Shown one piece after another: positions 1 through 64,000 of a DNA stretch of 64,000 nt. This stretch comes from Bacteriovorax sp. BAL6_X (lineage in GTDB: Bacteria > Bdellovibrionota > Bacteriovoracia > Bacteriovoracales > Bacteriovoracaceae). The stretch is taken from positions 1 to 64,000 of the forward strand of contig NZ_AUMC01000006.1 of the NCBI RefSeq assembly GCF_000443995.1. The letters are read 5' to 3'. How positions within the stretch are numbered: the first letter of the stretch is position 1; each line of letters starts with the position of its first letter. A model generated the notes under the pieces. The model saw only the letters and a list, made by a program, of their open reading frames with translations. It was not told the origin of the DNA and did not search any database. The translations under genes were made by a program, and so were the position numbers.

Positions 1-464
1 AGAAAGGCCTACGGATATCGAAAATTTGAAAATTATAGACTTAAACTGATTTACGACTGCCGATAGTCTGAGATTTAAAATTGTCTATTTAGCATGAATT
101 ATAGAATTCAAGTGGAGAGGTGCATTTAAAGTTAAAAATATTTAATAAGAAAACCGATACTTAAATTACTAACGGCAAAGTTATTGAAAATGAGAATGTT
201 CAAGTTAATTTATTAGAGGTTTGTTTTGTTATTCTTCCACTGTCTACCGAGTACTTCCAATAAACGATATATAAAGGGCTTCAAACGATTTGATTTAGAG
301 AAAGCACAGTAAAAAACATCGTTTTGTTTAGTAAGCACACCGTTAGCACAAATTAAGCCAATCACAGACGGCCCACGACAGACGTAGAAAGAATTCGAAG
401 AAAGAAGGCAGATAACCCAACGAAACCTCGTTGTAATCATTTCATGCATTTAAGTTTTGGGAAT
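1..464. other. No recognisable gene
   Basis: This stretch downstream of tRNA-Cys is AT-rich and I see no convincing gene in it. A 78-codon open frame on the minus strand (213-449) has no recognisable domain and no clear ribosome binding site, so it is not called. The segment could hold the distal untranslated end of a neighbouring gene outside the window. Confidence 0.4.
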
Positions 465-501
465 AAAAAAAGCCAAGACGATTAAGTTCTTGGCTTTTTT
501 T
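465..501 (-). terminator. Intrinsic terminator of tRNA-Cys
   Basis: The inverted repeat AAAAAAAGCCAAGA / TCTTGGCTTTTTTT closes a 14-bp stem around a short loop just past the CCA end of tRNA-Cys. On the minus strand the stem ends in a run of T, as expected for Rho-independent termination. A-runs and T-runs flank both sides, so it may work in both directions. Confidence 0.85.
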
Positions 502-502
502 T

Positions 503-579
503 TGGAGGACGAGACCGGATTTGAACCGGTGAAAAACAGTTTTGCAAACTGCCCTATTAGACCACTCTAGCACCCGTCC
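503..579 (-). tRNA. tRNA-Cys (GCA)
   Basis: Read on the minus strand, the acceptor stem GGACGGG pairs with CTCGTCC, with one G-T pair. It is followed by a discriminator base and an encoded CCA. The anticodon stem CAGT/ACTG encloses the loop TTGCAAA, giving anticodon GCA (cysteine). The T-arm reads CCGGTTCAAATCCGG. A consensus promoter lies upstream and a T-run terminator directly downstream, so it is probably a single-gene transcript. Confidence 0.93.
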
Positions 580-601
580 GCAGAATGATTTTAGATTTTC
601 T

Positions 602-629
602 ATAATATGGATATTTTTTAATAAGTCAA
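602..629 (-). promoter_or_regulatory. Promoter of tRNA-Cys
   Basis: On the minus strand a -35 box TTGACT and a -10 box TATTAT are separated by 16 bases. The -10 box ends about 22 bases before the mature tRNA 5' end. This is a near-consensus sigma-70-type promoter. Confidence 0.7.
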
Positions 630-640
630 TTTAAATACTT

Positions 641-673
641 AAAAATATTGACCTGCCACTAATGCGGCAGGCC
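641..673 (-). terminator. Probable terminator after the HU/IHF gene
   Basis: The minus strand carries a CCTGCC / GGCAGG stem (652-657 with 666-671) with an 8-base loop, followed by an AT-rich tail containing five T. It lies about 37 bases past the stop of the HU/IHF gene. The T-run is weak, so the call is moderate. Confidence 0.5.
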
Positions 674-709
674 TATACCTAAGTATTAAAAAAACAGGAT
701 GCGTGGCCG

Positions 710-1015
710 TTAAGCTTCGCGAATAACGTACTTGTCTTTACCCTCATCAACCATTTCTCTTAGCTCTTTACCAACTTTGAAAAATGGAACTTTCTTCGGT
801 GGTACTTTCACTACCTTACCAGTCTTTGGGTTACGACCTTCGTACGCTTTATAATTACGGTTTGCAAAAGATCCGAAACCTCTGATTTCGATTCTTTCAT
901 CATTGAATAAAGCATTGATCATGTCATCAAAACAAATATTAACAACAGTCTCGGCCTGCTTGTGCGTTACATTTGCTTGCTTTTCGATTGCTGCAATTAA
1001 ATCTGCTTTTGTCAT
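710..1015 (-). CDS. HU/IHF-family DNA-binding protein, IHF-beta-like
   Basis: This is a nucleoid-associated, DNA-bending protein of about 101 residues. The start chosen at 1015 gives MTKADLIAAIEKQ and is preceded by GAGGAG seven bases upstream; a longer frame reaching 1060 lacks such a site. The beta-arm shows ERIEIRGFGSF and GRNPKTGKVVKVP, with the intercalating Pro in the NPKTG turn and PFFKVGKELRE at the end. These features resemble IHF beta more than HU. The C-terminus has about ten extra charged residues. It is monocistronic, with a hairpin downstream. HU is the alternative; the family assignment itself is secure. Confidence 0.92.
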   Translation of the reverse strand: MTKADLIAAIEKQANVTHKQAETVVNICFDDMINALFNDERIEIRGFGSFANRNYKAYEGRNPKTGKVVKVPPKKVPFFKVGKELREMVDEGKDKYVIREA

Positions 1016-1297
1016 TATAATCTCCTCTCGATATGAGAACTCTTTCGAGCACAAACTCAATCCTATGATTTTTAGTTACTTCACTTATCGTCCAAGTCTC
1101 TAAAAACATTAGGAATATTTATTGTGCCACAAAAACTTTACTATCATTAAACAGTAGATCTTATTTCCCAACTACATAACTACTTAAAATTACGTTAATT
1201 CTCACACAATTTCAATCAAATGTAAGAAATTAACCTAAAATTAAAGAAGTCAACGAAAACTGGCGATTAAGTAAGTAGAAAATTAAGGAATAGGCCA

Positions 1298-3007
1298 ATG
1301 AAGGTAATATATTTAATTGTATTCTTATTTATCACATCATCTTGTGTTCCGCAGGTTGCGCGTCCAGATGGATTCTTTGACGACATCAATAATATCGATA
1401 CTTGCGAAGATCTATTCTTTCTACTAAATGAGGGGAATGTTTGTGCAAGCTCATGCGGTGAAGGAGAAGTTGTTGCAGACGAAGCACAACTAGAAGAAAT
1501 TCTGGCAGATGAAAGTCTTGATGACTTTACTCGTGAAAATATTGAAGCCTCAGCTGGTGTTTGTATTACGGCACCCGAAGTAATTGCTCGTCCAAGTGAC
1601 TCTGTCTTCATTGATGACGATTTTTGTATTTGTAAGAATCAAAAAGTTGCCTCGGTAACAAGTGGTGCCTCTTGTGCAGCAATTTGCCAAGAGAAGACTG
1701 CCACTGTCGCTACCCTATATGGAACGGTCACAGTTGGGCCAAAAATAAAAGACGATGCAAACCTACAAAACCTTTTTGGTTTTTGTAATAACTCGATTGA
1801 TAACGGTGCTCAAAACCCACCTTCTTGTCAGTTAGTTGCCACAGATATCGATGGACGTCGTTACACGGCCGACCTTAAAACATATCAGGGAACAAATATT
1901 TTTGAAGCAAACCTTGAGGCCACAACAGTTAATTTTGGTGAAGCTTATACTTTCCATATTGAAGAAACTGGAAGTGGTGTTGAGAATGCAAAAAGTGATT
2001 ATGAGCAGTTTAAGTTATTTGAACCAGGCGATGATGACGAGTATGAAGGAAATCTTAAGATCAAGCTTATATCACAATACACTTGTATGATACGTGCGAC
2101 GGCCACAAGCTCAAACTATGACCCAAACGATCAGATATATCTTGATACTGTAAGAAAGCACTTCTACATGCCTGTTGACTACCCGACTCCATATCTACCG
2201 CCGGGTGTTTCAGATACTATATTTTGTCACGACTATATTAAGACTGGACAAAACGATGATGCTCCACAATTTCCGCGTCTCGAGTTAGTACCAGATCACT
2301 TTTCTCTGTGGGATGTAAACGATGTGCGTTTTATTGCAGATGGAGAAAATCGTAAGGTAGACTTCCTAATTAAAGATCGTATGATTGAAATGGGTGCAAA
2401 TGTTAGCGGTACAAAAACGTACTTTGCACCTCTTGAAACTTGTGTGGCGCCAAATGTTAGTGTTGAAGACGGAGGCTTCCCAGAAGCCTGCTCAGGGTCC
2501 GAATCAGGGCTAATCCAATCAGGACTCGCAATGATTCCATTTTTTACAGATAATAGTGGACGTGCAATTTGCCCAGGTCACACCGAATACAGTTCATCTA
2601 ATATTGAATTTAAAGCGCTTGGTGAAATTATTGGAACACCAACGGAAGGCCTCTACTTTGCAAAAGGACCACGTGAAGTTATTGACCTTGGAGATGGAAA
2701 TAAACAAGAAATAAAGCCTGCTGACGTTATGTTTATTAGAGAAGGCCAGTTAAAGAAAATCTGGTTTCACTTAACTAATGATGGAATCCATTACAAACCT
2801 ACTAGCGATACACAATCACAACCTACCTACTTCTACTGGCCTGCTGATGAAGATGCACCATATGTGCAAAAACGTGGTTATCAGAAGCTTTATCAAGTAA
2901 TGCACTCAAGTGAACTTGCAAGTAGTGGTTACACAACATCGATTCCAACAACGATCAAACCGCTTGATCGTAAGATGGGTTGTATTCCAGTAACCAGTGG
3001 TAATTAG
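1298..3007 (+). CDS. Large Cys-rich lipoprotein of unknown function
   Basis: This 569-residue protein has a hydrophobic N-terminus ending in the lipobox TSSC, with Cys16 as the acylation site. The rest is rich in Asp, Pro and Cys, with clusters such as CASSCGEG and CICKN near residues 47-110, suggesting a disulfide-stabilised exported protein. I recognise no domain. The first mature residues CVPQ are also found at the acylation site of the large lipoprotein beginning at 60392. It stands alone between the divergent HU/IHF gene and the convergent export operon. The start is ATG at 1298; I see no clear operator in the 282-base upstream gap. Confidence 0.8.
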   Translation: MKVIYLIVFLFITSSCVPQVARPDGFFDDINNIDTCEDLFFLLNEGNVCASSCGEGEVVADEAQLEEILADESLDDFTRENIEASAGVCITAPEVIARPSDSVFIDDDFCICKNQKVASVTSGASCAAICQEKTATVATLYGTVTVGPKIKDDANLQNLFGFCNNSIDNGAQNPPSCQLVATDIDGRRYTADLKTYQGTNIFEANLEATTVNFGEAYTFHIEETGSGVENAKSDYEQFKLFEPGDDDEYEGNLKIKLISQYTCMIRATATSSNYDPNDQIYLDTVRKHFYMPVDYPTPYLPPGVSDTIFCHDYIKTGQNDDAPQFPRLELVPDHFSLWDVNDVRFIADGENRKVDFLIKDRMIEMGANVSGTKTYFAPLETCVAPNVSVEDGGFPEACSGSESGLIQSGLAMIPFFTDNSGRAICPGHTEYSSSNIEFKALGEIIGTPTEGLYFAKGPREVIDLGDGNKQEIKPADVMFIREGQLKKIWFHLTNDGIHYKPTSDTQSQPTYFYWPADEDAPYVQKRGYQKLYQVMHSSELASSGYTTSIPTTIKPLDRKMGCIPVTSGN

Positions 3008-3010
3008 AAA

Positions 3011-3700
3011 CTAGAGAACTCTCTTAATGAAAACATCAACGCTTGGATCTAAATAGTCTTTATAAATAAAATAAAGAACACCTGCTTTTAATCCGGTTGA
3101 AAAAACAAAGAAGATTAGCGACTTTACGTAGCGAAAGACAAAGAATTCATCTTTCTTAATAAATGCTCGCTTTAAAAAGAAGCTTACGATAAAAAGAAAA
3201 ATGACAACACCGAGAGCGAACTTTAATACATCCTTATCCTGAGTTAACTCAAATAAGTAAAGTAAGGCCTTATCATCTTTAACAATCCCTACGGCAAAGT
3301 TTACAAGCTTATCACTATTTACAAAGAATTGCATGATTGGATTCTGCGTAGCATTTTCACGAATCATCTGGGCAACTTGTGCATCAGGAACATTTTTAAA
3401 TTGTGCATTAATCATCTTAATAGCACGTCTCATCATCTCTGGGTCGGCCTTACCATTTTTTAGAGCAGGCACTTGTGTTGGCATGGCCACGATATTTGTA
3501 GCTTGGCCTCCATTTTTTTTGATTTCCTGATTAAGAGTCTCAATTGATTCTTGAAGATTTTCGATATCCTCGGAAGAAGTCGTCTTATCGCGACGATCGT
3601 AATCTTCGTCACCATACGCAAAAACCCCATGTGTACAAAGAAGTACACACAGGGCAATTAAATATTTAATAAAATTGAATTTTGAATTAAGCGTTTGCAT
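3011..3700 (-). CDS. Exported membrane protein, last gene of the sec operon
   Basis: The chosen start at 3700 gives MQTLNSKFNFIKYLIALCVLL, a signal peptide ending near HGVFA. This start overlaps the last codons of secF by 14 bases, which suggests translational coupling. The roughly 229-residue protein has an acidic Ser/Thr-rich stretch, a short coiled coil (ENLQESIETLNQEI) and two C-terminal hydrophobic helices (around VVIFLFIVSFFL and SLIFFVFSTGLKAGVLYFIY). I do not recognise a family. Position after secDF suggests a membrane or export-linked role, but that is inference. Its stop lies three bases from the convergent lipoprotein gene. Confidence 0.75.
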   Translation of the reverse strand: MQTLNSKFNFIKYLIALCVLLCTHGVFAYGDEDYDRRDKTTSSEDIENLQESIETLNQEIKKNGGQATNIVAMPTQVPALKNGKADPEMMRRAIKMINAQFKNVPDAQVAQMIRENATQNPIMQFFVNSDKLVNFAVGIVKDDKALLYLFELTQDKDVLKFALGVVIFLFIVSFFLKRAFIKKDEFFVFRYVKSLIFFVFSTGLKAGVLYFIYKDYLDPSVDVFIKRVL

Positions 3701-4616
3701 CTGCAGTTTTCGCCTGCTCCCCTCTAAATCTATCAAATAGAAGTACTACTGGTGCTGCAACGAAGTTAGATGAGTAAGTACCAACAACAACACCAAGAGT
3801 GATTGCCATAAAGAAATCACGGATTGCAAGACCACCTACGAAGAACATTGTTGCTGATACGAAAAGTGTTGTACCAGAAGTAAGGATTGTTCTTGAAAGT
3901 GTTTCGTTAATTGCATTATTGATATGATCCTTAATATCACGCCCAACAAACTTAGCTTCATGTTCACGTACACGGTCATAGACAATAACTGTATCGTTAA
4001 CTGAGTAACCGATTACCGCAAGAATTGCAGCAACAGTCTGAAGAGTAAACTCTGTACCAGTTAGAGCAAATACACCTAGAATGATTGTTACGTCGTGGAA
4101 AAGAGCAACAATTGCACCTGGCGAGTATTTGAAATCGAAACGTAGACCAACATAGATCATAATTGCAAGAAGAGCCCAAAGCATTGCTAGGAAACCAGAC
4201 TTTCTAAGTTCAGCACCGGCCTTTGGACCAACGATATCAACCTTTCTGATTTCTACACCATCCTGCGCATACTTAGTCGTTAGTGTCTGTGAAACCTTTT
4301 CAGTAACTTCATTTAAGTTACCTTCGTTTGCACTAACCTTAAGTAGGTATTCATTCATTTGAGGTTCACCAATTGTTTGGATCGAAACCCCATTAAATCC
4401 TGCAGACTTCATTTCACGACGAAGTTCATCTAGGTTTTCAGTTTTTTGGAACTTAACTTGAATTTCTGCACCACCACGGAAGTCTACCCCGTATTTCATT
4501 TTAGTACCGATAAGAACAAGTGAAGCAATAACAAGAATTGCAGAAATAACACCAGCAATTCCGAATTTATTAACAAAATTGAATTTTGTATTACTTTTTA
4601 TAATTTCAAACATCTT
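3687..4616 (-). CDS. secF: Protein-export membrane protein SecF
   Basis: SecF partners SecD and uses the proton gradient to pull preproteins across the inner membrane after SecYEG translocation. The protein of about 309 residues shows the first periplasmic signature GVDFRGGAEIQVKF and the TM4-TM5 signature GYSVNDTVIVYDRVREH, with six predicted membrane segments. The start at 4616 (MFEIIKSN) has GGAG seven bases upstream; an ATG three codons earlier overlaps that site and is less likely. It begins 12 bases after secD ends. Confidence 0.96.
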   Translation of the reverse strand, partial: KMFEIIKSNTKFNFVNKFGIAGVISAILVIASLVLIGTKMKYGVDFRGGAEIQVKFQKTENLDELRREMKSAGFNGVSIQTIGEPQMNEYLLKVSANEGNLNEVTEKVSQTLTTKYAQDGVEIRKVDIVGPKAGAELRKSGFLAMLWALLAIMIYVGLRFDFKYSPGAIVALFHDVTIILGVFALTGTEFTLQTVAAILAVIGYSVNDTVIVYDRVREHEAKFVGRDIKDHINNAINETLSRTILTSGTTLFVSATMFFVGGLAIRDFFMAITLGVVVGTYSSNFVAAPVVLLFDRFRGEQAKTADANA

Positions 4617-4628
4617 AAACTCCATTCC

Positions 4629-6338
4629 TTAAATGCTTAAGTCCTGCCCTTCTACTTTATTCATATAGAACTCAAAGAAAAGCTTTGAAACAAAGTAAGA
4701 AGTGTAAACAGTTGCGAAAATACCAATTAATAATGTAACAGCGAAACCTCTAATTGGACCTGTACCAAAATTTAGAAGACAGATACCAGCAAGAGCAGTC
4801 GTGATGTTTGCATCAATAATTGTCCAGAAAGCAGAGTTGAATCCATTTTCAACAGCTTTATAAAAGCCGACATTATTTCGTATTTCCTCTCGAATACGCT
4901 CATAGATAATGATATTGGCATCAATTGCCATACCAACAGTAAGAGCGATCCCTGCAATACCTGGAAGAGTTAGAGTTGCACCAAGTCCAACTAGCATAGC
5001 TAAAACAATCAGAACGTTTAGAGCTAGAGTTGTAACGGCGAATACACCAGAAATTCTATAGTAAACAAGAATGAAGCCAAATACTAGAATACAACCAATA
5101 ATTGCAGCAAATCTAGCTTTATCAATTGAATCAGCACCAAGAGATGGACCAACTGTTCTTTGTTCAAGGAAATCAAGCTGTACAGGAAGTGCACCGGCAC
5201 GAAGAACAAGAGCTAAGTCCTTTGCTTCCTTAAGTTGCTCATTATAACTTTTTCCACCTAGTGAAATCGTTGCACGCCCACCAGCGATTTTACCATTGAT
5301 ACGTGGAGCTGAGTAAACATTACCGTCTAATGTAATGGCCATTAGGCGTCCTACATTTTCACCAGTAACATCTGCAAAAATCTTTGCACCACGAGACTTA
5401 AAGTTAAGTCCTACTTCTGGATTGTTATTATTTTGTGGGTTGAATTGAACTCTTGCATCTTCAAGGTCTTCACCTGTAAGACGAGCAACAGACTCAATTA
5501 AGTATGGAACTAATTGAAGTATATCACCTTTTGCATTGGTCACTCTTTCAAATGCGAGGACATGACCTTTAGGAAGATCAGAAGCTACGATTTCATTTAC
5601 TTTTGAAACGTAATCGGAAAATCTCTCACCTTTCTTATATTCAATGCCTTGATCTTTTGCTTTCGATACCCAGCCTTGAATTGTGATTGGTGCAATTTCA
5701 GAGTTAACCATTTTAAATTCAAGCTTTGCTGTTTTACCGATTAGCTCTTTTGCTCTTTCGATATCTTTAACACCAGGAAGCTGAACTACGATTCGGTCCT
5801 TACCTTGAGAGACAATCTCTGGCTCAGTTACACCAAATTCATCAATACGGTTACGAATAACTTCGATTGATCTTTTTACAGATTGATCTTCAATGTCCGT
5901 CTTAACCTTCTTAGTTAAGGCAACAGAGATTGTACTACCTGTATCTTTAGTTACTCTTAGAAAACCATTGTACTGGTCGTGAATAATATCCTTTAGAGCA
6001 TCAGCATCAGTAGCTGAACCTAGGATAATTTCTTGGCGAGGATCTAGCTCATCAGATGAATCTAAATCACCAATTTCAAAACCGTTACCAGTTTTGTCTT
6101 TGAAGCTAAATTCTAAACGGCGCGCGTATCCTTTAACCTCGTCTTTGTAGACCTTTTTGAAGTCAATTCCTAAGATCATGTACAGACCACCTTGAAGGTC
6201 TAGTCCTAAGTTGATCTTAGATTTAACTGGAAAATTGTCAGTTTCTTTAAAATTAAATGCAGTAGGTACAATCGAAATACCTGAAATGATCGCTACAATA
6301 AGTAGAAATACGAAGCGATACCACCAGCCTCTTCTCAT
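4629..6338 (-). CDS. secD: Protein-export membrane protein SecD
   Basis: The 569-residue protein has an N-terminal membrane helix followed by LGLDLQGGLYMILGID, the conserved SecD D1 motif. A large periplasmic domain follows, including ATISLGGKSYN-type sequence and VLRAGALPVQL. The C-terminal membrane block contains GMAIDANIIIYERIREE with the conserved Asp of the proton path. Length and domain order are typical for bacterial SecD. It sits between tatA/yajC and secF in the classical yajC-secD-secF order, with tatA inserted. Confidence 0.97.
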   Translation of the reverse strand: MRRGWWYRFVFLLIVAIISGISIVPTAFNFKETDNFPVKSKINLGLDLQGGLYMILGIDFKKVYKDEVKGYARRLEFSFKDKTGNGFEIGDLDSSDELDPRQEIILGSATDADALKDIIHDQYNGFLRVTKDTGSTISVALTKKVKTDIEDQSVKRSIEVIRNRIDEFGVTEPEIVSQGKDRIVVQLPGVKDIERAKELIGKTAKLEFKMVNSEIAPITIQGWVSKAKDQGIEYKKGERFSDYVSKVNEIVASDLPKGHVLAFERVTNAKGDILQLVPYLIESVARLTGEDLEDARVQFNPQNNNNPEVGLNFKSRGAKIFADVTGENVGRLMAITLDGNVYSAPRINGKIAGGRATISLGGKSYNEQLKEAKDLALVLRAGALPVQLDFLEQRTVGPSLGADSIDKARFAAIIGCILVFGFILVYYRISGVFAVTTLALNVLIVLAMLVGLGATLTLPGIAGIALTVGMAIDANIIIYERIREEIRNNVGFYKAVENGFNSAFWTIIDANITTALAGICLLNFGTGPIRGFAVTLLIGIFATVYTSYFVSKLFFEFYMNKVEGQDLSI

Positions 6339-6460
6339 TAGATTCTCCTAATCCTTGGGTTTCTTTTGGTTTTCTCGAATAATTGAGTTAAATAAACTAC
6401 AAAAATTATATGAGATTAACTACTTAAAAACAATATTAAGAGAATATTAATTTCAAAAAC

Positions 6461-6784
6461 TTACGATTGCTTCGTTTTTCCTGACTCAATCACTTGGTCT
6501 TTTACATCTTCAGAGTTATTAGAATTCTCATTTTCGACATCACCTTGCGCTGCAATGTTAGCATCCGGTGACTCTGTGATTTGTGATGCCACAGATTCCT
6601 CTTTGTGAGAATTGGTCTCTGCAGCATCATTGACGTGATCCATTAAATCATCCTTGGCCTTTTGAAACTCGCGAAGTCCTTTACCTAAACCTTTTGCTAG
6701 TTCAGGTAATTTTTTAGGTCCGATAAAAATCAGAGCAAAAACTAAAACAATAAGTAATTCACCAGCACCAAAGCCACCAAACAT
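6461..6784 (-). CDS. tatA: Twin-arginine translocase subunit TatA
   Basis: The 107-residue protein starts MFGGFGAGELLIVLVFALIF, a short membrane helix, followed by the hinge FIGPKKLPELAKGLGKGLREF and an amphipathic helix, as in TatA/TatE. The C-terminal half is acidic and low in complexity, which is common and variable. It begins two bases after the yajC stop, so the Tat pore subunit is co-transcribed with Sec accessory genes. No tatC is present in this window. TatB is the less likely alternative. Confidence 0.9.
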   Translation of the reverse strand: MFGGFGAGELLIVLVFALIFIGPKKLPELAKGLGKGLREFQKAKDDLMDHVNDAAETNSHKEESVASQITESPDANIAAQGDVENENSNNSEDVKDQVIESGKTKQS

Positions 6785-6786
6785 AA

Positions 6787-7125
6787 TTACGCCTCTTTTT
6801 TATTAGAAAGGATACTTTCTTCAAGTCCACCAAGTTGTGAACGTAGGATTTTAATACGTGTACCTTCTGCAATTTCAAGGTCCACAACTTTTTCAGTCAT
6901 CCCAACAATTGTACCAAAAATACCTGACTTTGTGTAAACACGGTTACCTTTTTCAAGAGTATCAAGCATTTTCTTTTCTTCTTCCATTTGTTTCTTTTGA
7001 GGTCTGAAAACAAGAAAATAAAAAATGGCAACAACAGCAATAATTGGAACAAAGTTCATTGCCGAATTAGCTGGAGCAGCAGCACCACCTTGAGCATAAG
7101 CATTAGATATAAAAAGTTGTAACAT
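6787..7125 (-). CDS. yajC: Sec translocon accessory subunit YajC
   Basis: The protein of 112 residues has one membrane helix (NFVPIIAVVAIFYFLVFRPQ) followed by KKQMEEEKKMLDTLEKGNRVYTKSGIFG in part, the conserved YajC core. That core is a small cytoplasmic beta domain with the pattern GxVYTxSGIxGxI. YajC associates with SecDF. It lies between tgt and tatA on the same strand. Confidence 0.95.
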   Translation of the reverse strand: MLQLFISNAYAQGGAAAPANSAMNFVPIIAVVAIFYFLVFRPQKKQMEEEKKMLDTLEKGNRVYTKSGIFGTIVGMTEKVVDLEIAEGTRIKILRSQLGGLEESILSNKKEA

Positions 7126-7151
7126 TTGTTTCTCCTAACTTTTATTTTTAT

Positions 7152-8270
7152 TTATTGGCCTGAGGCCCATTTTCGTGAAGTGTATCTGTTATAAAATTCT
7201 TTATAATAATCGTCAAACCTATCCGTTAGAATCGCTTCACGTGCATCCTGAGTCATCTTAATCATGAAATAAAGATTATGATAAGTGATCAAGTTACCAG
7301 AAAGGAATTCTCCAGTTGTGTAGAGATGTCTAATATAAGAACGTGAATATGTTTTACAAACTTTGCAATCACAACTTGGATCAGGTGGAAGCGTGTCTTC
7401 TCTAAAGCGAAGATTCTTAATATTAAGTGGCCCATCGTGTGTTAGGAATTGTCCATTACGTGCGTTTCTCGTAGGAAGAACACAATCAAACATATCAATA
7501 CCAGCTCGGATTCCATTTAGAATATCAAGAGGCTTACCAACACCCATTAGGTATCTTGGTTTTTGATCCGGCATTGTGTGAACAAAGTCATTTAAGAAAT
7601 CAACCATCTCTTCATTCTTCTCACCAACAGAAAGTCCTCCAAGAGCAAGTCCCGGGAAATCCATTTCTTCTAGGCGTTGCATACATTCCGTACGAAGATC
7701 TTTATGAAGTCCCCCCTGAACAATACCAAAAAGTTTCTGATAGTCGCGAAGCTTGTAGTCGATACAACGCTTGGCCCATCTAAGAGTTAGTTCCATACTC
7801 TCGCGAAGAGTTTCTTTTGTTGCTGGCAGTTTTGGACACTCATCAAATGCCATGACAATATCAGAGCCTAGGCCCTTTTGAATCTCCATACTTTTTTCTG
7901 GAGAGATCAAGTGTTTTGAACCATCAATATGTGAAGAAAAAGTTACACCTTCTTCTGTAATCTTATTAATATCTGAAAGAGAGAATACTTGAAACCCACC
8001 AGAGTCAGTTAGAATTGGACGATCCCAATTCATAAACCCATGAAGGCCACCACCAACTTTTTCAATAAGTTCGTGTCCTGGTCTTAAGTATAAGTGATAC
8101 GTATTTCCAAGAATGATTTGAGCATTCATCTCATAAAGATCTTCTTGCCACATACACTTAACTGATGCACGAGTCCCAACAGGCATAAAGATAGGTGTTT
8201 TAATTTCACCATGCTCAGTTGTAATTGTTGTTGCGCGGGCCTTACCGCTATATCCTTCAACTTTAATCAT
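7152..8270 (-). CDS. tgt: tRNA-guanine transglycosylase
   Basis: Tgt exchanges guanine-34 for preQ1 in tRNAs with GUN anticodons, an early step of queuosine formation. The 372-residue protein has LTDSGGFQVFSL with the catalytic-site Asp, the substrate loop ALGGLSVGE, the second catalytic Asp in MFDCVLPTRNARNG, and the zinc site CDCKVC with a downstream His. It starts six bases after queA ends, so both act in the same pathway and operon. Confidence 0.97.
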   Translation of the reverse strand: MIKVEGYSGKARATTITTEHGEIKTPIFMPVGTRASVKCMWQEDLYEMNAQIILGNTYHLYLRPGHELIEKVGGGLHGFMNWDRPILTDSGGFQVFSLSDINKITEEGVTFSSHIDGSKHLISPEKSMEIQKGLGSDIVMAFDECPKLPATKETLRESMELTLRWAKRCIDYKLRDYQKLFGIVQGGLHKDLRTECMQRLEEMDFPGLALGGLSVGEKNEEMVDFLNDFVHTMPDQKPRYLMGVGKPLDILNGIRAGIDMFDCVLPTRNARNGQFLTHDGPLNIKNLRFREDTLPPDPSCDCKVCKTYSRSYIRHLYTTGEFLSGNLITYHNLYFMIKMTQDAREAILTDRFDDYYKEFYNRYTSRKWASGQ

Positions 8271-8276
8271 ATTCTC

Positions 8277-9332
8277 TTACCTTAAAATTAACATCGCATC
8301 ACCATATGAAAAGAAACGATATCCCTCTTTAACTGCAATATTATAAATCTCTAATGTTTTCTCACGGCCAATTAATGCACTCACGAGCATAAGTAGTGTT
8401 GACTTTGGCAGATGAAAGTTTGTTACTAAACCATCAATACTCTTCACATCTACACCTGGGTGCAAGAAGATTGAAGTATCCTTCATCTCTCCAGGAGTGT
8501 AATCATTCACTCCATTTTGCCAAATCGTTTCAAGAGTTCTCAAACTCGTTGTTCCAACAGCAACACGCTTTTTTGCATTTTTTATTTTTTCAAAGTTCAC
8601 TTGATCAACAAAGTAATTTTCAGAATGCATTTTATGATCTTCAAGATTATCGACTTTTACAGGAGCAAAAGTTCCAAGACCTACGTGTAAAGTTACCTTC
8701 GCAATGTCATGCCCTTGTCCCTTAATCTGTTCTAAAAGCTCATCTGAGAAGTGAAGCCCTGCAGTTGGAGCAGCCACACTTCCAAGCTCATTTGCAAAAA
8801 CAGTTTGATAGTCTTTCTTATCTTGATCGTCCGACTCTCCCCCACGAATATAAGGAGGAATTGGAACAAATGCATTTGCATTTAAGTAATCAATGAGATC
8901 ATTCCCAACAATAGAAGGCGCAATTAAGAATTCACCTTCAATATTGTCGACAATTGATATTGAAAGGTCATTAGCAAAAATATACTTATCTCCGGCTTTT
9001 TTCTTTCCACGGGCCTTAACAAGGGCACGATATTGCCCCATCTCATTAGGCTCAACAGTCAAAAAGAAAACCTCTGCATTTCCACCACTTTCTTTGTGAC
9101 CTTTGAGACGACAAGGAAAAACCTTGCTCTGATTAAGAACTAGAGTTGTCTCACATGGAAGAAAGTTAATAAGTTCATTAAATTTGTGGTGCGAGATTGT
9201 ATCAGTTTCACAATTGTAAACTAATAACCTTGAGTGATGACGACCTTGTATTGGGCGCTCCGCAATCTGCTCTTTAGGCAAGTCGTAATCGTACGAAGAT
9301 AGCTGTAAATCCACATTATTTAATTGATTCAT
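8277..9332 (-). CDS. queA: S-adenosylmethionine:tRNA ribosyltransferase-isomerase QueA
   Basis: QueA transfers the ribosyl part of SAM to preQ1-tRNA, giving epoxyqueuosine. The 351-residue protein has the N-terminal YDLPKEQIAERP motif, SRLLVY, the central GSVAAPTAGLHFSDELL signature and the C-terminal VTNFHLPKSTLLMLVSAL signature. It is the first gene of the minus-strand run queA-tgt-yajC-tatA-secD-secF. This tgt/yajC/secDF linkage is common in proteobacteria. Confidence 0.97.
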   Translation of the reverse strand: MNQLNNVDLQLSSYDYDLPKEQIAERPIQGRHHSRLLVYNCETDTISHHKFNELINFLPCETTLVLNQSKVFPCRLKGHKESGGNAEVFFLTVEPNEMGQYRALVKARGKKKAGDKYIFANDLSISIVDNIEGEFLIAPSIVGNDLIDYLNANAFVPIPPYIRGGESDDQDKKDYQTVFANELGSVAAPTAGLHFSDELLEQIKGQGHDIAKVTLHVGLGTFAPVKVDNLEDHKMHSENYFVDQVNFEKIKNAKKRVAVGTTSLRTLETIWQNGVNDYTPGEMKDTSIFLHPGVDVKSIDGLVTNFHLPKSTLLMLVSALIGREKTLEIYNIAVKEGYRFFSYGDAMLILR

Positions 9333-9455
9333 AGGACCCGATAGTAACGTGAAATTAGGTAATCGTCATCATGTAAGTTTTTCAAATCACAACTTTCTTA
9401 TATTCAAATGTAAAGAAAACTGTAAAAACTTACAAAAAGCAAAAGAGAGGAAAAT

Positions 9456-10481
9456 TTGAAGTTAAATCTTACAAAAGTCGTATTATTTTCAGCGTTAATT
9501 TCAACAAATTCGATGGCCATTAATAAAGTTATTTATGGTATCGATAATAGAGTCGATGTACACGAATCAAATAAAGCATTTCTTGTTGATAGTGTTGCAG
9601 CAATGGTTCCAGGTTTTGCTTTCTTAAAAGATGAAGAAGGAAATGTTACTGATACGAAGTTTTTAAAGTTCCCTACTTTAAAATACCACAGAGGTTACCC
9701 TACATGTGGCGAGATGAGATTTAGAGATCAACCTACGATTGCAGGTTGTAGTGGCTTTCTAATTGGTGAAAATCTTATAATGACGGCCGGCCACTGTATG
9801 ATTTCGGGTGGGACAGAAGTTTCAGATCAAGTGACTTCAAAGTGTAGAGATAATAAATGGGTATTTAATTATAACTCGACATCAGTTAATAAGGACGGCC
9901 ATTTAGAGATTCAAAAAAGTGATGTCTTCGGTTGTAAACGCGTTGTCGCGGCATCAAATACAGGTACACTAGACTACGCCATTGTAGAACTTGAACGTAA
10001 AGCAACGGACAAGAAGCCCCTAACACTAAATTTAAATGCAAGTGCAACACGAAAAGGCACAGATATTTATGTAGCAGGCTATCCTACAGGACTCCCATTA
10101 AAAGTTGCAGCAGGGGCCAAAGTTACTTCAAGTTTAAGCTACAGCAATGAATTTAAAACGGATCTTGATACATTTGGAGGCAACTCAGGTTCCCCAGTGT
10201 TGAATAATAAAGATGAAGTTATTGGAATTTTAGTAGCTGGTGAGATCGATTATGTCTTTGACTTTAATAAAGGTTGCTATAAAGTAAACGTATGTAAGAA
10301 GCAAGGAGGTGTTTGTGAACGTCAATCAAACCCTCTAATGGGAGCATTAGGCGAGACGGTAACAAAAGCAGCCTCAGCTTACACAGACTACATATTAAAA
10401 AAATCAATGGGGCCTTATATCTTTGAAGAAGGTTCTGATATTGAAGAAGTGGACGAAATCATTGAAGAGTATGAAGAGTAA
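9456..10481 (+). CDS. Secreted trypsin-like serine protease
   Basis: The 341-residue protein starts at a TTG codon six bases after GAGAGGAA. A signal peptide (MKLNLTKVVLFSALISTNSMA) precedes the mature domain. The S1-family catalytic triad is visible: His in TAGHCM, Asp in TLDYAIVEL and Ser in FGGNSGSPVLN. Several Cys residues suggest disulfides (CGEMRF, AGCSGF, GCYKVNVCKKQGGVC). The C-terminus is acidic. The exonuclease gene overlaps its end by 11 bases. It probably acts outside the cytoplasm on prey or environmental protein, which is inference. Confidence 0.93.
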   Translation: MKLNLTKVVLFSALISTNSMAINKVIYGIDNRVDVHESNKAFLVDSVAAMVPGFAFLKDEEGNVTDTKFLKFPTLKYHRGYPTCGEMRFRDQPTIAGCSGFLIGENLIMTAGHCMISGGTEVSDQVTSKCRDNKWVFNYNSTSVNKDGHLEIQKSDVFGCKRVVAASNTGTLDYAIVELERKATDKKPLTLNLNASATRKGTDIYVAGYPTGLPLKVAAGAKVTSSLSYSNEFKTDLDTFGGNSGSPVLNNKDEVIGILVAGEIDYVFDFNKGCYKVNVCKKQGGVCERQSNPLMGALGETVTKAASAYTDYILKKSMGPYIFEEGSDIEEVDEIIEEYEE

Positions 10482-11064
10482 TATTAAAGCAAGAATCACT
10501 AAAGAAGAAATCAACTCTTACGAGATGATTGATTACACGGGCCAGATTTATCTTATTGATACAGAACAAAAGGCCCAAGATATTGCTAAGAAATTTCAAG
10601 AATTAAATCAAAAATACGACGTAACAGGCCTTGATACCGAATCAAGGCCTTCTTTTAAAAAAACGGATAACTTTCGAATAAGTCTTATACAAGTCTCATT
10701 TGAAGAGGAATGCTTCCTCTTTCGTTTAAATAAGATCCAATGCCCAGACTATCTAGTTAACTACTTAGAGGATCAAAATTTGATTAAAACGGGTGTTGCT
10801 GTGAAAGATGACTGTCGTGACCTAAAAAAACAGTATCATATCAATGCTAAAGGTGTTGTTGATGTTCAGGACCTTGCCAAGGCCCAAGGCTATATCACTC
10901 TCGGCCTACAGTCTCTTACAGGGATTCTTTTAGAGAAAAAGATCTCTAAGAAGGCAAAGCTCACAAATTGGGAAAATAATAAACTAACAGATGCTCAAAT
11001 TCGCTATGCTGCAACTGACGCCTGGATTTCATTAAAGCTCTATCAGGCATTAGAAAGCAAGTAA
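10471..11064 (+). CDS. RNase D-like 3'-5' exonuclease domain protein
   Basis: This protein of about 197 residues is essentially a DEDDy exonuclease domain: TGLDTESRP supplies the first Asp and Glu, GVAVKDDCRDL the second Asp, and RYAATDAWISLKLY the Tyr and last Asp. It lacks the HRDC domains of full RNase D, so it is a short single-domain form acting on RNA or DNA 3' ends. The start at 10471 (MKSNIKARIT) overlaps the protease stop by 11 bases. A more upstream ATG at 10423 would overlap further and is less likely. Confidence 0.88.
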   Translation: MKSNIKARITKEEINSYEMIDYTGQIYLIDTEQKAQDIAKKFQELNQKYDVTGLDTESRPSFKKTDNFRISLIQVSFEEECFLFRLNKIQCPDYLVNYLEDQNLIKTGVAVKDDCRDLKKQYHINAKGVVDVQDLAKAQGYITLGLQSLTGILLEKKISKKAKLTNWENNKLTDAQIRYAATDAWISLKLYQALESK

Positions 11065-11122
11065 GAATATCTATTCATAATCTTTCATCAAAGCTTCACG
11101 ATTGTTGCGCATGATAGGCACT

Positions 11123-11395
11123 ATGAAGGCCCTAAAAGTATTAATAATTTTAGTTTTCGCAACTAGCGTTTTTACACAAGAATCAGAAAATGAGAGTGGG
11201 CCATATCGTATGGATAGCTTTGGAACAACCAATCCATATGAAGAAGCTGCTATTCCAGATGAACGTAAAATTCGTCAACCTTCTTCTGAAGAAATCTACA
11301 AGTATAAGTATGAACTAGAACAAAGGCCAAAATGGCAGGACATCGAAGAAAACTGCGGCGACCGTTGCATTTATCCAGACTCTAGAGGGAAGTGA
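11123..11395 (+). CDS. Small secreted hypothetical protein
   Basis: This roughly 90-residue protein starts MKALKVLIILVFATSVFTQ, a signal peptide. The mature part is charged and Tyr/Glu-rich (EEIYKYKYELEQRPKWQDIEE) and ends with a CGDRC Cys pair that could form a disulfide. I recognise no family. An in-frame ATG at 11111 is an alternative start. It lies between the exonuclease and a lipoprotein gene on the same strand. Confidence 0.65.
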   Translation: MKALKVLIILVFATSVFTQESENESGPYRMDSFGTTNPYEEAAIPDERKIRQPSSEEIYKYKYELEQRPKWQDIEENCGDRCIYPDSRGK

Positions 11396-11467
11396 TTTCA
11401 GCAACTTAGACTAGGTAAATTATTTCCTAAATAAATTCAAACTCATTCATCCTATAATTTAACTAGA

Positions 11468-12982
11468 ATGAAGGTTGTTAAATACGCAATAATATTAACT
11501 TTCCTTGGACTTACTCTCACTTCTTGTTCTGGAGGTGCGGAGGCAACATCAGGAATTCAGGCAGCACCTGTTGGTCAGGCGGCACCTACTGCTATCTCAA
11601 CAGCACAAGTTGTGATTACAGGCGCACTGCCTCAAAATTCACCAGGCATTTCTTGGACTAACCCAGCAAGTTTAGATCATATTGAATATACGCTCGGTAC
11701 TTCCGCTGGAGGCTCAGAGCATACGCCCTGGACAGATATTGGAGTTGTCACAAACTACACTCACACAGGCCTTGTGGGTCTCACTGAGTGTCAAGCCTAC
11801 TACCCTTCTGTCCGTGCAGTAAGTGCGACAGCGCAAATATCTACAACACTAACAAGCACAAGTTTCTACTGGGACAATAGTCCTCCAGCAGGTTTAGGTG
11901 TACCGGATGTTTCTGCAGATGACGCAACAGCAGGCTCCTCAACGACAACAACATGGACAGCAGCAACAGATAACTGCGTTCTTGACCACTATGAAATTGC
12001 TATTGGAACAAGTGCTGGTGCTACCGATGTTCAAACTTGGATTGATATTGGTAACGTCACATCTTATAAAATTCAAGATGGTGTTAATGGGGCAAGCTTC
12101 ACTCTTACAGAAGCAACAAACTACTATATAACTTTAAAGGCCGTAGATGAGGCAGGCTTTGAAGTAATTCAAAACTCGGGGGCCTTCCAAGTTTTTAACC
12201 CGGCCACCTCTTTACCAAATATGGTGGCGCGTTTGGATGCAAGTGATCTTAGTTCAATCTTAGATAGCGGAGGGCTAGATGCTTCAAATGGTGCCTTTAA
12301 TGGCTCAGTTGAAGACTGGCTTGATACATCTTCAAGTGCCAACACTCATCACTTTTATCAAAATGGTGCTGCACCAATCTTTGATGGAGTTGATAATCAT
12401 GTTGTCTTCAATGGAACAAACCAATACCTGACTGTTGCAAATCATGCAGAATTAAACACAGCAACTACTGATCAAAGGAATATCACAGCATCTTTTGAGA
12501 CTTCCGCCGATACTACAACCTTACAAATTATCTACGAAGAAGGTGGAGCTAGTCGTGGAATGAATATCTATATTCAAAGTGGAAATCTCTACTGTGGGTT
12601 TTGGAATATTAACAACGACGGTGATGGAAGCCAAAGCTTTACTTCTGTCAGTGCGCCAATAGCAACAAATACCATTTATCACGTGACATGGGTATTTGAT
12701 TACACTAATTACACTGGGGCAGCAGGACCTGATGGCGAGCTTACCTGTTATGTCAACGGAAGCTCAATTGGGTCAACAACATCAACTTCACTTTTATACG
12801 CACACTCCGGGGCCATCTCCCTTGGTTCATATCTGAATGATAGCTACACTCATACAGGAGCATTAAATGGTAATGGCGGCTATTTTAACGGTGACGTCAT
12901 GGAGCTGATGCTTTTTAACGACCCCCCAGATGCGTCAACAGTGAACACAATTCATACATATCTTGAAGATAAGTGGAACTAG
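11468..12982 (+). CDS. Lipoprotein with fibronectin-III-like and lectin-like (LamG/ConA) domains
   Basis: The 504-residue protein has a lipobox ending LTLTSC (Cys20). Two beta-sandwich modules with internal similarity follow: each contains ALGTSAGGSEHTPW/AIGTSAGATDVQTW-type sequence then W.DIGNVT, resembling fibronectin-III-like units with an unusual repeated signature. From about residue 250, LPNMVARLDASDLSSI and later YHVTWVFDYTNYTG and GDVMELMLFN match the pattern of concanavalin-like/LamG domains. This suggests a surface adhesin or glycan binder. Exact ligands are unknown. Confidence 0.82.
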   Translation: MKVVKYAIILTFLGLTLTSCSGGAEATSGIQAAPVGQAAPTAISTAQVVITGALPQNSPGISWTNPASLDHIEYTLGTSAGGSEHTPWTDIGVVTNYTHTGLVGLTECQAYYPSVRAVSATAQISTTLTSTSFYWDNSPPAGLGVPDVSADDATAGSSTTTTWTAATDNCVLDHYEIAIGTSAGATDVQTWIDIGNVTSYKIQDGVNGASFTLTEATNYYITLKAVDEAGFEVIQNSGAFQVFNPATSLPNMVARLDASDLSSILDSGGLDASNGAFNGSVEDWLDTSSSANTHHFYQNGAAPIFDGVDNHVVFNGTNQYLTVANHAELNTATTDQRNITASFETSADTTTLQIIYEEGGASRGMNIYIQSGNLYCGFWNINNDGDGSQSFTSVSAPIATNTIYHVTWVFDYTNYTGAAGPDGELTCYVNGSSIGSTTSTSLLYAHSGAISLGSYLNDSYTHTGALNGNGGYFNGDVMELMLFNDPPDASTVNTIHTYLEDKWN

Positions 12983-13019
12983 GCTAGCTCAAATCATAAT
13001 CATCTGATATAAATTCCTC

Positions 13020-14414
13020 ATGAATTTAAGTGTATTTGATATCTACTCAATCGGTATAGGGCCAAGTAGCTCCCATACAGTAGGGCCTATGAGGGCCGCT
13101 AAAGAATTTATGGATAAGCTCATTTCAATGGGCCTCTACAATGAGACACAAGTTGTCTCAACAGCACTCTATGGATCTCTTGCCTTAACAGGAAAAGGGC
13201 ACGGTACTGATAAGGCCGTAATATTAGGACTTAGTGGTTATACTCCTGAAGATATTTGCCCTGATCAAATAGATCGTATTCTAGATCTCGCCCATGATAA
13301 AGAAGAGCTTACATTCTTTGAAGGCAAAGAAAACGCTAAAACAATCTCATATATTCCTCGTGAACATATTTTATTTCACCGTAAACAAACGCTAGAATTC
13401 CATTCAAATGGAATGTGCTTTCAAGCGATTGATAAAGCTGGAAAAGAGCTATTTAAAAGAATCTACTATTCGATTGGAGGTGGCTTTATTGTTGCCGAAG
13501 GTGAGAATAATGATGGCGATATTTTTTCTCAGCACTCTAGCAAAGTTATGTACCCATTCACATGTGGAGATGAACTTCTAGCAACCGCCAATAAAAATGA
13601 TATTTCTATATGTGAATTAATTAAGTCAAATGAAAGATCATGGCGTAGTGAAGAAGAGATTAACAAAGGACTGCTAGATATTTGGCAGGCAATGGATAAT
13701 TGTATCAATAGAGGCCTTAAGGCAGAAGGACAACTTCCCGGAGGCCTAAAAGTCAATAAGCGCGCTAAGAAATTATACGAAGCACTATTAAAGAAAGACT
13801 GTGAAAAGAATCTCGATCCTCTAACAATTATGGATTGGGTAAATCTTTTTGCAATATCAGTAAACGAAGAGAATGCTTCTGGTGGAAAAGTAGTAACGGC
13901 CCCTACAAATGGAGCGGCAGGTATTATTCCAGCAGTTATAAAATACTATCTTAAATTTGTTAAAGATGCCTCAATTGATAAAGTTGTGGACTTTCTCTTA
14001 GTCGCAGGCTGTGTTGGTATTCTCTATAAAAAGAACGCATCAATTTCAGGTGCGGAAGTTGGATGCCAAGGTGAAGTTGGTGTTGCTTGCTCAATGGCCG
14101 CAGCAGGGCTTGCACAAGTTCTTGGCGGAACAAACGAGCAAATTGAAAATGCTGCAGAAATAGCTATGGAGCACAACCTAGGGCTAACTTGCGATCCAAT
14201 TGGTGGCCTTGTACAAATCCCATGTATTGAGAGAAATGCAATGGGTGCCGTAAAAGCAATTAATGCAACTAGAATGGCCATGCGTGGAGATGGCAGTCAC
14301 TACGTGAGTCTTGATAAAGTTATTAAAACTATGAAAGAAACTGGTGCCGATATGCAAACGAAGTACAAGGAAACAAGTCGTGGTGGACTCGCTGTAAACG
14401 TCACTGAGTGTTAA
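13020..14414 (+). CDS. sdaA: L-serine ammonia-lyase (iron-sulfur L-serine dehydratase)
   Basis: The enzyme converts L-serine to pyruvate and ammonia with a [4Fe-4S] cluster. The 464-residue single-chain form shows the N-terminal signature [37 protein letters not shown] in the catalytic domain, and cluster-region cysteines in [14 protein letters not shown] and [17 protein letters not shown]. Length and order fit the fused alpha-beta SdaA/SdaB type. It probably feeds amino-acid carbon into central metabolism, which suits a protein-eating lifestyle; that last point is inference. Confidence 0.97.
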
Positions 14415-14524
14415 ATCAGCTAGTTAGATACGCTACTTCTTTCACACATCAAGTTAAACACTTTCATCTTAGTGGCCCTCATCATACAAAGACCTACTTT
14501 TATATAGAAAATTAGGAGAGAGTC

Positions 14525-15565
14525 ATGAAAAAGATCTTAATTCCTCTAATGCTAGTTACTCTGTTTACAGGTTGTAAGGAAGTTAAAGAGGCCATTAAAA
14601 TGCCACAAAAGATGGATAAACTTGGTGAGACGACCGACGGTATGAGTGATACAACATCACAACTATACTCGCAGCTTCGCTCTGCACAGTCTTCAGTTGA
14701 AAGACGTGATGCTTTCGCACTTATCCTAAATGATAATATTGAAATGGGCCAAAAGCTTACAAATGCTGCAAAGTTCTTTATGGCCTTTGAGTACAATCTC
14801 TACACAGGAATTAAGCCTTACGACAACCTGGAAATTCGCGACATGCTCTTCTACGATGCAGTTGAAGAATTTTACAAAAATATGGCATCTGTTTATGAAA
14901 CAGATATCAAAGGTGAATTCAATGTTAAGAAAGCAATGAAGAAAGGCAAGATGACTCCTATCCATACAGGAAAGTGGTCACTAAAAAAACGTAACTATGA
15001 GCAATCTTTCTATGCTATAGCTGCGGCCCTTCACAAGGTTCACCACCGTCAAACATTTAATGCAAAAAACAATGGCTTTGCTGAGATGTCGATGTACACA
15101 CTTATGAAAGATGCACTTATCAAAGACTCTCAAGGCGCAACTTTAAGTAAGTCAGAGGAATATATCGTTGCAGGTCACAATCGTGAAATCTCAATTGCTC
15201 TTTTAAAAGCACGTATTGATATCATCCTTGCTCTTGCAATCAATGACTCAATGGATGCAGACGAAGCATCTTTTTGGCCAGGTCTTCTTCACGTTATTTC
15301 AGGTGGGAAACTAGGAAAGCTAGAGCTTCCTTCAACATTTGAAACTTCAAATGCAGCAACAATGCACGAAGCGAATAAGAAGATCGAAGAAGCACTTAAG
15401 TGTTATGACTTCTTACTTTCAATTGGTGTAAAACATGAGATTGATAGCAAGGTTAAAAATATTTTTGATAATGTAGAACTTCCAGAGCTAGATAATATCC
15501 AAGCTCAAAATGACAATATTCAAGAGTACAGAGAATATATTTATCAAATTCAAAAAATCGATTAA
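14525..15565 (+). CDS. Lipoprotein of unknown function
   Basis: The 346-residue protein starts MKKILIPLMLVTLFTGCKEV, with the lipobox FTGC (Cys17), after AGGAGAGAG upstream. The mature part is predicted mostly helical with heptad-like stretches near residues 20-75 and at the C-terminus (DNIQAQNDNIQEYREYIYQ). I recognise no domain. It is followed by a strong intrinsic terminator, so transcription ends here. Confidence 0.8.
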   Translation: MKKILIPLMLVTLFTGCKEVKEAIKMPQKMDKLGETTDGMSDTTSQLYSQLRSAQSSVERRDAFALILNDNIEMGQKLTNAAKFFMAFEYNLYTGIKPYDNLEIRDMLFYDAVEEFYKNMASVYETDIKGEFNVKKAMKKGKMTPIHTGKWSLKKRNYEQSFYAIAAALHKVHHRQTFNAKNNGFAEMSMYTLMKDALIKDSQGATLSKSEEYIVAGHNREISIALLKARIDIILALAINDSMDADEASFWPGLLHVISGGKLGKLELPSTFETSNAATMHEANKKIEEALKCYDFLLSIGVKHEIDSKVKNIFDNVELPELDNIQAQNDNIQEYREYIYQIQKID

Positions 15566-15577
15566 TTCAAATAAAAG

Positions 15578-15605
15578 AAAAGGCCTCAAACGAGGCCTTT
15601 TTTTA
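15578..15605. terminator. Bidirectional intrinsic terminator
   Basis: A perfect 9-bp stem AAAGGCCTC / GAGGCCTTT with loop AAAC is followed by a T-run, and on the other strand by a T-rich run from the upstream A-tract. It separates the plus-strand lipoprotein gene from the convergent thioesterase gene. Confidence 0.9.
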
Positions 15606-16025
15606 TTTCTTAAAATGATTTAAAAATTCCTGCGGGGCCTTGGCAAGCTTTCGCTCTTCGTAGTCAAAGAAGACCAGGCCATTTTTAGCATAAGCAATAA
15701 GACGATCACCACAAGTGAATTTATATAGAAGGTCATAGCCGTATTCACTAATATCTTCGACATACATTTCAACTTCTAATACATCACCATGAAAAGCTTC
15801 TCCTCGGTACATATAAGCTGCATCAGCTTGAATAAGAGACTTACCAAAGCAATTAAGCTCATCATGACCTAAAGACTTTAAAAAACGTAGACGCCCTTCA
15901 TGACAAAGTGTTGCCACAGCATCATTTCCCATATGATTTCCATAATTGACGAAGTTAATTGTTAACTCAATTTTAGTTTTAAAATCTGCTTCTCTTTGAG
16001 GTGTCGATAGTTTTATACGTGCCAT
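15603..16025 (-). CDS. Acyl-CoA thioesterase, hotdog-fold (4HBT) family
   Basis: The protein of about 140 residues has the 4HBT layout: INFVNYGNHMGNDAVATLCHEGRLRFL resembles the D/N-x-x-x-H-x-x-N segment with Asn in place of the usual Asp, then a central helix and ADAAYMYRGEAFHGDVLEVEMYVEDI strands. Such enzymes hydrolyse acyl-CoA or acyl-ACP thioesters. The substrate cannot be told from the sequence. It lies alone on the minus strand, 49 bases past the next gene. Confidence 0.8.
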   Translation of the reverse strand: MARIKLSTPQREADFKTKIELTINFVNYGNHMGNDAVATLCHEGRLRFLKSLGHDELNCFGKSLIQADAAYMYRGEAFHGDVLEVEMYVEDISEYGYDLLYKFTCGDRLIAYAKNGLVFFDYEERKLAKAPQEFLNHFKK

Positions 16026-16073
16026 AGTTAAATATTAACTAATTAAACTTACACACACAAGAGATATGGGTCA

Positions 16074-16679
16074 TTATTGGGCCGAAGAAATATTATGGCC
16101 TTTTTTCTTATATAGAAACTTAGACAGCAGCTCATGGCGATTATAAACAACCATGGCCTTAATAAGAATATCATCATTGAGCCATCTAAAGTCTCGATCT
16201 AAAGGCATACCTTTGTCATAATAGGCTAAAAAATCGTCAGGACGACTTTTGATAAAAACAAAGGCGTAGACTGGTTTGGCCATATGAAAGTACGATAAGA
16301 GCTGTTGTGTATTTGCAAATGAATAGCGGGTATACCTAAGTATCGAAAGGCAAAAAAAGGAAATTATTAGAAACAAGCAACAGATCACAAAGCATCTTTC
16401 TAACCATTTTTTCAGTGGCGAACATGGATAAAAAGAATTCCCAAAGATCCCCTCGTGTTCTTTAGAAAAACGTAGTTGGTATATTAATAAAGAAGCAATA
16501 AGAATAAAGCTCATATTTGGAACATAGGGAATATAATCAAATAGGATCGTTAATATTAGAATTGTAAGTGAGAGAAGAAAAAATAGAGAAAATAGAATCG
16601 TAAATTTAAGCAGGCCTTTTAGAGAATATAACTCTCCAATTGCTAAATAACGCCTGTAAAAACCCCATTGATCCTTCAT
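16074..16679 (-). CDS. Membrane protein of unknown function
   Basis: This protein of 201 residues has a GAGAGG ribosome binding site before its ATG. Three strongly hydrophobic segments are visible (about residues 25-50, 55-68 and 88-110), then a soluble C-terminal part with aromatic and charged residues. It resembles no family I know. It precedes the thioesterase gene by 49 bases on the same strand. Confidence 0.65.
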   Translation of the reverse strand: MKDQWGFYRRYLAIGELYSLKGLLKFTILFSLFFLLSLTILILTILFDYIPYVPNMSFILIASLLIYQLRFSKEHEGIFGNSFYPCSPLKKWLERCFVICCLFLIISFFCLSILRYTRYSFANTQQLLSYFHMAKPVYAFVFIKSRPDDFLAYYDKGMPLDRDFRWLNDDILIKAMVVYNRHELLSKFLYKKKGHNISSAQ

Positions 16680-16820
16680 AAAACCTCTCTCAAGTTAGAT
16701 TTTACCGTTACTGACGAAATCTTCTAAATATACCTGTTTACGATAGATTTGAGAGTTTTTATTTTTAAATATTGACCAATTTAGTGGCCATCTCCACACA
16801 GCTTAGCTTAAAAGATTAGA

Positions 16821-17762
16821 TCACTCACGAATCTGCGAAGCAGAGATTTCATTAAAAATATGTTCCTTCGCATACTCAAGCAGGGCCTCGTTTTCAAGAA
16901 CATGATTAGACCAAGCATGGAAGCCATGTGAGAATTCTTTGTAGGTTACTTCTACACCTTCTCTGAGTAGCTTCTCATAAAACATTAAACTATCATCATA
17001 GAGAACATCATATTTAGCAGCATAAATATAAGTCCTTGGTAAAGTTTCAAGCTCATCGCTGTAAAGTGGAAATATCGCAGGATCAAGCATATGAACTTCT
17101 CTATTAGATATTGCATAATCTAAAAGCTTTAAGAGCATTGATTTTGATAATCCACTCTCTTCCCCACTTTCGAACCTATTAGCAGAAGCTGTCTCAAAGT
17201 CACTTTGATAATGGCCAGTTAGAAGGTGAAGATCGGTGATTGTAAAACTTTTATCTCCTAAGCGGTTATTGGCCAAGCTAAGCAGAGTCGCAAGATTTGC
17301 ACCAGCGGAGACACCTGTAATCGTAAAAGTCTTCACACCTTTAAGATGAAGATCATTTAAGAGGGCCAGACACCAACTTGTTATCTCAGGAATACTAAGC
17401 TCAGGAGACAATGGGTAATCAGGGCAGATGATATAAGAAGACTCTTTATGCTCATTAAAGAGAGCTTGGCAGAATTGAGCACTTGTATATTCATGTCCAG
17501 TAACATAACCACCAGAATGAAGATGCATTATACAATGAGGCCGAGGCTCACCCCAAACCAAACATGTATGATTAAGCATTGTTTGATTTGTACAATGTAC
17601 TAGACTCTTATACTCTCCTTCAATGAGCACCATGGCCTTTCTAAGCTCATCAAGAGTGATTCGAGAAAAGCGCTTAATACCAACATCAAAGAATGACTGC
17701 ATTGATGAAAGACGTTTCTGATGAATGAATTCAGTTATTGATTTAGACAATGTGTAACCCAT
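16821..17762 (-). CDS. Alpha/beta hydrolase, HSL-type esterase
   Basis: The 313-residue protein has an oxyanion-hole segment MHLHSGGYVTGHE (the HGGG region, here HSGG) and a nucleophile elbow TGVSAGANLA (GxSxG with SAG). A probable acid Asp lies in AAKYDVLYDD and the His in FSHGFHAW. This fits the hormone-sensitive-lipase-like esterases acting on short acyl esters. No signal peptide is visible, so it is likely cytoplasmic. No strong ribosome binding site is visible before the ATG. Confidence 0.85.
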   Translation of the reverse strand: MGYTLSKSITEFIHQKRLSSMQSFFDVGIKRFSRITLDELRKAMVLIEGEYKSLVHCTNQTMLNHTCLVWGEPRPHCIMHLHSGGYVTGHEYTSAQFCQALFNEHKESSYIICPDYPLSPELSIPEITSWCLALLNDLHLKGVKTFTITGVSAGANLATLLSLANNRLGDKSFTITDLHLLTGHYQSDFETASANRFESGEESGLSKSMLLKLLDYAISNREVHMLDPAIFPLYSDELETLPRTYIYAAKYDVLYDDSLMFYEKLLREGVEVTYKEFSHGFHAWSNHVLENEALLEYAKEHIFNEISASQIRE

Positions 17763-17873
17763 TACATTTACACAGAATAGTATTTATTAAATAAAGAATA
17801 TAAATAAAATTCCGATAGTTAAAATTAGTAAAACTATTTTCGATATTTTAATCAAATAAAGGTAACAAGGCCA

Positions 17874-18137
17874 ATGAAAGCATTCTCATCAATTGTTCTG
17901 ACTTGTACATTTATGGCCTTAAATAGTTATGGTTATTTCATTGTAGATGACAATATTCTGTCACAACCACCTACTAACGATACAAAAGCAAAGTTATTCA
18001 AGATTGATGATGATGGAATGGGACCTGTCATGCCAAAAGAAATTGAACAAAGTAGGTTTCCAGCAAGCATTCCAACCGAAGATGAAAATGGTCAAATTCA
18101 AGATAGTGACAAGAATTATAAGAGACTTCACAAATAA
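17874..18137 (+). CDS. Small secreted protein with R-x-P-A-S motif (1)
   Basis: This protein of 87 residues begins MKAFSSIVLTCTFMALNSYG, a signal peptide, and has an acidic mature part. Residues 61-65 read RFPAS. The same R-x-P-A-S pattern occurs in the next two small secreted proteins and in the giant surface protein starting at 43456. Outside this motif I recognise nothing. It is the first of three consecutive small secreted-protein genes on the plus strand. Confidence 0.65.
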   Translation: MKAFSSIVLTCTFMALNSYGYFIVDDNILSQPPTNDTKAKLFKIDDDGMGPVMPKEIEQSRFPASIPTEDENGQIQDSDKNYKRLHK

Positions 18138-18243
18138 AAAACTATCAATCAATATCCACAATAATCACATAAAAAATTCAAATTACCGTTTCATAATCAG
18201 ACCAAAGAGCTAATAGGGCCATAACAGAAAAAAGAGGTAAGAT

Positions 18244-18465
18244 ATGAAACTAATTCCCATTTCATTAATTGTTCTCCTACTGACTACTCCTGCTTTTGCG
18301 CACAAAGATAAGCAGAAAAATATGTCTAAAAAATCAGAAGCTCAAGAAATGATGAAAAAAGATAAGAAAACAAAAATGAAGCAGCATAGAGAACGTGTAC
18401 CTGCTTCAAAAGAAGGGAAGAAAGGAGTTTCACTTACAGACACTCACTTTCTCATTTACGAATAA
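18244..18465 (+). CDS. Small secreted Lys-rich protein with R-x-P-A-S motif (2)
   Basis: The 73-residue protein has a signal peptide ending TPAFA, then a very basic, Met/Lys-rich segment (residues 21-50), then RVPAS at 51-55 and a short tail. A GAGGTAAG ribosome binding site precedes the ATG. The basic segment followed by the motif resembles a pro-region and processing site, but that reading is inference. No known family. Confidence 0.65.
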   Translation: MKLIPISLIVLLLTTPAFAHKDKQKNMSKKSEAQEMMKKDKKTKMKQHRERVPASKEGKKGVSLTDTHFLIYE

Positions 18466-18495
18466 GAAAACTTATAGAGAGGAAAGAGGTTTAAA

Positions 18496-18786
18496 ATGAA
18501 AGTCCTCACTTATATCTTAATTACATTGACTCTTCTTGCATTCAGCATGGAGGTTTACGGTGAGCGCTATACGGCCATTATGGATGAAAATGACCCCTCC
18601 GTTCAGAGACTAATTCATGGTGAAGAAGAACGAGCAAGTCAAGAGCGTAATCTGTCACGTGAAGAAAAAATTGATGAGAAGAAAATGGAGCGTACACCTG
18701 CTTCACAAGAACAAGATCACTATAGAGTGAATGAATACATGGAAAGACATGCTAGACCTCCTCTATTTGATCGTAAGTATAAATAA
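18496..18786 (+). CDS. Small secreted protein with R-x-P-A-S motif (3)
   Basis: The 96-residue protein has a signal peptide (MKVLTYILITLTLLAFSMEVYG) and a highly charged middle (residues 40-65). It then has RTPAS at 66-70, coded CGT ACA CCT GCT TCA. The preceding gene has the same CCT GCT TCA codons at this motif. A hairpin overlaps its stop codon and may end transcription of the three-gene group. Confidence 0.65.
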   Translation: MKVLTYILITLTLLAFSMEVYGERYTAIMDENDPSVQRLIHGEEERASQERNLSREEKIDEKKMERTPASQEQDHYRVNEYMERHARPPLFDRKYK

Positions 18787-18811
18787 GATATTGAATTTAC
18801 TTCAATATCTT
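18785..18811 (+). terminator. Hairpin after the small secreted genes
   Basis: An 11-bp perfect stem (AAGATATTGAA / TTCAATATCTT) with a 5-base loop begins at the stop codon of the preceding gene. It lacks a long T-run, so it could be a weak terminator or a transcript-end stabiliser. Confidence 0.45.
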
Positions 18812-18827
18812 ACTTTGCATATTTATA

Positions 18828-18858
18828 TTGTGCAAAACATAATTTTGCGCTATATAAT
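18828..18858 (+). promoter_or_regulatory. Promoter with embedded palindromic operator for the peroxidase operon
   Basis: The -35-like TTGTGC (18828) and the -10-like TATATAAT (18851-18858) flank a spacer filled by the inverted repeat GCAAAACATAATTTTGC (18832-18848). A repressor bound there would block RNA polymerase. OhrR/MarR-type repressors commonly bind AT-rich palindromes in this position, and such a gene lies second in this operon. Autoregulation is inference. Confidence 0.6.
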
Positions 18859-18887
18859 ATCATATAAATGAAAATAGGAGATTATAT

Positions 18888-19364
18888 ATGAGTGTCTATG
18901 ATTATAAAGCTGTTGATATAAGAGGAAATGAAAGATCCCTTACAGAATTCAAAGGAAAGAGTCTTCTTATTGTAAACACCGCAAGCAAGTGTGGATTTAC
19001 ACCACAATATGAAGGACTACAGAAGTTATACGATAAATACCAGGGCAAATTAGAGATCTTGGCATTCCCATGTAATCAATTTGGAAAGCAGGAGCCAGGA
19101 AGTTCAGAAGATATTCAATCATTTTGCGACTTAACCTTCAAAACTTCATTTCCACTTTTTGAAAAAATCGATGTTAATGGAGATAACACTCACCCACTTT
19201 ACCAATATCTTAAAGACGAATTACCAGGACTTCTAGGTAGTAAGAATATAAAATGGAACTTCACAAAATTTCTTGTTGATAGTGAGGGACATCCAATTAA
19301 AAGATATGCCCCTACTGATAAACCTGAAAGCTTAGAAAAAGATATTGAAAAGAGTTTTAAGTAA
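18888..19364 (+). CDS. Glutathione peroxidase-family thiol peroxidase
   Basis: This protein of 158 residues reduces hydroperoxides using a peroxidatic Cys (Cys35 in NTASKCGFTPQYEGL); there is no selenocysteine. The other family signatures LAFPCNQFGKQEPG and KWNFTKFLVD provide the Gln and Trp/Asn of the active site. Bacterial members often use thioredoxin rather than glutathione. It has an AGGAG site before ATG and overlaps the regulator gene by one base. Confidence 0.95.
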   Translation: MSVYDYKAVDIRGNERSLTEFKGKSLLIVNTASKCGFTPQYEGLQKLYDKYQGKLEILAFPCNQFGKQEPGSSEDIQSFCDLTFKTSFPLFEKIDVNGDNTHPLYQYLKDELPGLLGSKNIKWNFTKFLVDSEGHPIKRYAPTDKPESLEKDIEKSFK

Positions 19365-19804
19365 TGACTGAAGACATTCTATTAATCGAAAACCAAGTAT
19401 GTTTTAGTCTCTACAGGCTTAGTAAGTTAATTACGAGTCAGTATAGGCCATACCTTGACGAGATTAACCTCACCTACCCACAATACCTTGTCATGCTTGC
19501 CTTATGGGAGACAGACAAAGTGAATATGTCTCAACTTGGTGAAAAGCTCTCTCTTGATAATGGGACTCTAACTCCCCTAATAAAGCGTCTTATTGAAAAA
19601 GGTATGGTTGAGAAGAAACGTTGTCTTGAGGATGAAAGAATTGTCTATATCACAACCACAGCTAGTGGAAAGAAGTTAAAGAACAAAGCAAAAACAATCC
19701 CGCAAAAGCTTACTTGTTCAAATAATATTGATCTTAAAGAGATTCAAAAACTAAAAGCTGAAGCAGATAAAATTTATAACCAGTGGAGTACACATGAAAA
19801 ATGA
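19364..19804 (+). CDS. MarR-family regulator, OhrR-like
   Basis: The 146-residue protein has a winged-helix domain (NMSQLGEKLSLDNGTLTPLIKRL as recognition region, LEDERIVYITTT as wing). The N-terminus ENQVCFSLYRLSKL matches the OhrR pattern whose Cys senses organic hydroperoxides; here it is Cys13. Linkage to a peroxidase rather than to ohr is a variation. It probably represses its own operon via the palindrome at 18832-18848. Confidence 0.9.
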   Translation: MTEDILLIENQVCFSLYRLSKLITSQYRPYLDEINLTYPQYLVMLALWETDKVNMSQLGEKLSLDNGTLTPLIKRLIEKGMVEKKRCLEDERIVYITTTASGKKLKNKAKTIPQKLTCSNNIDLKEIQKLKAEADKIYNQWSTHEK

Positions 19805-20435
19805 AGAAATTATAAAAGCACTAAATTGGCGTTACGCTACAAAGGTATTTGATAAAACGAAAAAGATATCAGATGAGGACCTACACGTTTTAAATGAGTC
19901 ATTAAGACTTGCGGCCAGCTCATTTGGGCTACAGCCTTGGAAATTTATTTTAGTAAATGACCAGGCAACACGTGAAAAACTTAGAGAACACTCGTGGGGA
20001 CAATCTCAAGTGACAGACGCTTCTCACTACGTCGTTCTTGCTTACCTAACAGAGCTTAATGAAGAGTATGTTGAGAAATTTGTGCAATCAATTGCCGAGC
20101 AACGAAATGTTGAACGTGCAAGTCTACAAGGCTACTTTGACGTCATGAAAGGAGCACTAATTGATGGGCCTCGCTCAAAAACGATTCCAGAGTGGTCACA
20201 ACGTCAAACTTATATTGCCATGGGACAGCTTTTAATGACTGCGGCGATTCAAGGAATTGATACTTGTGCTATCGAAGGTATAGTTCCTGAAGAATACGAT
20301 AAAATTCTAGGCCTCGAAGGAACAAAGTATAAAACTCTTGGAACAGTAGCACTTGGTTACAGGTCAGATGAAGATAAGTACAAGGACCTTGAAAAAGTAC
20401 GCTTTAGTTTCGACGAAGTATTTAAAGTCATCTAA
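19794..20435 (+). CDS. NAD(P)H-dependent nitroreductase (NfsB-like)
   Basis: The 213-residue flavoprotein has the N-terminal NWRYATKVFD and LAASSFGLQPWKFILV FMN-binding signatures and the GIDTCAIEGI plus LGYRSDEDKYKDLEKVR C-terminal region of the oxygen-insensitive nitroreductase/dihydropteridine reductase family. It reduces nitro or quinone compounds with NAD(P)H. Its start overlaps the regulator gene by 11 bases, so the three genes form one stress operon, ended by the terminator at 20446. Confidence 0.93.
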   Translation: MKNEEIIKALNWRYATKVFDKTKKISDEDLHVLNESLRLAASSFGLQPWKFILVNDQATREKLREHSWGQSQVTDASHYVVLAYLTELNEEYVEKFVQSIAEQRNVERASLQGYFDVMKGALIDGPRSKTIPEWSQRQTYIAMGQLLMTAAIQGIDTCAIEGIVPEEYDKILGLEGTKYKTLGTVALGYRSDEDKYKDLEKVRFSFDEVFKVI

Positions 20436-20445
20436 AATATTTATA

Positions 20446-20474
20446 GGCGGTCAATTTTATTGGCCGCTTTTTTA
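20446..20474 (+). terminator. Intrinsic terminator of the peroxidase operon
   Basis: A 9-bp stem GCGGTCAAT / ATTGGCCGC (one mismatch in DNA, G-U in RNA) with a 3-base loop is followed by seven T. Confidence 0.85.
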
Positions 20475-20489
20475 TGTTATGGTGACAGT

Positions 20490-21023
20490 ATGATTGTCAT
20501 TCCTATTCTTTTATTTTTTTTATTCCTATTTGGCTACTTCTTCTATAAGCATTACTCTCATAAAGTAAGAAGAAATCTTACGAAAAAGAAATATGAACAA
20601 AACAGATTATTGTGGAATGATTTTCTTACATCGCAGGCTTCCCTATTTAGTGAACTTACGACACTAGACAAAGATAAGTTATTAAATTCGATCTTAGTTT
20701 TCTACAGTGAGAAAAATTGGCACGAATCAATCGAAGAAGAACAACGCATTCTGACTTCGTACTATGCGTGCCTACCTATCTTTAAAAGGAAAACAAATTA
20801 CTACCCAAGCATAAAGTCCATTGATCATACATGGCCATTTGAAAAATGGTTAGAGTTCAATGAGAAACAATTTGAAATAGATTTTGGAAAGTTGGCCCTA
20901 AAAGAGATGAATGGTGATTTTTCTAAACTCTCTTTGATGTACTTTGAAAGGGCACAAGAGCTTGAGAGTTCAAAACCTTTAGTCTACGAAAACCTTAACA
21001 AATTTTACCGCTTAAGAGACTAG
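20490..21023 (+). CDS. Membrane-anchored hypothetical protein
   Basis: The start at 20490 gives MIVIPILLFFLFLFGYFFYKHY, a single N-terminal membrane anchor. A longer frame from 20460 would begin inside a terminator and is rejected. The remaining 150 or so residues are soluble, aromatic-rich and mostly helical. The C-terminus (ALKEMNGDFSKLSLMYFERAQEL) looks like a TPR-like helix pair. I do not recognise a family. The stop overlaps the convergent gene by four bases. Confidence 0.6.
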   Translation: MIVIPILLFFLFLFGYFFYKHYSHKVRRNLTKKKYEQNRLLWNDFLTSQASLFSELTTLDKDKLLNSILVFYSEKNWHESIEEEQRILTSYYACLPIFKRKTNYYPSIKSIDHTWPFEKWLEFNEKQFEIDFGKLALKEMNGDFSKLSLMYFERAQELESSKPLVYENLNKFYRLRD

Positions 21024-21688
21024 TAAAAGTCAGCATCATTTGAACTATAAGGATGTATTCTCTTATAATCTTCACCCATTTCAATATGGGCCTTTATATT
21101 AATCAAGTTCCACTTAAAGGTATTAGTAACACTTCTCTTTGTTATGAAGTTAAAGATTTGTTCCCAAAAGAAGAACTCAAATTTAGATGGTGGACTCTCA
21201 AGCTCAAGACGCTTAATGTAACCAGAACGAAAAGTTAGAGACGTCTTATTTTCATCAAGCTTCTTATAGAATTGCTCCACAAGAAACTCTCCCTTTTCAT
21301 CGTAGTTCATAAAGTCCATAAAATCATTGAAGTTATAGGCCCTAATTTGTTTATAATACTCTCCATCAGACTTCGTGACTTTGGTAGTCGTTTCATCCCA
21401 AAAAGTACCATTTTCACTTTCTCTTCGATAGCAACGACGAGTGAAGCCAATATCATGATCTTTTAAGTTTGCATTCCATGGACACTCTGAAACTGGGCAA
21501 GCAGCTATTTTATAGAAGTATGTCGACCACTCACGAGCATTTTCATTTTTGGAATTATAATTCCACACAACATCAATTGGAGCATTGATCTCAACGGTAT
21601 ATTCAGCGTAATCAGTAGGCCTCGTGTACTCTCGCGCCTCTGTAGTAAATGAAAGTGCTACAAGCACTAGTGTTAATAAAACTCTCAC
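21020..21688 (-). CDS. Secreted SRPBCC-like protein
   Basis: I prefer the GTG start at 21688, which gives MRVLLTLVLVALSFTTEA, a clean signal peptide. A longer frame to 21787 exists but would cover the divergent tRNA-Leu promoter. The mature domain begins YTVEINAPIDVVWNYNSKNENAREWS, the typical first strand and helix of SRPBCC (START/polyketide-cyclase-like) ligand-binding folds, with four Cys residues in the middle. The ligand is unknown. An exported SRPBCC protein is unusual but not unique. Confidence 0.65.
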   Translation of the reverse strand: MRVLLTLVLVALSFTTEAREYTRPTDYAEYTVEINAPIDVVWNYNSKNENAREWSTYFYKIAACPVSECPWNANLKDHDIGFTRRCYRRESENGTFWDETTTKVTKSDGEYYKQIRAYNFNDFMDFMNYDEKGEFLVEQFYKKLDENKTSLTFRSGYIKRLELESPPSKFEFFFWEQIFNFITKRSVTNTFKWNLINIKAHIEMGEDYKRIHPYSSNDADFY

Positions 21689-21743
21689 CAATAAAGCATA
21701 AGGGACAATAGCACAACGGGTCAATATCCAGTAAGATTTTTCA

Positions 21744-21772
21744 TTGCCAATTAAACTCCAAGTGATTAATAT
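21744..21772 (+). promoter_or_regulatory. Promoter of tRNA-Leu
   Basis: The -35 box TTGCCA and -10 box TAATAT are spaced by 17 bases. The -10 box ends 29 bases before the mature tRNA 5' end. Confidence 0.6.
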
Positions 21773-21801
21773 ATCTAAAGAATTCAAGTGATTTCAATGT
21801 G

Positions 21802-21886
21802 CCTAGGTGGTGAAATTGGTAAACACGCACGGTTGAGGGCCGTGTGCCGCAAGGCTTGCTGGTTCAAGTCCAGTTCTAGGCACCAT
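21802..21886 (+). tRNA. tRNA-Leu (GAG)
   Basis: The acceptor stem GCCTAGG pairs with the 3' TTCTAGGC region and is followed by A and an encoded CCA. The anticodon loop TTGAGGG gives GAG (leucine). A long variable arm (GTGCCGCAAGGCTT region) is typical of class II tRNA-Leu, and the T-arm reads CTGGTTCAAGTCCAG. The length of 85 bases fits tRNA-Leu. Confidence 0.95.
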
Positions 21887-21932
21887 TTCCAAATACAATC
21901 TCAATCCATTTACGAAGTATAGAGCTTTTTAA

Positions 21933-21953
21933 TTAAAAGCAAGCGTAGCTTGA
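21933..21953 (+). repeat. 21-bp direct repeat, copy 1
   Basis: Identical to 22065-22085; the two copies are 132 bases apart start to start. Each includes the imperfectly palindromic core GCAAGCGTAGCTTG. Confidence 0.85.
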
Positions 21954-22064
21954 TGGTTTAGCGCCAGGATGGCGTGTATGCCCACGGAGGCAGGAGCCGA
22001 GAGTCGGCCAAGTCCAACGCATACTTACCAACCTACCGAAAGCCACGCCTTTGTCCGCACGATG

Positions 22065-22085
22065 TTAAAAGCAAGCGTAGCTTGA
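22065..22085 (+). repeat. 21-bp direct repeat, copy 2
   Basis: Identical to 21933-21953, bounding the GC-rich structured segment on its right. Confidence 0.85.
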
Positions 22086-22180
22086 CGTCGAACAAATTCA
22101 ATGTGCTAGCGACATATACTACAGTCCGGCCGGTGAATATCTCAATTTTGAAACAGCAATGAGCTAGCTCAATAACGTCT

Positions 22181-22510
22181 TTAGACTTTTCTTTTAGCAG
22201 TTCCAATATCATCAAGATAAAACTTTAGGCGTTGCTCAATTTCTTCAAGGGCCGCAAGTCGGATTTCAATGGCCGTATTACATGAGCGGCGAGTTTTGAT
22301 TGATTCGATTCCCTCTTTAGAAGGGATATTCATGACTGGTCTTTTTTCTTTTTCCTGCTCTAAAGCTACCTGTTCTTCAAATTCTTCAATAAGCTTATTT
22401 AGAGGTGTCGGTGCTTTAGCAGTACGATCTTCTACAGGAAAGTGTTTTGATGCTGGAAACATCACTAGAACATCGTTTTCTGATTTTGTGTTTGATTCAA
22501 TTTGTTTCAT
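22181..22510 (-). CDS. Hypothetical cytoplasmic coiled-coil protein
   Basis: From the ATG at 22510 (MKQIESNTKSEND) the product is about 109 residues; a TTG at 22549 is an alternative. GAGGAA lies about nine bases before the ATG. There is no signal peptide. A Pro-containing linker is followed by two helical, Glu-rich segments (LNKLIEEFEEQVALEQEKE and IEIRLAALEEIEQRLKFYL) likely to form a coiled coil. No family recognised. Confidence 0.55.
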   Translation of the reverse strand: MKQIESNTKSENDVLVMFPASKHFPVEDRTAKAPTPLNKLIEEFEEQVALEQEKEKRPVMNIPSKEGIESIKTRRSCNTAIEIRLAALEEIEQRLKFYLDDIGTAKRKV

Positions 22511-22755
22511 TAATTTCAATTCCTCATAATAAGCATTTATAGCGTTCAATTGTTCTCGCTATTTATAAAGCATAACCTAGGCCAAGATTTTTTGGGATAT
22601 CCCATGTAAATTTGGAAGGTTATAAAAAGTGAACGTCAATTGTTTGGTCAGCCAAGGTGTTCATTAGACAAATTTCACTCGCAATATCAAACACTTAGTC
22701 ACATTTTATTTAGGACCTAACTTGCGAGATATCATGAGCGTGGTACAATATTGGA

Positions 22756-22974
22756 GTGAAAAGAATCAACTGTATGCAATGCAAATATTACTTTAGTACA
22801 TGGGACAAGGATGCTCCTCGCGGATGTCGTAAATTTAATATGAAATCCACAAATATGCCTTATATTCTCGTACGCCAATCTAGTGGATCCGATTGTAGTT
22901 TCTTTGAACAAAAAGAACACTTGAAGAAGAAAAAGGGGAAATTAGACGATCTTAATGACCCAAGCCTGTGGTAA
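22756..22974 (+). CDS. Small four-Cys protein, probable metal-binding
   Basis: The protein of 72 residues, starting with GTG at 22756 after a TTGGA site, has the pattern CMQCKYYFSTWD, then PRGCRKF, then GSDCSFFE. The CxxC, Cys, Cys spacing suggests one zinc or iron-sulfur site. The compact Trp/Tyr-rich core resembles small conserved bacterial proteins often left unnamed. The C-terminal tail is Lys-rich. Function unknown. Confidence 0.6.
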   Translation: MKRINCMQCKYYFSTWDKDAPRGCRKFNMKSTNMPYILVRQSSGSDCSFFEQKEHLKKKKGKLDDLNDPSLW

Positions 22975-23078
22975 TCAATATATATCAATTTAGTATAATA
23001 ACTATTCCATAATACTATTTCTAATATAAATAAATACATCATATATAAGCCTCATTAATCAAGTATGTGAGGTGCAAA

Positions 23079-23621
23079 ATGAAAAAAGAGATTCTATTAA
23101 CATCGTTAATTATGATGAACCCTGTAGTAAATCTACAAGCAAAAGAGATTACAGAAGTCAAAGCGCAAATGCATTCAAAGTACGAAACTTTGGCCAATTT
23201 ATCATTTGAGTCTAATAGATCTTTCGATGGTCATTATTGGACTTATAACCAAGACCTTAATGATGCCACAAAACACTATCGTAAATTCAAATGGGCAATC
23301 GAGATTAGAGACAATAGTGATGAAACGATGACTCATACTGATGATGAATTAAAAATGGAGTATTTCTTGGTTCTTCATAAAGTATTTGAAGATGGATATA
23401 TTGTAAGCTCTGAAAGTGAATTCCGTGTTGATCGTTTAACAAATAAAAGGTTCAAGCTATATAACTGTGATTCATCACTTAATTGCCAAAGTGATTACGC
23501 CAATACAGAAATGATTCTTGAGAATATCGGAGATGAGAAAGTTCTTCTCATTAAGAATCTTAAGTATGTATTTTCACAAGATGATTATGAAGACGCTTTC
23601 TTCATTCAAACTAAGAAATAG
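23079..23621 (+). CDS. Secreted hypothetical protein upstream of fic
   Basis: The start at 23079 (MKKEILLTSLIMMN) is set by GAGGTG immediately upstream; an upstream GTG at 23067 overlaps this site. A signal peptide ends near LQAKE. The roughly 180-residue mature protein is beta-rich and acidic, with a Cys pair in LYNCDSSLNCQSD. I recognise no family. The Fic gene follows with an overlap or a gap of about ten bases, so the two are probably co-transcribed. Confidence 0.65.
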   Translation: MKKEILLTSLIMMNPVVNLQAKEITEVKAQMHSKYETLANLSFESNRSFDGHYWTYNQDLNDATKHYRKFKWAIEIRDNSDETMTHTDDELKMEYFLVLHKVFEDGYIVSSESEFRVDRLTNKRFKLYNCDSSLNCQSDYANTEMILENIGDEKVLLIKNLKYVFSQDDYEDAFFIQTKK

Positions 23622-24309
23622 AAAGAAATTTGTGAATTCAAAAGAAGTTCTAGAATATTTGTTAACTCCCCTTGATCAAAGTCAAGGGGATGTATTTAAA
23701 GAAGTTATTCGTGAGATCGGACAATTAGAAACTCGCTTAATTGCATCGACGAATCCTAATTGGACGAAGCTTGCTAAATCTCGCCTGCTCTCTTCTAACA
23801 CTGCTTCAAGAGCTATTGATGATAGCTTAGCAAGGTGGGATGAGGCCAATCGTTACATCAGCAGTTGTATACAAGATGAAAACAAGCTTAGTTTTGAGAT
23901 CATCACGAAAATTAACTCCATCTACAATGCTAAGAATTCACAAATCAGAGAAACTCCTATCTACGGCGGTGGCATCGAGTTTATAAGGCCACAATATCTA
24001 GAGAAAGCAAAAGCACTTCTTATAAGAAACCTCTTAAGTGATGTCGATATGTGCTTTTATGAGAGGGCCTTTCACCTATATCAATGGATCGTAAGTCTTC
24101 ATTTCTTTGAAAATGGAAATGGTAGAACTTCAAGGCTTTGCGCTGACTATATACTCATGCAAAACGGAAAACTTCCCTTATGCTTCCAATCGAGTGTACG
24201 CTCCCATGTGGCACAGATGCTTGAGGAAAGAAAGGTAAATAAAGAAGATAAATATCTTAGTTTCTTAAAAGCAATAAAGCGCAGTTATGAAATTGTCTTA
24301 GACATTTGA
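23587..24309 (+). CDS. Fic-domain protein (probable AMP transferase)
   Basis: Fic proteins transfer AMP or related groups onto hydroxyl side chains of target proteins. The core motif HFFENGNGRTSR matches HxFx[DE]GNGRxxR, with catalytic His and phosphate-binding Gly/Asn/Arg. The flap YGGGIEFIRPQYLE lies about 45 residues earlier. The segment SRAIDDSLARW occupies the place of the inhibitory SxxxE[GN] motif, but with Asp for Glu. The start is uncertain: ATG at 23587 overlaps the upstream gene by 35 bases, and GTG at 23632 avoids overlap. No antitoxin gene is next to it. Its end overlaps convergent mnmA by 12 bases. Confidence 0.88.
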   Translation: MKTLSSFKLRNRKKFVNSKEVLEYLLTPLDQSQGDVFKEVIREIGQLETRLIASTNPNWTKLAKSRLLSSNTASRAIDDSLARWDEANRYISSCIQDENKLSFEIITKINSIYNAKNSQIRETPIYGGGIEFIRPQYLEKAKALLIRNLLSDVDMCFYERAFHLYQWIVSLHFFENGNGRTSRLCADYILMQNGKLPLCFQSSVRSHVAQMLEERKVNKEDKYLSFLKAIKRSYEIVLDI

Positions 24310-25443
24310 GTCTGGTAGCTCAATACCTTGTTCATAATAAGTTGGCCCGGCTTCTTTAATCATTCCACCGCCAAGACACACTTCCTCACCTTCTATATTA
24401 GTATAGAAGACAATAGACTGGCGTTTAGCAATGGCACGTTGAGGAATATCAAAGTCAACTCTGACAAAGTCTTCAGAGACTTCAGAAATTGTACATTCTT
24501 GATCTTTTTGACGATAGCGAATCTTGGCCTTTAACTTCATTCCCACCTGTGGCCTAAAGTCTTCATCAACCCATGACAGGTCAGTGGCCGTTAAGAAGTC
24601 AGCGTATAAAGCACCATGCTTTTCACCACGTTCAACGATAACAACATTTCTTTCAGTGTCTTTACCGACTACAAACCAAGGCTCACCAGGACCTCCAAGT
24701 CCTAGGCCCTTTCTTTGGCCAATGGTATAAAAGGCACTACCGCTATGGCGGCCTACTTTAGTTCCATCAAGAAGTTCAAAGTCCCCTTCTTTGATATGGA
24801 TATAATTTGATAAGAAGTTTTTGAAATTTCTCTCACCAATAAAACAGATTCCTGTTGAATCTTTTTTATCGTGAGTGATTAGATCATACTTCTTTGCAAT
24901 CTCTCTAACTTGCGGCTTTTCAATGGCGCCGACAGGAAAGAGCACCTTATCAAGTACTTTTGATTTGATCGTATATAAGAAGTAAGTTTGATCCTTATTA
25001 TTATCTAGGCCTTTAATAAGCTTAGACTTTCCATCTATTTTCTTTGTCTGACAGTAGTGTCCTGTTGCAAGATAATCTGCACCAAGTTCCATGGCCTTGT
25101 TAAAGAAGACCTTGAATTTGATTTCACGATTACAAAGTATATCAGGGTTAGGAGTAAAGCCTTGTTCGTATTCTTCTAGGAAGTTTGCAAAGACGTTATC
25201 ACGGTACTCTTTTACAAAGTCTACCGAGTAGTATGGGATATCAAGTTTTTCACAAACGGCCACAACATCTTCAAATTCAAGAGATGCCTTGCAATTTCCG
25301 TTTTCATCTTGCTCTTCCCAGTTTTTCATGAACATACCAATGACGTTGTAGCCCTGCTCTTTTAGTAAAGCAGCACATACAGAAGAGTCCACTCCTCCGC
25401 TCATTCCGACAATGACAGTTTTTCCGTTTCCTACATTTTCCAT
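24298..25443 (-). CDS. mnmA: tRNA-specific 2-thiouridylase MnmA
   Basis: MnmA makes the 2-thio group of s2U34 in tRNA-Lys, tRNA-Glu and tRNA-Gln. The 381-residue enzyme has the PP-loop GMSGGVDSSV, the catalytic cysteines in NPDILCNREIKF and STGICFIGERNF, ATGHYCQ, and the C-terminal domain with GQRKGLGLGG. All key residues are present. It lies last in a minus-strand group with an M28 peptidase and a degenerate MnmA relative. Confidence 0.97.
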   Translation of the reverse strand: MENVGNGKTVIVGMSGGVDSSVCAALLKEQGYNVIGMFMKNWEEQDENGNCKASLEFEDVVAVCEKLDIPYYSVDFVKEYRDNVFANFLEEYEQGFTPNPDILCNREIKFKVFFNKAMELGADYLATGHYCQTKKIDGKSKLIKGLDNNKDQTYFLYTIKSKVLDKVLFPVGAIEKPQVREIAKKYDLITHDKKDSTGICFIGERNFKNFLSNYIHIKEGDFELLDGTKVGRHSGSAFYTIGQRKGLGLGGPGEPWFVVGKDTERNVVIVERGEKHGALYADFLTATDLSWVDEDFRPQVGMKLKAKIRYRQKDQECTISEVSEDFVRVDFDIPQRAIAKRQSIVFYTNIEGEEVCLGGGMIKEAGPTYYEQGIELPDSNV

Positions 25444-25468
25444 GAGCCTTATTTAGCACATTTACGTA

Positions 25469-26617
25469 CTAGAGGTCTAGTGCCCATGAAGCAATGGACA
25501 TGGCAATATTATTAGTGGCGTGATGTAAAGTCTTAATATTGAGTGAGTTCACATGATCCGCTGGCGTATGGATGCGTGTCGCATTTGAATCACTCTCCCA
25601 ATTTTGTGTAAAGACAACACTAGGGATATTAAACTTTTGAAATGACGTATTATCACCATAGACAAAATCATAAGGACTCACCTTAAAGTCCACACGGAAA
25701 GTTCCTTCAGAAGATTTACCATAGAATCTTTGGGCGATAGACTTTTCGGCCTTGTGAAGGCCAGAGCTTGCAGGAGAATAATATAGTTTCATATTTCCTA
25801 GCTTCTGCTCTTTATCTTGCGTCAATGTATCGTAACCAAGCATAACGAGTTCAACATAGGAATAGACACGAATATCTTTTTCTAGGTTAAGGTTCTTTAC
25901 ATAATCATATGAACCTAAAAAACCATTTTCACCATAATCAAAGAAAACCACGCGAACAGTTTTTTGCAGGTCAAGCTCTGCAAGGATATTAATTAAGCTC
26001 AAGGCAGCAACAACACCTGAAGCATTATTATCTGCACCAGGCTGGCGTCCTTTGTTTACAACCTTAAAATTCTTTAAGTCATAAGCAGCAGTATCGTAAT
26101 GAGCACCGACAACGATGACTTCATTTGGATTCTTTATCCCCTTTTTTTCCCAGACGATATTGTATCCATTTGTGGACTTGAGTCCATCAACTTGCTGGAT
26201 TCTCTCATTAGTAAGCCTTTGCCACTTCTTTAAATTAACAGCACTCAATTTATCTTTTGATGCGGCCAAGTCCTTCCTAAAGAGTTCTTTTGCATATTCA
26301 ATATCCGGAACAAACTTAACTGTTTTAAGAGAAGTGTTATTTTTTCGTACATTACTTTCGATATAGCTAACAATATAGTCCTGAGCTGTTTTGTGTCCAC
26401 TTGTACCTACAAAGCGATTCGGCCTTGTTTCTTTAACAAAACTATTGATAAGTGCCCCAATATCTTTTTCAGAATTCTTTGAAACAGCATAATAAAGAGA
26501 GCGTAATTTCTTTGGAGATCTTTTACTTTTAGAAAGTTTATATGTGTCTTTAAAATTTTTAAATTCTTTAGCTGTCACAGAAAGTGACATTGATAATGCG
26601 ATAATTAAATACTTCAT
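25469..26617 (-). CDS. Secreted M28-family metallopeptidase-like protein
   Basis: The 382-residue protein has a signal peptide (MKYLIIALSMSLSVTAKEF) and the di-zinc ligands of M28 aminopeptidases: His and Asp in VGAHYDTAAYD, Asp in GADNNASGVVAAL, and a late His in IHTPADHVNSL. In the EExGLxGS motif it reads GENGFLGS: the general-base Glu is Gly, while the zinc-binding Glu is kept. It may therefore be a weak or altered enzyme. Its ATG abuts the stop of the preceding gene with no gap. Confidence 0.88.
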   Translation of the reverse strand: MKYLIIALSMSLSVTAKEFKNFKDTYKLSKSKRSPKKLRSLYYAVSKNSEKDIGALINSFVKETRPNRFVGTSGHKTAQDYIVSYIESNVRKNNTSLKTVKFVPDIEYAKELFRKDLAASKDKLSAVNLKKWQRLTNERIQQVDGLKSTNGYNIVWEKKGIKNPNEVIVVGAHYDTAAYDLKNFKVVNKGRQPGADNNASGVVAALSLINILAELDLQKTVRVVFFDYGENGFLGSYDYVKNLNLEKDIRVYSYVELVMLGYDTLTQDKEQKLGNMKLYYSPASSGLHKAEKSIAQRFYGKSSEGTFRVDFKVSPYDFVYGDNTSFQKFNIPSVVFTQNWESDSNATRIHTPADHVNSLNIKTLHHATNNIAMSIASWALDL

Positions 26618-27991
26618 TTAAAACCCTAGTTCTCTTTTCTTTGGACGAGATTGTGCTTCTTCATTTTGTTCTTTTTGTTTCTTATTTAGTGGAAGACGGT
26701 AGAATTCACCTTCTATGAATTGTCCAGTTTGAATAATTCTGGCATGACCAATAACTTTAGCGCTTGGCCCATTCTTAGTTAGAAAGATAAAATGATCCCC
26801 CCTAAAGAGGATACCAGATGCCTTATCATGTAGATCAAAATATATGTTGCCATTATTTAATAGATAAAGATTTCCTTTATAAGCATCACCTGATGAGCTA
26901 ATACGACAGTAACACTCTACTGGCTTTGAAGTGTCCACAACTTCATAATTAACAAAGTGATTTCCAACAATACGCTCAAATGTTAATTCTTTTGCCTTTG
27001 CGACGTAGATAAAACCACGAGACATATTAATGGTTACAATTTTGCTATCAGGAACCTTCGGTTTGTTATCGAAAGTCTTATACTGCGTTTGCCCTAAGTA
27101 ATATTGGTGCTGGCCTTTATGCTCACCGATGACACTGTCATCGTCATGAAGATAGATTGTATTTTCTTTTATAAAGCCTCGTGCAATATAGCGATCAGTT
27201 AATTCTATGATTTCTTCGCTTGTATAGGCATGAGCTCTTAGTTGCGCCTTCTTATCATGTTGCACTCGACTAATCGTTTTCGAATCAACAAGCTGTCCGA
27301 TTTTATCGACCTCAGAAGTCTTCAAATCGGCCAAGGGTAGAGTTAGATACGACATTATTTCATCACTAGCTTGAGTCAATAAATGACAATCATTCTTCTC
27401 TGGATCATTTGGAGCACTCAAAACAAAGCGGTTTTGAACCGGAACCACCCTACAGTAATGGCCCGTTGCAATTCTTGTTGCTTTTAGAGCAGCAAGCTTA
27501 GAATGGAGCGTTTCCAAAACGAGCGTCGCTTTATCAATTGATGGGTTGACCCAGACGCCTCCAATACGGCCTTCAAGTAATTTTGAAATAACTCTTTGCT
27601 CAAAAGCACTTGAAGCGCTTGTCACATAGAAGGGAATTCCAATCAAACGGCAAATATCGCGAATTTTTTCTTCTGATTCACTGGCCCACGGTGCAAAAAT
27701 ATTATTTATTTTTTGTAACCATATGATTTTTTCGTAGTGCCTAAAGGCCTCAAGCTGTTCTTCATCTCCAGATAATTCTTCTGGTAGCTTTCCCTCAGGA
27801 GTTAACTTGGCCTTAAACTGTTCGGCCAGTAATTCATCATCACTAGTAATGCGCTCGAAAAATGAGATATTTACACCAATACATTCATGGCCCTGCTTTT
27901 TTAAAAGCAGTGCAGTAACGGCCGAGTCTATACCGCCGTCCATACCGACGATAATCCTCTCCTTCTTCATTTCATTCTTAGTGAATTGCAT
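26618..27991 (-). CDS. MnmA-like protein lacking both catalytic cysteines
   Basis: The 457-residue protein aligns along its whole length with MnmA: PP-loop GMDGGIDSAV (MnmA GMSGGVDSSV), ATRIATGHYCRVV, LGQTQYKTF in place of IGQRKGLGL, and a C-terminal beta domain. The regions holding the two catalytic Cys of MnmA read NPSIDKATLVLE and KKAQLRAHAY here, so both cysteines are gone. It also carries an extra 40-residue segment after the PP-loop and a basic C-terminal tail. It probably no longer thiolates tRNA; it may bind tRNA or nucleotide. It is the first gene of the group with the M28 peptidase and mnmA. An in-frame ATG at 27970 is an alternative start. Confidence 0.85.
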   Translation of the reverse strand: MQFTKNEMKKERIIVGMDGGIDSAVTALLLKKQGHECIGVNISFFERITSDDELLAEQFKAKLTPEGKLPEELSGDEEQLEAFRHYEKIIWLQKINNIFAPWASESEEKIRDICRLIGIPFYVTSASSAFEQRVISKLLEGRIGGVWVNPSIDKATLVLETLHSKLAALKATRIATGHYCRVVPVQNRFVLSAPNDPEKNDCHLLTQASDEIMSYLTLPLADLKTSEVDKIGQLVDSKTISRVQHDKKAQLRAHAYTSEEIIELTDRYIARGFIKENTIYLHDDDSVIGEHKGQHQYYLGQTQYKTFDNKPKVPDSKIVTINMSRGFIYVAKAKELTFERIVGNHFVNYEVVDTSKPVECYCRISSSGDAYKGNLYLLNNGNIYFDLHDKASGILFRGDHFIFLTKNGPSAKVIGHARIIQTGQFIEGEFYRLPLNKKQKEQNEEAQSRPKKRELGF

Positions 27992-28079
27992 AATTAAATT
28001 ATAAGTGATTTTGAAAATTTAAACAGGGTAAATTTAATTATATCGCTAACTTTATCCCACTAAAAGCCTCATATATTCA

Positions 28080-28109
28080 TTGACATAACTCAACGCAAAA
28101 TCAGATAAT
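28080..28109 (+). promoter_or_regulatory. Promoter of the DNA methyltransferase gene
   Basis: A perfect -35 box TTGACA and a -10-like GATAAT are spaced by 18 bases, about 45 bases before the start codon. Confidence 0.65.
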
Positions 28110-28152
28110 ATTCATTCACGACGCAATAACACACGAGGACACAACACAAATT

Positions 28153-29328
28153 ATGAAAACGAGTAAGGGTAATAGTAAAAGAAGCAAGAAGCTAAAATTT
28201 ATTGATATCTTTTCAGGTGCAGGAGGTTTCTCTTGTGGACTTGAGATGGCAGGCTTTGAATGTGTCATGGGAATTGACTTTAATAAGCACGCTATGGATA
28301 CATTCGCACTAAATCATAAAAAAGCTTTCCCATATTGTGGTGATATTTCAAAGCTTACAAATAAGAAAATTAAAGAAGTTCTTGGCGATACTGAAGTTAA
28401 TCTAGTTGTTGGAGGCCCTCCATGCCAAGGTTTCTCAACAGTTGGGCCAGGAAACCCTGATGATATTAGAAATAAGTTATTTCTTGAATTCGTAAGAGTT
28501 GTTAAGCTTACAAATCCAGAGTTTGTTGTTATCGAAAATGTAACCGGTCTTCTTGCAAAGAAGAATGAGTCCACTCTCAAAGCAATATTTAAAAAATTCA
28601 ACTCTCTAGGTTATAACCTTGATGTAAAAGTCATGAGTTCACAAAACTATGGTGTACCAGAGAAGAGACGTCGTACAATTTTCATTGGTAGCCGTATTAA
28701 CGAAAAAGTTGAATTTCCAAAAATTACACATGATACAATCATTGCAAAGACTTTTCGTCCACCAGTAACTGTTGGTGAGGCCCTAAGTGATATTGAAACA
28801 AAGAAAGGTGAAATCTTAAATCACGATCTTGATAGTGCAAAAATTAAATCTAAACTAGATTTAAAACGTATTAAGCGTATTCCTGAAGGAAAAGGTATTC
28901 GTTACGAAAAAGATGAAAAAATGTACCTTACGCCATCTTTAAAACTAGGTGTAGACTGGAAGACAATGCGTGAAGGACGCTTTAGACAAACGAAGTACCA
29001 GAGACTTGACTCAAAGAGTGTATCTCCAACAATCATGACTCACCGACATAGCTACTACCACCCAACAGAGCATCGTTATCTTACTCAAAGAGAAGCAGCA
29101 AAGATTCAAAGCTTTCCAAATCACTTTGAATTCTGCGGGCCAATCTCTGCTCAGTGGAGACAGATTGGGAATGCCGTTCCGCCGCTTATGGGTAAGGCCA
29201 TTGGTAGCGCAATTAAGAAAATGTACAATGCTTATCTAAAAACAGCAGTAGACGGTAAAGTGAAAAAGAAAACAAAAGTTAAGTCTATAATTGATGATGT
29301 CCGAGGAGGAGCATTTGTCTATCGCTAG
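28153..29328 (+). CDS. DNA (cytosine-5) methyltransferase, orphan
   Basis: The 391-residue enzyme shows the C5-methyltransferase motifs in order: I (DIFSGAGGFSCGLEMAGF), IV (GGPPCQGFS, catalytic Cys), VI (VIENVTGLL), VIII (QNYGVPEKRRRTIFIGSR), a variable target-recognition region around residues 195-300, IX (REAAKIQSFP) and X (QIGNAVPPLMGKAIGSAI). No restriction endonuclease gene is adjacent, so it appears solitary. The recognition site cannot be read from the sequence. The following gene overlaps its end by 14 bases. Confidence 0.95.
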   Translation: MKTSKGNSKRSKKLKFIDIFSGAGGFSCGLEMAGFECVMGIDFNKHAMDTFALNHKKAFPYCGDISKLTNKKIKEVLGDTEVNLVVGGPPCQGFSTVGPGNPDDIRNKLFLEFVRVVKLTNPEFVVIENVTGLLAKKNESTLKAIFKKFNSLGYNLDVKVMSSQNYGVPEKRRRTIFIGSRINEKVEFPKITHDTIIAKTFRPPVTVGEALSDIETKKGEILNHDLDSAKIKSKLDLKRIKRIPEGKGIRYEKDEKMYLTPSLKLGVDWKTMREGRFRQTKYQRLDSKSVSPTIMTHRHSYYHPTEHRYLTQREAAKIQSFPNHFEFCGPISAQWRQIGNAVPPLMGKAIGSAIKKMYNAYLKTAVDGKVKKKTKVKSIIDDVRGGAFVYR

Positions 29329-30352
29329 AATCTCGACATTATTTTTACTTCTACTTAGCCTATCTTGTGCAAGTCATACAGAATCAGTAAAACTTGAGAC
29401 AACAAATTGTCACACAAAGAGAGCGGCCATCGACCTTGGTTCAGGTTCGACTAAATTAGTTGTCGGACTTGTAGATACGTGCCGTGGTATGGTTGAGGGG
29501 ATTCTTTTTGAGGCACAAAGAGCTGTTCCTCTTAAAGATCAGCTACAAGCATCAGATGACAATGAATTTAATGAAGAAATGCAAAATCGTCTAAGAGATG
29601 TTTTTGACGAGTTCAAGTACCTAGCAAAGAGTGAAGGTGCAAATGATATTAGAGCTGTGGCCACATCTGCATTCCGTACGGCGGACAATGGTGGTGATGT
29701 CGCTGATCTATTAAAAGAGCAAACGGGAGTTGACCTAGAGATTATCGCTCAAGAGCAAGAAGCAAAGTTTGCATATTCAGCAGCACTTTCAAAACTTAAG
29801 TCAATGAATGTTTCCCAAAAACCACCTATTGCAATTTGGGATATTGGTGGTGGAAGTATGCAAATCACTAAGCCAATTGATGCAAAAGGTGAAAAGACAC
29901 AAGTTGCGCTTTTAAAAGTTGCATCAGTGACTTTTAAAAACCTCGTTCTTAAAGAGTTTTATCCAAAAGGTACAAAGACACCAAACCCGTTGAAGGAAGA
30001 GCGTGCTCTTAAGGCCATGGACCTTGCTAGAGTTACAGCAAAGGATCAACTTACTGACTTTGGAAATTTAAAAGATTATCAAGTATATGGCGTAGGTGGA
30101 GTTCACTATTTCAGCATCGGTGGTCAATTCAAAAAAGCAAATCGTGTCTACAATCAATCAACACTACTAGCAAAGCTTCTTGAAAGAGCAAAGCTTACTG
30201 ACAAAGAAATTAACAGCAAGTATGCATCAACAGATGTAACAAATATGGCACTTGTTCTGGGCTTCATGCAAACGCTTAAGGTTGATGAAGTAAAGCCTAT
30301 TAAAGTTAATATGGCCCATGGACTACTTATCAATCCAGCTTTCTGGAATTAA
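29315..30352 (+). CDS. Ppx/GppA-family phosphatase-like lipoprotein
   Basis: I choose the TTG at 29315, seven bases after GAGGAGGAG, giving MSIARISTLFLLLLSLSCASH, a lipoprotein-type signal peptide. The mature protein has the ASKHA-fold signatures of Ppx/GppA: AAIDLGSGSTKLVVG (phosphate 1), ATSAFRTADNGG, IIAQEQEAKFAY and IWDIGGGSMQIT (phosphate 2). It corresponds to the two-lobed core only, about 340 residues. Family members are usually cytoplasmic (p)ppGpp or polyphosphate hydrolases, so an exported anchored form is unusual. The lipobox (SLSC) is imperfect. It overlaps the methyltransferase gene by 14 bases. Confidence 0.85.
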   Translation: MSIARISTLFLLLLSLSCASHTESVKLETTNCHTKRAAIDLGSGSTKLVVGLVDTCRGMVEGILFEAQRAVPLKDQLQASDDNEFNEEMQNRLRDVFDEFKYLAKSEGANDIRAVATSAFRTADNGGDVADLLKEQTGVDLEIIAQEQEAKFAYSAALSKLKSMNVSQKPPIAIWDIGGGSMQITKPIDAKGEKTQVALLKVASVTFKNLVLKEFYPKGTKTPNPLKEERALKAMDLARVTAKDQLTDFGNLKDYQVYGVGGVHYFSIGGQFKKANRVYNQSTLLAKLLERAKLTDKEINSKYASTDVTNMALVLGFMQTLKVDEVKPIKVNMAHGLLINPAFWN

Positions 30353-30358
30353 TTACTT

Positions 30359-31414
30359 TCAATTTGACTTAAATATACAAAGGTTACCTTCATCGACAAT
30401 TGTCGGTGAGGGCCAACCATTTTCTTCGGCCAAACCCCTTAGCCAAATATTAGCATTACCCTTAGTGACAATAGTTATTTCTTTTTGACGACTTATTTTT
30501 AAGATTTGATCCAAGACATATTCATATGTTTCTTTAGAGAATGGATCATAGAGATAGTAAATATCAGCAACAGGAATTGAAAAAGACTGAAGAGAAAGGT
30601 CTTGAACTTTAAAAACTAAATTATCTTCTAGGCCTAATTCCTCACAAGCATTATTAGAAATTTCAACACGATGAGGAACATATTCATAACCGACAAAATT
30701 TAGATCAGGCCTGACAAGAGAGCAAACTAGGCCGACACGTCCATAACCAGAACCAAGGTCTACAATAGTGCTCCCCGTATCAGCGTTAATTTGATGAAGC
30801 GCGAGTAAGATCGTGGAATAACCAGACTGAACACCAACACCTGCCCTTTGATAAAGTCGCTCTTTTGTTTTATGGTCATATTCCATTTCTTGATCGAGAT
30901 TATAATTAAGGTCAAATATATCATCGAGATTATCAAAAGTTCGATAAAGATTAGGGCCGAGATGTCCCATGCCTTGAGAGCGCCCTTCCTGGTCTTTTTC
31001 TTCTTTGATAAAGAAGTCACTCATTGTATTTAAAGAGTGAATAAGAAATTCTTTCTGTTCTGATCCAGCTTTATCAATGATTGATTCTAAGATCTTAGTT
31101 TCAATATTTTTAGAACGCTTCTTTATATCTTTTAATTTACTTGGCCCACTTTCAACTAGGAATTCACTAAGGAAAGAGACGGCCTCTAACTCATCATCAA
31201 AAAGTGGCGTTATGAAATTCTTATAAGAAGTCACTTGCCCATATTTTTTATCTTCTTGTTTTTGCAACCAAAGCTCATCTTTAAGAAAGTCCATAACCGT
31301 CACTAAGAAAGCAGAGTTTGTGTAGAGAGATGCAAGTTGTACAGGTGAAAAATCAGTCGTATCACCTTTCTTACCTTCTAATAAATTTAAGAATATTAAT
31401 TCAGATATACTCAT
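30359..31414 (-). CDS. SAM-dependent methyltransferase-domain protein
   Basis: From the start at 31414 (MSISELIFLNLL; GGAG upstream) the product is about 351 residues. The N-terminal half is helical and may be a substrate- or nucleic-acid-binding domain. The C-terminal half has class I methyltransferase motifs: VDLGSGYGRVGLVCSL (motif I), VGYEYVPHRVEIS (motif II acidic residue) and DIYYLYDPFSKETY (motif IV). The substrate is unknown. It is convergent with the Ppx-like gene. Confidence 0.85.
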   Translation of the reverse strand: MSISELIFLNLLEGKKGDTTDFSPVQLASLYTNSAFLVTVMDFLKDELWLQKQEDKKYGQVTSYKNFITPLFDDELEAVSFLSEFLVESGPSKLKDIKKRSKNIETKILESIIDKAGSEQKEFLIHSLNTMSDFFIKEEKDQEGRSQGMGHLGPNLYRTFDNLDDIFDLNYNLDQEMEYDHKTKERLYQRAGVGVQSGYSTILLALHQINADTGSTIVDLGSGYGRVGLVCSLVRPDLNFVGYEYVPHRVEISNNACEELGLEDNLVFKVQDLSLQSFSIPVADIYYLYDPFSKETYEYVLDQILKISRQKEITIVTKGNANIWLRGLAEENGWPSPTIVDEGNLCIFKSN

Positions 31415-31510
31415 AGCGTCTCCATGGTGTTTAACTAAAACGATCATGGTTGCTAAGCATGAGCTTATTAAAGTAATTAGATCATAGCTTTATAATGGCC
31501 CTAAGTAAAA

Positions 31511-33316
31511 TTAGAGGCCATTATTAGAGCTAGTCGCTTGTGTGAGGTTATAAAAGATCCCTTTTTGTAGCATTAGACTATCAGGAGTATCGAATTCGGC
31601 CAATTTTCCATCTTTGAAAACTAAAATCCTATCACATTCTTTAATTGTATCGAGTCTGTGAGCAATGAAGAATGATGTCTTACCTTCCATCACATTATGA
31701 ATTCCATCATGAAGTATTTTTTCAAAGTAAGGATCAACATGTGCTGTGGCCTCATCAAGAATTAAAATATTAGGATTTTGTAAACATACTCGCGTAAGAG
31801 AGATCACTTGTTTCTCACCTGCAGACAGATTGGAGCCACCGTCTTTTAAGACACTATCTAACATAAGTTTTGAATAACTCATGACCTTACTCATTCCTGT
31901 CTTATCACAAATAGAAAGGATATCCTTATCTGTTAAATCTGGATTTACCGAGAGGTTTTCTCTAAGTGTTCCATCAAAAATAATAACATCTTGTGAAACG
32001 ATACCAATCTGATCACGGTAGTGATCAATATCTAACTCTTTGAGATTTTGGCCATCGATTAAAACCTCACCTTTTTGATAATCATAAAGACGAGAAAGAA
32101 CAGCAACCGCCGTCGTTTTTCCAGAACCAGTTGGCCCAACGATCCCAATCCTTTCACCCTTGTGAATTTTAAATGAAATATCATTTAAGGCCGTACTGAT
32201 ATCGTTATAGCCCATAATGACGTTTTTAAACTCAATTTCACCATTGATCTTGTGATGTCTATTATCATATTGATCAAAGACTTCTCTTTCCGTTTCGACT
32301 TCAATAAAATTAGCTACACGATTTACACTTGTGAAGGCCGTAATAATATTGGCCATCTCTCTAAAGAGAGAAAGAACTGGCCAGAAGAACCTCTCACAAT
32401 AGCGCATTAGAGCGATAAAGAGTGCCAGAGTAAGTGTGCCATCTAAGTAAGCATTCCCACCAAACCAAACTAGAATTAAAAGTGGAAGCCCACATAGAAA
32501 AGACAACATTGGCATAGTTAGAGCGTAGTATGAATTTGCGCTTAATTGTACAACCTGTTGTTCATTAACAGCTGACTTAAAATTATCATAAGACCAATCT
32601 TCTACCCCAAAAGAGCGAATGACATGGATTCCATCAATATACTCCGAAAGTTTTGAATTTATATTTGATGAGTACTTACTAATGGCCCTATTAAGTGATC
32701 CGATTTTATCACGTGTAACAACTAGAAAGATGACCGCAGGAATCATCCCTGAGATAACCATTAATCCAATTTTAAAATCAGTTATAAGCATTGCTGTTGC
32801 AGATGAAATAATCATTAAAACAGAAATGGCCAGGCGTCCAAGAGAGCTTGTAAAGAATTTCTCAATTCCTTCCACATCGTGAGTCATACGTGTGACAATT
32901 CTACCTTGAGGCCATGAATCAAAAAACTTTAGAGGTAAGTGAGATAGCTTTTGAAAAAGACGATCTCTAATCTTTAAGATGACATAGCTCGTTTGCACAA
33001 TTAAGTAACGACGGCCAACGTAGTGGATAAGAACACCACCCAACTCAAGAGCTAGAACATAAACGGCCCATTTTTTGGCAAGCTCCCAATCTGATTTGGC
33101 AAGTCCTTCACCAACTAACACCCCAAGGGCATGACCTGAAAGCATTGAGAAAACAGTAAATGTGACAAGCATAAGAATCGACACTAGAATTTTAAGACGA
33201 TGTCCTTTGGCAAACTTAAACAAAAATGCTGTTGTCTTTAAGGCCGAATGTCCTTGCTCTTTGTGCTTCGATTCCTCTTGATCATCTTGTGCTAGAAATT
33301 GTTTTGCATCACTCAT
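31511..33316 (-). CDS. ABC exporter half-transporter, heterodimer partner A
   Basis: The 601-residue protein fuses a six-helix ABC exporter membrane domain (residues about 25-320) to an ATPase domain. Walker A is GPTGSGKTT; Walker B with catalytic Glu is ILILDEATAHVD. The signature motif is altered (NLSAGEKQV instead of LSGGQ). It overlaps its partner gene by one base. The substrate is unknown; lipids, peptides and drugs are typical. An N-terminal acidic extension precedes the first helix. Confidence 0.93.
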   Translation of the reverse strand: MSDAKQFLAQDDQEESKHKEQGHSALKTTAFLFKFAKGHRLKILVSILMLVTFTVFSMLSGHALGVLVGEGLAKSDWELAKKWAVYVLALELGGVLIHYVGRRYLIVQTSYVILKIRDRLFQKLSHLPLKFFDSWPQGRIVTRMTHDVEGIEKFFTSSLGRLAISVLMIISSATAMLITDFKIGLMVISGMIPAVIFLVVTRDKIGSLNRAISKYSSNINSKLSEYIDGIHVIRSFGVEDWSYDNFKSAVNEQQVVQLSANSYYALTMPMLSFLCGLPLLILVWFGGNAYLDGTLTLALFIALMRYCERFFWPVLSLFREMANIITAFTSVNRVANFIEVETEREVFDQYDNRHHKINGEIEFKNVIMGYNDISTALNDISFKIHKGERIGIVGPTGSGKTTAVAVLSRLYDYQKGEVLIDGQNLKELDIDHYRDQIGIVSQDVIIFDGTLRENLSVNPDLTDKDILSICDKTGMSKVMSYSKLMLDSVLKDGGSNLSAGEKQVISLTRVCLQNPNILILDEATAHVDPYFEKILHDGIHNVMEGKTSFFIAHRLDTIKECDRILVFKDGKLAEFDTPDSLMLQKGIFYNLTQATSSNNGL

Positions 33317-35016
33317 TACTCGGCCCCTGCTTCAATACGATCTAAATTAATCACTTTTTCGCAATACTTAAGAGTTGATTGTCTGTGAGCAACCCAAACG
33401 AGAGTTGACTCAGGCAGGTAGTTATTAATATTTGATAAAATTGTTTCTTCCGTAACTGTGTCCACTGCTGATAAACAGTCATCTAATAGTAGAATCTTTG
33501 GTTTTCTCACAAGGGCACGCGCTAGAGTCAGTCTCTGCTTTTGGCCACCTGAAAGGTTAACCCCCCACTCTCCAAGTTGTGTATCAAGGCCGTCATCAAA
33601 GCCTTCAATATCGCTCTTAAGACCTGCTATTTCTAAAACTTGCCATAGAACCTCATCATCAAAATCTTGGTCCATTAAAATATTATTTCGAATAGAGTCA
33701 GCAAAGAGAAATGACTTTTGATGAACCATTGTAATATGAGTTCTTAAGAATTTATGGCCATACTCATTAAAAGGTCGGCCAAAGAAAGTCACCTCTCCAC
33801 GAATATCTCGTTCAAGTCCACTTAGAATATTTAAGAGAGTCGTTTTTCCAGTACCAATCTGACCGATAATTCCGATACGCATACCACGCTTCACTTCAAG
33901 ATTAATATTTGAAAGAATATCGTGTTCTTCATCATATTTAAAACTCAAGTTCTTGAGATTAAAAACCGTATCACCAGTTAGCTCATGATCGACTTTCTTA
34001 TCTAGTAAGTACTCTTCTTTTAAATGAGTATAGATTTCGGCCAGACGTCTTAGAGAAGTGAAAGACTTTCTCCAGTCTGAAATAATATAGCCAAGCTCCA
34101 TAAGTGGGTCTTGTAGAAGAAGTACAAGACCTTGAATAGCTACAAACTCACCAACAGTAATTTCACCCTTCATAAGAATACTAAAACCATAAGTAAATAA
34201 AATAATATAAGTTGCAAATGATGCTAGTCCTGAAGAAGGAATATAGAGCATTGAAGTGTTATTGGCCTCTAGTCGCATTTTACGATACTTTTGAGCACCA
34301 GCAAATAAACGCTTATACCAGAAGAAGGCCGTATTTCCGAGTTTTTGAAGCCTCACTGTTGAGATGGCCTTTGAAGTTTCATCATTAAAATATGAAAGAT
34401 AATCTTGGGCCACATCGTAGCGCTCCATTTCAATTGTTGAAATATAGCGAACAAGAATTGGTACAACTAATAAGGCCAGTACAGAAATAATTGTAATATG
34501 AATATTAATCATAAAGAGAGAAACAACAGTAAATAAGCCTAAAAACAGTACATCTGCAGCACCTACTAGAGTGAAGCCAAATATAAAACGGGCCTGTCCA
34601 ACATCACTATTGGCAGCACTCATAAGAATTCCCTTAGGATATTTATTAACAAGTGTGTCCATTGAAAAGTATTGAGCATTTTGCCAGATATCGTCTTTTA
34701 AGAAGCCACCAGCATGATGTGTTTGTCTCCCCAGAAAGACACGCCAACCAACGCGGCCAAAATAGAGCATTACTCTTGAGAATAAGACAACAGAGAAAAT
34801 ATAGAAGAACTTATGCCTTAAATCATCACCCTTAATAAAATAATCAATTGTCCAAGAAGGCATGGTTTTATTCGTAAAGAAATCTACGACATCACCCATG
34901 GCACGAGAGTAAAATACCTGACAAATATTACAAACTACTATTGAAATAATTCCTAAGAAGTAAGCTGATTTTTTGCGGCGTAAATAATTCAACCAAATTT
35001 TATAGTGCATAGTCAT
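33316..35016 (-). CDS. ABC exporter half-transporter, heterodimer partner B
   Basis: The 566-residue protein has an ABC exporter membrane domain, then Walker A GQIGTGKTT and a canonical signature NLSGGQKQR. Its Walker B is followed by Asp instead of Glu (ILLLDDCLSAVD). Pairing this with the altered signature of the partner gives one degenerate and one consensus ATP site, as in known asymmetric exporters (TmrAB, TM287/288, BmrCD). It is the first gene of the pair and divergent from the coiled-coil gene at 35041. Confidence 0.93.
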   Translation of the reverse strand: MTMHYKIWLNYLRRKKSAYFLGIISIVVCNICQVFYSRAMGDVVDFFTNKTMPSWTIDYFIKGDDLRHKFFYIFSVVLFSRVMLYFGRVGWRVFLGRQTHHAGGFLKDDIWQNAQYFSMDTLVNKYPKGILMSAANSDVGQARFIFGFTLVGAADVLFLGLFTVVSLFMINIHITIISVLALLVVPILVRYISTIEMERYDVAQDYLSYFNDETSKAISTVRLQKLGNTAFFWYKRLFAGAQKYRKMRLEANNTSMLYIPSSGLASFATYIILFTYGFSILMKGEITVGEFVAIQGLVLLLQDPLMELGYIISDWRKSFTSLRRLAEIYTHLKEEYLLDKKVDHELTGDTVFNLKNLSFKYDEEHDILSNINLEVKRGMRIGIIGQIGTGKTTLLNILSGLERDIRGEVTFFGRPFNEYGHKFLRTHITMVHQKSFLFADSIRNNILMDQDFDDEVLWQVLEIAGLKSDIEGFDDGLDTQLGEWGVNLSGGQKQRLTLARALVRKPKILLLDDCLSAVDTVTEETILSNINNYLPESTLVWVAHRQSTLKYCEKVINLDRIEAGAE

Positions 35017-35040
35017 TGTAAAATATTATATGATTTAAAA

Positions 35041-35469
35041 ATGAAATTTCATATTCTTTTATTGTTAATATTTTTTATCACATCACCAATCTACGCCGAA
35101 CTTGCGGAGTTCGATTCAGGACCAGGTAATGCAAAAATATTTAGAATTGATGCACTTGAAAACTACGTTAAAAAAATCAGAGATGAAATTAATCGAGTTG
35201 AAACTGGAATGGATGATAAAATGGGTAAGGAGCTTAAGTCTCTTAAGGCCCAGATTGAAGAACTTAAGAATAAAGAAACAAATATGGACGGCCTCAAAGT
35301 TATCGAAGATCGCCTAAATAAGCTAGAACTAAAGCATGCTGATGACGTCAAGAAGATGCAGGCCGATTTTAGAAACCTACAGCAAAATATTGATCAATCA
35401 CTACTCGATTTATCAAATAAGATTTTGCAACGTATACAAGTCTTTGAAAAATATCTTCAAAAACCTTAG
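35041..35469 (+). CDS. Secreted coiled-coil protein
   Basis: Start at 35041 (MKFHILLLLIFFITSPIYA) gives a clear signal peptide; an upstream in-frame start lies in the divergent promoter region. The remaining 120 or so residues are a nearly continuous coiled coil (NYVKKIRDEINRVETGM onward). It is possibly periplasmic and oligomeric. The gap to the divergent ABC gene is only 24 bases. Its last four bases overlap the convergent metalloprotease gene. Confidence 0.7.
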   Translation: MKFHILLLLIFFITSPIYAELAEFDSGPGNAKIFRIDALENYVKKIRDEINRVETGMDDKMGKELKSLKAQIEELKNKETNMDGLKVIEDRLNKLELKHADDVKKMQADFRNLQQNIDQSLLDLSNKILQRIQVFEKYLQKP

Positions 35470-36620
35470 TGTGAACAATGACGATACTCATTTTCAATTA
35501 TTTTTAACTTCTTAGCAATCGTTGGCTGAGTTAAATAAATAGAAGTTAACCTTCTCTTATTAGAAACGTAAGAAGAGCCCTTCCTTAACTCTTTATCTAA
35601 ACAAAGTTCACTTCGTAAATTATCAATAGCAATACCACTATGTGCAACGACTTCAGCACTAAACCAGTCCGCAAAAATCTCATCAAGTTGATCTCTTTGC
35701 TTTCCAGGAAGAGGATAGAGGGAACGATTACAAGTAGGATTTGCTAAGATATTCTCTCCTACCTCTTTAGTTAATACTTTATTTTGAACTAGGAAGTTTA
35801 GTTGTGAGTCGTCTCTATACTTGGCACCAGCACTTGTGGAGTTCCTTAAACATTTTTGAATTGATTCAAAAGGGTTCTGACTCTTATAGAAGCCTGAGTA
35901 GCGACAACTATCAAATGAGTGAGCAATCTCATGGGCCATTAGACTTACTAAAGTTGAGCGATACTTGGCATAAGCAAAATTTAATCCTTCAAGACCAATA
36001 TTAATTTCATTAGATTTCGGATCATAAGAAAAACCCCATTCTAAGAAATCTCGGGGAGCTTGCGCCACCTTAGTACCAGAGACTTTCTTTGGTATAAAGA
36101 TGTTAATTGCCTTAACTTTATTCTCAATTTCATTAAGTGCCTTAGAATTACCTAGCTGAATCTTCAAAACAGAAAGGGCACTTTTCTTGGCCAACTTAAA
36201 AGTATTTTCTAATAAAGCAACTTTGTTCTTAGTATAAAGCTCAGAAAAAACCTTACTTAACTCTTTATCAAGTAAGTCCTGAATAACCTTTGGACGTTCT
36301 TTGAATGTTCCAGATGAAAGAACGATATTTTCGATATAATAAAGACGCCACTGTTTGGCCACATTGACGGGATCGTTAACATCGAGTTTTCTTCGTTTAA
36401 TCCAACTAGTCACAACAGGACTCTTTTTAGCGATTAAACTTCCAAGCGCTTCATCTGCAACAGCAGCTATTGGCTTTGAGTTAGCAAGATCGACCTTGAG
36501 CCTTGCAATTTCATTGTAAATTGATTCATCTTTATCAAAACTAACCTTCTTACAATATGAATTGAATGTAGGGTTGGCAAAGAGGCCCAGTGAAATAAAA
36601 AAGGGGAATATAAACTTCAT
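35466..36620 (-). CDS. Secreted zinc metalloprotease-like protein
   Basis: The start at 36620 (MKFIFPFFISLGLFANP) gives a signal peptide and about 384 residues. A zincin motif MAHEIAHSFDSC (HExxH) is followed about 85 residues later by DEIFADWFSAE, matching the ExxxD/A glutamate of gluzincins such as M13-like enzymes. Seven or more Cys residues suggest disulfides. Probable role: secreted or periplasmic proteolysis. It follows the FabI gene by 42 bases on the same strand and may be co-transcribed. Confidence 0.8.
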   Translation of the reverse strand: MKFIFPFFISLGLFANPTFNSYCKKVSFDKDESIYNEIARLKVDLANSKPIAAVADEALGSLIAKKSPVVTSWIKRRKLDVNDPVNVAKQWRLYYIENIVLSSGTFKERPKVIQDLLDKELSKVFSELYTKNKVALLENTFKLAKKSALSVLKIQLGNSKALNEIENKVKAINIFIPKKVSGTKVAQAPRDFLEWGFSYDPKSNEINIGLEGLNFAYAKYRSTLVSLMAHEIAHSFDSCRYSGFYKSQNPFESIQKCLRNSTSAGAKYRDDSQLNFLVQNKVLTKEVGENILANPTCNRSLYPLPGKQRDQLDEIFADWFSAEVVAHSGIAIDNLRSELCLDKELRKGSSYVSNKRRLTSIYLTQPTIAKKLKIIENEYRHCSH

Positions 36621-36662
36621 TCCCCTATTATAGCTTAAAAAGAACAAACGGATTGTATGGAC

Positions 36663-37445
36663 TTATTTACCGGAAACAACCGATTGATCAAAGTGGTTAG
36701 AGCGCATTCCGCAGTCGACTAAAATACCTGCAGCATTAACTCCACTTGAAGCATTTGATAATAAGAAAGCTACCGTGTTGGCAACTTCTTGTGTTTTAAG
36801 TGCTTCCTTTCTCATCGTAAGCTTTTCTGCAAAGATATAATTATCAATATAGCCAGGAATTCCTGCAGACGCAGAAGTTTTTAATGGGCCAGAACAAACA
36901 CTGTTAAAACGCACTCTTGAAAACTCACTAAAACTCTTTGCTAAGTAAGAACAAGTTGTTTCAAGCATTGATTTAATAGGGCCCATATAACCATATGAAG
37001 TGGCCTTTGTATCAGAAATTGAAATAGTCACAACTGAAGCATCTTGATTAAAAAGAGATGATAATTCATTTGATAACTGAACTAATGAGAAAGAAGAAAT
37101 CTGAGTCGCTTGTGCAAAGTCTTCCCAGGAAGTCTCATGAAAAGGTTTAGGATTTGCTAAATTTGCAAATGCAATTGAATGTAGCATTCCATCTAACTTC
37201 ACTTCATCTTTTTTTAGTTCAAGGGCAAGGGCCTTAATCTGTTCATCACTAGTTACATCAACAAGGTAACTCTTCGATTCAGGAAAAAGCTTTGAAAGTT
37301 TTGCTTGGTGATCCTCACTTTGGACAGTGAAAATACATTTTCCACCATTATCGATGATTGTTTTAGCACTGAAGTAAGCAACACTTTTCTTATTTGCAAC
37401 ACCAGTGATTAGAAATAATTTATTTTCAAAATTTAAAAAACTCAC
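36663..37445 (-). CDS. fabI: Enoyl-[acyl-carrier-protein] reductase, FabI-like
   Basis: The 260-residue short-chain dehydrogenase reduces trans-2-enoyl-ACP. The cofactor region ITGVANKKSVAYFSAK matches FabI GIAxxxSIA, and the catalytic Tyr-x6-Lys is in YGYMGPIKSMLE. RVRFNSVCSGPLKTSAS matches FabI RVNxISAGPIxTxAxxGI. It is the last of a four-gene minus-strand set with FabG, FabZ and an FAD oxidoreductase. It may be a pathway-specific rather than housekeeping FabI. Confidence 0.9.
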   Translation of the reverse strand: MSFLNFENKLFLITGVANKKSVAYFSAKTIIDNGGKCIFTVQSEDHQAKLSKLFPESKSYLVDVTSDEQIKALALELKKDEVKLDGMLHSIAFANLANPKPFHETSWEDFAQATQISSFSLVQLSNELSSLFNQDASVVTISISDTKATSYGYMGPIKSMLETTCSYLAKSFSEFSRVRFNSVCSGPLKTSASAGIPGYIDNYIFAEKLTMRKEALKTQEVANTVAFLLSNASSGVNAAGILVDCGMRSNHFDQSVVSGK

Positions 37446-37454
37446 TTTATACCT

Positions 37455-37856
37455 TTATACTTTTGCGCATGTAAATTCGATAGAAAGTACCATCTTACCA
37501 GCAACCTTAGTCTTCCCTTTAAAATAGAAAGCATTAGAGATTTGTTCAGTAAGTTCAACCTCCATCACCAATTCATCACCAGGACGAACCATATTTTTAA
37601 ATTTTGCATTTGATACTTTAGCAACGACACCAAGCCCACCATCAGAACCAGTGGCCATTAGACAGGCCCCCGATTGAAATAGCGCCTCTTGTAGAAGAAC
37701 ACCAGGCATAATTGGGTTTCCAGGGAAGTGACCTTTAAAAAAGTCCTCATCACCAGTGACCTGATAACTTGTTACAATTTTATTACCTTCTCTTTCTATA
37801 ATCTTATCGACAAATAGAAATGGCGCTCTTTGTGGAATAAGGTCTTTTACATTCAT
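37455..37856 (-). CDS. fabZ: 3-hydroxyacyl-ACP dehydratase, FabZ-like
   Basis: This protein of 133 residues is a hotdog dehydratase with the catalytic segment GHFPGNPIMPGVLLQEAL (His and Glu). IPQRAPFLFVDKI at the N-terminus corresponds to the FabZ IPHRYPFLLVDRV. Its start overlaps the FabG stop by one base and it ends ten bases before FabI, so the three act in sequence. Confidence 0.93.
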   Translation of the reverse strand: MNVKDLIPQRAPFLFVDKIIEREGNKIVTSYQVTGDEDFFKGHFPGNPIMPGVLLQEALFQSGACLMATGSDGGLGVVAKVSNAKFKNMVRPGDELVMEVELTEQISNAFYFKGKTKVAGKMVLSIEFTCAKV

Positions 37857-38596
37857 TAAAGCCCACCTGTAACTTCAAGTGATGCACCTGTGATATAGGC
37901 AGCTTCTTTAGATGCTAGAAATTGTACAGCATGTGCAACTTCTGAAACCTTTCCAAACCTTTTTAAAGGAACTTGCTTCTTGTACTCTTTAACTTGCTCA
38001 GCAGGTAGATCTGCAATTAACTCTGTTTCAATGAAGCCTGGACATACATTATTAATTGTAATCCCTTTCTTACCAACTTCTTTAGAGATTGATTTACTCA
38101 TGGCAATTTGTCCGGCCTTGGATGCCGCATAATTTGCTTGGCCAGGAAGGCCAAGACTTCCACCAACAGAACTCATATTAATGATTCGGCCGTATCTCTT
38201 TGAAAGAAAGTGATTTACTGCTCTTTTTGTCATTAGAAATGTTCCCGTTAAGTTAATATCAAGGACACGGGCCCAATCTTCATCTGGCATAATTGGAGAA
38301 AGATTATCCTTTCTGATACCTGAGTTATTTACAAGAATGTGTATTTGATCAAATTGCTCATTCATACGATTCCAAAAAGCTTCAACTTCTGTCGCATTTG
38401 AAACATCAAAGGCTTCAAGAAAGAGGTTTTCGCCCATTGCGCCTAGCTCTGTTTTAAATGCATTAGCAGCATCGTGGTTACCAGCATAAGTAGCGATAAC
38501 TCGTGCTCCACTTTTTAAGAAAGCTTCAGTGATTCCACGGCCAATCCCACGAGTTCCACCAGTAACAATTGCAACCTGATCTTTAAAATCAAACAT
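37856..38596 (-). CDS. fabG: 3-oxoacyl-ACP reductase, FabG-like
   Basis: The 246-residue classical short-chain dehydrogenase has VTGGTRGIGRGI for NADPH binding, NNSGIRKD, the catalytic Ser in NMSSVGGSLGLPGQ and Tyr-x-x-x-Lys in YAASKAG. It ends ITGASLEVTGG as FabG does. It follows the oxidoreductase gene by 18 bases. Confidence 0.92.
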   Translation of the reverse strand: MFDFKDQVAIVTGGTRGIGRGITEAFLKSGARVIATYAGNHDAANAFKTELGAMGENLFLEAFDVSNATEVEAFWNRMNEQFDQIHILVNNSGIRKDNLSPIMPDEDWARVLDINLTGTFLMTKRAVNHFLSKRYGRIINMSSVGGSLGLPGQANYAASKAGQIAMSKSISKEVGKKGITINNVCPGFIETELIADLPAEQVKEYKKQVPLKRFGKVSEVAHAVQFLASKEAAYITGASLEVTGGL

Positions 38597-38614
38597 ATTA
38601 ATTCCTTTTAATTT

Positions 38615-40054
38615 TTATTTTTCGCTAGATTTATCTAAGTAAGTATTTAAGTCATGTCCTACGATAACACCGTAGTTTGCGGCCCCAAGCCAACCAGACA
38701 TTATAATCCCAACAGAGCCTGCATGAAAAAGGCCCTTTATTTCATTTGGAAGCTCTTTAGATACAGCGAGTCCTTCAAACTTTGTTCCAAACGAAGAACC
38801 AAAGTGATGATGTGTATACTTCTCAACAGTACGAGGAGAAGAAACATTTACATGTTCAACCTTGTCCTTAAAGCCAGGAACAAGTTTTTCCATCGTATCA
38901 AGAGCATTCTGTGCAAGATAGTCTTTTCGTTCTTTATATTCTTCGTCACTTAAGTGCATCCAATCTTCGTAGCGAGCATTTATACTTGAAACAACCGCAT
39001 ATTTTTGTTTCATATGCTTTCTCATTTCAGGGTAATAAATTGAGAATGTCTGAGAGTATGCATTAGGTGATAAAAGAAGATTTGTATCAAACTTATCAGA
39101 GCTTGAGTAAAAGATCAGCTCACCGATATTTGGAATCGACTCTCCTTCTTTAAGTCCCATAAAAACCTGACATGAAGACGAGTTTACTCTTACGGCCTTT
39201 GCTTCTTTAGCAAATTTTTCAGAATAATTCGCATTTGGAGTCATCTTAAAGATCGTATTATAGAGAGCAGAGTTAGATAGTACTGATTTCGATAATACCT
39301 TTTCTTCTCCGATACGCACGCCTTTTGCGACATTATCTTCAACTAAGATTTCATCGACTTTTGCATGAAGTTTGATATCAACACCATTGGCAAGAAGTTC
39401 ATCTTTCATCATCCCAATAAGCTTATCCGTACCACCTCTAAAGATATAGGCACCTTTATTCATGAAATTAGAAAAAACAATTCCAAATGTAATGGCCTCA
39501 TCTTCAAGAGTTGAACCATTAGCGTAAGCAATAGGTTCAAGTAAAAAACGAACAACATCGTTTCGACCAGGAAAATATTTTTCAAATAACTGGCCATTCG
39601 TCATGGCCTCATCATCATAAAAATTCATGGCGCGAAGTTCGTTAAAGAAACCTACAACGTAATCACGCTCAAGATTAAACTTTTCAACCATGATATTGAT
39701 ATAGTCTTCTTTAGTAAAATCAGTATCAATCTCAAACTGTGGATTGATAAAACGAATCTTATCTACACGCTCAATACAGTCAGCGATATCTTTTGACCAA
39801 TATCGGCGACATGTCTTAATCATCCCAACAGGAAAACCATGAAGAGAGATATCAAAAATATGTCTTTCACCTTCATTTGTTGGACGTCTAAACCAAGTAG
39901 CAAAGCCACCTAATTTATTATGGGCCTCAAGAAGAAGTACACTTCTTCCATCTTTGGCCAATTTATTAGCGGCCGTCATCCCTGCAAGACCTGAGCCTAC
40001 AATAATAACGTCATAAAACTTTGTAATCGAATCTTTCTTTTTCAGTAATGCCAT
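38615..40054 (-). CDS. FAD-dependent oxidoreductase, phytoene desaturase/retinol saturase-like
   Basis: The 479-residue flavoprotein starts with YDVIIVGSGLAGMTAANKLA (Rossmann GxGxxG) and LLLEAHNKLGGFATWFRR, typical of the CrtI/CrtO/RetSat group. It ends with GLFHAGSVGIIMSGWLGAANYG, the second FAD contact. These enzymes saturate, desaturate or isomerise polyene chains. Linkage to FabG-FabZ-FabI suggests it acts on an acyl chain rather than a carotenoid; that is inference. It is the first gene of the cluster. Confidence 0.88.
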   Translation of the reverse strand: MALLKKKDSITKFYDVIIVGSGLAGMTAANKLAKDGRSVLLLEAHNKLGGFATWFRRPTNEGERHIFDISLHGFPVGMIKTCRRYWSKDIADCIERVDKIRFINPQFEIDTDFTKEDYINIMVEKFNLERDYVVGFFNELRAMNFYDDEAMTNGQLFEKYFPGRNDVVRFLLEPIAYANGSTLEDEAITFGIVFSNFMNKGAYIFRGGTDKLIGMMKDELLANGVDIKLHAKVDEILVEDNVAKGVRIGEEKVLSKSVLSNSALYNTIFKMTPNANYSEKFAKEAKAVRVNSSSCQVFMGLKEGESIPNIGELIFYSSSDKFDTNLLLSPNAYSQTFSIYYPEMRKHMKQKYAVVSSINARYEDWMHLSDEEYKERKDYLAQNALDTMEKLVPGFKDKVEHVNVSSPRTVEKYTHHHFGSSFGTKFEGLAVSKELPNEIKGLFHAGSVGIIMSGWLGAANYGVIVGHDLNTYLDKSSEK

Positions 40055-40079
40055 TTTTTAACTTTTCTTTTTTATCAAC

Positions 40080-41228
40080 TTATTTCTTTAATACCATTGT
40101 TGATAATTTTTTTGTTTTTGGATTAATTACATAAACAATAAATGCAACGGTACCGTTATCGTTAATACGTGGAGCATGAACAAATGGCGAAGTCGTTGCA
40201 TCAACAACTTCATAATCGATACCATTGAACGAAAGAGCATCTCCTTCGCCAATAAGCTTTGACCACTGTCCGTTGCTGTATGTAAAGATCGCCGCAACAC
40301 CGGCCTTATCATAGCCACGGATAATGATATCTCCATTTGCGTTCATTGAAGGAGCAAAGCCGTCAAACTTAGAAATAACTTTTCCTAAAGTTAAAATAGG
40401 CTTAACGATTCCATTTTTAGAAGCAAATAATTTTACACCTTCACTTGTTTGTGCCCAAACTGCAATATCACCATTTTTATTCACAGTGTATTGGTTTTGA
40501 ATCGCTTTAATTTTTGAAGATGGTTGTCCATCTCTATCTTGCATAACAATTTGACGGCTACCCTTTTTAATATTGTAAAGGTAGAGGCGATCTGGTTGAG
40601 ACTCAGCAGTAGACTCTCCCATTCTCACTTTTGTTAGAACAAAATTGCCGGCCATTACAGGAGAAAAGATATATCCCATTTCTTTAGTAAAGCTTGTAAA
40701 CACATCTTTTTGACCATCAAGGTTCTTCATCACAACTTTTGCTTTGCTTGTTCCAAAAGAATGACGATATACCAGAGTATCTTCACTATTCATGGCAACA
40801 CCAGAAACACCGGTAAACATCCCTTCGAAATTTTCATGTTCAATACGCTTACCTGTTTCTAAGTTGATCGTATAAATGCCAGTGTGTTCATAGCCATTAT
40901 TAGGTGCGAAAACGACGTGATCTTGTCCTGTTGATCCATCATTAAAAAGATAGAATTCACTAATGGCCTCATCACCATTTCCAGCATAAAGCTTCACATT
41001 ATCGCCATGATTACCACAAAGAATTCCGTATTTAGAAATCCCGTTGTCTGCACCACTAAGAGAAAAACAAACTTTACCTGAGTTCTCTAACCTAAGAGAT
41101 GTACTGATCCAAAATGTTTGATCAGGAAGATTAAGTTTTAATTCACCACTACTTGCTAACAATTCGTAACTTGCTTGTGCATTGAACATTGCGAAAGCGG
41201 CCAATGCTATTTTAAATAAATTCTTCAT
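40080..41228 (-). CDS. Secreted protein, beta-propeller-like
   Basis: The start at 41228 (MKNLFKIALAAFAMFNAQA) has GGGGTAAA upstream and yields a signal peptide. The roughly 382-residue protein has repeated segments of the form TVNKNGDIAVWAQTSEG, PSMNANGDIIIRGYD and RINDNGTVAFIVYV, spaced about 50 residues apart, as in beta-propeller repeats. Asp/Asn-Gly turns are frequent. Function is unknown. It is upstream of the FAD oxidoreductase gene on the same strand, separated by 25 bases. Confidence 0.75.
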   Translation of the reverse strand: MKNLFKIALAAFAMFNAQASYELLASSGELKLNLPDQTFWISTSLRLENSGKVCFSLSGADNGISKYGILCGNHGDNVKLYAGNGDEAISEFYLFNDGSTGQDHVVFAPNNGYEHTGIYTINLETGKRIEHENFEGMFTGVSGVAMNSEDTLVYRHSFGTSKAKVVMKNLDGQKDVFTSFTKEMGYIFSPVMAGNFVLTKVRMGESTAESQPDRLYLYNIKKGSRQIVMQDRDGQPSSKIKAIQNQYTVNKNGDIAVWAQTSEGVKLFASKNGIVKPILTLGKVISKFDGFAPSMNANGDIIIRGYDKAGVAAIFTYSNGQWSKLIGEGDALSFNGIDYEVVDATTSPFVHAPRINDNGTVAFIVYVINPKTKKLSTMVLKK

Positions 41229-41359
41229 AATATTTACCCCGAAATAAGTGAAAGTATGTGTTATTAAAGGCATCATCATACCTAAGAGGCATCATTTCGG
41301 CTAGAAAATGGATAAGAATTTTTTGGGCCAAATGACTAAAAATAGGTTAGATTTGACAC

Positions 41360-43270
41360 ATGTCGATCCTTTGCAACTTAAAAAACATCAATCTTGCCTT
41401 TGGGCAGAAAGTCATTTTCAATAACGCACAATTCTATATTGAGCACGGGGACAAAATTGGTCTCATAGGCCTAAACGGTATGGGAAAGTCTTCACTTCTA
41501 AAGATTATAAATGAAGAATTAGCACCAGATTCATCAACGCCCCCATTTACATTTGAAAAGGCCACTAAGGCACAGGGAGCGACTCTCGAATTTAATGTAT
41601 TCAAAGTTGATCAAAACTTTACGATACCTAATGACGATATCACTATTGCTGAATATTTTTATTTTCAATATCGTGAATTTAAAAAACTTAATGATGATTT
41701 AGTTGCTCTAGACTTATCAACAGACAAAGGTCTTGAGCAGCAAAATAATATCATGGAAGAGCTTGAGCATAGAAATTATTGGGAGCTCAAAAACAACTAT
41801 GAAAGTTACATAAAGGCCTTTGGCCTAACTGATCTTCATCTGAAGGTGAAAGGATTATCAGGTGGAGAACAGAAAAAGATTCAACTAAGTCTTGGCCTTA
41901 CTGCTAAGGAAAATCTCATTCTATGGGATGAGCCAACTAACCACTTAGACTTTGAAACCATTGAACAATTTGAAGATGAGATCATGAAGTCAAATAAGAC
42001 TCACGTAATCATCTCCCATGATAGATACTTACTTTCAAAAGTTACGACGAAGATTTTTCATATACATGCAGGAATTGTTTCACCTTTCAAAGGAACATAC
42101 GCAGAGTACTTAGAGTTTACGGCCGCACAAGAAGAAATGCGATTAAACTCTTTAACGAAACTGAAGAACTCACTTAGGCGCGAAACGGCTTGGATGCGCC
42201 AGGGAATCAAGGCCCGCGGGACACGCTCAAAGAAGCGTGTTGAAAACTTTAACGACCTATCTAAAGCAGTTCAAAAACTAAAAGATCAGGCACGAAGTCA
42301 ACTTGATCTTGCAATGAATGATAGCAATCGAAAGACAAAACAACTTGTCCAATTAAAAGATGTTTCATTTGGTTTTGAAAATCATGCCCCATTATTTAAT
42401 GGGATAAATCTTTCAATTTTTAAAGGCGATAAAATTGGTGTTCTCGGAGAGAACGGGGCCGGTAAGTCAACACTTATGAAATTAGTTGCAGACCGTCTTA
42501 CAAACACAAGCGGAATTATCAAAAGAGCAGATGATTTAAAGGTCTGTCTTTTTTCACAAAAAAGAGATGAGTTTGACTTAACAAAATCACCATATGACCT
42601 ACTTGGTGAAGGTGAAGACTTTATTCATTTCAAAAATGGCCGCTCAATCCATGTCGCCAGTTATTTTCAAAACTTCCTCTTTGATCGCGGTGAACTTCAT
42701 CGTCCTCTTTCTAGTTTTTCAGGAGGAGAGCTAAATCGACTACAATTGGCACTAAACCTAAAGAACGAAGCGGATATTTGGATCTTTGATGAGCCAACAA
42801 ACGATCTTGATATTGAGTCGATTGAAATTTTAGAACAAAAGCTCTCTGAGTTTCAGGGTACAGTTATTATCATATCTCACGATCGATCATTCTTAGAAAA
42901 TATCACAAATCGTGTATGGTTAATTGAAAAACAATCAGTCACAAAGTTTTCAAGTGGATTTACTTTTGTACGTCCATATTTAGAGGCCCGCGAGATTGAA
43001 AAAGATCTTGAGAATCAGCAAAACGAGCAAGAAGTTAGGCCTCAAGCAGTTGAAGAAATTAAAGTTGAAAACAAACCTGAAGTTGATACAGATAAAGTTG
43101 AAGCTGAAATCATGGATATTGAAGAACAAATTTCAAAAATTGACGAGCTTTTATCACGCTTTGACTATTCAAATATGGATGATGAAAAGAACCAATTGAT
43201 TGCAGGGCTAAATCAAAAAAAGAGTGTTCTAAATGAAAAAATTGAAGAACTTTTTGAGCTGTTATCATAA
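41360..43270 (+). CDS. ABC-F family ATPase
   Basis: The 636-residue protein has two ATPase domains without membrane segments. Domain 1 has GLNGMGKSSLLK, LSGGEQKKIQLSL and LILWDEPTNHLD; domain 2 has GENGAGKSTLMK, FSGGELNRLQLAL and IWIFDEPTNDLD. An arm/linker with basic residues lies between, and a C-terminal coiled coil is present (residues about 555-635), as in Uup. ABC-F proteins act on ribosomes. A Uup assignment is plausible but not certain. Confidence 0.93.
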   Translation: MSILCNLKNINLAFGQKVIFNNAQFYIEHGDKIGLIGLNGMGKSSLLKIINEELAPDSSTPPFTFEKATKAQGATLEFNVFKVDQNFTIPNDDITIAEYFYFQYREFKKLNDDLVALDLSTDKGLEQQNNIMEELEHRNYWELKNNYESYIKAFGLTDLHLKVKGLSGGEQKKIQLSLGLTAKENLILWDEPTNHLDFETIEQFEDEIMKSNKTHVIISHDRYLLSKVTTKIFHIHAGIVSPFKGTYAEYLEFTAAQEEMRLNSLTKLKNSLRRETAWMRQGIKARGTRSKKRVENFNDLSKAVQKLKDQARSQLDLAMNDSNRKTKQLVQLKDVSFGFENHAPLFNGINLSIFKGDKIGVLGENGAGKSTLMKLVADRLTNTSGIIKRADDLKVCLFSQKRDEFDLTKSPYDLLGEGEDFIHFKNGRSIHVASYFQNFLFDRGELHRPLSSFSGGELNRLQLALNLKNEADIWIFDEPTNDLDIESIEILEQKLSEFQGTVIIISHDRSFLENITNRVWLIEKQSVTKFSSGFTFVRPYLEAREIEKDLENQQNEQEVRPQAVEEIKVENKPEVDTDKVEAEIMDIEEQISKIDELLSRFDYSNMDDEKNQLIAGLNQKKSVLNEKIEELFELLS

Positions 43271-43455
43271 ATAGTTTCCAACTGCCAAATAAGAGTGGCT
43301 ACTTCCTAGAGGAAATGGCCATATTACCTACCTAAGTCATTGAATTCTTTACTACTCCAATTTTCTGTTACGATAAAAAAGACTTAAAAAATATATAAAA
43401 TTCCCGATAAGAACTTGATGTATAAAAGTGGTACGTAAACAGGATAGGAACAAGT

Positions 43456-46400
43456 TTGAAACTTAAGGCAATATCGGCCATCGTTATACTAACGCTGGCC
43501 TTACTATTGACGAATAAAGAATCAAAGGACGAAAGTCTAGTTATTTCTAGCAAACTAAAAAACACAAATACTATTGAAGAGAATAAAGAATATAATCTCA
43601 ATCGTGTACCTGCTTCTGCGTCAGTAAATTCGAAAAAGAAAATATTCGCTCCAAAGAGGCCTGTCGTTGTTAACAAGACTGCAGGTAACGATCACAACAC
43701 ACCGGCCTATATTAATAATAATTCTAGCGACTCGACTCACTCGAATACGGAAGTTAATACTAGAGAGAATCCATTAAATCTATCAAGAGATGCTAGTCCA
43801 GCATATACAAACTCTAATAATTTAAGTTCTTCGAATTATGATCCAACTGCGCCGTCTAGAGATTTAAGCAACAACAAAGATATCGATCAAGAGTCATCAA
43901 CTTCATCTAGTTCAAGCTTTTATTACCAAACAACAGTACAGGCACAAGAAGAGTCGAGTTCATCGTCAAGCTCAAGTTCAAACTCCTCGTCTTCTTCTAA
44001 ATCAGATCCATATATCCCACCGACACCAAGGCTACAGGGACTAGTACCACCGCTAAATGGCGTTATTACACATACAAACTTCTTCTCTCGTCAATTTAGT
44101 GCTTATGCAGCGACTACTTGCCCTGATCCAAAGGTAGCAGTTTTTGATACGGTGACAATGACGATACTAGAGGACAATCCGATTGATTTAGAGACAATTG
44201 CGACAACGACACAATTTGAGTTTAATATTAGTGACCTTGATTTAGACTTAACAGCACCAGCGCGCTACAAGATCAAGCTTCTAGGTTGTGACATTGAACT
44301 CGAAAAAATTGTCACAAGTTTCTATAGGAACCAAAATATTACAGCAGCTTCAACAATACTTGCGCAACTTCCTTCTACTAATGTTGATTACTCGACTGAT
44401 GCAAACTTTACAAAAAAATTAGAAGAAGCAGAAGAGGCGCTATCAAAAACTCTTGATGAGAACCTTACTAATCTTGAAGATGCCTATACGCAAATTGAAA
44501 GTGATAGCGAAATACAAAATACTTTTAACGAGCTAACAGATGGTGAAAACTTAGAAGTTCTAAAAAGCTCTAAACCTAAGATTAAAACAATTCTAACACC
44601 AACCTTTATGGATGAAGGGGTTTCGGCTTCGTATTCTGCACTTGCAGATCACTGGGACTCGACTTATCAAATTGCCTATGAATGGTTTGTTGATGGTATA
44701 TCAGCTGGAACGGGGAATGCATGGAGCTACACTCCTCCAACAAATACTCTTCCAAAGGCAACAATCACACTTAAAGTTGGAAAGAAACAAAGTGGTAATG
44801 ATCGTGTCGATACAAATTTTCCATTTCACGAAAAAAGTTATGAAATTGATATTAATCAAGTCAATGACGCCCCTACTTTATCAACACCACAAACAATTAG
44901 TGCAACAGAAGACTCAAATCTAGACTTTAGCTTAACAGAAGGTGTTGACCCAGACTCATTCTCATTAACATATTCAATTGAAACGCAACCGACAAATGGA
45001 ACCCTGAGCTGTAGTACTAGTACAACAACTTGTACATATACACCTAATCTTAATTTTACAGGTAGTGACAGCTTTACATATAAGGCTAATGATTCTGAGC
45101 TGGATTCAAATATTGCTATCGTTAATATTAATGTTGCTAACGTGAATGATAGGCCAACAATTGCAGCAGATGAAACTTTTACTGCTGTCGAAGACAATGC
45201 CTTAAACTTTACTATTTCTGACTCGACAGACATTGATAATACAAGCACTGAACTTAGCTATAAGCTAACTACACCTCCTACGAATGGGGTTCTTTCTAAT
45301 TGCTTTACAACGGGAAGCTATCTGTCAGACTTAAACTGTACGTATACACCAAATGCAAATCATAACGGTTCAGACACATTTACTTATATCGTAAATGATG
45401 GCCAATACGACTCAATTGGCCAAGCAACAGTTACAATAAATACAACTGCTGTAAATGATGCTCCGACACTTTCTTCAACGCAGACACTTACAACAGCAGA
45501 AGACACACTTCTTGCCTTCACACTAAATACAGGAAGTGATATTGAGGCCGATCCCCTATCTTATATAATCGTATCAACGACTTCTAATGGTGTTTTAACT
45601 TGTACAGGAGGTACTTCTAGAGATTGTCAGTACATGCCTTCAGCAAACTTCAATGGTGTTGATTCATTTACATATAAAGTTAATGATGGAAGCCTCGATT
45701 CAAATATCGCAACTGTATCTATAACGATTTCTTCTGAAAACGATGCTCCACTAATTGGCAGTGATCAAAGTGTATCAACAAATGAGGATACTCTTGTAAG
45801 CTTCACGCTAAATAGTGCGACAGATATTGATGTACCGGCACAAACAATTCAATACAAGCTCATTACTGGCCCTACTAATGGTACCCTTGCAAACTGTATT
45901 ACTACTGGAAGCTACACAACAGACATTACTTGTGACTACACTCCTAGTTCTAATTTTAATGGTACTGATACTTTTACATATAGAGCTAATGACACTCAAG
46001 CAGACTCTCCAACAGAAGCAACAGTTACAATCACTATTGCTGCTGTAAATGATGCTCCAGCACTTGCGGCAACACAAAGTGTTTTAACAAGCGAAGATAA
46101 TCCAATCAGTTTTAATTTAAACGCGGCAACAGATATCGAAAACGATGCTCTGACATACACTATCGTCTCAACAACTACGAGTGGTACACTTGTATGTGAC
46201 GAAGGTAGTTCAAGAGCATGTACTTATACTCCGAATGTAAATTTTAATGGTCAAGACACATTCACTTATAAAGCAAATGACCCGGGCCTTGACTCAAATA
46301 CTGCAACAGTAACAATAGACGTGACAGCAGTTAACGATGCACCAGTAATGGCCTCAAATCAGAGCTTCACAACTGATGATAACACTCCACTAAGTATTAC

Positions 46401-49400
46401 TCTAACAAATGCAACAGATATTGATGGGGATAGCTTAACTTATAAAATTACATCATTGCCGACAAACGGAACATTAACAAATTGTATTACGGCAGGAAGT
46501 TACGGAACAGATCTAACTTGTACATACACTTCTAACGTAAACTACAATGGTGTTGATTCATTTTCTTTCATCGCCAATGACTCAGCAACCGATGCCCTTA
46601 GTTCAGCGACTATTACAATTACAGTAGCAGACAAAACTCCTTCTGCACCACCTAGTATTGCACTTAGTTCTGCTCTTTATACAAATTCGACAAACACTAA
46701 TCTTACAGTTAGTTCATGTAGTGATATAAGTTTTGTCCTAATTAATGAAGGAACTCAACCAACTCCTGCAGATAGCTCTTGGCAGTCTTGTACAACTTCA
46801 GCATCGGCCATTACATATATCCTGGCCAATACAAATCAAGGACTCCATACTCTTAAGGCATGGTCAAAAGATGTAAATGGCAACGTATCATTAACATCTA
46901 CAGATATCTCTGTTTACTATGATACAGTTGCACCAGCGATCTCTATTGCTACAGTTGCCAATCAAGCAGGATCAAATGGTATTACTCTTTCTTGGGATAT
47001 TACGGAAGATTATATTTCAGCTTCTCAAACTCATACAATCGACTATTGGAATGGTAGTTCTTGGGTAAATATCACATCCGCTCATAATGCAAGTGTTGGC
47101 CCATTATCAAATACAACATTCACACAATCTTGGACTGTACCAAACCTTGATATTGAAGACGCAAAGATAAGGATTTCTCTTAGCGACCTGGCTGGAAATA
47201 CTAATACAGTAGAATCAAATACATTCTGGATAGATTCGACAGCGCCGCAAATCGCCCATGATACTTTTACATCATATGGACAAAGCTCAACTAAGACATT
47301 TTCATGGACACTAACAGAAAAACATATTGATGCTGGCGCTAATAACTTTGCACTTAGATTCTATGATGGAAGCACTTGGCAAAACCTAACAGCAGTAGCG
47401 GCGCTAACAAGTGAAAATGTTTCAAAGAGCTACTCAACTGACATTAGCTTAGGTAGTGAGGTCAATAATGCAATCTTTGAAGTGAGTTTCACCGATGCAG
47501 CAGGACATAACACAACAATTCAAAAAACATTTGTCATTGATGGAACAGCACCAACAATTTCATCAATCTCATTAAATGGTGGTGCAACGACAACTGGGAA
47601 TAATAACGTCCAGGTTGACCTTGCTGCAAACGACTCTGCTTCTGATATCACATATATCTGTTTAAAGTATGATGATACAACTCAGCCAATGAGTATTAGC
47701 GATGAATGCTTCACGACCCTACCAGAAGCGAAAAGAACACAAAACTTAACAATTTCAAGTGCAGATAATATTTATGTAAGAGTTGGTTTTGTCACTAATA
47801 GCTATAGTGTTTATGCGTGGGCGGCCGATGCCGCTGGAAATATTTCCACTAATACTCAAGTAGCTGGTGTTGATAAAGAGTCGATTAATTATATACCAGG
47901 AACACCTCCTGAAATTTTTAATATTAGTGCAACAAATACAAATACGCCAAGCTCACCGGCCACACTTGCACAACTTCAGGCTCCTCAAAATAGTGATATC
48001 TATGTCAAATGGAAGGCCATTGATAATGAGGGATTAGCAACGAATCCAATTAGTATTTACTATTCTTATATGGATGGGACAGAAGAGAAATATGAACTTC
48101 TAATGGATAGTGTTGCCAATATTCAAGGAAGCGGTTGTACTATTTCGGCCCAAGAAACAGGCTGTATCAAGCTAACAGCACTTTCACCAACTAACGCTGT
48201 TTATAAGATTAGAGTTGTAGCCCTTGATAGTGACGGTAGTGAAACTTTCATGACTTCGGCCCCTCTTAATGAATCTAACTTTAGAATTATTGCAGGAAGT
48301 ACTGAAAAAGGAATTGGCGGAAGTGGACGTTCAGTTATTTTCAAAGATGGAAATTCAACATATGAAATTGACCTATTTTCTACGGTGGTCACTGATCGTG
48401 GTGATATTTTCTACCGTGACCTAGATGCTGGTCTCTTATGGGTTGATCCCACAACTGGGATAATCACAGAATTAATTCCGACTACGGGGACACCTAGTGG
48501 AGATGGCGGATCAATTGACAATGCCACAATTGGTTTTGCAAGTGCCATTACGCTTGATTATAACAATGGACTTTTAATTGTCGATAAAGGAAGTATTAGG
48601 CGTATTGATATGAATACCACTCCTTGGCAAATTTCGACACTAATCGGTGGAGGTGCAAGCTCAAATCCAGGATCTAGTTTTGCACCGAATGCAATTGATA
48701 TTGCGAGCTTTCACCGTTTTCTAGGTACACTTGTTCCCCTACCAAACGGCGACCTCTACTTTAGAAGTACTTCAAGTAATACTGATCGAAATTGGTTTCA
48801 TTTCGATGCAAGTGAGAATATCGTTAATCGAGTACAAATTGATGGTGTCGGTATCTACAATGAGGAAACTTATAGTTGGTCAGGTAGAAGTGTTACAAAT
48901 ATGGCCATTGCATTTAATTCAGTAAACTCAGCACTGGAGCATATGCATGTATCAGTTCACAAGCCAGTACCAGGAAATACTCATTACCGAGTGGCAAGGC
49001 TCGATTACGCTTCAGGAACGCCAACAACAACTTATAATGCAATTGCCCCTTATGATATCTATACAGGTTATCGTTCAATCTATAAAACTGGTCTTGATGG
49101 AAAAATCTACTTTGATTATAAACACGGCCGAAATCTCATGCTCTATGATCACGTAACAAATACGTACACAAGAGTTCTAGGTACAGACTCAACTTCAAGT
49201 ACGCCATGTGCAGATGGGACTGCGGCAACGTCATGCCCTATTGATCTTCAAGGTTATTTTATTAACCAACAAGGTAAAATCTATTTTAATGACCACGGCC
49301 TTATTAGAACATTAGATGACAGTGGTAATGTCATAACTCTAGCTGGTCAATTCTCATCTTCAGGAGATGGAGAAAGTGCACTCTCGGCCCGTATCTCTGC

Positions 49401-50283
49401 CTCATGGCAAATTGATTGGGGAAAAGATAACGGCTTAGACAACACAATTGTCGTTGGGGATTATGTTTCCGGAACATATCGAGAATTCACAATTGGTGGA
49501 ACCATCGAAAATATCGTAGGTGGTTACTCAGCTCGCTCATACAGTTTTTCTGTTGATCGAACAACTGGAGATATTTTTGATGATGTTGGTTCAGGTGTAA
49601 ATCGCTACAGCAGAGCAACATTAACGAATACACGCGTTATTGGAAGTGGTGCAACTTGGTATTTTGATGCAGGATCAGATGGCCTAGTCGGAACAGATAT
49701 TAAATTTGATTGGTATAACGAGCAAATTCTTGGAGTGGCAAATGGAGAACTTATGCTTCACAAGTCACGATATAATGGCACAACAACATCTGATGCATTC
49801 ATTAAACTTTATGACATGAATGATAGCTACCGTCAGTCACACTTTGCAGGAATGCCAAGTACAGAACGTGGAAGCTTCTATGGTGCAGGAACACCTCTAG
49901 CAACTTCTCGTGTACCAACATATGGTGGTATGGTTAATGCACATTACGACTCAACACTAGGATGGATGTTCAAGCAAACAGGTTCTGCCCGTGTTATGGT
50001 AAAAGGTGGCGATGGAAATATTGTTGACTACACTATACTACCTAGAACAACTAACGGATTCACACACGTACGCCACAATTCAAAGGAATACTACTATTAC
50101 TGCTCTAGTAATAAATTATGGCAGTATAATTTTACAGACGATATTGAAACTGAATTAAGTTGGGATGCACAGGTTAGCTGTTATTCTTCACAGAGAAAGA
50201 TTCTCTACAACCCAACTAATCACTCTGTTCACTTCTTAGTAGTACAGAATGGACTATTTGCGGTTGCAGAGTATTTTCTTTAA
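43456..50283 (+). CDS. Giant modular surface protein (2275 residues)
   Basis: It starts at TTG 43456, six bases after AGGAA. A hydrophobic N-terminus (residues 5-19) serves as signal or anchor. RVPAS follows at 50-54, then an Asn/Ser-rich low-complexity region with a Ser tract (about 150-183). Six tandem cadherin-like modules (469-1061) begin with VNDAP-type junctions, then come three Ig-like modules each opened by a D-T/S/G-[TV]-A-P motif (about 1150-1480). A large C-terminal beta-propeller-like region (about 1610-2275) contains YEIDLFSTVVTDRGDIFYRD-type strands. The modules point to an elongated adhesin. No secretion partner gene is next to it. Confidence 0.88.
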   Translation: MKLKAISAIVILTLALLLTNKESKDESLVISSKLKNTNTIEENKEYNLNRVPASASVNSKKKIFAPKRPVVVNKTAGNDHNTPAYINNNSSDSTHSNTEVNTRENPLNLSRDASPAYTNSNNLSSSNYDPTAPSRDLSNNKDIDQESSTSSSSSFYYQTTVQAQEESSSSSSSSSNSSSSSKSDPYIPPTPRLQGLVPPLNGVITHTNFFSRQFSAYAATTCPDPKVAVFDTVTMTILEDNPIDLETIATTTQFEFNISDLDLDLTAPARYKIKLLGCDIELEKIVTSFYRNQNITAASTILAQLPSTNVDYSTDANFTKKLEEAEEALSKTLDENLTNLEDAYTQIESDSEIQNTFNELTDGENLEVLKSSKPKIKTILTPTFMDEGVSASYSALADHWDSTYQIAYEWFVDGISAGTGNAWSYTPPTNTLPKATITLKVGKKQSGNDRVDTNFPFHEKSYEIDINQVNDAPTLSTPQTISATEDSNLDFSLTEGVDPDSFSLTYSIETQPTNGTLSCSTSTTTCTYTPNLNFTGSDSFTYKANDSELDSNIAIVNINVANVNDRPTIAADETFTAVEDNALNFTISDSTDIDNTSTELSYKLTTPPTNGVLSNCFTTGSYLSDLNCTYTPNANHNGSDTFTYIVNDGQYDSIGQATVTINTTAVNDAPTLSSTQTLTTAEDTLLAFTLNTGSDIEADPLSYIIVSTTSNGVLTCTGGTSRDCQYMPSANFNGVDSFTYKVNDGSLDSNIATVSITISSENDAPLIGSDQSVSTNEDTLVSFTLNSATDIDVPAQTIQYKLITGPTNGTLANCITTGSYTTDITCDYTPSSNFNGTDTFTYRANDTQADSPTEATVTITIAAVNDAPALAATQSVLTSEDNPISFNLNAATDIENDALTYTIVSTTTSGTLVCDEGSSRACTYTPNVNFNGQDTFTYKANDPGLDSNTATVTIDVTAVNDAPVMASNQSFTTDDNTPLSITLTNATDIDGDSLTYKITSLPTNGTLTNCITAGSYGTDLTCTYTSNVNYNGVDSFSFIANDSATDALSSATITITVADKTPSAPPSIALSSALYTNSTNTNLTVSSCSDISFVLINEGTQPTPADSSWQSCTTSASAITYILANTNQGLHTLKAWSKDVNGNVSLTSTDISVYYDTVAPAISIATVANQAGSNGITLSWDITEDYISASQTHTIDYWNGSSWVNITSAHNASVGPLSNTTFTQSWTVPNLDIEDAKIRISLSDLAGNTNTVESNTFWIDSTAPQIAHDTFTSYGQSSTKTFSWTLTEKHIDAGANNFALRFYDGSTWQNLTAVAALTSENVSKSYSTDISLGSEVNNAIFEVSFTDAAGHNTTIQKTFVIDGTAPTISSISLNGGATTTGNNNVQVDLAANDSASDITYICLKYDDTTQPMSISDECFTTLPEAKRTQNLTISSADNIYVRVGFVTNSYSVYAWAADAAGNISTNTQVAGVDKESINYIPGTPPEIFNISATNTNTPSSPATLAQLQAPQNSDIYVKWKAIDNEGLATNPISIYYSYMDGTEEKYELLMDSVANIQGSGCTISAQETGCIKLTALSPTNAVYKIRVVALDSDGSETFMTSAPLNESNFRIIAGSTEKGIGGSGRSVIFKDGNSTYEIDLFSTVVTDRGDIFYRDLDAGLLWVDPTTGIITELIPTTGTPSGDGGSIDNATIGFASAITLDYNNGLLIVDKGSIRRIDMNTTPWQISTLIGGGASSNPGSSFAPNAIDIASFHRFLGTLVPLPNGDLYFRSTSSNTDRNWFHFDASENIVNRVQIDGVGIYNEETYSWSGRSVTNMAIAFNSVNSALEHMHVSVHKPVPGNTHYRVARLDYASGTPTTTYNAIAPYDIYTGYRSIYKTGLDGKIYFDYKHGRNLMLYDHVTNTYTRVLGTDSTSSTPCADGTAATSCPIDLQGYFINQQGKIYFNDHGLIRTLDDSGNVITLAGQFSSSGDGESALSARISASWQIDWGKDNGLDNTIVVGDYVSGTYREFTIGGTIENIVGGYSARSYSFSVDRTTGDIFDDVGSGVNRYSRATLTNTRVIGSGATWYFDAGSDGLVGTDIKFDWYNEQILGVANGELMLHKSRYNGTTTSDAFIKLYDMNDSYRQSHFAGMPSTERGSFYGAGTPLATSRVPTYGGMVNAHYDSTLGWMFKQTGSARVMVKGGDGNIVDYTILPRTTNGFTHVRHNSKEYYYYCSSNKLWQYNFTDDIETELSWDAQVSCYSSQRKILYNPTNHSVHFLVVQNGLFAVAEYFL
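44860..46638 (+). repeat. Six cadherin-like modules in alternating A/B order
   Basis: Modules start at codons 469, 563, 666, 761, 864 and 959. Lengths of the first five are 94, 103, 95, 103 and 95 residues. Short modules (A) carry a tight Cys pair in a TLSC/TLVC...C[TQ]Y loop. Long modules (B) carry NC...TGSY...C in a longer loop. The strict A-B-A-B-A-B order indicates duplication of a two-module unit of about 198 residues. Confidence 0.85.
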
Positions 50284-51830
50284 ATATTTTTTTCTTTTCG
50301 AATCATGGCCATGGCAACTTTAACACCATCAACAGCAGCAGATGTAATTCCACCTGCATATCCGGCACCTTCTCCGCAAGGATATAGACCTTTGTGAGAA
50401 TCTGATTCAAATGTTGCACGACTTCTTTTAATTGTAACAGGCGCTGAAGTACGAGTTTCAGGCGCTAATAAAAGAGCATCATTATTCACAAAGCCCTTCA
50501 TTTTCTTATCAAAAGACTCTAAACCTTCACGTAAGCCTTGTGAAATAAATTCAGGTAAGATCGTTGTTAAGTTATGAGAGAATATCCCTGAAGGACAAGA
50601 TGTCTTTGGAAGATCTTTTGAGATTCTCCCATCAAGAAAGTCTTGAACTCTTTGAGAAGGAATCTCTTTTCCTGTAGCATTTGCAAGAGAAGCCTCATAG
50701 GCCTTTTTTTCAATATCACGTTGAAAGTAATGTCCATTTAATACATCATCAAGGCCAAAGTCTTTTCCAGCATTAACAGAGACAACAAGTGCCGAATTTG
50801 ACCACGGTGAGTTTCGAGCAAAGTTACTCATTCCGTTTACAACAATTCCATCAGCATCAGTACCGGAAGAAAGTACATAACCACCAGGACACATACAAAA
50901 AGAGTAAGTCCCTTTATCTACTTCTTTATTATGGTAAGTAAGCTTGTAGCGAGCGGCCCCTAGGTCCTCTTGAACAAAGCGCCCATACTGAAGAAAGTCG
51001 ACCTGCGACCGTCGGTGCTCAATACGCACACCAACAGCAAAGTCCTTTGCCTCCATCGCAACTTCTTTATCTTTCAAATGATAGTATATTTCTTTTGCTG
51101 AGTGACCTGTAGCGAGAACAACATTATTAGTCTCTAGAAGTCTACCATCACTAAGCTTTACACCTGCAACCTTCTTATCTTCTTCAAAGAGAACTTCATC
51201 AACCTTTACATTGTAGTGGATCTCACAACCCTTATCTTTAAGATGGTCAGTAATTTTTTTAATTAGGCCACGAATCTTATTTGATCCCAAGTGTGGGTTA
51301 GAAACATAGGCCGTCTCAGGAGGTGCACCAAAGTCAACAAAACGATTCATTACATATTGAACGTAAGGTGACTTAATTCGCGTAATCAACTTTCCATCAG
51401 AAAACAGTCCAGCGCCACCTTCACCAAAGCAAACGTTATTATCATCATCAAACTCATTATATCGCCAAAAACGTGCAATATGCTTCATACGATTATGAGC
51501 ACGATCTCCCCTTTCTATGATAATGGACTTAATCCCATACTCGGCCAAGCGTAAAGCACAAAAAAGGCCAGCGGGCCCCGCTCCAATAATGACAGGCGTC
51601 TGAGAAAAGTTATCAAGAAAATTGAATTGCTCACGGTAAGCCGCAAACTCTTCTCCAGGATAAATAATTTCTACTTTATAATTATAAATAGGCTTCTTGC
51701 CGCGATTTGCACCACGAGCGTCAAGGGCCTTGTTATGGATTCGATAATCTGCAAAACCAGGGAAGTTTTTGTTTAGGTAAAACTCTAAGTCTTGATCGAA
51801 GTCTAATTTAAAATTTGTAATTTTACTCAT
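50280..51830 (-). CDS. FAD-dependent dehydrogenase (COG2509-type)
   Basis: The 516-residue flavoprotein has PVIIGAGPAGLFCALRLAE for FAD, NVCFGEGGAGLFSDGKL, and C-terminal PCGEGAGYAGGITSAAVDG. This matches a widespread family of uncharacterised FAD dehydrogenases of about 520 residues with an N-terminal ferredoxin-like domain. The substrate is unknown. It is convergent with the giant surface protein gene, overlapping it by four bases. Confidence 0.92.
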   Translation of the reverse strand: MSKITNFKLDFDQDLEFYLNKNFPGFADYRIHNKALDARGANRGKKPIYNYKVEIIYPGEEFAAYREQFNFLDNFSQTPVIIGAGPAGLFCALRLAEYGIKSIIIERGDRAHNRMKHIARFWRYNEFDDDNNVCFGEGGAGLFSDGKLITRIKSPYVQYVMNRFVDFGAPPETAYVSNPHLGSNKIRGLIKKITDHLKDKGCEIHYNVKVDEVLFEEDKKVAGVKLSDGRLLETNNVVLATGHSAKEIYYHLKDKEVAMEAKDFAVGVRIEHRRSQVDFLQYGRFVQEDLGAARYKLTYHNKEVDKGTYSFCMCPGGYVLSSGTDADGIVVNGMSNFARNSPWSNSALVVSVNAGKDFGLDDVLNGHYFQRDIEKKAYEASLANATGKEIPSQRVQDFLDGRISKDLPKTSCPSGIFSHNLTTILPEFISQGLREGLESFDKKMKGFVNNDALLLAPETRTSAPVTIKRSRATFESDSHKGLYPCGEGAGYAGGITSAAVDGVKVAMAMIRKEKNI

Positions 51831-51920
51831 TCGTACTCTTTCTTTCTCTATATGATATAGTTATGTGATAAAATAATCAGCGTATATTATAACCTATCTT
51901 GCCCAAATTAAAGGATTAAC

Positions 51921-53162
51921 ATGGCCAAAATTTCCCAAATAATCATTGGTGATGAGCTACTAAATGCAAAAATTAATGATCTTAACTTGCAAATACTTGC
52001 AAAAGAGATTGCTCCTCTTGGATTTGACTTTAAAAAGTGCACAGTCCTAGGTGACAATTTTGATCAAGTAACTCAAGAAATAAAAAAACAGGCCACTGAA
52101 AATGACTTTCTTATCATTACGGGAGGGCTAGGGCCAACAAAAGATGACTTAACAAAATCCATTGTTGCAAATGCTCTAGCAGTTGAACTAGTTGAAAATC
52201 TTGAGGCAGAAAAGATAGCGATTAAGCAATACAAAGCATTTGGCAGAGTATTTTCACGTGAATCGAGCAATTACCATATGCTCCCAAAAGATACATCTCC
52301 AATTTATAACCCATCAGGACTCGCACCAGGAATTCATGCAAAGCTTGGAAGCTGTGAAATCTTTTGTACACCAGGTGTCCCACGCGAATGTGAAGCAATG
52401 ATTCGTGACAGTATTGTTCCAATGCTTAAGGATCGTGCACAAAGCGCTCATGAACTTTTTGTTTGCCGTACTCACAGCATCCCAGAAGAAACAATTTTTT
52501 TCAAACTTTGTCCTAACCTCTGGAAAGACTTAGAAGAATTTGGAAAAGTTAGCTCTCTTCCTATCATTTCAGGAGTTGATATTACAATTAACCTTAAGCC
52601 TGAATTCCAAAATGAGGAGTCTCGTCAAAAGATTCGCGATATTATTGAGGCCACTGAAATTAAAAATAATATCTGGACATACGGACTTCGCTCAATTGAA
52701 GAAGTGATTGTTGAAGAAGCAAAGACCAAAGGACTTACAATTGGTTTTGCAGAAAGCTGTACTGGCGGACTTGCCAGCTCAACAATCACAAATGTCTCTG
52801 GCTCATCTTCAGTCTTTCTTGGAGGAGTCGTTAGTTACGCCAACTCAGTGAAAGAAAATATTATTAACGTTAAAGAAGAAACTCTCAAAAACCATGGTGC
52901 AGTCAGCATTGAAACAGCAACAGAGATGGCAACAGGTTCTCGCAAGGCCCTAGGTGTTGACATTGCAATCTCTTATACTGGAATAGCTGGGCCAGGTGGT
53001 GCGACACCAGGCAAGCCAGTTGGTACTGTTTGCATCGGTGTTGCCACAAGTGAAGGTGCTTCGGCAGAAAGATACGAGTTTCGTGGTGATCGCATGCGTT
53101 TAAAAAATAAATTCTGTCAGCAAGGCTTAATCTTACTACTTGCGAAGGTACGCGACCTTTAA
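51921..53162 (+). CDS. cinA: CinA family protein (NMN deamidase / ADP-ribose pyrophosphatase)
   Basis: The 413-residue two-domain protein has an N-terminal MoaB/COG1058 domain (IIGDELLNAKINDLN, ITGGLGPTKDDLT) and a C-terminal PncC domain (AESCTGGLASSTITNVSGSSSVFLGGVVSYAN and AGPGGATPGKPVGTV). CinA recycles NMN and cleaves ADP-ribose in pyridine-nucleotide salvage. AGGATT precedes the ATG. A GC-rich hairpin follows its stop. Confidence 0.95.
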   Translation: MAKISQIIIGDELLNAKINDLNLQILAKEIAPLGFDFKKCTVLGDNFDQVTQEIKKQATENDFLIITGGLGPTKDDLTKSIVANALAVELVENLEAEKIAIKQYKAFGRVFSRESSNYHMLPKDTSPIYNPSGLAPGIHAKLGSCEIFCTPGVPRECEAMIRDSIVPMLKDRAQSAHELFVCRTHSIPEETIFFKLCPNLWKDLEEFGKVSSLPIISGVDITINLKPEFQNEESRQKIRDIIEATEIKNNIWTYGLRSIEEVIVEEAKTKGLTIGFAESCTGGLASSTITNVSGSSSVFLGGVVSYANSVKENIINVKEETLKNHGAVSIETATEMATGSRKALGVDIAISYTGIAGPGGATPGKPVGTVCIGVATSEGASAERYEFRGDRMRLKNKFCQQGLILLLAKVRDL

Positions 53163-53175
53163 GGTACTAAAATAA

Positions 53176-53207
53176 GGGGGGCAGCTCAGTGAACTGCCCC
53201 TCCCCCC
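53176..53207. terminator. GC-rich hairpin between convergent genes
   Basis: GGGGCAG pairs with CTGCCCC around a 9-base loop; G6 and C6 tracts flank it. It lies between the convergent stops of cinA and the cyclic-nucleotide-binding gene. There is no T-run, so it is either an atypical terminator or a transcription blocker. Confidence 0.5.
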
Positions 53208-53222
53208 ATCTCAGCGCTAGCT

Positions 53223-53687
53223 TTAGGCAGCTTTCTTAATTTCTTCCATTTCCATGATTAGGGTTGAAATTCGTTTACCTGCGCCTTGTAAACGTCCGGC
53301 CAGTAATCTTGATAGATTGAGTATCAAGAGTGAAAAGATTCGAGGATTGGTTTTGTACAGGCCGAATATGTCCGAGTAGTTCATGACGAGAACATCTGTA
53401 TAATTATCTGATTGAACGGTTCCATAGCGAACGTTCTCTTTTAGGAGTACCATCTCACCAAAGAGGTCCCCCTTCTTACATCGAGCAATTTCCTTCTCAT
53501 CAGTATTAAAAACTTTTGCGGAACCATTTAAGATGAGAAATAATTCTTCACCAATATCACCGTGTTTGAAAACATAGTCACCTGGCTTCAGCGTAAGAAC
53601 TTTACAGTGCTCACATATAGTCATAATTTCATTGTCGTATAGGTCGAAAAATAGCGGGCAACCCTTAACGATTGATAATACACTCAT
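53223..53687 (-). CDS. Stand-alone cyclic-nucleotide-binding-domain protein
   Basis: The protein of 154 residues is a single CAP-like effector domain with no DNA-binding domain. The beta roll (LKPGDYVFKHGDIGEELFLILNGSAKVF) leads to a phosphate-binding cassette DLFGEMVLLKENVRYGTVQ that keeps the Gly-Glu and Arg expected to contact the cyclic phosphate. A helix and basic tail (LLAGRLQGAGKRI) follow. GGAGATGAGAA precedes the ATG. It begins 43 bases after the stator gene, so it is probably the third gene of the stator operon and may sense cAMP, cGMP or another cyclic nucleotide to control the motor. Confidence 0.88.
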   Translation of the reverse strand: MSVLSIVKGCPLFFDLYDNEIMTICEHCKVLTLKPGDYVFKHGDIGEELFLILNGSAKVFNTDEKEIARCKKGDLFGEMVLLKENVRYGTVQSDNYTDVLVMNYSDIFGLYKTNPRIFSLLILNLSRLLAGRLQGAGKRISTLIMEMEEIKKAA

Positions 53688-53730
53688 TTCTCATCTCCAG
53701 AATTAAAGTCAGCTTTAAGTAAACACTTGG

Positions 53731-54702
53731 TTAAGCAACATTCTTCTTATCAGAGTCCACTTTTTTAATTGGAGCATCTTCACGCATATACCTTTCGATA
53801 CTTTGAAGAACTTTAAGTACACCTTGCATTGTACTCTGCTCCTTAGCATTACCTCTTTGTAGGTGATACCAAAGATTCTGCATTGAAGTTTCAACTTTCT
53901 TAAAAATTTTGTAACGCTTTTCTGGCAAAGGGAAAAGTGTGTTTAGGAAAGTTAAAATTAGAGAAAAGAAAATCCCCGCAATCGAAGTCTTCATCGAGAA
54001 GGCAACGTTGATAACGAAACGAGTAAGGTTATCTGAAGATTTTTCAATATTATTAAAGTCAATGGCCGCAATTTCAGGAAGGGCCATGGCAATACCAATA
54101 AACGTTCCGAAAACCCCAAATACAATAAACAGGTTTGGTAGAATATCGATCATACGAGAAGCACCATCGATTGGAATATGTCCATATAACTTTGTCCAGT
54201 TTTTATCATCACTCATAATACGATCTGTAAGCTCAGTGTAATTTGGAGGAACAGTTGATTTAAAAACGGAACTCTCCCCGTGAATCGAAGCAATAAGACC
54301 GTGCTTAGAGCCAATATACTGATTTAGAGATATACTTGATCCATCTGTTTGATCGATTTCTTTATCAATCTGTCTTTGCTGCTGTTGCATCACTTCTTTT
54401 CCGTCGTAATGACGGTTTTGAATATTGGCGTTATTACTAAAACGAAGAGCATTATCTGGTAGGGCCGCGTTTACACGTCCTAAAAGATTAGACATATAAG
54501 AATCGATATCATCGATTGGTATATTCTTTTGCTTGTCATCATCGATGGCCGCATCAAGCTCTCTTGTAAATCGCGAATAGTAAGCATCGTCGTCTTTACT
54601 GTGACGGTATGCTAAGTAGCGGAATACAAGGGCACATACAAGAAGCCCCATCATAAATTCGATAAGATATGTACCGAAAAACCCTAAAACAATCTCAATC
54701 AT
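53731..54702 (-). CDS. MotA/TolQ/ExbB-family stator subunit, ZorA-like
   Basis: The 323-residue protein has three membrane helices: residues 4-31, 189-209 and 236-258. The second holds LPNLFIVFGVFGTFIGIAMAL and the third AFSMKTSIAGIFFSLIL, the conserved pore segments of this family (closest in look to ZorA; also MotA, TolQ, ExbB). A soluble domain of about 155 residues lies between helix 1 and 2, with a Gln-rich stretch; the C-terminal tail is helical. It should form the ring around the B-subunit helices and use ion flow to rotate or pull. GAGGTACGT precedes the ATG; the gene starts 44 bases after the giant B-subunit gene. Confidence 0.88.
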   Translation of the reverse strand: MIEIVLGFFGTYLIEFMMGLLVCALVFRYLAYRHSKDDDAYYSRFTRELDAAIDDDKQKNIPIDDIDSYMSNLLGRVNAALPDNALRFSNNANIQNRHYDGKEVMQQQQRQIDKEIDQTDGSSISLNQYIGSKHGLIASIHGESSVFKSTVPPNYTELTDRIMSDDKNWTKLYGHIPIDGASRMIDILPNLFIVFGVFGTFIGIAMALPEIAAIDFNNIEKSSDNLTRFVINVAFSMKTSIAGIFFSLILTFLNTLFPLPEKRYKIFKKVETSMQNLWYHLQRGNAKEQSTMQGVLKVLQSIERYMREDAPIKKVDSDKKNVA

Positions 54703-54746
54703 ACGTACCTCTTTGTTAGGTCTACCAATCCTCGACTATTGGTATT

Positions 54747-57700
54747 CTATTTCACTTTTGGAGACAGTTGCAGTAACCTCTCCATCGCTTTTGGATCATC
54801 TTTTAATGTAAAGCTCAGCTCAACTCGTTGTGACTGTGAACAACTATACTCGCCACATTTCATGTCTTCGTTTGCAAGTGGTACTGCAAAACTCGCCGGC
54901 TTTCTTTCTTCAACAATAAACCCTTTAGGCTCAATTAGTTCTGCTGCAATCGATTCATTTTGTCTTTCGATTACCGTCTCAAGAGGAATCGGTCTTGAGA
55001 AACCATACCCAATCGACTTCGTCACATTTCTCATATAGAACTTATATGGGTAGTTCATACCATCGCTATAAATATAATTCGAAATAGCTAGGGCACGACG
55101 TGATGATAAGTTTAAGTTATAGTTATACGAGTAAGCTTCTGCCATCATTGGGTCAAGGGCCTTACCAGCAAATAGTGGTGAGGCGTGACCTTCAACATTG
55201 AAGCTATCAAGTTGCTCTCTTACTGTATCATCAGCAAATAAAACTTCAGAATATAGTGGAATAAGCGATTTAAGCTTCTTCTTAGCATGCCTACTTAGTC
55301 TTGAAGAACCTGTTTCAAAAAGTAAGTTCTTATCCATTAGAAGTGTTACGTTACCTGTTTTTGGATCAACCGCTGCATCGATATTATTATTTCTAAATTT
55401 GTCAGCAAGATTTCTCGCAATATTTGCACGTAAGTTCTTCTTCTGATCTTCAACTTTTTTTGCAATCTTCTTAACTTGCTTCATGAAGTCTTTCTTATCA
55501 TTAACTTCAGCTAGACATGAATTAAGCTTCTTATTAGCACCATCAAGTCCGTTACCAAGCTCTGTGACTTTCTGATTCAAGATACTTGATCCAGACTCAC
55601 AAGCATTTAGGTCTTCACCAAGAGAGGCGATTTTACGGCCAAGATTACCATTTTCATCATTCTTATTAGCAAGAGCATTTTGTAGGTCACTTACCTCTTT
55701 ACCAAGTCCTGCAACCTTCCCTTTTAAATCATTATTTTCTTTACCAAGACCAGCTAGCTCACCCTTAGCTTTTCCAAGAGCGTCTTTAAGACCACCTATT
55801 TCTTTGCCCATACCGGCAAGTTTACCTTTTGCTTGCCCTAGAGCTTCTTTAAGTCCACCGTTCTCTTTACCAAGTCCAGCAAGTTTACCTTGTGCCTTAC
55901 CAAGAGCTTCTTTAAGTCCACCATTCTCTTTACCAAGACCAGCTAGCTCACCCTTAGCTTTTCCAAGAGCATCCTTAAGTCCACCGATTTCTTTACCCAT
56001 ACCGGCAAGTTTACCTTGTGCCTTACCAAGAGCTTCTTTAAGTCCACCGTTCTCTTTACCAAGTCCAGCAAGTTTACCTTGTGCCTTACCAAGAGCTTCT
56101 TTTAGGCCACCGTTCTCTTTACCAAGACCAGCTAGCTCACCCTTAGCTTTTCCAAGAGCGTCTTTAAGACCACCTATTTCTTTGCCCATACCGGCAAGTT
56201 TACCTTTTGCTTGCCCTAGAGCTTCTTTAAGTCCACCGTTCTCTTTACCAAGACCAGCTAGCTCACCCTTAGCTTTTCCAAGAGCGTCTTTAAGACCACC
56301 GATCTCTTTACCCATTCCGGCCATCTTACCTTTGGCCTGTCCAAGAGCTTCTTTAAGTCCACCTATTTCTTTACCCATACCGGCAAGCTTACCTTTTGCT
56401 TGCCCTAGAGCTTCTTTAAGTCCACCGTTCTCTTTACCAAGACCAGCTAGCTCACCCTTAGCTTTTCCAAGAGCGTCTTTAAGACCACCGATCTCTTTGC
56501 CCATTCCGGCCATCTTGCCTTTGGCCTGTCCAAGTGCTTCTTTTAGGCCACCGATCTCTTTACCCATACCGGCCATCTTACCTTTGGCCTGACCAAGGGC
56601 CTTCTTAAGTCCACCGATTTCTTCACCCATACCTTTCATCTTGCCTTTTGCCTGTCCTAGAGCTTTTTTAAGCCCTCCATTTTCTTCTGACATACCAGCA
56701 AGCTTCCCTTGGGCCTCTCCAAGAGCTTTCTTAAGCCCTCCGTTTTCTTCAGACATTCCCTTAAGTTTTCCCTTGGCCTCGCCAAGCGCCTTCTTAAGCC
56801 CACCATTCTCTTCAGACATACCAGCAAGTTTTCCTTGGGCCTGACCTAGAGCTTTCTTAAGTCCACCATTCTCTTCTGACATCCCCTTAAGCTTTCCTTC
56901 AGCTTGCCCTAGGGCATCTTTAAGTCCACCGTTTTGTGCCATTAGAGACTTCTTATCACCTTCAAGTTTACCTACCATCGCTTTTAAACGATCAACTTCC
57001 CCAGAAAGACCCTTATTCTTAGCGTCCCCTTGTGCAAGTTTAGATTGAAGGTTTTTAATATCACCTTTTAGGCCTTGGTTGTTTTGTTGTGAGCGAGCAA
57101 GGTTCGACTTAAGACCTTTAACATCCTCATTAAGCCCTGCAATCTTCCCATCACGAGCGCTAACATCAGCATTTAGTTTTTTGATTTGAGAGTCTTTTTG
57201 TGCTGTAAGAGAATCCATCGCCTGAGCGTGCTTACCTTTTAGATCCTTAATTTGATTATCATAGGCCATTTTCTGATCGGCCTTATTCTTTTCATATTGC
57301 TTTGTTAAATCTGTAAGCTCTCGCTTGTGATCAGAGTTTAACTTTGCAATTTGCGACTGAGCATCTTTTTTCACACCAGCAAGCTGCTTTTCCTTCGTAT
57401 CAAGTTCAGATTGATACTTCTTATTAAGATCAGCAATCTTTGATTCATATCCTGCCTTTTGCTTGGCCTCAGATTTTTTATGCATTTTTTCTAGATCAGT
57501 AATCTTCTTAGCGTGATCAGAGTTTAGTTTTGCAATAGTTTCTTGAGACTTTTTAATCGTTCCTGCAAGTTGAGCTTCTTTTGTATCGAGTTCAGACTGG
57601 TGCTTCTTATTAAGATTTGCAATTTTCGACTCATAACCCATTTTTGTATTCTGTTGCTGTTTTTGATGAGACTTTGTTAAGTCATCAACCTTCTTAGCAT

Positions 57701-60023
57701 GGTCAGAATTTAACTTTGCAATAGTCTCTTGAGACTTTTTAATCGTTCCTGCAAGTTGAGCTTCTTTTGTATCAAGTTCAGACTGGTGCTTCTTATTAAG
57801 ATTAGCGATTTGAGTTTCATAACCCATCTTCGTATCTTTTTCTTTCTTCTCATATGACTTTGTTAGATCCGAAACTTTCTTTGCATGATCTGCATTCATC
57901 TTAGCAATTGTTTCTTGAGACTGCTTTTTCTGACCAGCTAGTTGTTGGTCCTTTGAAGTAAGTTCAGACTGAAACTTCTTATTAAGATTGGCGATTTGAG
58001 TCTCATAACCCATTTTTGTGTCTTGCTGTTTCTTCTCATAAGACTTCGTGATGGTATCAACTTTTTTAGCGTGATCAGAATTAAGTTTTGCAATCGTATC
58101 CTTAGACTGTTTAATTTGTCCGTCTAATTGTTGTTGCTTGCTCGTTAACTCTGACTGATGCTTCTTATTTAGGTTTGCAATTTGAGTTTCATAACCCATT
58201 TGCGTATCTTGTTGCTTCTTCTCATATGTCTTTGTTAAGTCATTAACTTTCTTAGCATGATCAGAGTTTAATTTAGCGATGGTCTCTTGAGACTGCTTCT
58301 TTTGACCTGCTAGTTGCTTTTCCTTAACATCAAGTTCACCTTGATACTTCTTATTTAAGTCAGCGATCTGGGTTTCATAACCCATCTTTGTATTTTGTTG
58401 CTGCTTTTCATAAGTCTTTGTTAAATCAGTTACTTTCTTTTGATGATCAGAGTTAAGACGAGCAATTGTCTCTTGCGAGTTTTTCTTTTGACCCGCAAGT
58501 TGCTTATCTTTAGTATCAAGCTCTGCCTGAAACTTCTTATTCATATCAGCAACTTGTTTCTCGTAACCAGCTTTTTGTTGCTGCTTTTGTTTCTCAAAAG
58601 TCTTTGTAATATCCGCGACTTTATTTTGATGTTCAGAATTAAGGGTTTTAATCTCATGCTCTTTCGTTGAGATAATATTGGCGTATTTCTTATTAAGGTT
58701 ATCAACTTTTAATGTATGGTCTTGGTTTAGCTTTTGAACCTGCTGCTCTTGTGCTTTCTTTTGCTGAACAATCTCTTGCTCTAGCTTTTCTTGAGCAATG
58801 ATACGACCTTTGATTTCACGATTGGCCTTAGCAATAATTTCTTCATTCTTGCGCTTAACTTGTTGAAGTTCTTGAATTTTCTTTGTGTCTTCTGTTACCT
58901 TTTGAAGAGTATTTGCAAGTTTTGAGCGTACTTTAACAATTTCATTATTAACGAGTTTGTTTTCAGCTTGTTGCTCCTGTACTTTTTTCTGCTCAACTTC
59001 TAACTTTGTTTCAAGCTTAGTTTTAACCTGCGTGATTTGTTTGATATCTTTATTTTGCTTAGTAATTTCCTGTTCTAACTCTTTAAGCTTCTTTTCTTGT
59101 TGAGTTTTTACTTGCTCAACACTTGAAAGTGTTTCTTGGATTTTCTTTTTTTGTTCTTCAACTTGCTTCTTTTTCTTATCTAGCTCACCAACTTTAGTAT
59201 ATAAGATATTATTCTTATCCTGCGCCTTTGCAAGCATTGAATCACGTTCTTTAATCTGTTCTTCGAGATCCACTAGAGACTTCTCTTTGAATTCAAGAAC
59301 AGTTTTAATTCTCTTTTGTTCTTTTTCTTGCTCTTTAATTTTTTCTTTGGTTTGCTCAAGATTTTTTGAAAGTTTTTCATTCTCTTGAGATTTTTGCTTC
59401 ATCTCTTTTACGATTTGCTGGATTTTCTTTTGAAGTTCTTGTTCTTCTTTCTTTTGTCTCTCCATCATACGTGATAGTTTATCAAGCTGGGCCTCTTTAG
59501 AACGAAGGTCATCCTGATTCTTACGAATCTCCTCAAGACGCTTCTTCATTTCTTTTGCTTTTTCGTTAATTTCTTTCTTTAATTCTGTGTTTTCACGTGT
59601 GATCTTTTTAGACTTATATTTTTCTTTATCAAGCTGCTTTCCAACTTTTTCAACAATTGATTCTTTCTTTGTTTGATTTTCAACCATCTCTTCCATGATC
59701 TTCTTATTCTTTTCAAGTTTCTCAACAAACTTAGAAAGCTCGACCATTTTCTGATTAATCACGTTCTTATAATCAGTAACCTCAGTGATGGATTGCTCAA
59801 TTTCATTCTTGGCCTTAATTTCTTTGATTTTTTGTTCTTTGGATACCATTCCTTCAAGTTGTTGTTCGTGCTTCTTCTTTTCTTGCGCTTGCTGAAGAGA
59901 CTTAACACCAACCTTAATCATGGCAAAAACGAACATTACTAGGAATACAACTGCAACGGTTGTAAACATATCTGAATATGAACTCCAGATTGATCCGTCG
60001 TCTTTTCTTTCTTCTCTTTTCAT
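54747..60023 (-). CDS. Giant MotB-like stator protein with periplasmic coiled coil and OmpA-like domain
   Basis: The 1758-residue protein starts with a short cytoplasmic tail and one helix (SYSDMFTTVAVVFLVMFVFAM, about 15-36). Asp18 aligns with the ion-binding Asp32 of E. coli MotB (motif AxADFMTAMMAFFLVM). Residues 40 to about 1540 are almost all charged helix and predicted coiled coil. They contain eight 62-residue repeats (about 455-945) and nineteen 21-residue Gly-containing repeats (1033-1431). The C-terminus (about 1550-1700) is OmpA-like: LLFETGSSRLS, FNVEGHASP and NLNLSSRRAL, though the Asp of GHTD is replaced. Standard MotB is about 300 residues. AGGAT precedes the ATG. Confidence 0.88.
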   Translation of the reverse strand: MKREERKDDGSIWSSYSDMFTTVAVVFLVMFVFAMIKVGVKSLQQAQEKKKHEQQLEGMVSKEQKIKEIKAKNEIEQSITEVTDYKNVINQKMVELSKFVEKLEKNKKIMEEMVENQTKKESIVEKVGKQLDKEKYKSKKITRENTELKKEINEKAKEMKKRLEEIRKNQDDLRSKEAQLDKLSRMMERQKKEEQELQKKIQQIVKEMKQKSQENEKLSKNLEQTKEKIKEQEKEQKRIKTVLEFKEKSLVDLEEQIKERDSMLAKAQDKNNILYTKVGELDKKKKQVEEQKKKIQETLSSVEQVKTQQEKKLKELEQEITKQNKDIKQITQVKTKLETKLEVEQKKVQEQQAENKLVNNEIVKVRSKLANTLQKVTEDTKKIQELQQVKRKNEEIIAKANREIKGRIIAQEKLEQEIVQQKKAQEQQVQKLNQDHTLKVDNLNKKYANIISTKEHEIKTLNSEHQNKVADITKTFEKQKQQQKAGYEKQVADMNKKFQAELDTKDKQLAGQKKNSQETIARLNSDHQKKVTDLTKTYEKQQQNTKMGYETQIADLNKKYQGELDVKEKQLAGQKKQSQETIAKLNSDHAKKVNDLTKTYEKKQQDTQMGYETQIANLNKKHQSELTSKQQQLDGQIKQSKDTIAKLNSDHAKKVDTITKSYEKKQQDTKMGYETQIANLNKKFQSELTSKDQQLAGQKKQSQETIAKMNADHAKKVSDLTKSYEKKEKDTKMGYETQIANLNKKHQSELDTKEAQLAGTIKKSQETIAKLNSDHAKKVDDLTKSHQKQQQNTKMGYESKIANLNKKHQSELDTKEAQLAGTIKKSQETIAKLNSDHAKKITDLEKMHKKSEAKQKAGYESKIADLNKKYQSELDTKEKQLAGVKKDAQSQIAKLNSDHKRELTDLTKQYEKNKADQKMAYDNQIKDLKGKHAQAMDSLTAQKDSQIKKLNADVSARDGKIAGLNEDVKGLKSNLARSQQNNQGLKGDIKNLQSKLAQGDAKNKGLSGEVDRLKAMVGKLEGDKKSLMAQNGGLKDALGQAEGKLKGMSEENGGLKKALGQAQGKLAGMSEENGGLKKALGEAKGKLKGMSEENGGLKKALGEAQGKLAGMSEENGGLKKALGQAKGKMKGMGEEIGGLKKALGQAKGKMAGMGKEIGGLKEALGQAKGKMAGMGKEIGGLKDALGKAKGELAGLGKENGGLKEALGQAKGKLAGMGKEIGGLKEALGQAKGKMAGMGKEIGGLKDALGKAKGELAGLGKENGGLKEALGQAKGKLAGMGKEIGGLKDALGKAKGELAGLGKENGGLKEALGKAQGKLAGLGKENGGLKEALGKAQGKLAGMGKEIGGLKDALGKAKGELAGLGKENGGLKEALGKAQGKLAGLGKENGGLKEALGQAKGKLAGMGKEIGGLKDALGKAKGELAGLGKENNDLKGKVAGLGKEVSDLQNALANKNDENGNLGRKIASLGEDLNACESGSSILNQKVTELGNGLDGANKKLNSCLAEVNDKKDFMKQVKKIAKKVEDQKKNLRANIARNLADKFRNNNIDAAVDPKTGNVTLLMDKNLLFETGSSRLSRHAKKKLKSLIPLYSEVLFADDTVREQLDSFNVEGHASPLFAGKALDPMMAEAYSYNYNLNLSSRRALAISNYIYSDGMNYPYKFYMRNVTKSIGYGFSRPIPLETVIERQNESIAAELIEPKGFIVEERKPASFAVPLANEDMKCGEYSCSQSQRVELSFTLKDDPKAMERLLQLSPKVK
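55731..56927 (-). repeat. Nineteen tandem 63-bp units coding a 21-residue repeat
   Basis: Nineteen contiguous 21-residue units span codons 1033-1431 (exactly 1197 bases). Typical half units read GLKEALGQAKG and KLAGMGKEIG. Hydrophobic positions 2, 6, 9, 13, 16 and 20 follow 3-4 spacing, so each unit is three heptads, with Gly at several positions. Early units have SEEN, later ones GKEI or GKEN. Blocks of two and three units recur nearly identically, pointing to recent tandem duplication. Confidence 0.95.
57200..58690 (-). repeat. Eight tandem 186-bp units coding a 62-residue repeat
   Basis: The marker GYE(T/S)(Q/K)IA(N/D)LNKK recurs eight times at 186-base steps, near 58563, 58377, 58191, 58005, 57819, 57633, 57447 and 57261 (the last as AYDNQIKDLKGK). 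Between markers QETIAKLNSDHAKKV and LTKSYEK recur. A period of 62 is not a multiple of 7, so the coiled coil must contain stutters or hendecads in register in every copy. Outer borders are approximate. Confidence 0.9.
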
Positions 60024-60391
60024 AATCCTACCCTCGAACAGATCATAGGATAGCGATTTCTATAGTTTGTTAAAGACAATGGCCTGTGGCCATAAGAATT
60101 ATCTGACTAACTTAAATATTTACACGAACTTAACTAGGTAAAAGAACATTTTTGTTGCCAAAAACTAACTTGCAAGTTGAACACCAAAAGTGACAAATAT
60201 TGTGGCCAACGTAAATTATAGAGGCCGCTGCCCAATATCTGAGTCATGCGATCAATTTATTTCTTATCGATTTATCACCTAACCACCTAATAACTCATTT
60301 TATTTCATTATTACTGCGGCATATTTTAACCTTACTTTATATTAATCTTAAGTAGTTACGTGATTGAGACGATAACTATTTGGGATAGTAA
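60024..60391. other. Divergent intergenic region
   Basis: This 368-base AT-rich region separates the minus-strand stator operon from the plus-strand lipoprotein gene and must hold both promoters. I see no convincing consensus promoter pair, palindrome or RNA gene. Confidence 0.4.
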
Positions 60392-63300
60392 ATGAAGAAA
60401 TACATGGAACAGTTTAAATTCATTCTGATGTTGACGCTATTGCTTATGATGGCAAGCTCATGCGTACCTCAGGCAGCTAATAATCGCTCTACATCTAGCA
60501 GTGACAGCGATGGTGTAGAAGTAGAGATCAACGACCCGAGCTTTGAAGACTCAAGGGCCTATATTCAATATGCAGGAAATGCTTATGATTCTGTATTTGA
60601 AATGGATAATTACTTTGATGACAAGCTCACACTCAGAGGTCGTGGGATTCACAATTATGTGAAAGAGAATCTCAATAAAACATACTGTGCTATCGTTAAC
60701 TTCACTAGTATAGAAAGTGGTACCCCTCTTGTTGCAGTAGGATTTCCGCAGTACACAATCAATGTCTCTGAAAACTCTAAAGAATATTTCTTAAGATTTA
60801 CATATCGTACAATTGATAAGTCAATCACTCAAAGTTATTGTGACAATCTTGATGTTCAATCATTTATTGTTTCAAAGGCCCTAAATTCAACAAAAGTAAA
60901 ATACGATATCGATGATATTTGTCCAACATGTTCAAATATCACTACTACATCGGCCCCAATTCTTCTAACAACAAACGCAGGTGAGGATCTCACAACAGCA
61001 CTTGGAAACAGTATTTCGTTTAAATTGTTCTTCACGTATATCGGAACACCTGATAATGGAAACCTTTGCTCGCAAGACTCTCAATGTACAAGTAATGGAA
61101 GTGACTACTGCTGTCTAAACGGACAATGTGTTCAAGATTTATCAGCAAAAACAGAGAGTATTCCAAGTACAGTATTAAATGAGATTGACCTGAATCCATC
61201 AGCAATCTACAACTACCCTAATTACTATAATATTTGTACAACAGGTACAGTTCCTGGAAATGATCCTGATGATGAATATACTCCAGATGAAGAAGCTGCG
61301 ATTCGCTTTAATCGTTTAAAACAACTTTATCAGTGTACAACTCCATTTGATGGTGAGCGTGGTATTTGTACTACAATCTATGAGGGTGCTCGCACAGACC
61401 TAGAAGAAAATTACGAAACGAATATTGATGACACAAACTTTGCGACTACATATAAAGGAACAAAACCTTTTGCTAACTCTGTTCACGAAGTACGTTATCA
61501 AAATGGAGTTATCTACAAAGATGGTTCTGCAATTGTTCCTGGTACAGTGAGTATTTCCGGTGAAAATGATAATTTAACAGACACGACAAAACTTAAAATC
61601 ACAACTCCATATAGTGATACTAATAAGTATAAAAATCTAGAAATTGATGCCTACACGGATGTTTCATGTAAGCGTATAAACAATTTTCAGGCCCAATGCT
61701 ATAAAGTCTACAATCAAGGGCAAAATGAGGGTATGGCCACAGATCATTATCCTGGAACACAACGCTTTCAAATTCCGTATTACGCAAACCTAAGTAATAA
61801 ATTAGTTGTTAAAGTTGATGAAGTCACAAGAACACAGAATACTTCATGGACACTTTCTACAGGATCAATCAATGAGGTTGTCTTTGGAGAAAACTATATT
61901 GTTCAAGACTCACAAACAGTTAAGATTATCTTCTATGTTAACTTAACCACTTATCCGACTATCCTGACGTCTAAAGAAGCGGCCCAACAAGAAATCGCTA
62001 CATATTGTAAATGTTCACTTACACAATGTGCACTTGAAGAAGTTAGGGATACAAATGATGTGGTAGTTAATTACCAATGTTATTTAGTTTCGAATCAACC
62101 GGAGGCCCCTCTACAACAATCTTTTTACCTTTCAGCAAAAACTGCTCCTCAAAGGTACTTTGATAGTAACGGTGTCTCGAAAAAGGACTTAACATTAACA
62201 GATGTAATCCTTGAGCCAAACTTAGCGCAAGAAGGGACAGCATTCGCTTATACAAGTGGAGATAAGTCAAAACCTAATAATTTGAATGATTACGTTGGCT
62301 TTAATGAAATCTATGGAAGCTTTGACCTGACAAGTTCTGCAGCAAAAGCAGCAAAAGAAATTTCAGTTAATGAAGGGACAACTTATGATATCTTCGTTTC
62401 AGGTGGAAATTATTCAAGTTGTTCATCTTGTGGAAATGATTACTACGCTTCAAGTTTAAAATATCTACCAAATGAGTTCACAAATGGACCAGCTGGTTAT
62501 CAACCAGACCTAACCACTTCATCAAGAAAGAAGACGACAAAGTATCGTTCTGATGATTTTCTCTTTGGACGTGCCTGTTTTGTACCAGCAACAATGCTTG
62601 CTTGGACACATCAACCATACGAAGACCAACAGGATCAAAGACTTAATCGTATGAAGGCGCAACACTTCATGGTTGCTAACGGTTATGATCGCGACTGGTA
62701 TGGATTCAACTACGGATCAGTAATTGGATCATTCGATGGTGTAAAATGGTTTGCAGTTGGTTCAAAAAGAAGAATAAAGGCATCAAGTAATAAACTCTTT
62801 TTAGCAATTAATGCAAAATTCTCTGATCAAACAGTTGAAAATAGTTATTCAGTTACAGTACAAGACTCTGTAATCAATGGCAGTACGAATATACCTACTA
62901 CTGATTATCAAACAGATGGAGCGACTTGCCAGCAAGTTCATTCTTGTAACACTGATAATGAATGTGTTTCAGCACTAGGATGGGATTATGCTTGTGAGAA
63001 TATATCAACACTATCATCACCTTTTCCAAACTTTGATGTCAATGGAAACGAGATCCCACAAGAAAGTGATATTGACCGCCTGCTTTCCCTTACAGGTACA
63101 TTCTCAGGTGGAGTAAAAAGATGTGTTTACAGAGGCCGTGGAGCAGCTTGTCTTCCAGAATATAATACTGTTAACAACTCTTCTCAATCTTACACAACAG
63201 TTGGTTCTAAAAGACTACATGGTTGTTCATTTAACAATCACTGTCAGCCGCTTGAAGGTGCCAATAATGATAAATTCAATAATCGAATTTCGCGTAAAGC

Positions 63301-64000
63301 AACTTCACTTACTTTCCAAAATGGTCAAGTTGATACAGATGAGGACCTTGTTTCAACAGTTGGATTAGAGGCTCCTGCTATTGGCCGTCCATTTAGCTAT
63401 ATTGGTAATGAAGCTCCAAATTCAAATGCAAAGAAGAACTTACTACTAAATAATGTGAAAGGATTATGTCTACCAGGGCGCGATGCAAACTTAGAAGACA
63501 TTGTAGTCTCTATGGATCGTGAATCAGTTCTTGTTCCAGACTTTATTGGTAATATGGGAAATACAGTTACTGATTTACAAAATAACATTAACCTTAACAC
63601 ATTCCTAAGTTGTCCTACATTTGATACAACTGGTGATTACGTCGCATTTGATCGAATCAATGATGTCACAACTAGAACAGCTGACTTACAACTACTCTCT
63701 CGATCACAGAACCTAAGTACGTACTTCTTAGAAATCTTTGATGGTTTAACTAATAATGAACTTCTAAAAGATCTTGAAGATGAAGATGCGCCATACGTTG
63801 ATTCGCAAGCGCTTCCAGTAAATGCATGTCTTAGAGCTCCAGGATCAACGTGTTTTACAGACCTTGATTGCTCGGCATCTAAATTTGTCACTGATAATAC
63901 AAAGGGTGTCTCAATTGATGATCTCATAACTGCAACAAGTCAGTACGAGCTTTCATACTGGCAAACGCAGCAAGTTTGTTCACAACCTGCACGTGTTGGC
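60392..64000 (+). CDS. Very large Cys-rich lipoprotein, partial (3' end outside window)
   Basis: The frame is open from ATG 60392 to the end of the window (1203 codons so far, no stop). The N-terminus MKKYMEQFKFILMLTLLLMM leads to the lipobox MASSC (Cys24), followed by VPQAANNRS. Many Cys pairs occur (CSQDSQC, DYCCLNGQC, CSSCG, CVYRGRGAAC), indicating a disulfide-rich exterior protein. Near codons 770-830, SVIGSFDGVKWFAVGS, KLFLAINAKFSD and YSVTVQ loosely resemble PA-IL/galactose-binding beta-sandwich lectin domains. Function is unknown; the divergent position suggests, but does not show, a link to the stator operon. Confidence 0.82.
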   Translation, partial: MKKYMEQFKFILMLTLLLMMASSCVPQAANNRSTSSSDSDGVEVEINDPSFEDSRAYIQYAGNAYDSVFEMDNYFDDKLTLRGRGIHNYVKENLNKTYCAIVNFTSIESGTPLVAVGFPQYTINVSENSKEYFLRFTYRTIDKSITQSYCDNLDVQSFIVSKALNSTKVKYDIDDICPTCSNITTTSAPILLTTNAGEDLTTALGNSISFKLFFTYIGTPDNGNLCSQDSQCTSNGSDYCCLNGQCVQDLSAKTESIPSTVLNEIDLNPSAIYNYPNYYNICTTGTVPGNDPDDEYTPDEEAAIRFNRLKQLYQCTTPFDGERGICTTIYEGARTDLEENYETNIDDTNFATTYKGTKPFANSVHEVRYQNGVIYKDGSAIVPGTVSISGENDNLTDTTKLKITTPYSDTNKYKNLEIDAYTDVSCKRINNFQAQCYKVYNQGQNEGMATDHYPGTQRFQIPYYANLSNKLVVKVDEVTRTQNTSWTLSTGSINEVVFGENYIVQDSQTVKIIFYVNLTTYPTILTSKEAAQQEIATYCKCSLTQCALEEVRDTNDVVVNYQCYLVSNQPEAPLQQSFYLSAKTAPQRYFDSNGVSKKDLTLTDVILEPNLAQEGTAFAYTSGDKSKPNNLNDYVGFNEIYGSFDLTSSAAKAAKEISVNEGTTYDIFVSGGNYSSCSSCGNDYYASSLKYLPNEFTNGPAGYQPDLTTSSRKKTTKYRSDDFLFGRACFVPATMLAWTHQPYEDQQDQRLNRMKAQHFMVANGYDRDWYGFNYGSVIGSFDGVKWFAVGSKRRIKASSNKLFLAINAKFSDQTVENSYSVTVQDSVINGSTNIPTTDYQTDGATCQQVHSCNTDNECVSALGWDYACENISTLSSPFPNFDVNGNEIPQESDIDRLLSLTGTFSGGVKRCVYRGRGAACLPEYNTVNNSSQSYTTVGSKRLHGCSFNNHCQPLEGANNDKFNNRISRKATSLTFQNGQVDTDEDLVSTVGLEAPAIGRPFSYIGNEAPNSNAKKNLLLNNVKGLCLPGRDANLEDIVVSMDRESVLVPDFIGNMGNTVTDLQNNINLNTFLSCPTFDTTGDYVAFDRINDVTTRTADLQLLSRSQNLSTYFLEIFDGLTNNELLKDLEDEDAPYVDSQALPVNACLRAPGSTCFTDLDCSASKFVTDNTKGVSIDDLITATSQYELSYWQTQQVCSQPARVG

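Follow-up and report, generated by a model that had tools for sequence, protein, structure and literature searches.

R-x-P-A-S, a short motif enriched in exported proteins of Bacteriovorax sp. BAL6_X and its relatives, is a candidate extracytoplasmic docking peptide

Introduction

General O-glycosylation systems act on short motifs that lie in flexible segments of numerous exported proteins unrelated to one another. In Bacteroides the motif is D-S/T-A/I/L/V/M/T. The PglL enzymes of Neisseria and Burkholderia modify Ser only, favor Ala at the −1 position, and work on disordered stretches rich in Ala and Pro across many exported proteins (PMC8423747); they are reported to lack a rigid sequon (PMC8423747, PMC3643930). 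The PEXEL motif of Plasmodium (RxLxE/Q/D) is an Arg-led pentapeptide located downstream of the export signals of many proteins, at a set distance past the signal peptide. The TonB box and other periplasmic docking peptides are short, unstructured segments of exported proteins that are read by an envelope protein. Finally, the C-terminal sorting signals LPXTG, PEP-CTERM, GlyGly-CTERM, and MYXO-CTERM are short motifs common to otherwise unrelated surface proteins, and each is followed by a transmembrane helix and a basic tail.

The pentapeptide R-x-P-A-S, described here from Bacteriovorax sp. BAL6_X and its relatives, has points of likeness to all of these. It is a short Pro/Ala/Ser motif in the flexible linkers or tails of many unrelated exported proteins, as general O-glycosylation sites are, but it has a strict Arg four residues ahead of the Ser, its Ser is replaceable in orthologues, and it is known here from sequence. 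Like PEXEL it is led by Arg and recurs downstream of export signals, but it lacks a Leu or acidic position and is not restricted to the N-terminus: sites are also found in mid-protein, in multiple copies, and at the extreme C-terminus. It would share with the TonB box a putative reader in the envelope; its sequence differs, however, and it occurs in lipoproteins, secreted proteins, and membrane-anchored proteins alike. Otherwise unrelated surface proteins carry it, as they do the C-terminal sorting signals, but it is not confined to the C-terminus, and the motif proteins listed lack a transmembrane helix and basic residues behind it. No account of R-x-P-A-S was found in the open-access literature searched, to which it is new.

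Results

The whole stretch of DNA analyzed, 64 kb in length, is referred to here as the window. Five in-gene R-x-P-A-S sites were located in it, where composition predicts about 0.1; they are listed below with one variant site.

11123..11395, plus strand: 90-aa exported protein; variant RQPSS at residues 51-55 (about 11273-11287)
17874..18137, plus strand: 87-aa exported orphan protein; RFPAS at residues 61-65 (18054-18068)
18244..18465, plus strand: 73-aa exported, highly charged orphan protein; RVPAS at residues 51-55 (18394-18408)
18496..18786, plus strand: 96-aa exported, highly charged orphan protein; RTPAS at residues 66-70 (18691-18705)
43456..50283, plus strand: 2275-aa giant Big_9/cadherin-repeat protein with an N-terminal hydrophobic export signal or anchor; RVPAS at 43603-43617
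54747..60023, minus strand: 1758-aa MotB-plug-like, coiled-coil protein with one N-terminal transmembrane helix; RKPAS at residue 1707 (54905-54891)

The sequence-only reading from which this work began had pointed to four of these sites (RFPAS at 18054, RVPAS at 18394, RTPAS at 18691, and RVPAS at 43603) as lying in exported proteins. All four are in frame at those positions, and each of the open reading frames begins with a hydrophobic export signal, with the motif some 30-45 residues downstream. The same reading correctly judged the motif to be rare by residue frequencies in this amount of protein, and the three small proteins to be otherwise unrelated; they are alike only at the motif (ERxPASxE, in the case of the 73-aa and 96-aa proteins). 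It had also remarked on a shared codon pattern, CCT-GCT-TC, which is present at three of the four sites but carries no weight, since the pattern is not enriched at the DNA level (135 matches in the genome vs 158 for a reversed control), and on a charged stretch ahead of the motif, which is not informative on its own. A DNA-level origin of the motif, through codons or a repeat, was rejected, the pattern being no commoner than its reverse.

The fifth site, RKPAS on the minus strand at 54905, was missed in that first reading. It lies near the end of a protein that is predicted to be periplasmic beyond its single N-terminal transmembrane helix. A MotA/ExbB-like protein adjoins this MotB-plug-like, coiled-coil protein (window 53731-60023, minus strand), and together they form a motor-like pair whose periplasmic portion is very long; another pair of this sort is found near FliL-like and BamE-like genes in another locus (L225, 1591-4641). 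The giant 2275-aa open reading frame starts with TTG at 43456, and its N-terminal hydrophobic stretch, which is without a clear AxA site, may be an uncleaved anchor. The three small genes are flanked on one side by an alpha/beta hydrolase gene and on the other by a gene set encoding a glutathione peroxidase, a MarR regulator, and a nitroreductase (window 16821-20435). No credible homologues of their products were found in 97 related genomes, and their Pfam matches (conotoxin, HAUS6) were below cut-off and were disregarded.

Every DNA match able to code for R-x-P-A-S was located in the 3.23 Mb genome by pattern search, with surrounding stretches fetched (the genome was not scanned as one reassembled sequence) and genes called by a hexamer model. 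This yielded 34 sites in genes, of which 27 (in 26 proteins) were exported or anchored according to a simple heuristic, namely the presence of a signal peptide, lipobox, or N-terminal anchor, with the start codon moved for a few genes. Composition predicts 1.8 exported sites and about 3.4-3.5 others across the whole genome. With the window left out, 22 exported sites were observed against 1.77 expected (Poisson P ~5e-17); when automatic export calls alone were accepted, 19 remained, still far above expectation. The other seven sites were cytosolic or of no assigned class: three in L067, L068, and L084, and four in L066, L079, L087, and L096, where starts are uncertain or beyond the stretch. 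Non-exported sites thus number between 3 and 7, which is near the chance expectation of about 3.4-3.5. A genome-wide comparison of this kind had been named in the sequence-only reading as the test that could overturn its claim that exported proteins share a functional motif of their own; the count, with strong enrichment in exported proteins and near-chance occurrence elsewhere, supports the claim.

Several very long proteins carry the motif or its R-x-P-S-S variant. L079 and L066 encode paralogous proteins (>1200 and >1600 aa, starts uncertain), both with RVPASNVMSTPLTGY in the same context. Giant exported proteins of 3151 and 3358 aa are encoded in L142 (5003-14458, minus strand) and L380 (8340-18416, plus strand); both have a hydrophobic stretch at the N-terminus and an RxPSS site (at residue 66 in the former and 63 in the latter), and resemble the giant protein of the window.

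Among the variants compared, only R-x-P-A-S and, weakly, R-x-P-S-S were enriched. K.PAS, H.PAS, Q.PAS, R.PAT, R.PAA, R.PAN, R.PAG, R.PVS, and permutations of the motif all occurred at chance levels. R.IAS, R.VAS, and R.LAS were rejected as general forms, since they are not enriched globally; R.IAS and R.VAS were nonetheless found as alternatives at orthologous sites, where R-x-[I/V]-A-S appears to be a weaker form of the motif. In an unsupervised ranking, all 4-of-5 gapped motifs in exported proteins were scored with no prior choice, counting homologous clusters once (2324 proteins from this genome, G007, G063, and 67 related loci, reduced to 1200 homology clusters). R-x-P-A-S ranked second, with 12 clusters against 1.34 expected (P = 2e-8); the top-ranked motif was HExGH, that of zinc metalloproteases, which in effect served as a positive control. 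When residues were shuffled in 20-residue blocks, R-x-P-A-S occurred a mean of 1.5 times, with a maximum of 6 over 300 trials.

Enrichment was also observed in other genomes. Two genomes of the same genus, sampled blind, contained 3 exported sites against 0.27 expected (G001) and 4 against 0.20 (G003), and a genome of another family (G063) contained 3 sites, in two proteins, against 0.33 expected. A 400 kb sample of a genome of the same family (G007) contained no R-x-P-A-S, with 0.26 exported sites expected; heavy use of the motif is therefore not uniform in the family.

Orthologues of five carriers were gathered from tens of genera; the related loci compared belong to Bacteriovorax, Halobacteriovorax, and other Bacteriovoracaceae. 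In the orthologues of FliL-like, BamE/OsmE-like, and FecR-like proteins the motif is retained in otherwise divergent linkers. It follows immediately past the transmembrane helix in 46 of 62 orthologues of the FliL-like protein, although in the window's own genus this site has degenerated (RKIAS, RKPDS, REPAE). The Pfam match of this carrier to FliL is just under cut-off (PF03748, E = 1e-4); its periplasmic domain shows the FliL fold, with a Foldseek match to H. pylori FliL (7sgn, E 2e-6, TM 0.79 on the target). The BamE/OsmE-like lipoprotein, whose fold resemblance is weak, keeps the motif at its main site in 42 of 66 orthologues, and RTP[AS]S is almost invariant in most genera. Where the main site has been lost, RSIAS often arises elsewhere in the same protein, a pattern of loss and regain that represents the turnover typical of short linear motifs. 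The genes for these two proteins, both with RxPAS, form a divergent conserved pair (for example L215, 8671-9741, minus strand, and 9941-10594, plus strand; most of L209-L275) seen in nearly all fetched Bacteriovoracaceae loci.

In nearly all of 30 orthologues of the FecR-like protein, a linker that does not otherwise align contains 2-5 copies of R-x-[P/I/V]-[A/S]-S, two of the sites being kept in 26 and 24 of the 30. Of 12 orthologues of an anchored 426-aa protein (protein D), 9 retain the motif in the juxtamembrane linker. The C-terminus of a TPR lipoprotein reads RLPASR both here and in G001, and RLPASVSK in G003. The RAPAS of a LysM lipoprotein, not conserved among its homologues, was gained in this species. 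In both of the AlphaFold models made, the motif lies in or beside low-confidence (low pLDDT) linkers.

At 29 orthologous sites exactly one key position had been lost: Ser at 16, Ala/Ser at 7, Pro/Ile/Val at 4, and Arg at 2, counts in which some sequences are related and not all events independent. The replacing residues were varied (A, N, Q, E, G), and the cases came from four families. Sites with Ser lost but R, P, and A kept include RAPAA, RTPAA, REPAA, RSPAQ, RMPAQ, RLPAQ, and RVPAN; replacement of Ser by Thr with R, P, and A intact was not seen among the orthologous sites.

Discussion

Any motif picked by eye in a single window invites the suspicion that it is an artefact of chance, composition, or homology. 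The enrichment outside the window, the counting of homologous clusters once, the local shuffles, the permuted motifs, and the replicate genomes all speak against this, and we find such an origin scarcely credible. The reading we favor, at a probability of about 0.48, is that R-x-P-[A/S]-S is an extracytoplasmic short linear recognition motif of Bacteriovoracaceae and their relatives, most likely a putative docking peptide. In keeping with docking motifs, it recurs beyond chance in non-homologous proteins of one compartment, and it lies in flexible segments where it is conserved while the flanks diverge. As we envisage it, the Arg would make the key contact with a putative shared receptor in the periplasm or envelope, and the small P-A-S part would fit a pocket of that receptor. 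The receptor may tether or gather the motif proteins, with avidity where several copies are present. Both the docking role and a single receptor we infer from the distribution and conservation of the motif.

The Ser is the position at which a docking peptide and an enzyme substrate part ways. Proteome-wide, Ser is strongly preferred (R.PAA, R.PAN, and R.PAG are at chance), which counts against docking and is what a Ser-modifying enzyme would require. The motif may then be a sequon for covalent modification, most plausibly general periplasmic O-glycosylation, in which an oligosaccharyltransferase would read R-x-P-A and modify the S. Such a role would fit the known general O-glycosylation pattern of PglL enzymes, the failure of Thr to replace Ser in orthologues, the lack of enrichment of R.PAT, and the presence of sites in C-terminal tails and multi-copy linkers, where acceptors may also sit. 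A Wzy_C/WaaL-type protein is encoded in the genome; it was the one match of a Wzy_C search there, it is indistinguishable from an O-antigen ligase and equally well explained as one, and such proteins are present nearly everywhere and are not diagnostic. The looseness of the PglL requirement argues the other way, as does the observation that among the single-loss sites Ser is the key position most often replaced while R-x-P-A stays. An acceptor Ser should be the last residue to go; because Ser is instead the most and Arg the least replaceable, docking anchored by Arg is favored over Ser modification, which we regard as unlikely though deserving of serious attention.

More improbable still is cleavage by an envelope protease that would cut, for instance, between A and S and free proteins from an N-terminal signal or anchor. 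Pro-Ala preceding the scissile bond suits elastase-like proteases, and in several carriers, giant repeat proteins among them, the N-terminal anchor looks uncleaved and the motif follows 10-50 residues later. The residues found at the x position, however, include F, K, R, D, and E, ruling out a signal peptidase I site, and in lipoproteins the motif lies well downstream, so that cleavage would cost them their lipid anchor. It is also repeated inside one linker, and conserved 1-3 residues from the C-terminus of the TPR lipoprotein and near the end of others; cutting at the C-terminal RLPAS, conserved in three species, would remove just a few residues. The original suggestion of a site for processing or sorting, fixed a short way behind the signal peptide, is disfavored as well, since the motif also occurs in mid-protein, up to five times in a single linker, just outside transmembrane anchors, and at the extreme C-terminus. 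That it is commonly found near the signal peptide reflects the membrane-proximal linker of many carriers and is not a rule.

The presence of R-x-P-A-S in many unrelated envelope proteins points to an extracytoplasmic component that they would have in common, be it a binding partner or a modifying enzyme. A broader proposal, which we advance tentatively and hold to be possible rather than probable, is that a dedicated recognition system unlike any described is at work, whose single envelope receptor or enzyme would read R-x-P-A-S and organize the envelope of the predator; it would cover dozens of lipoproteins, secreted proteins, and membrane proteins, including the FliL-like component, in Bdellovibrio-like bacteria. 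R-x-P-A-S provides a defined peptide with which to fish out such a partner, and for orphan small secreted proteins it is a first property open to testing. As a proteome-wide tag, it would tell which proteins meet a common partner outside the cytoplasm, in poorly understood bacteria known for their predation on other bacteria.
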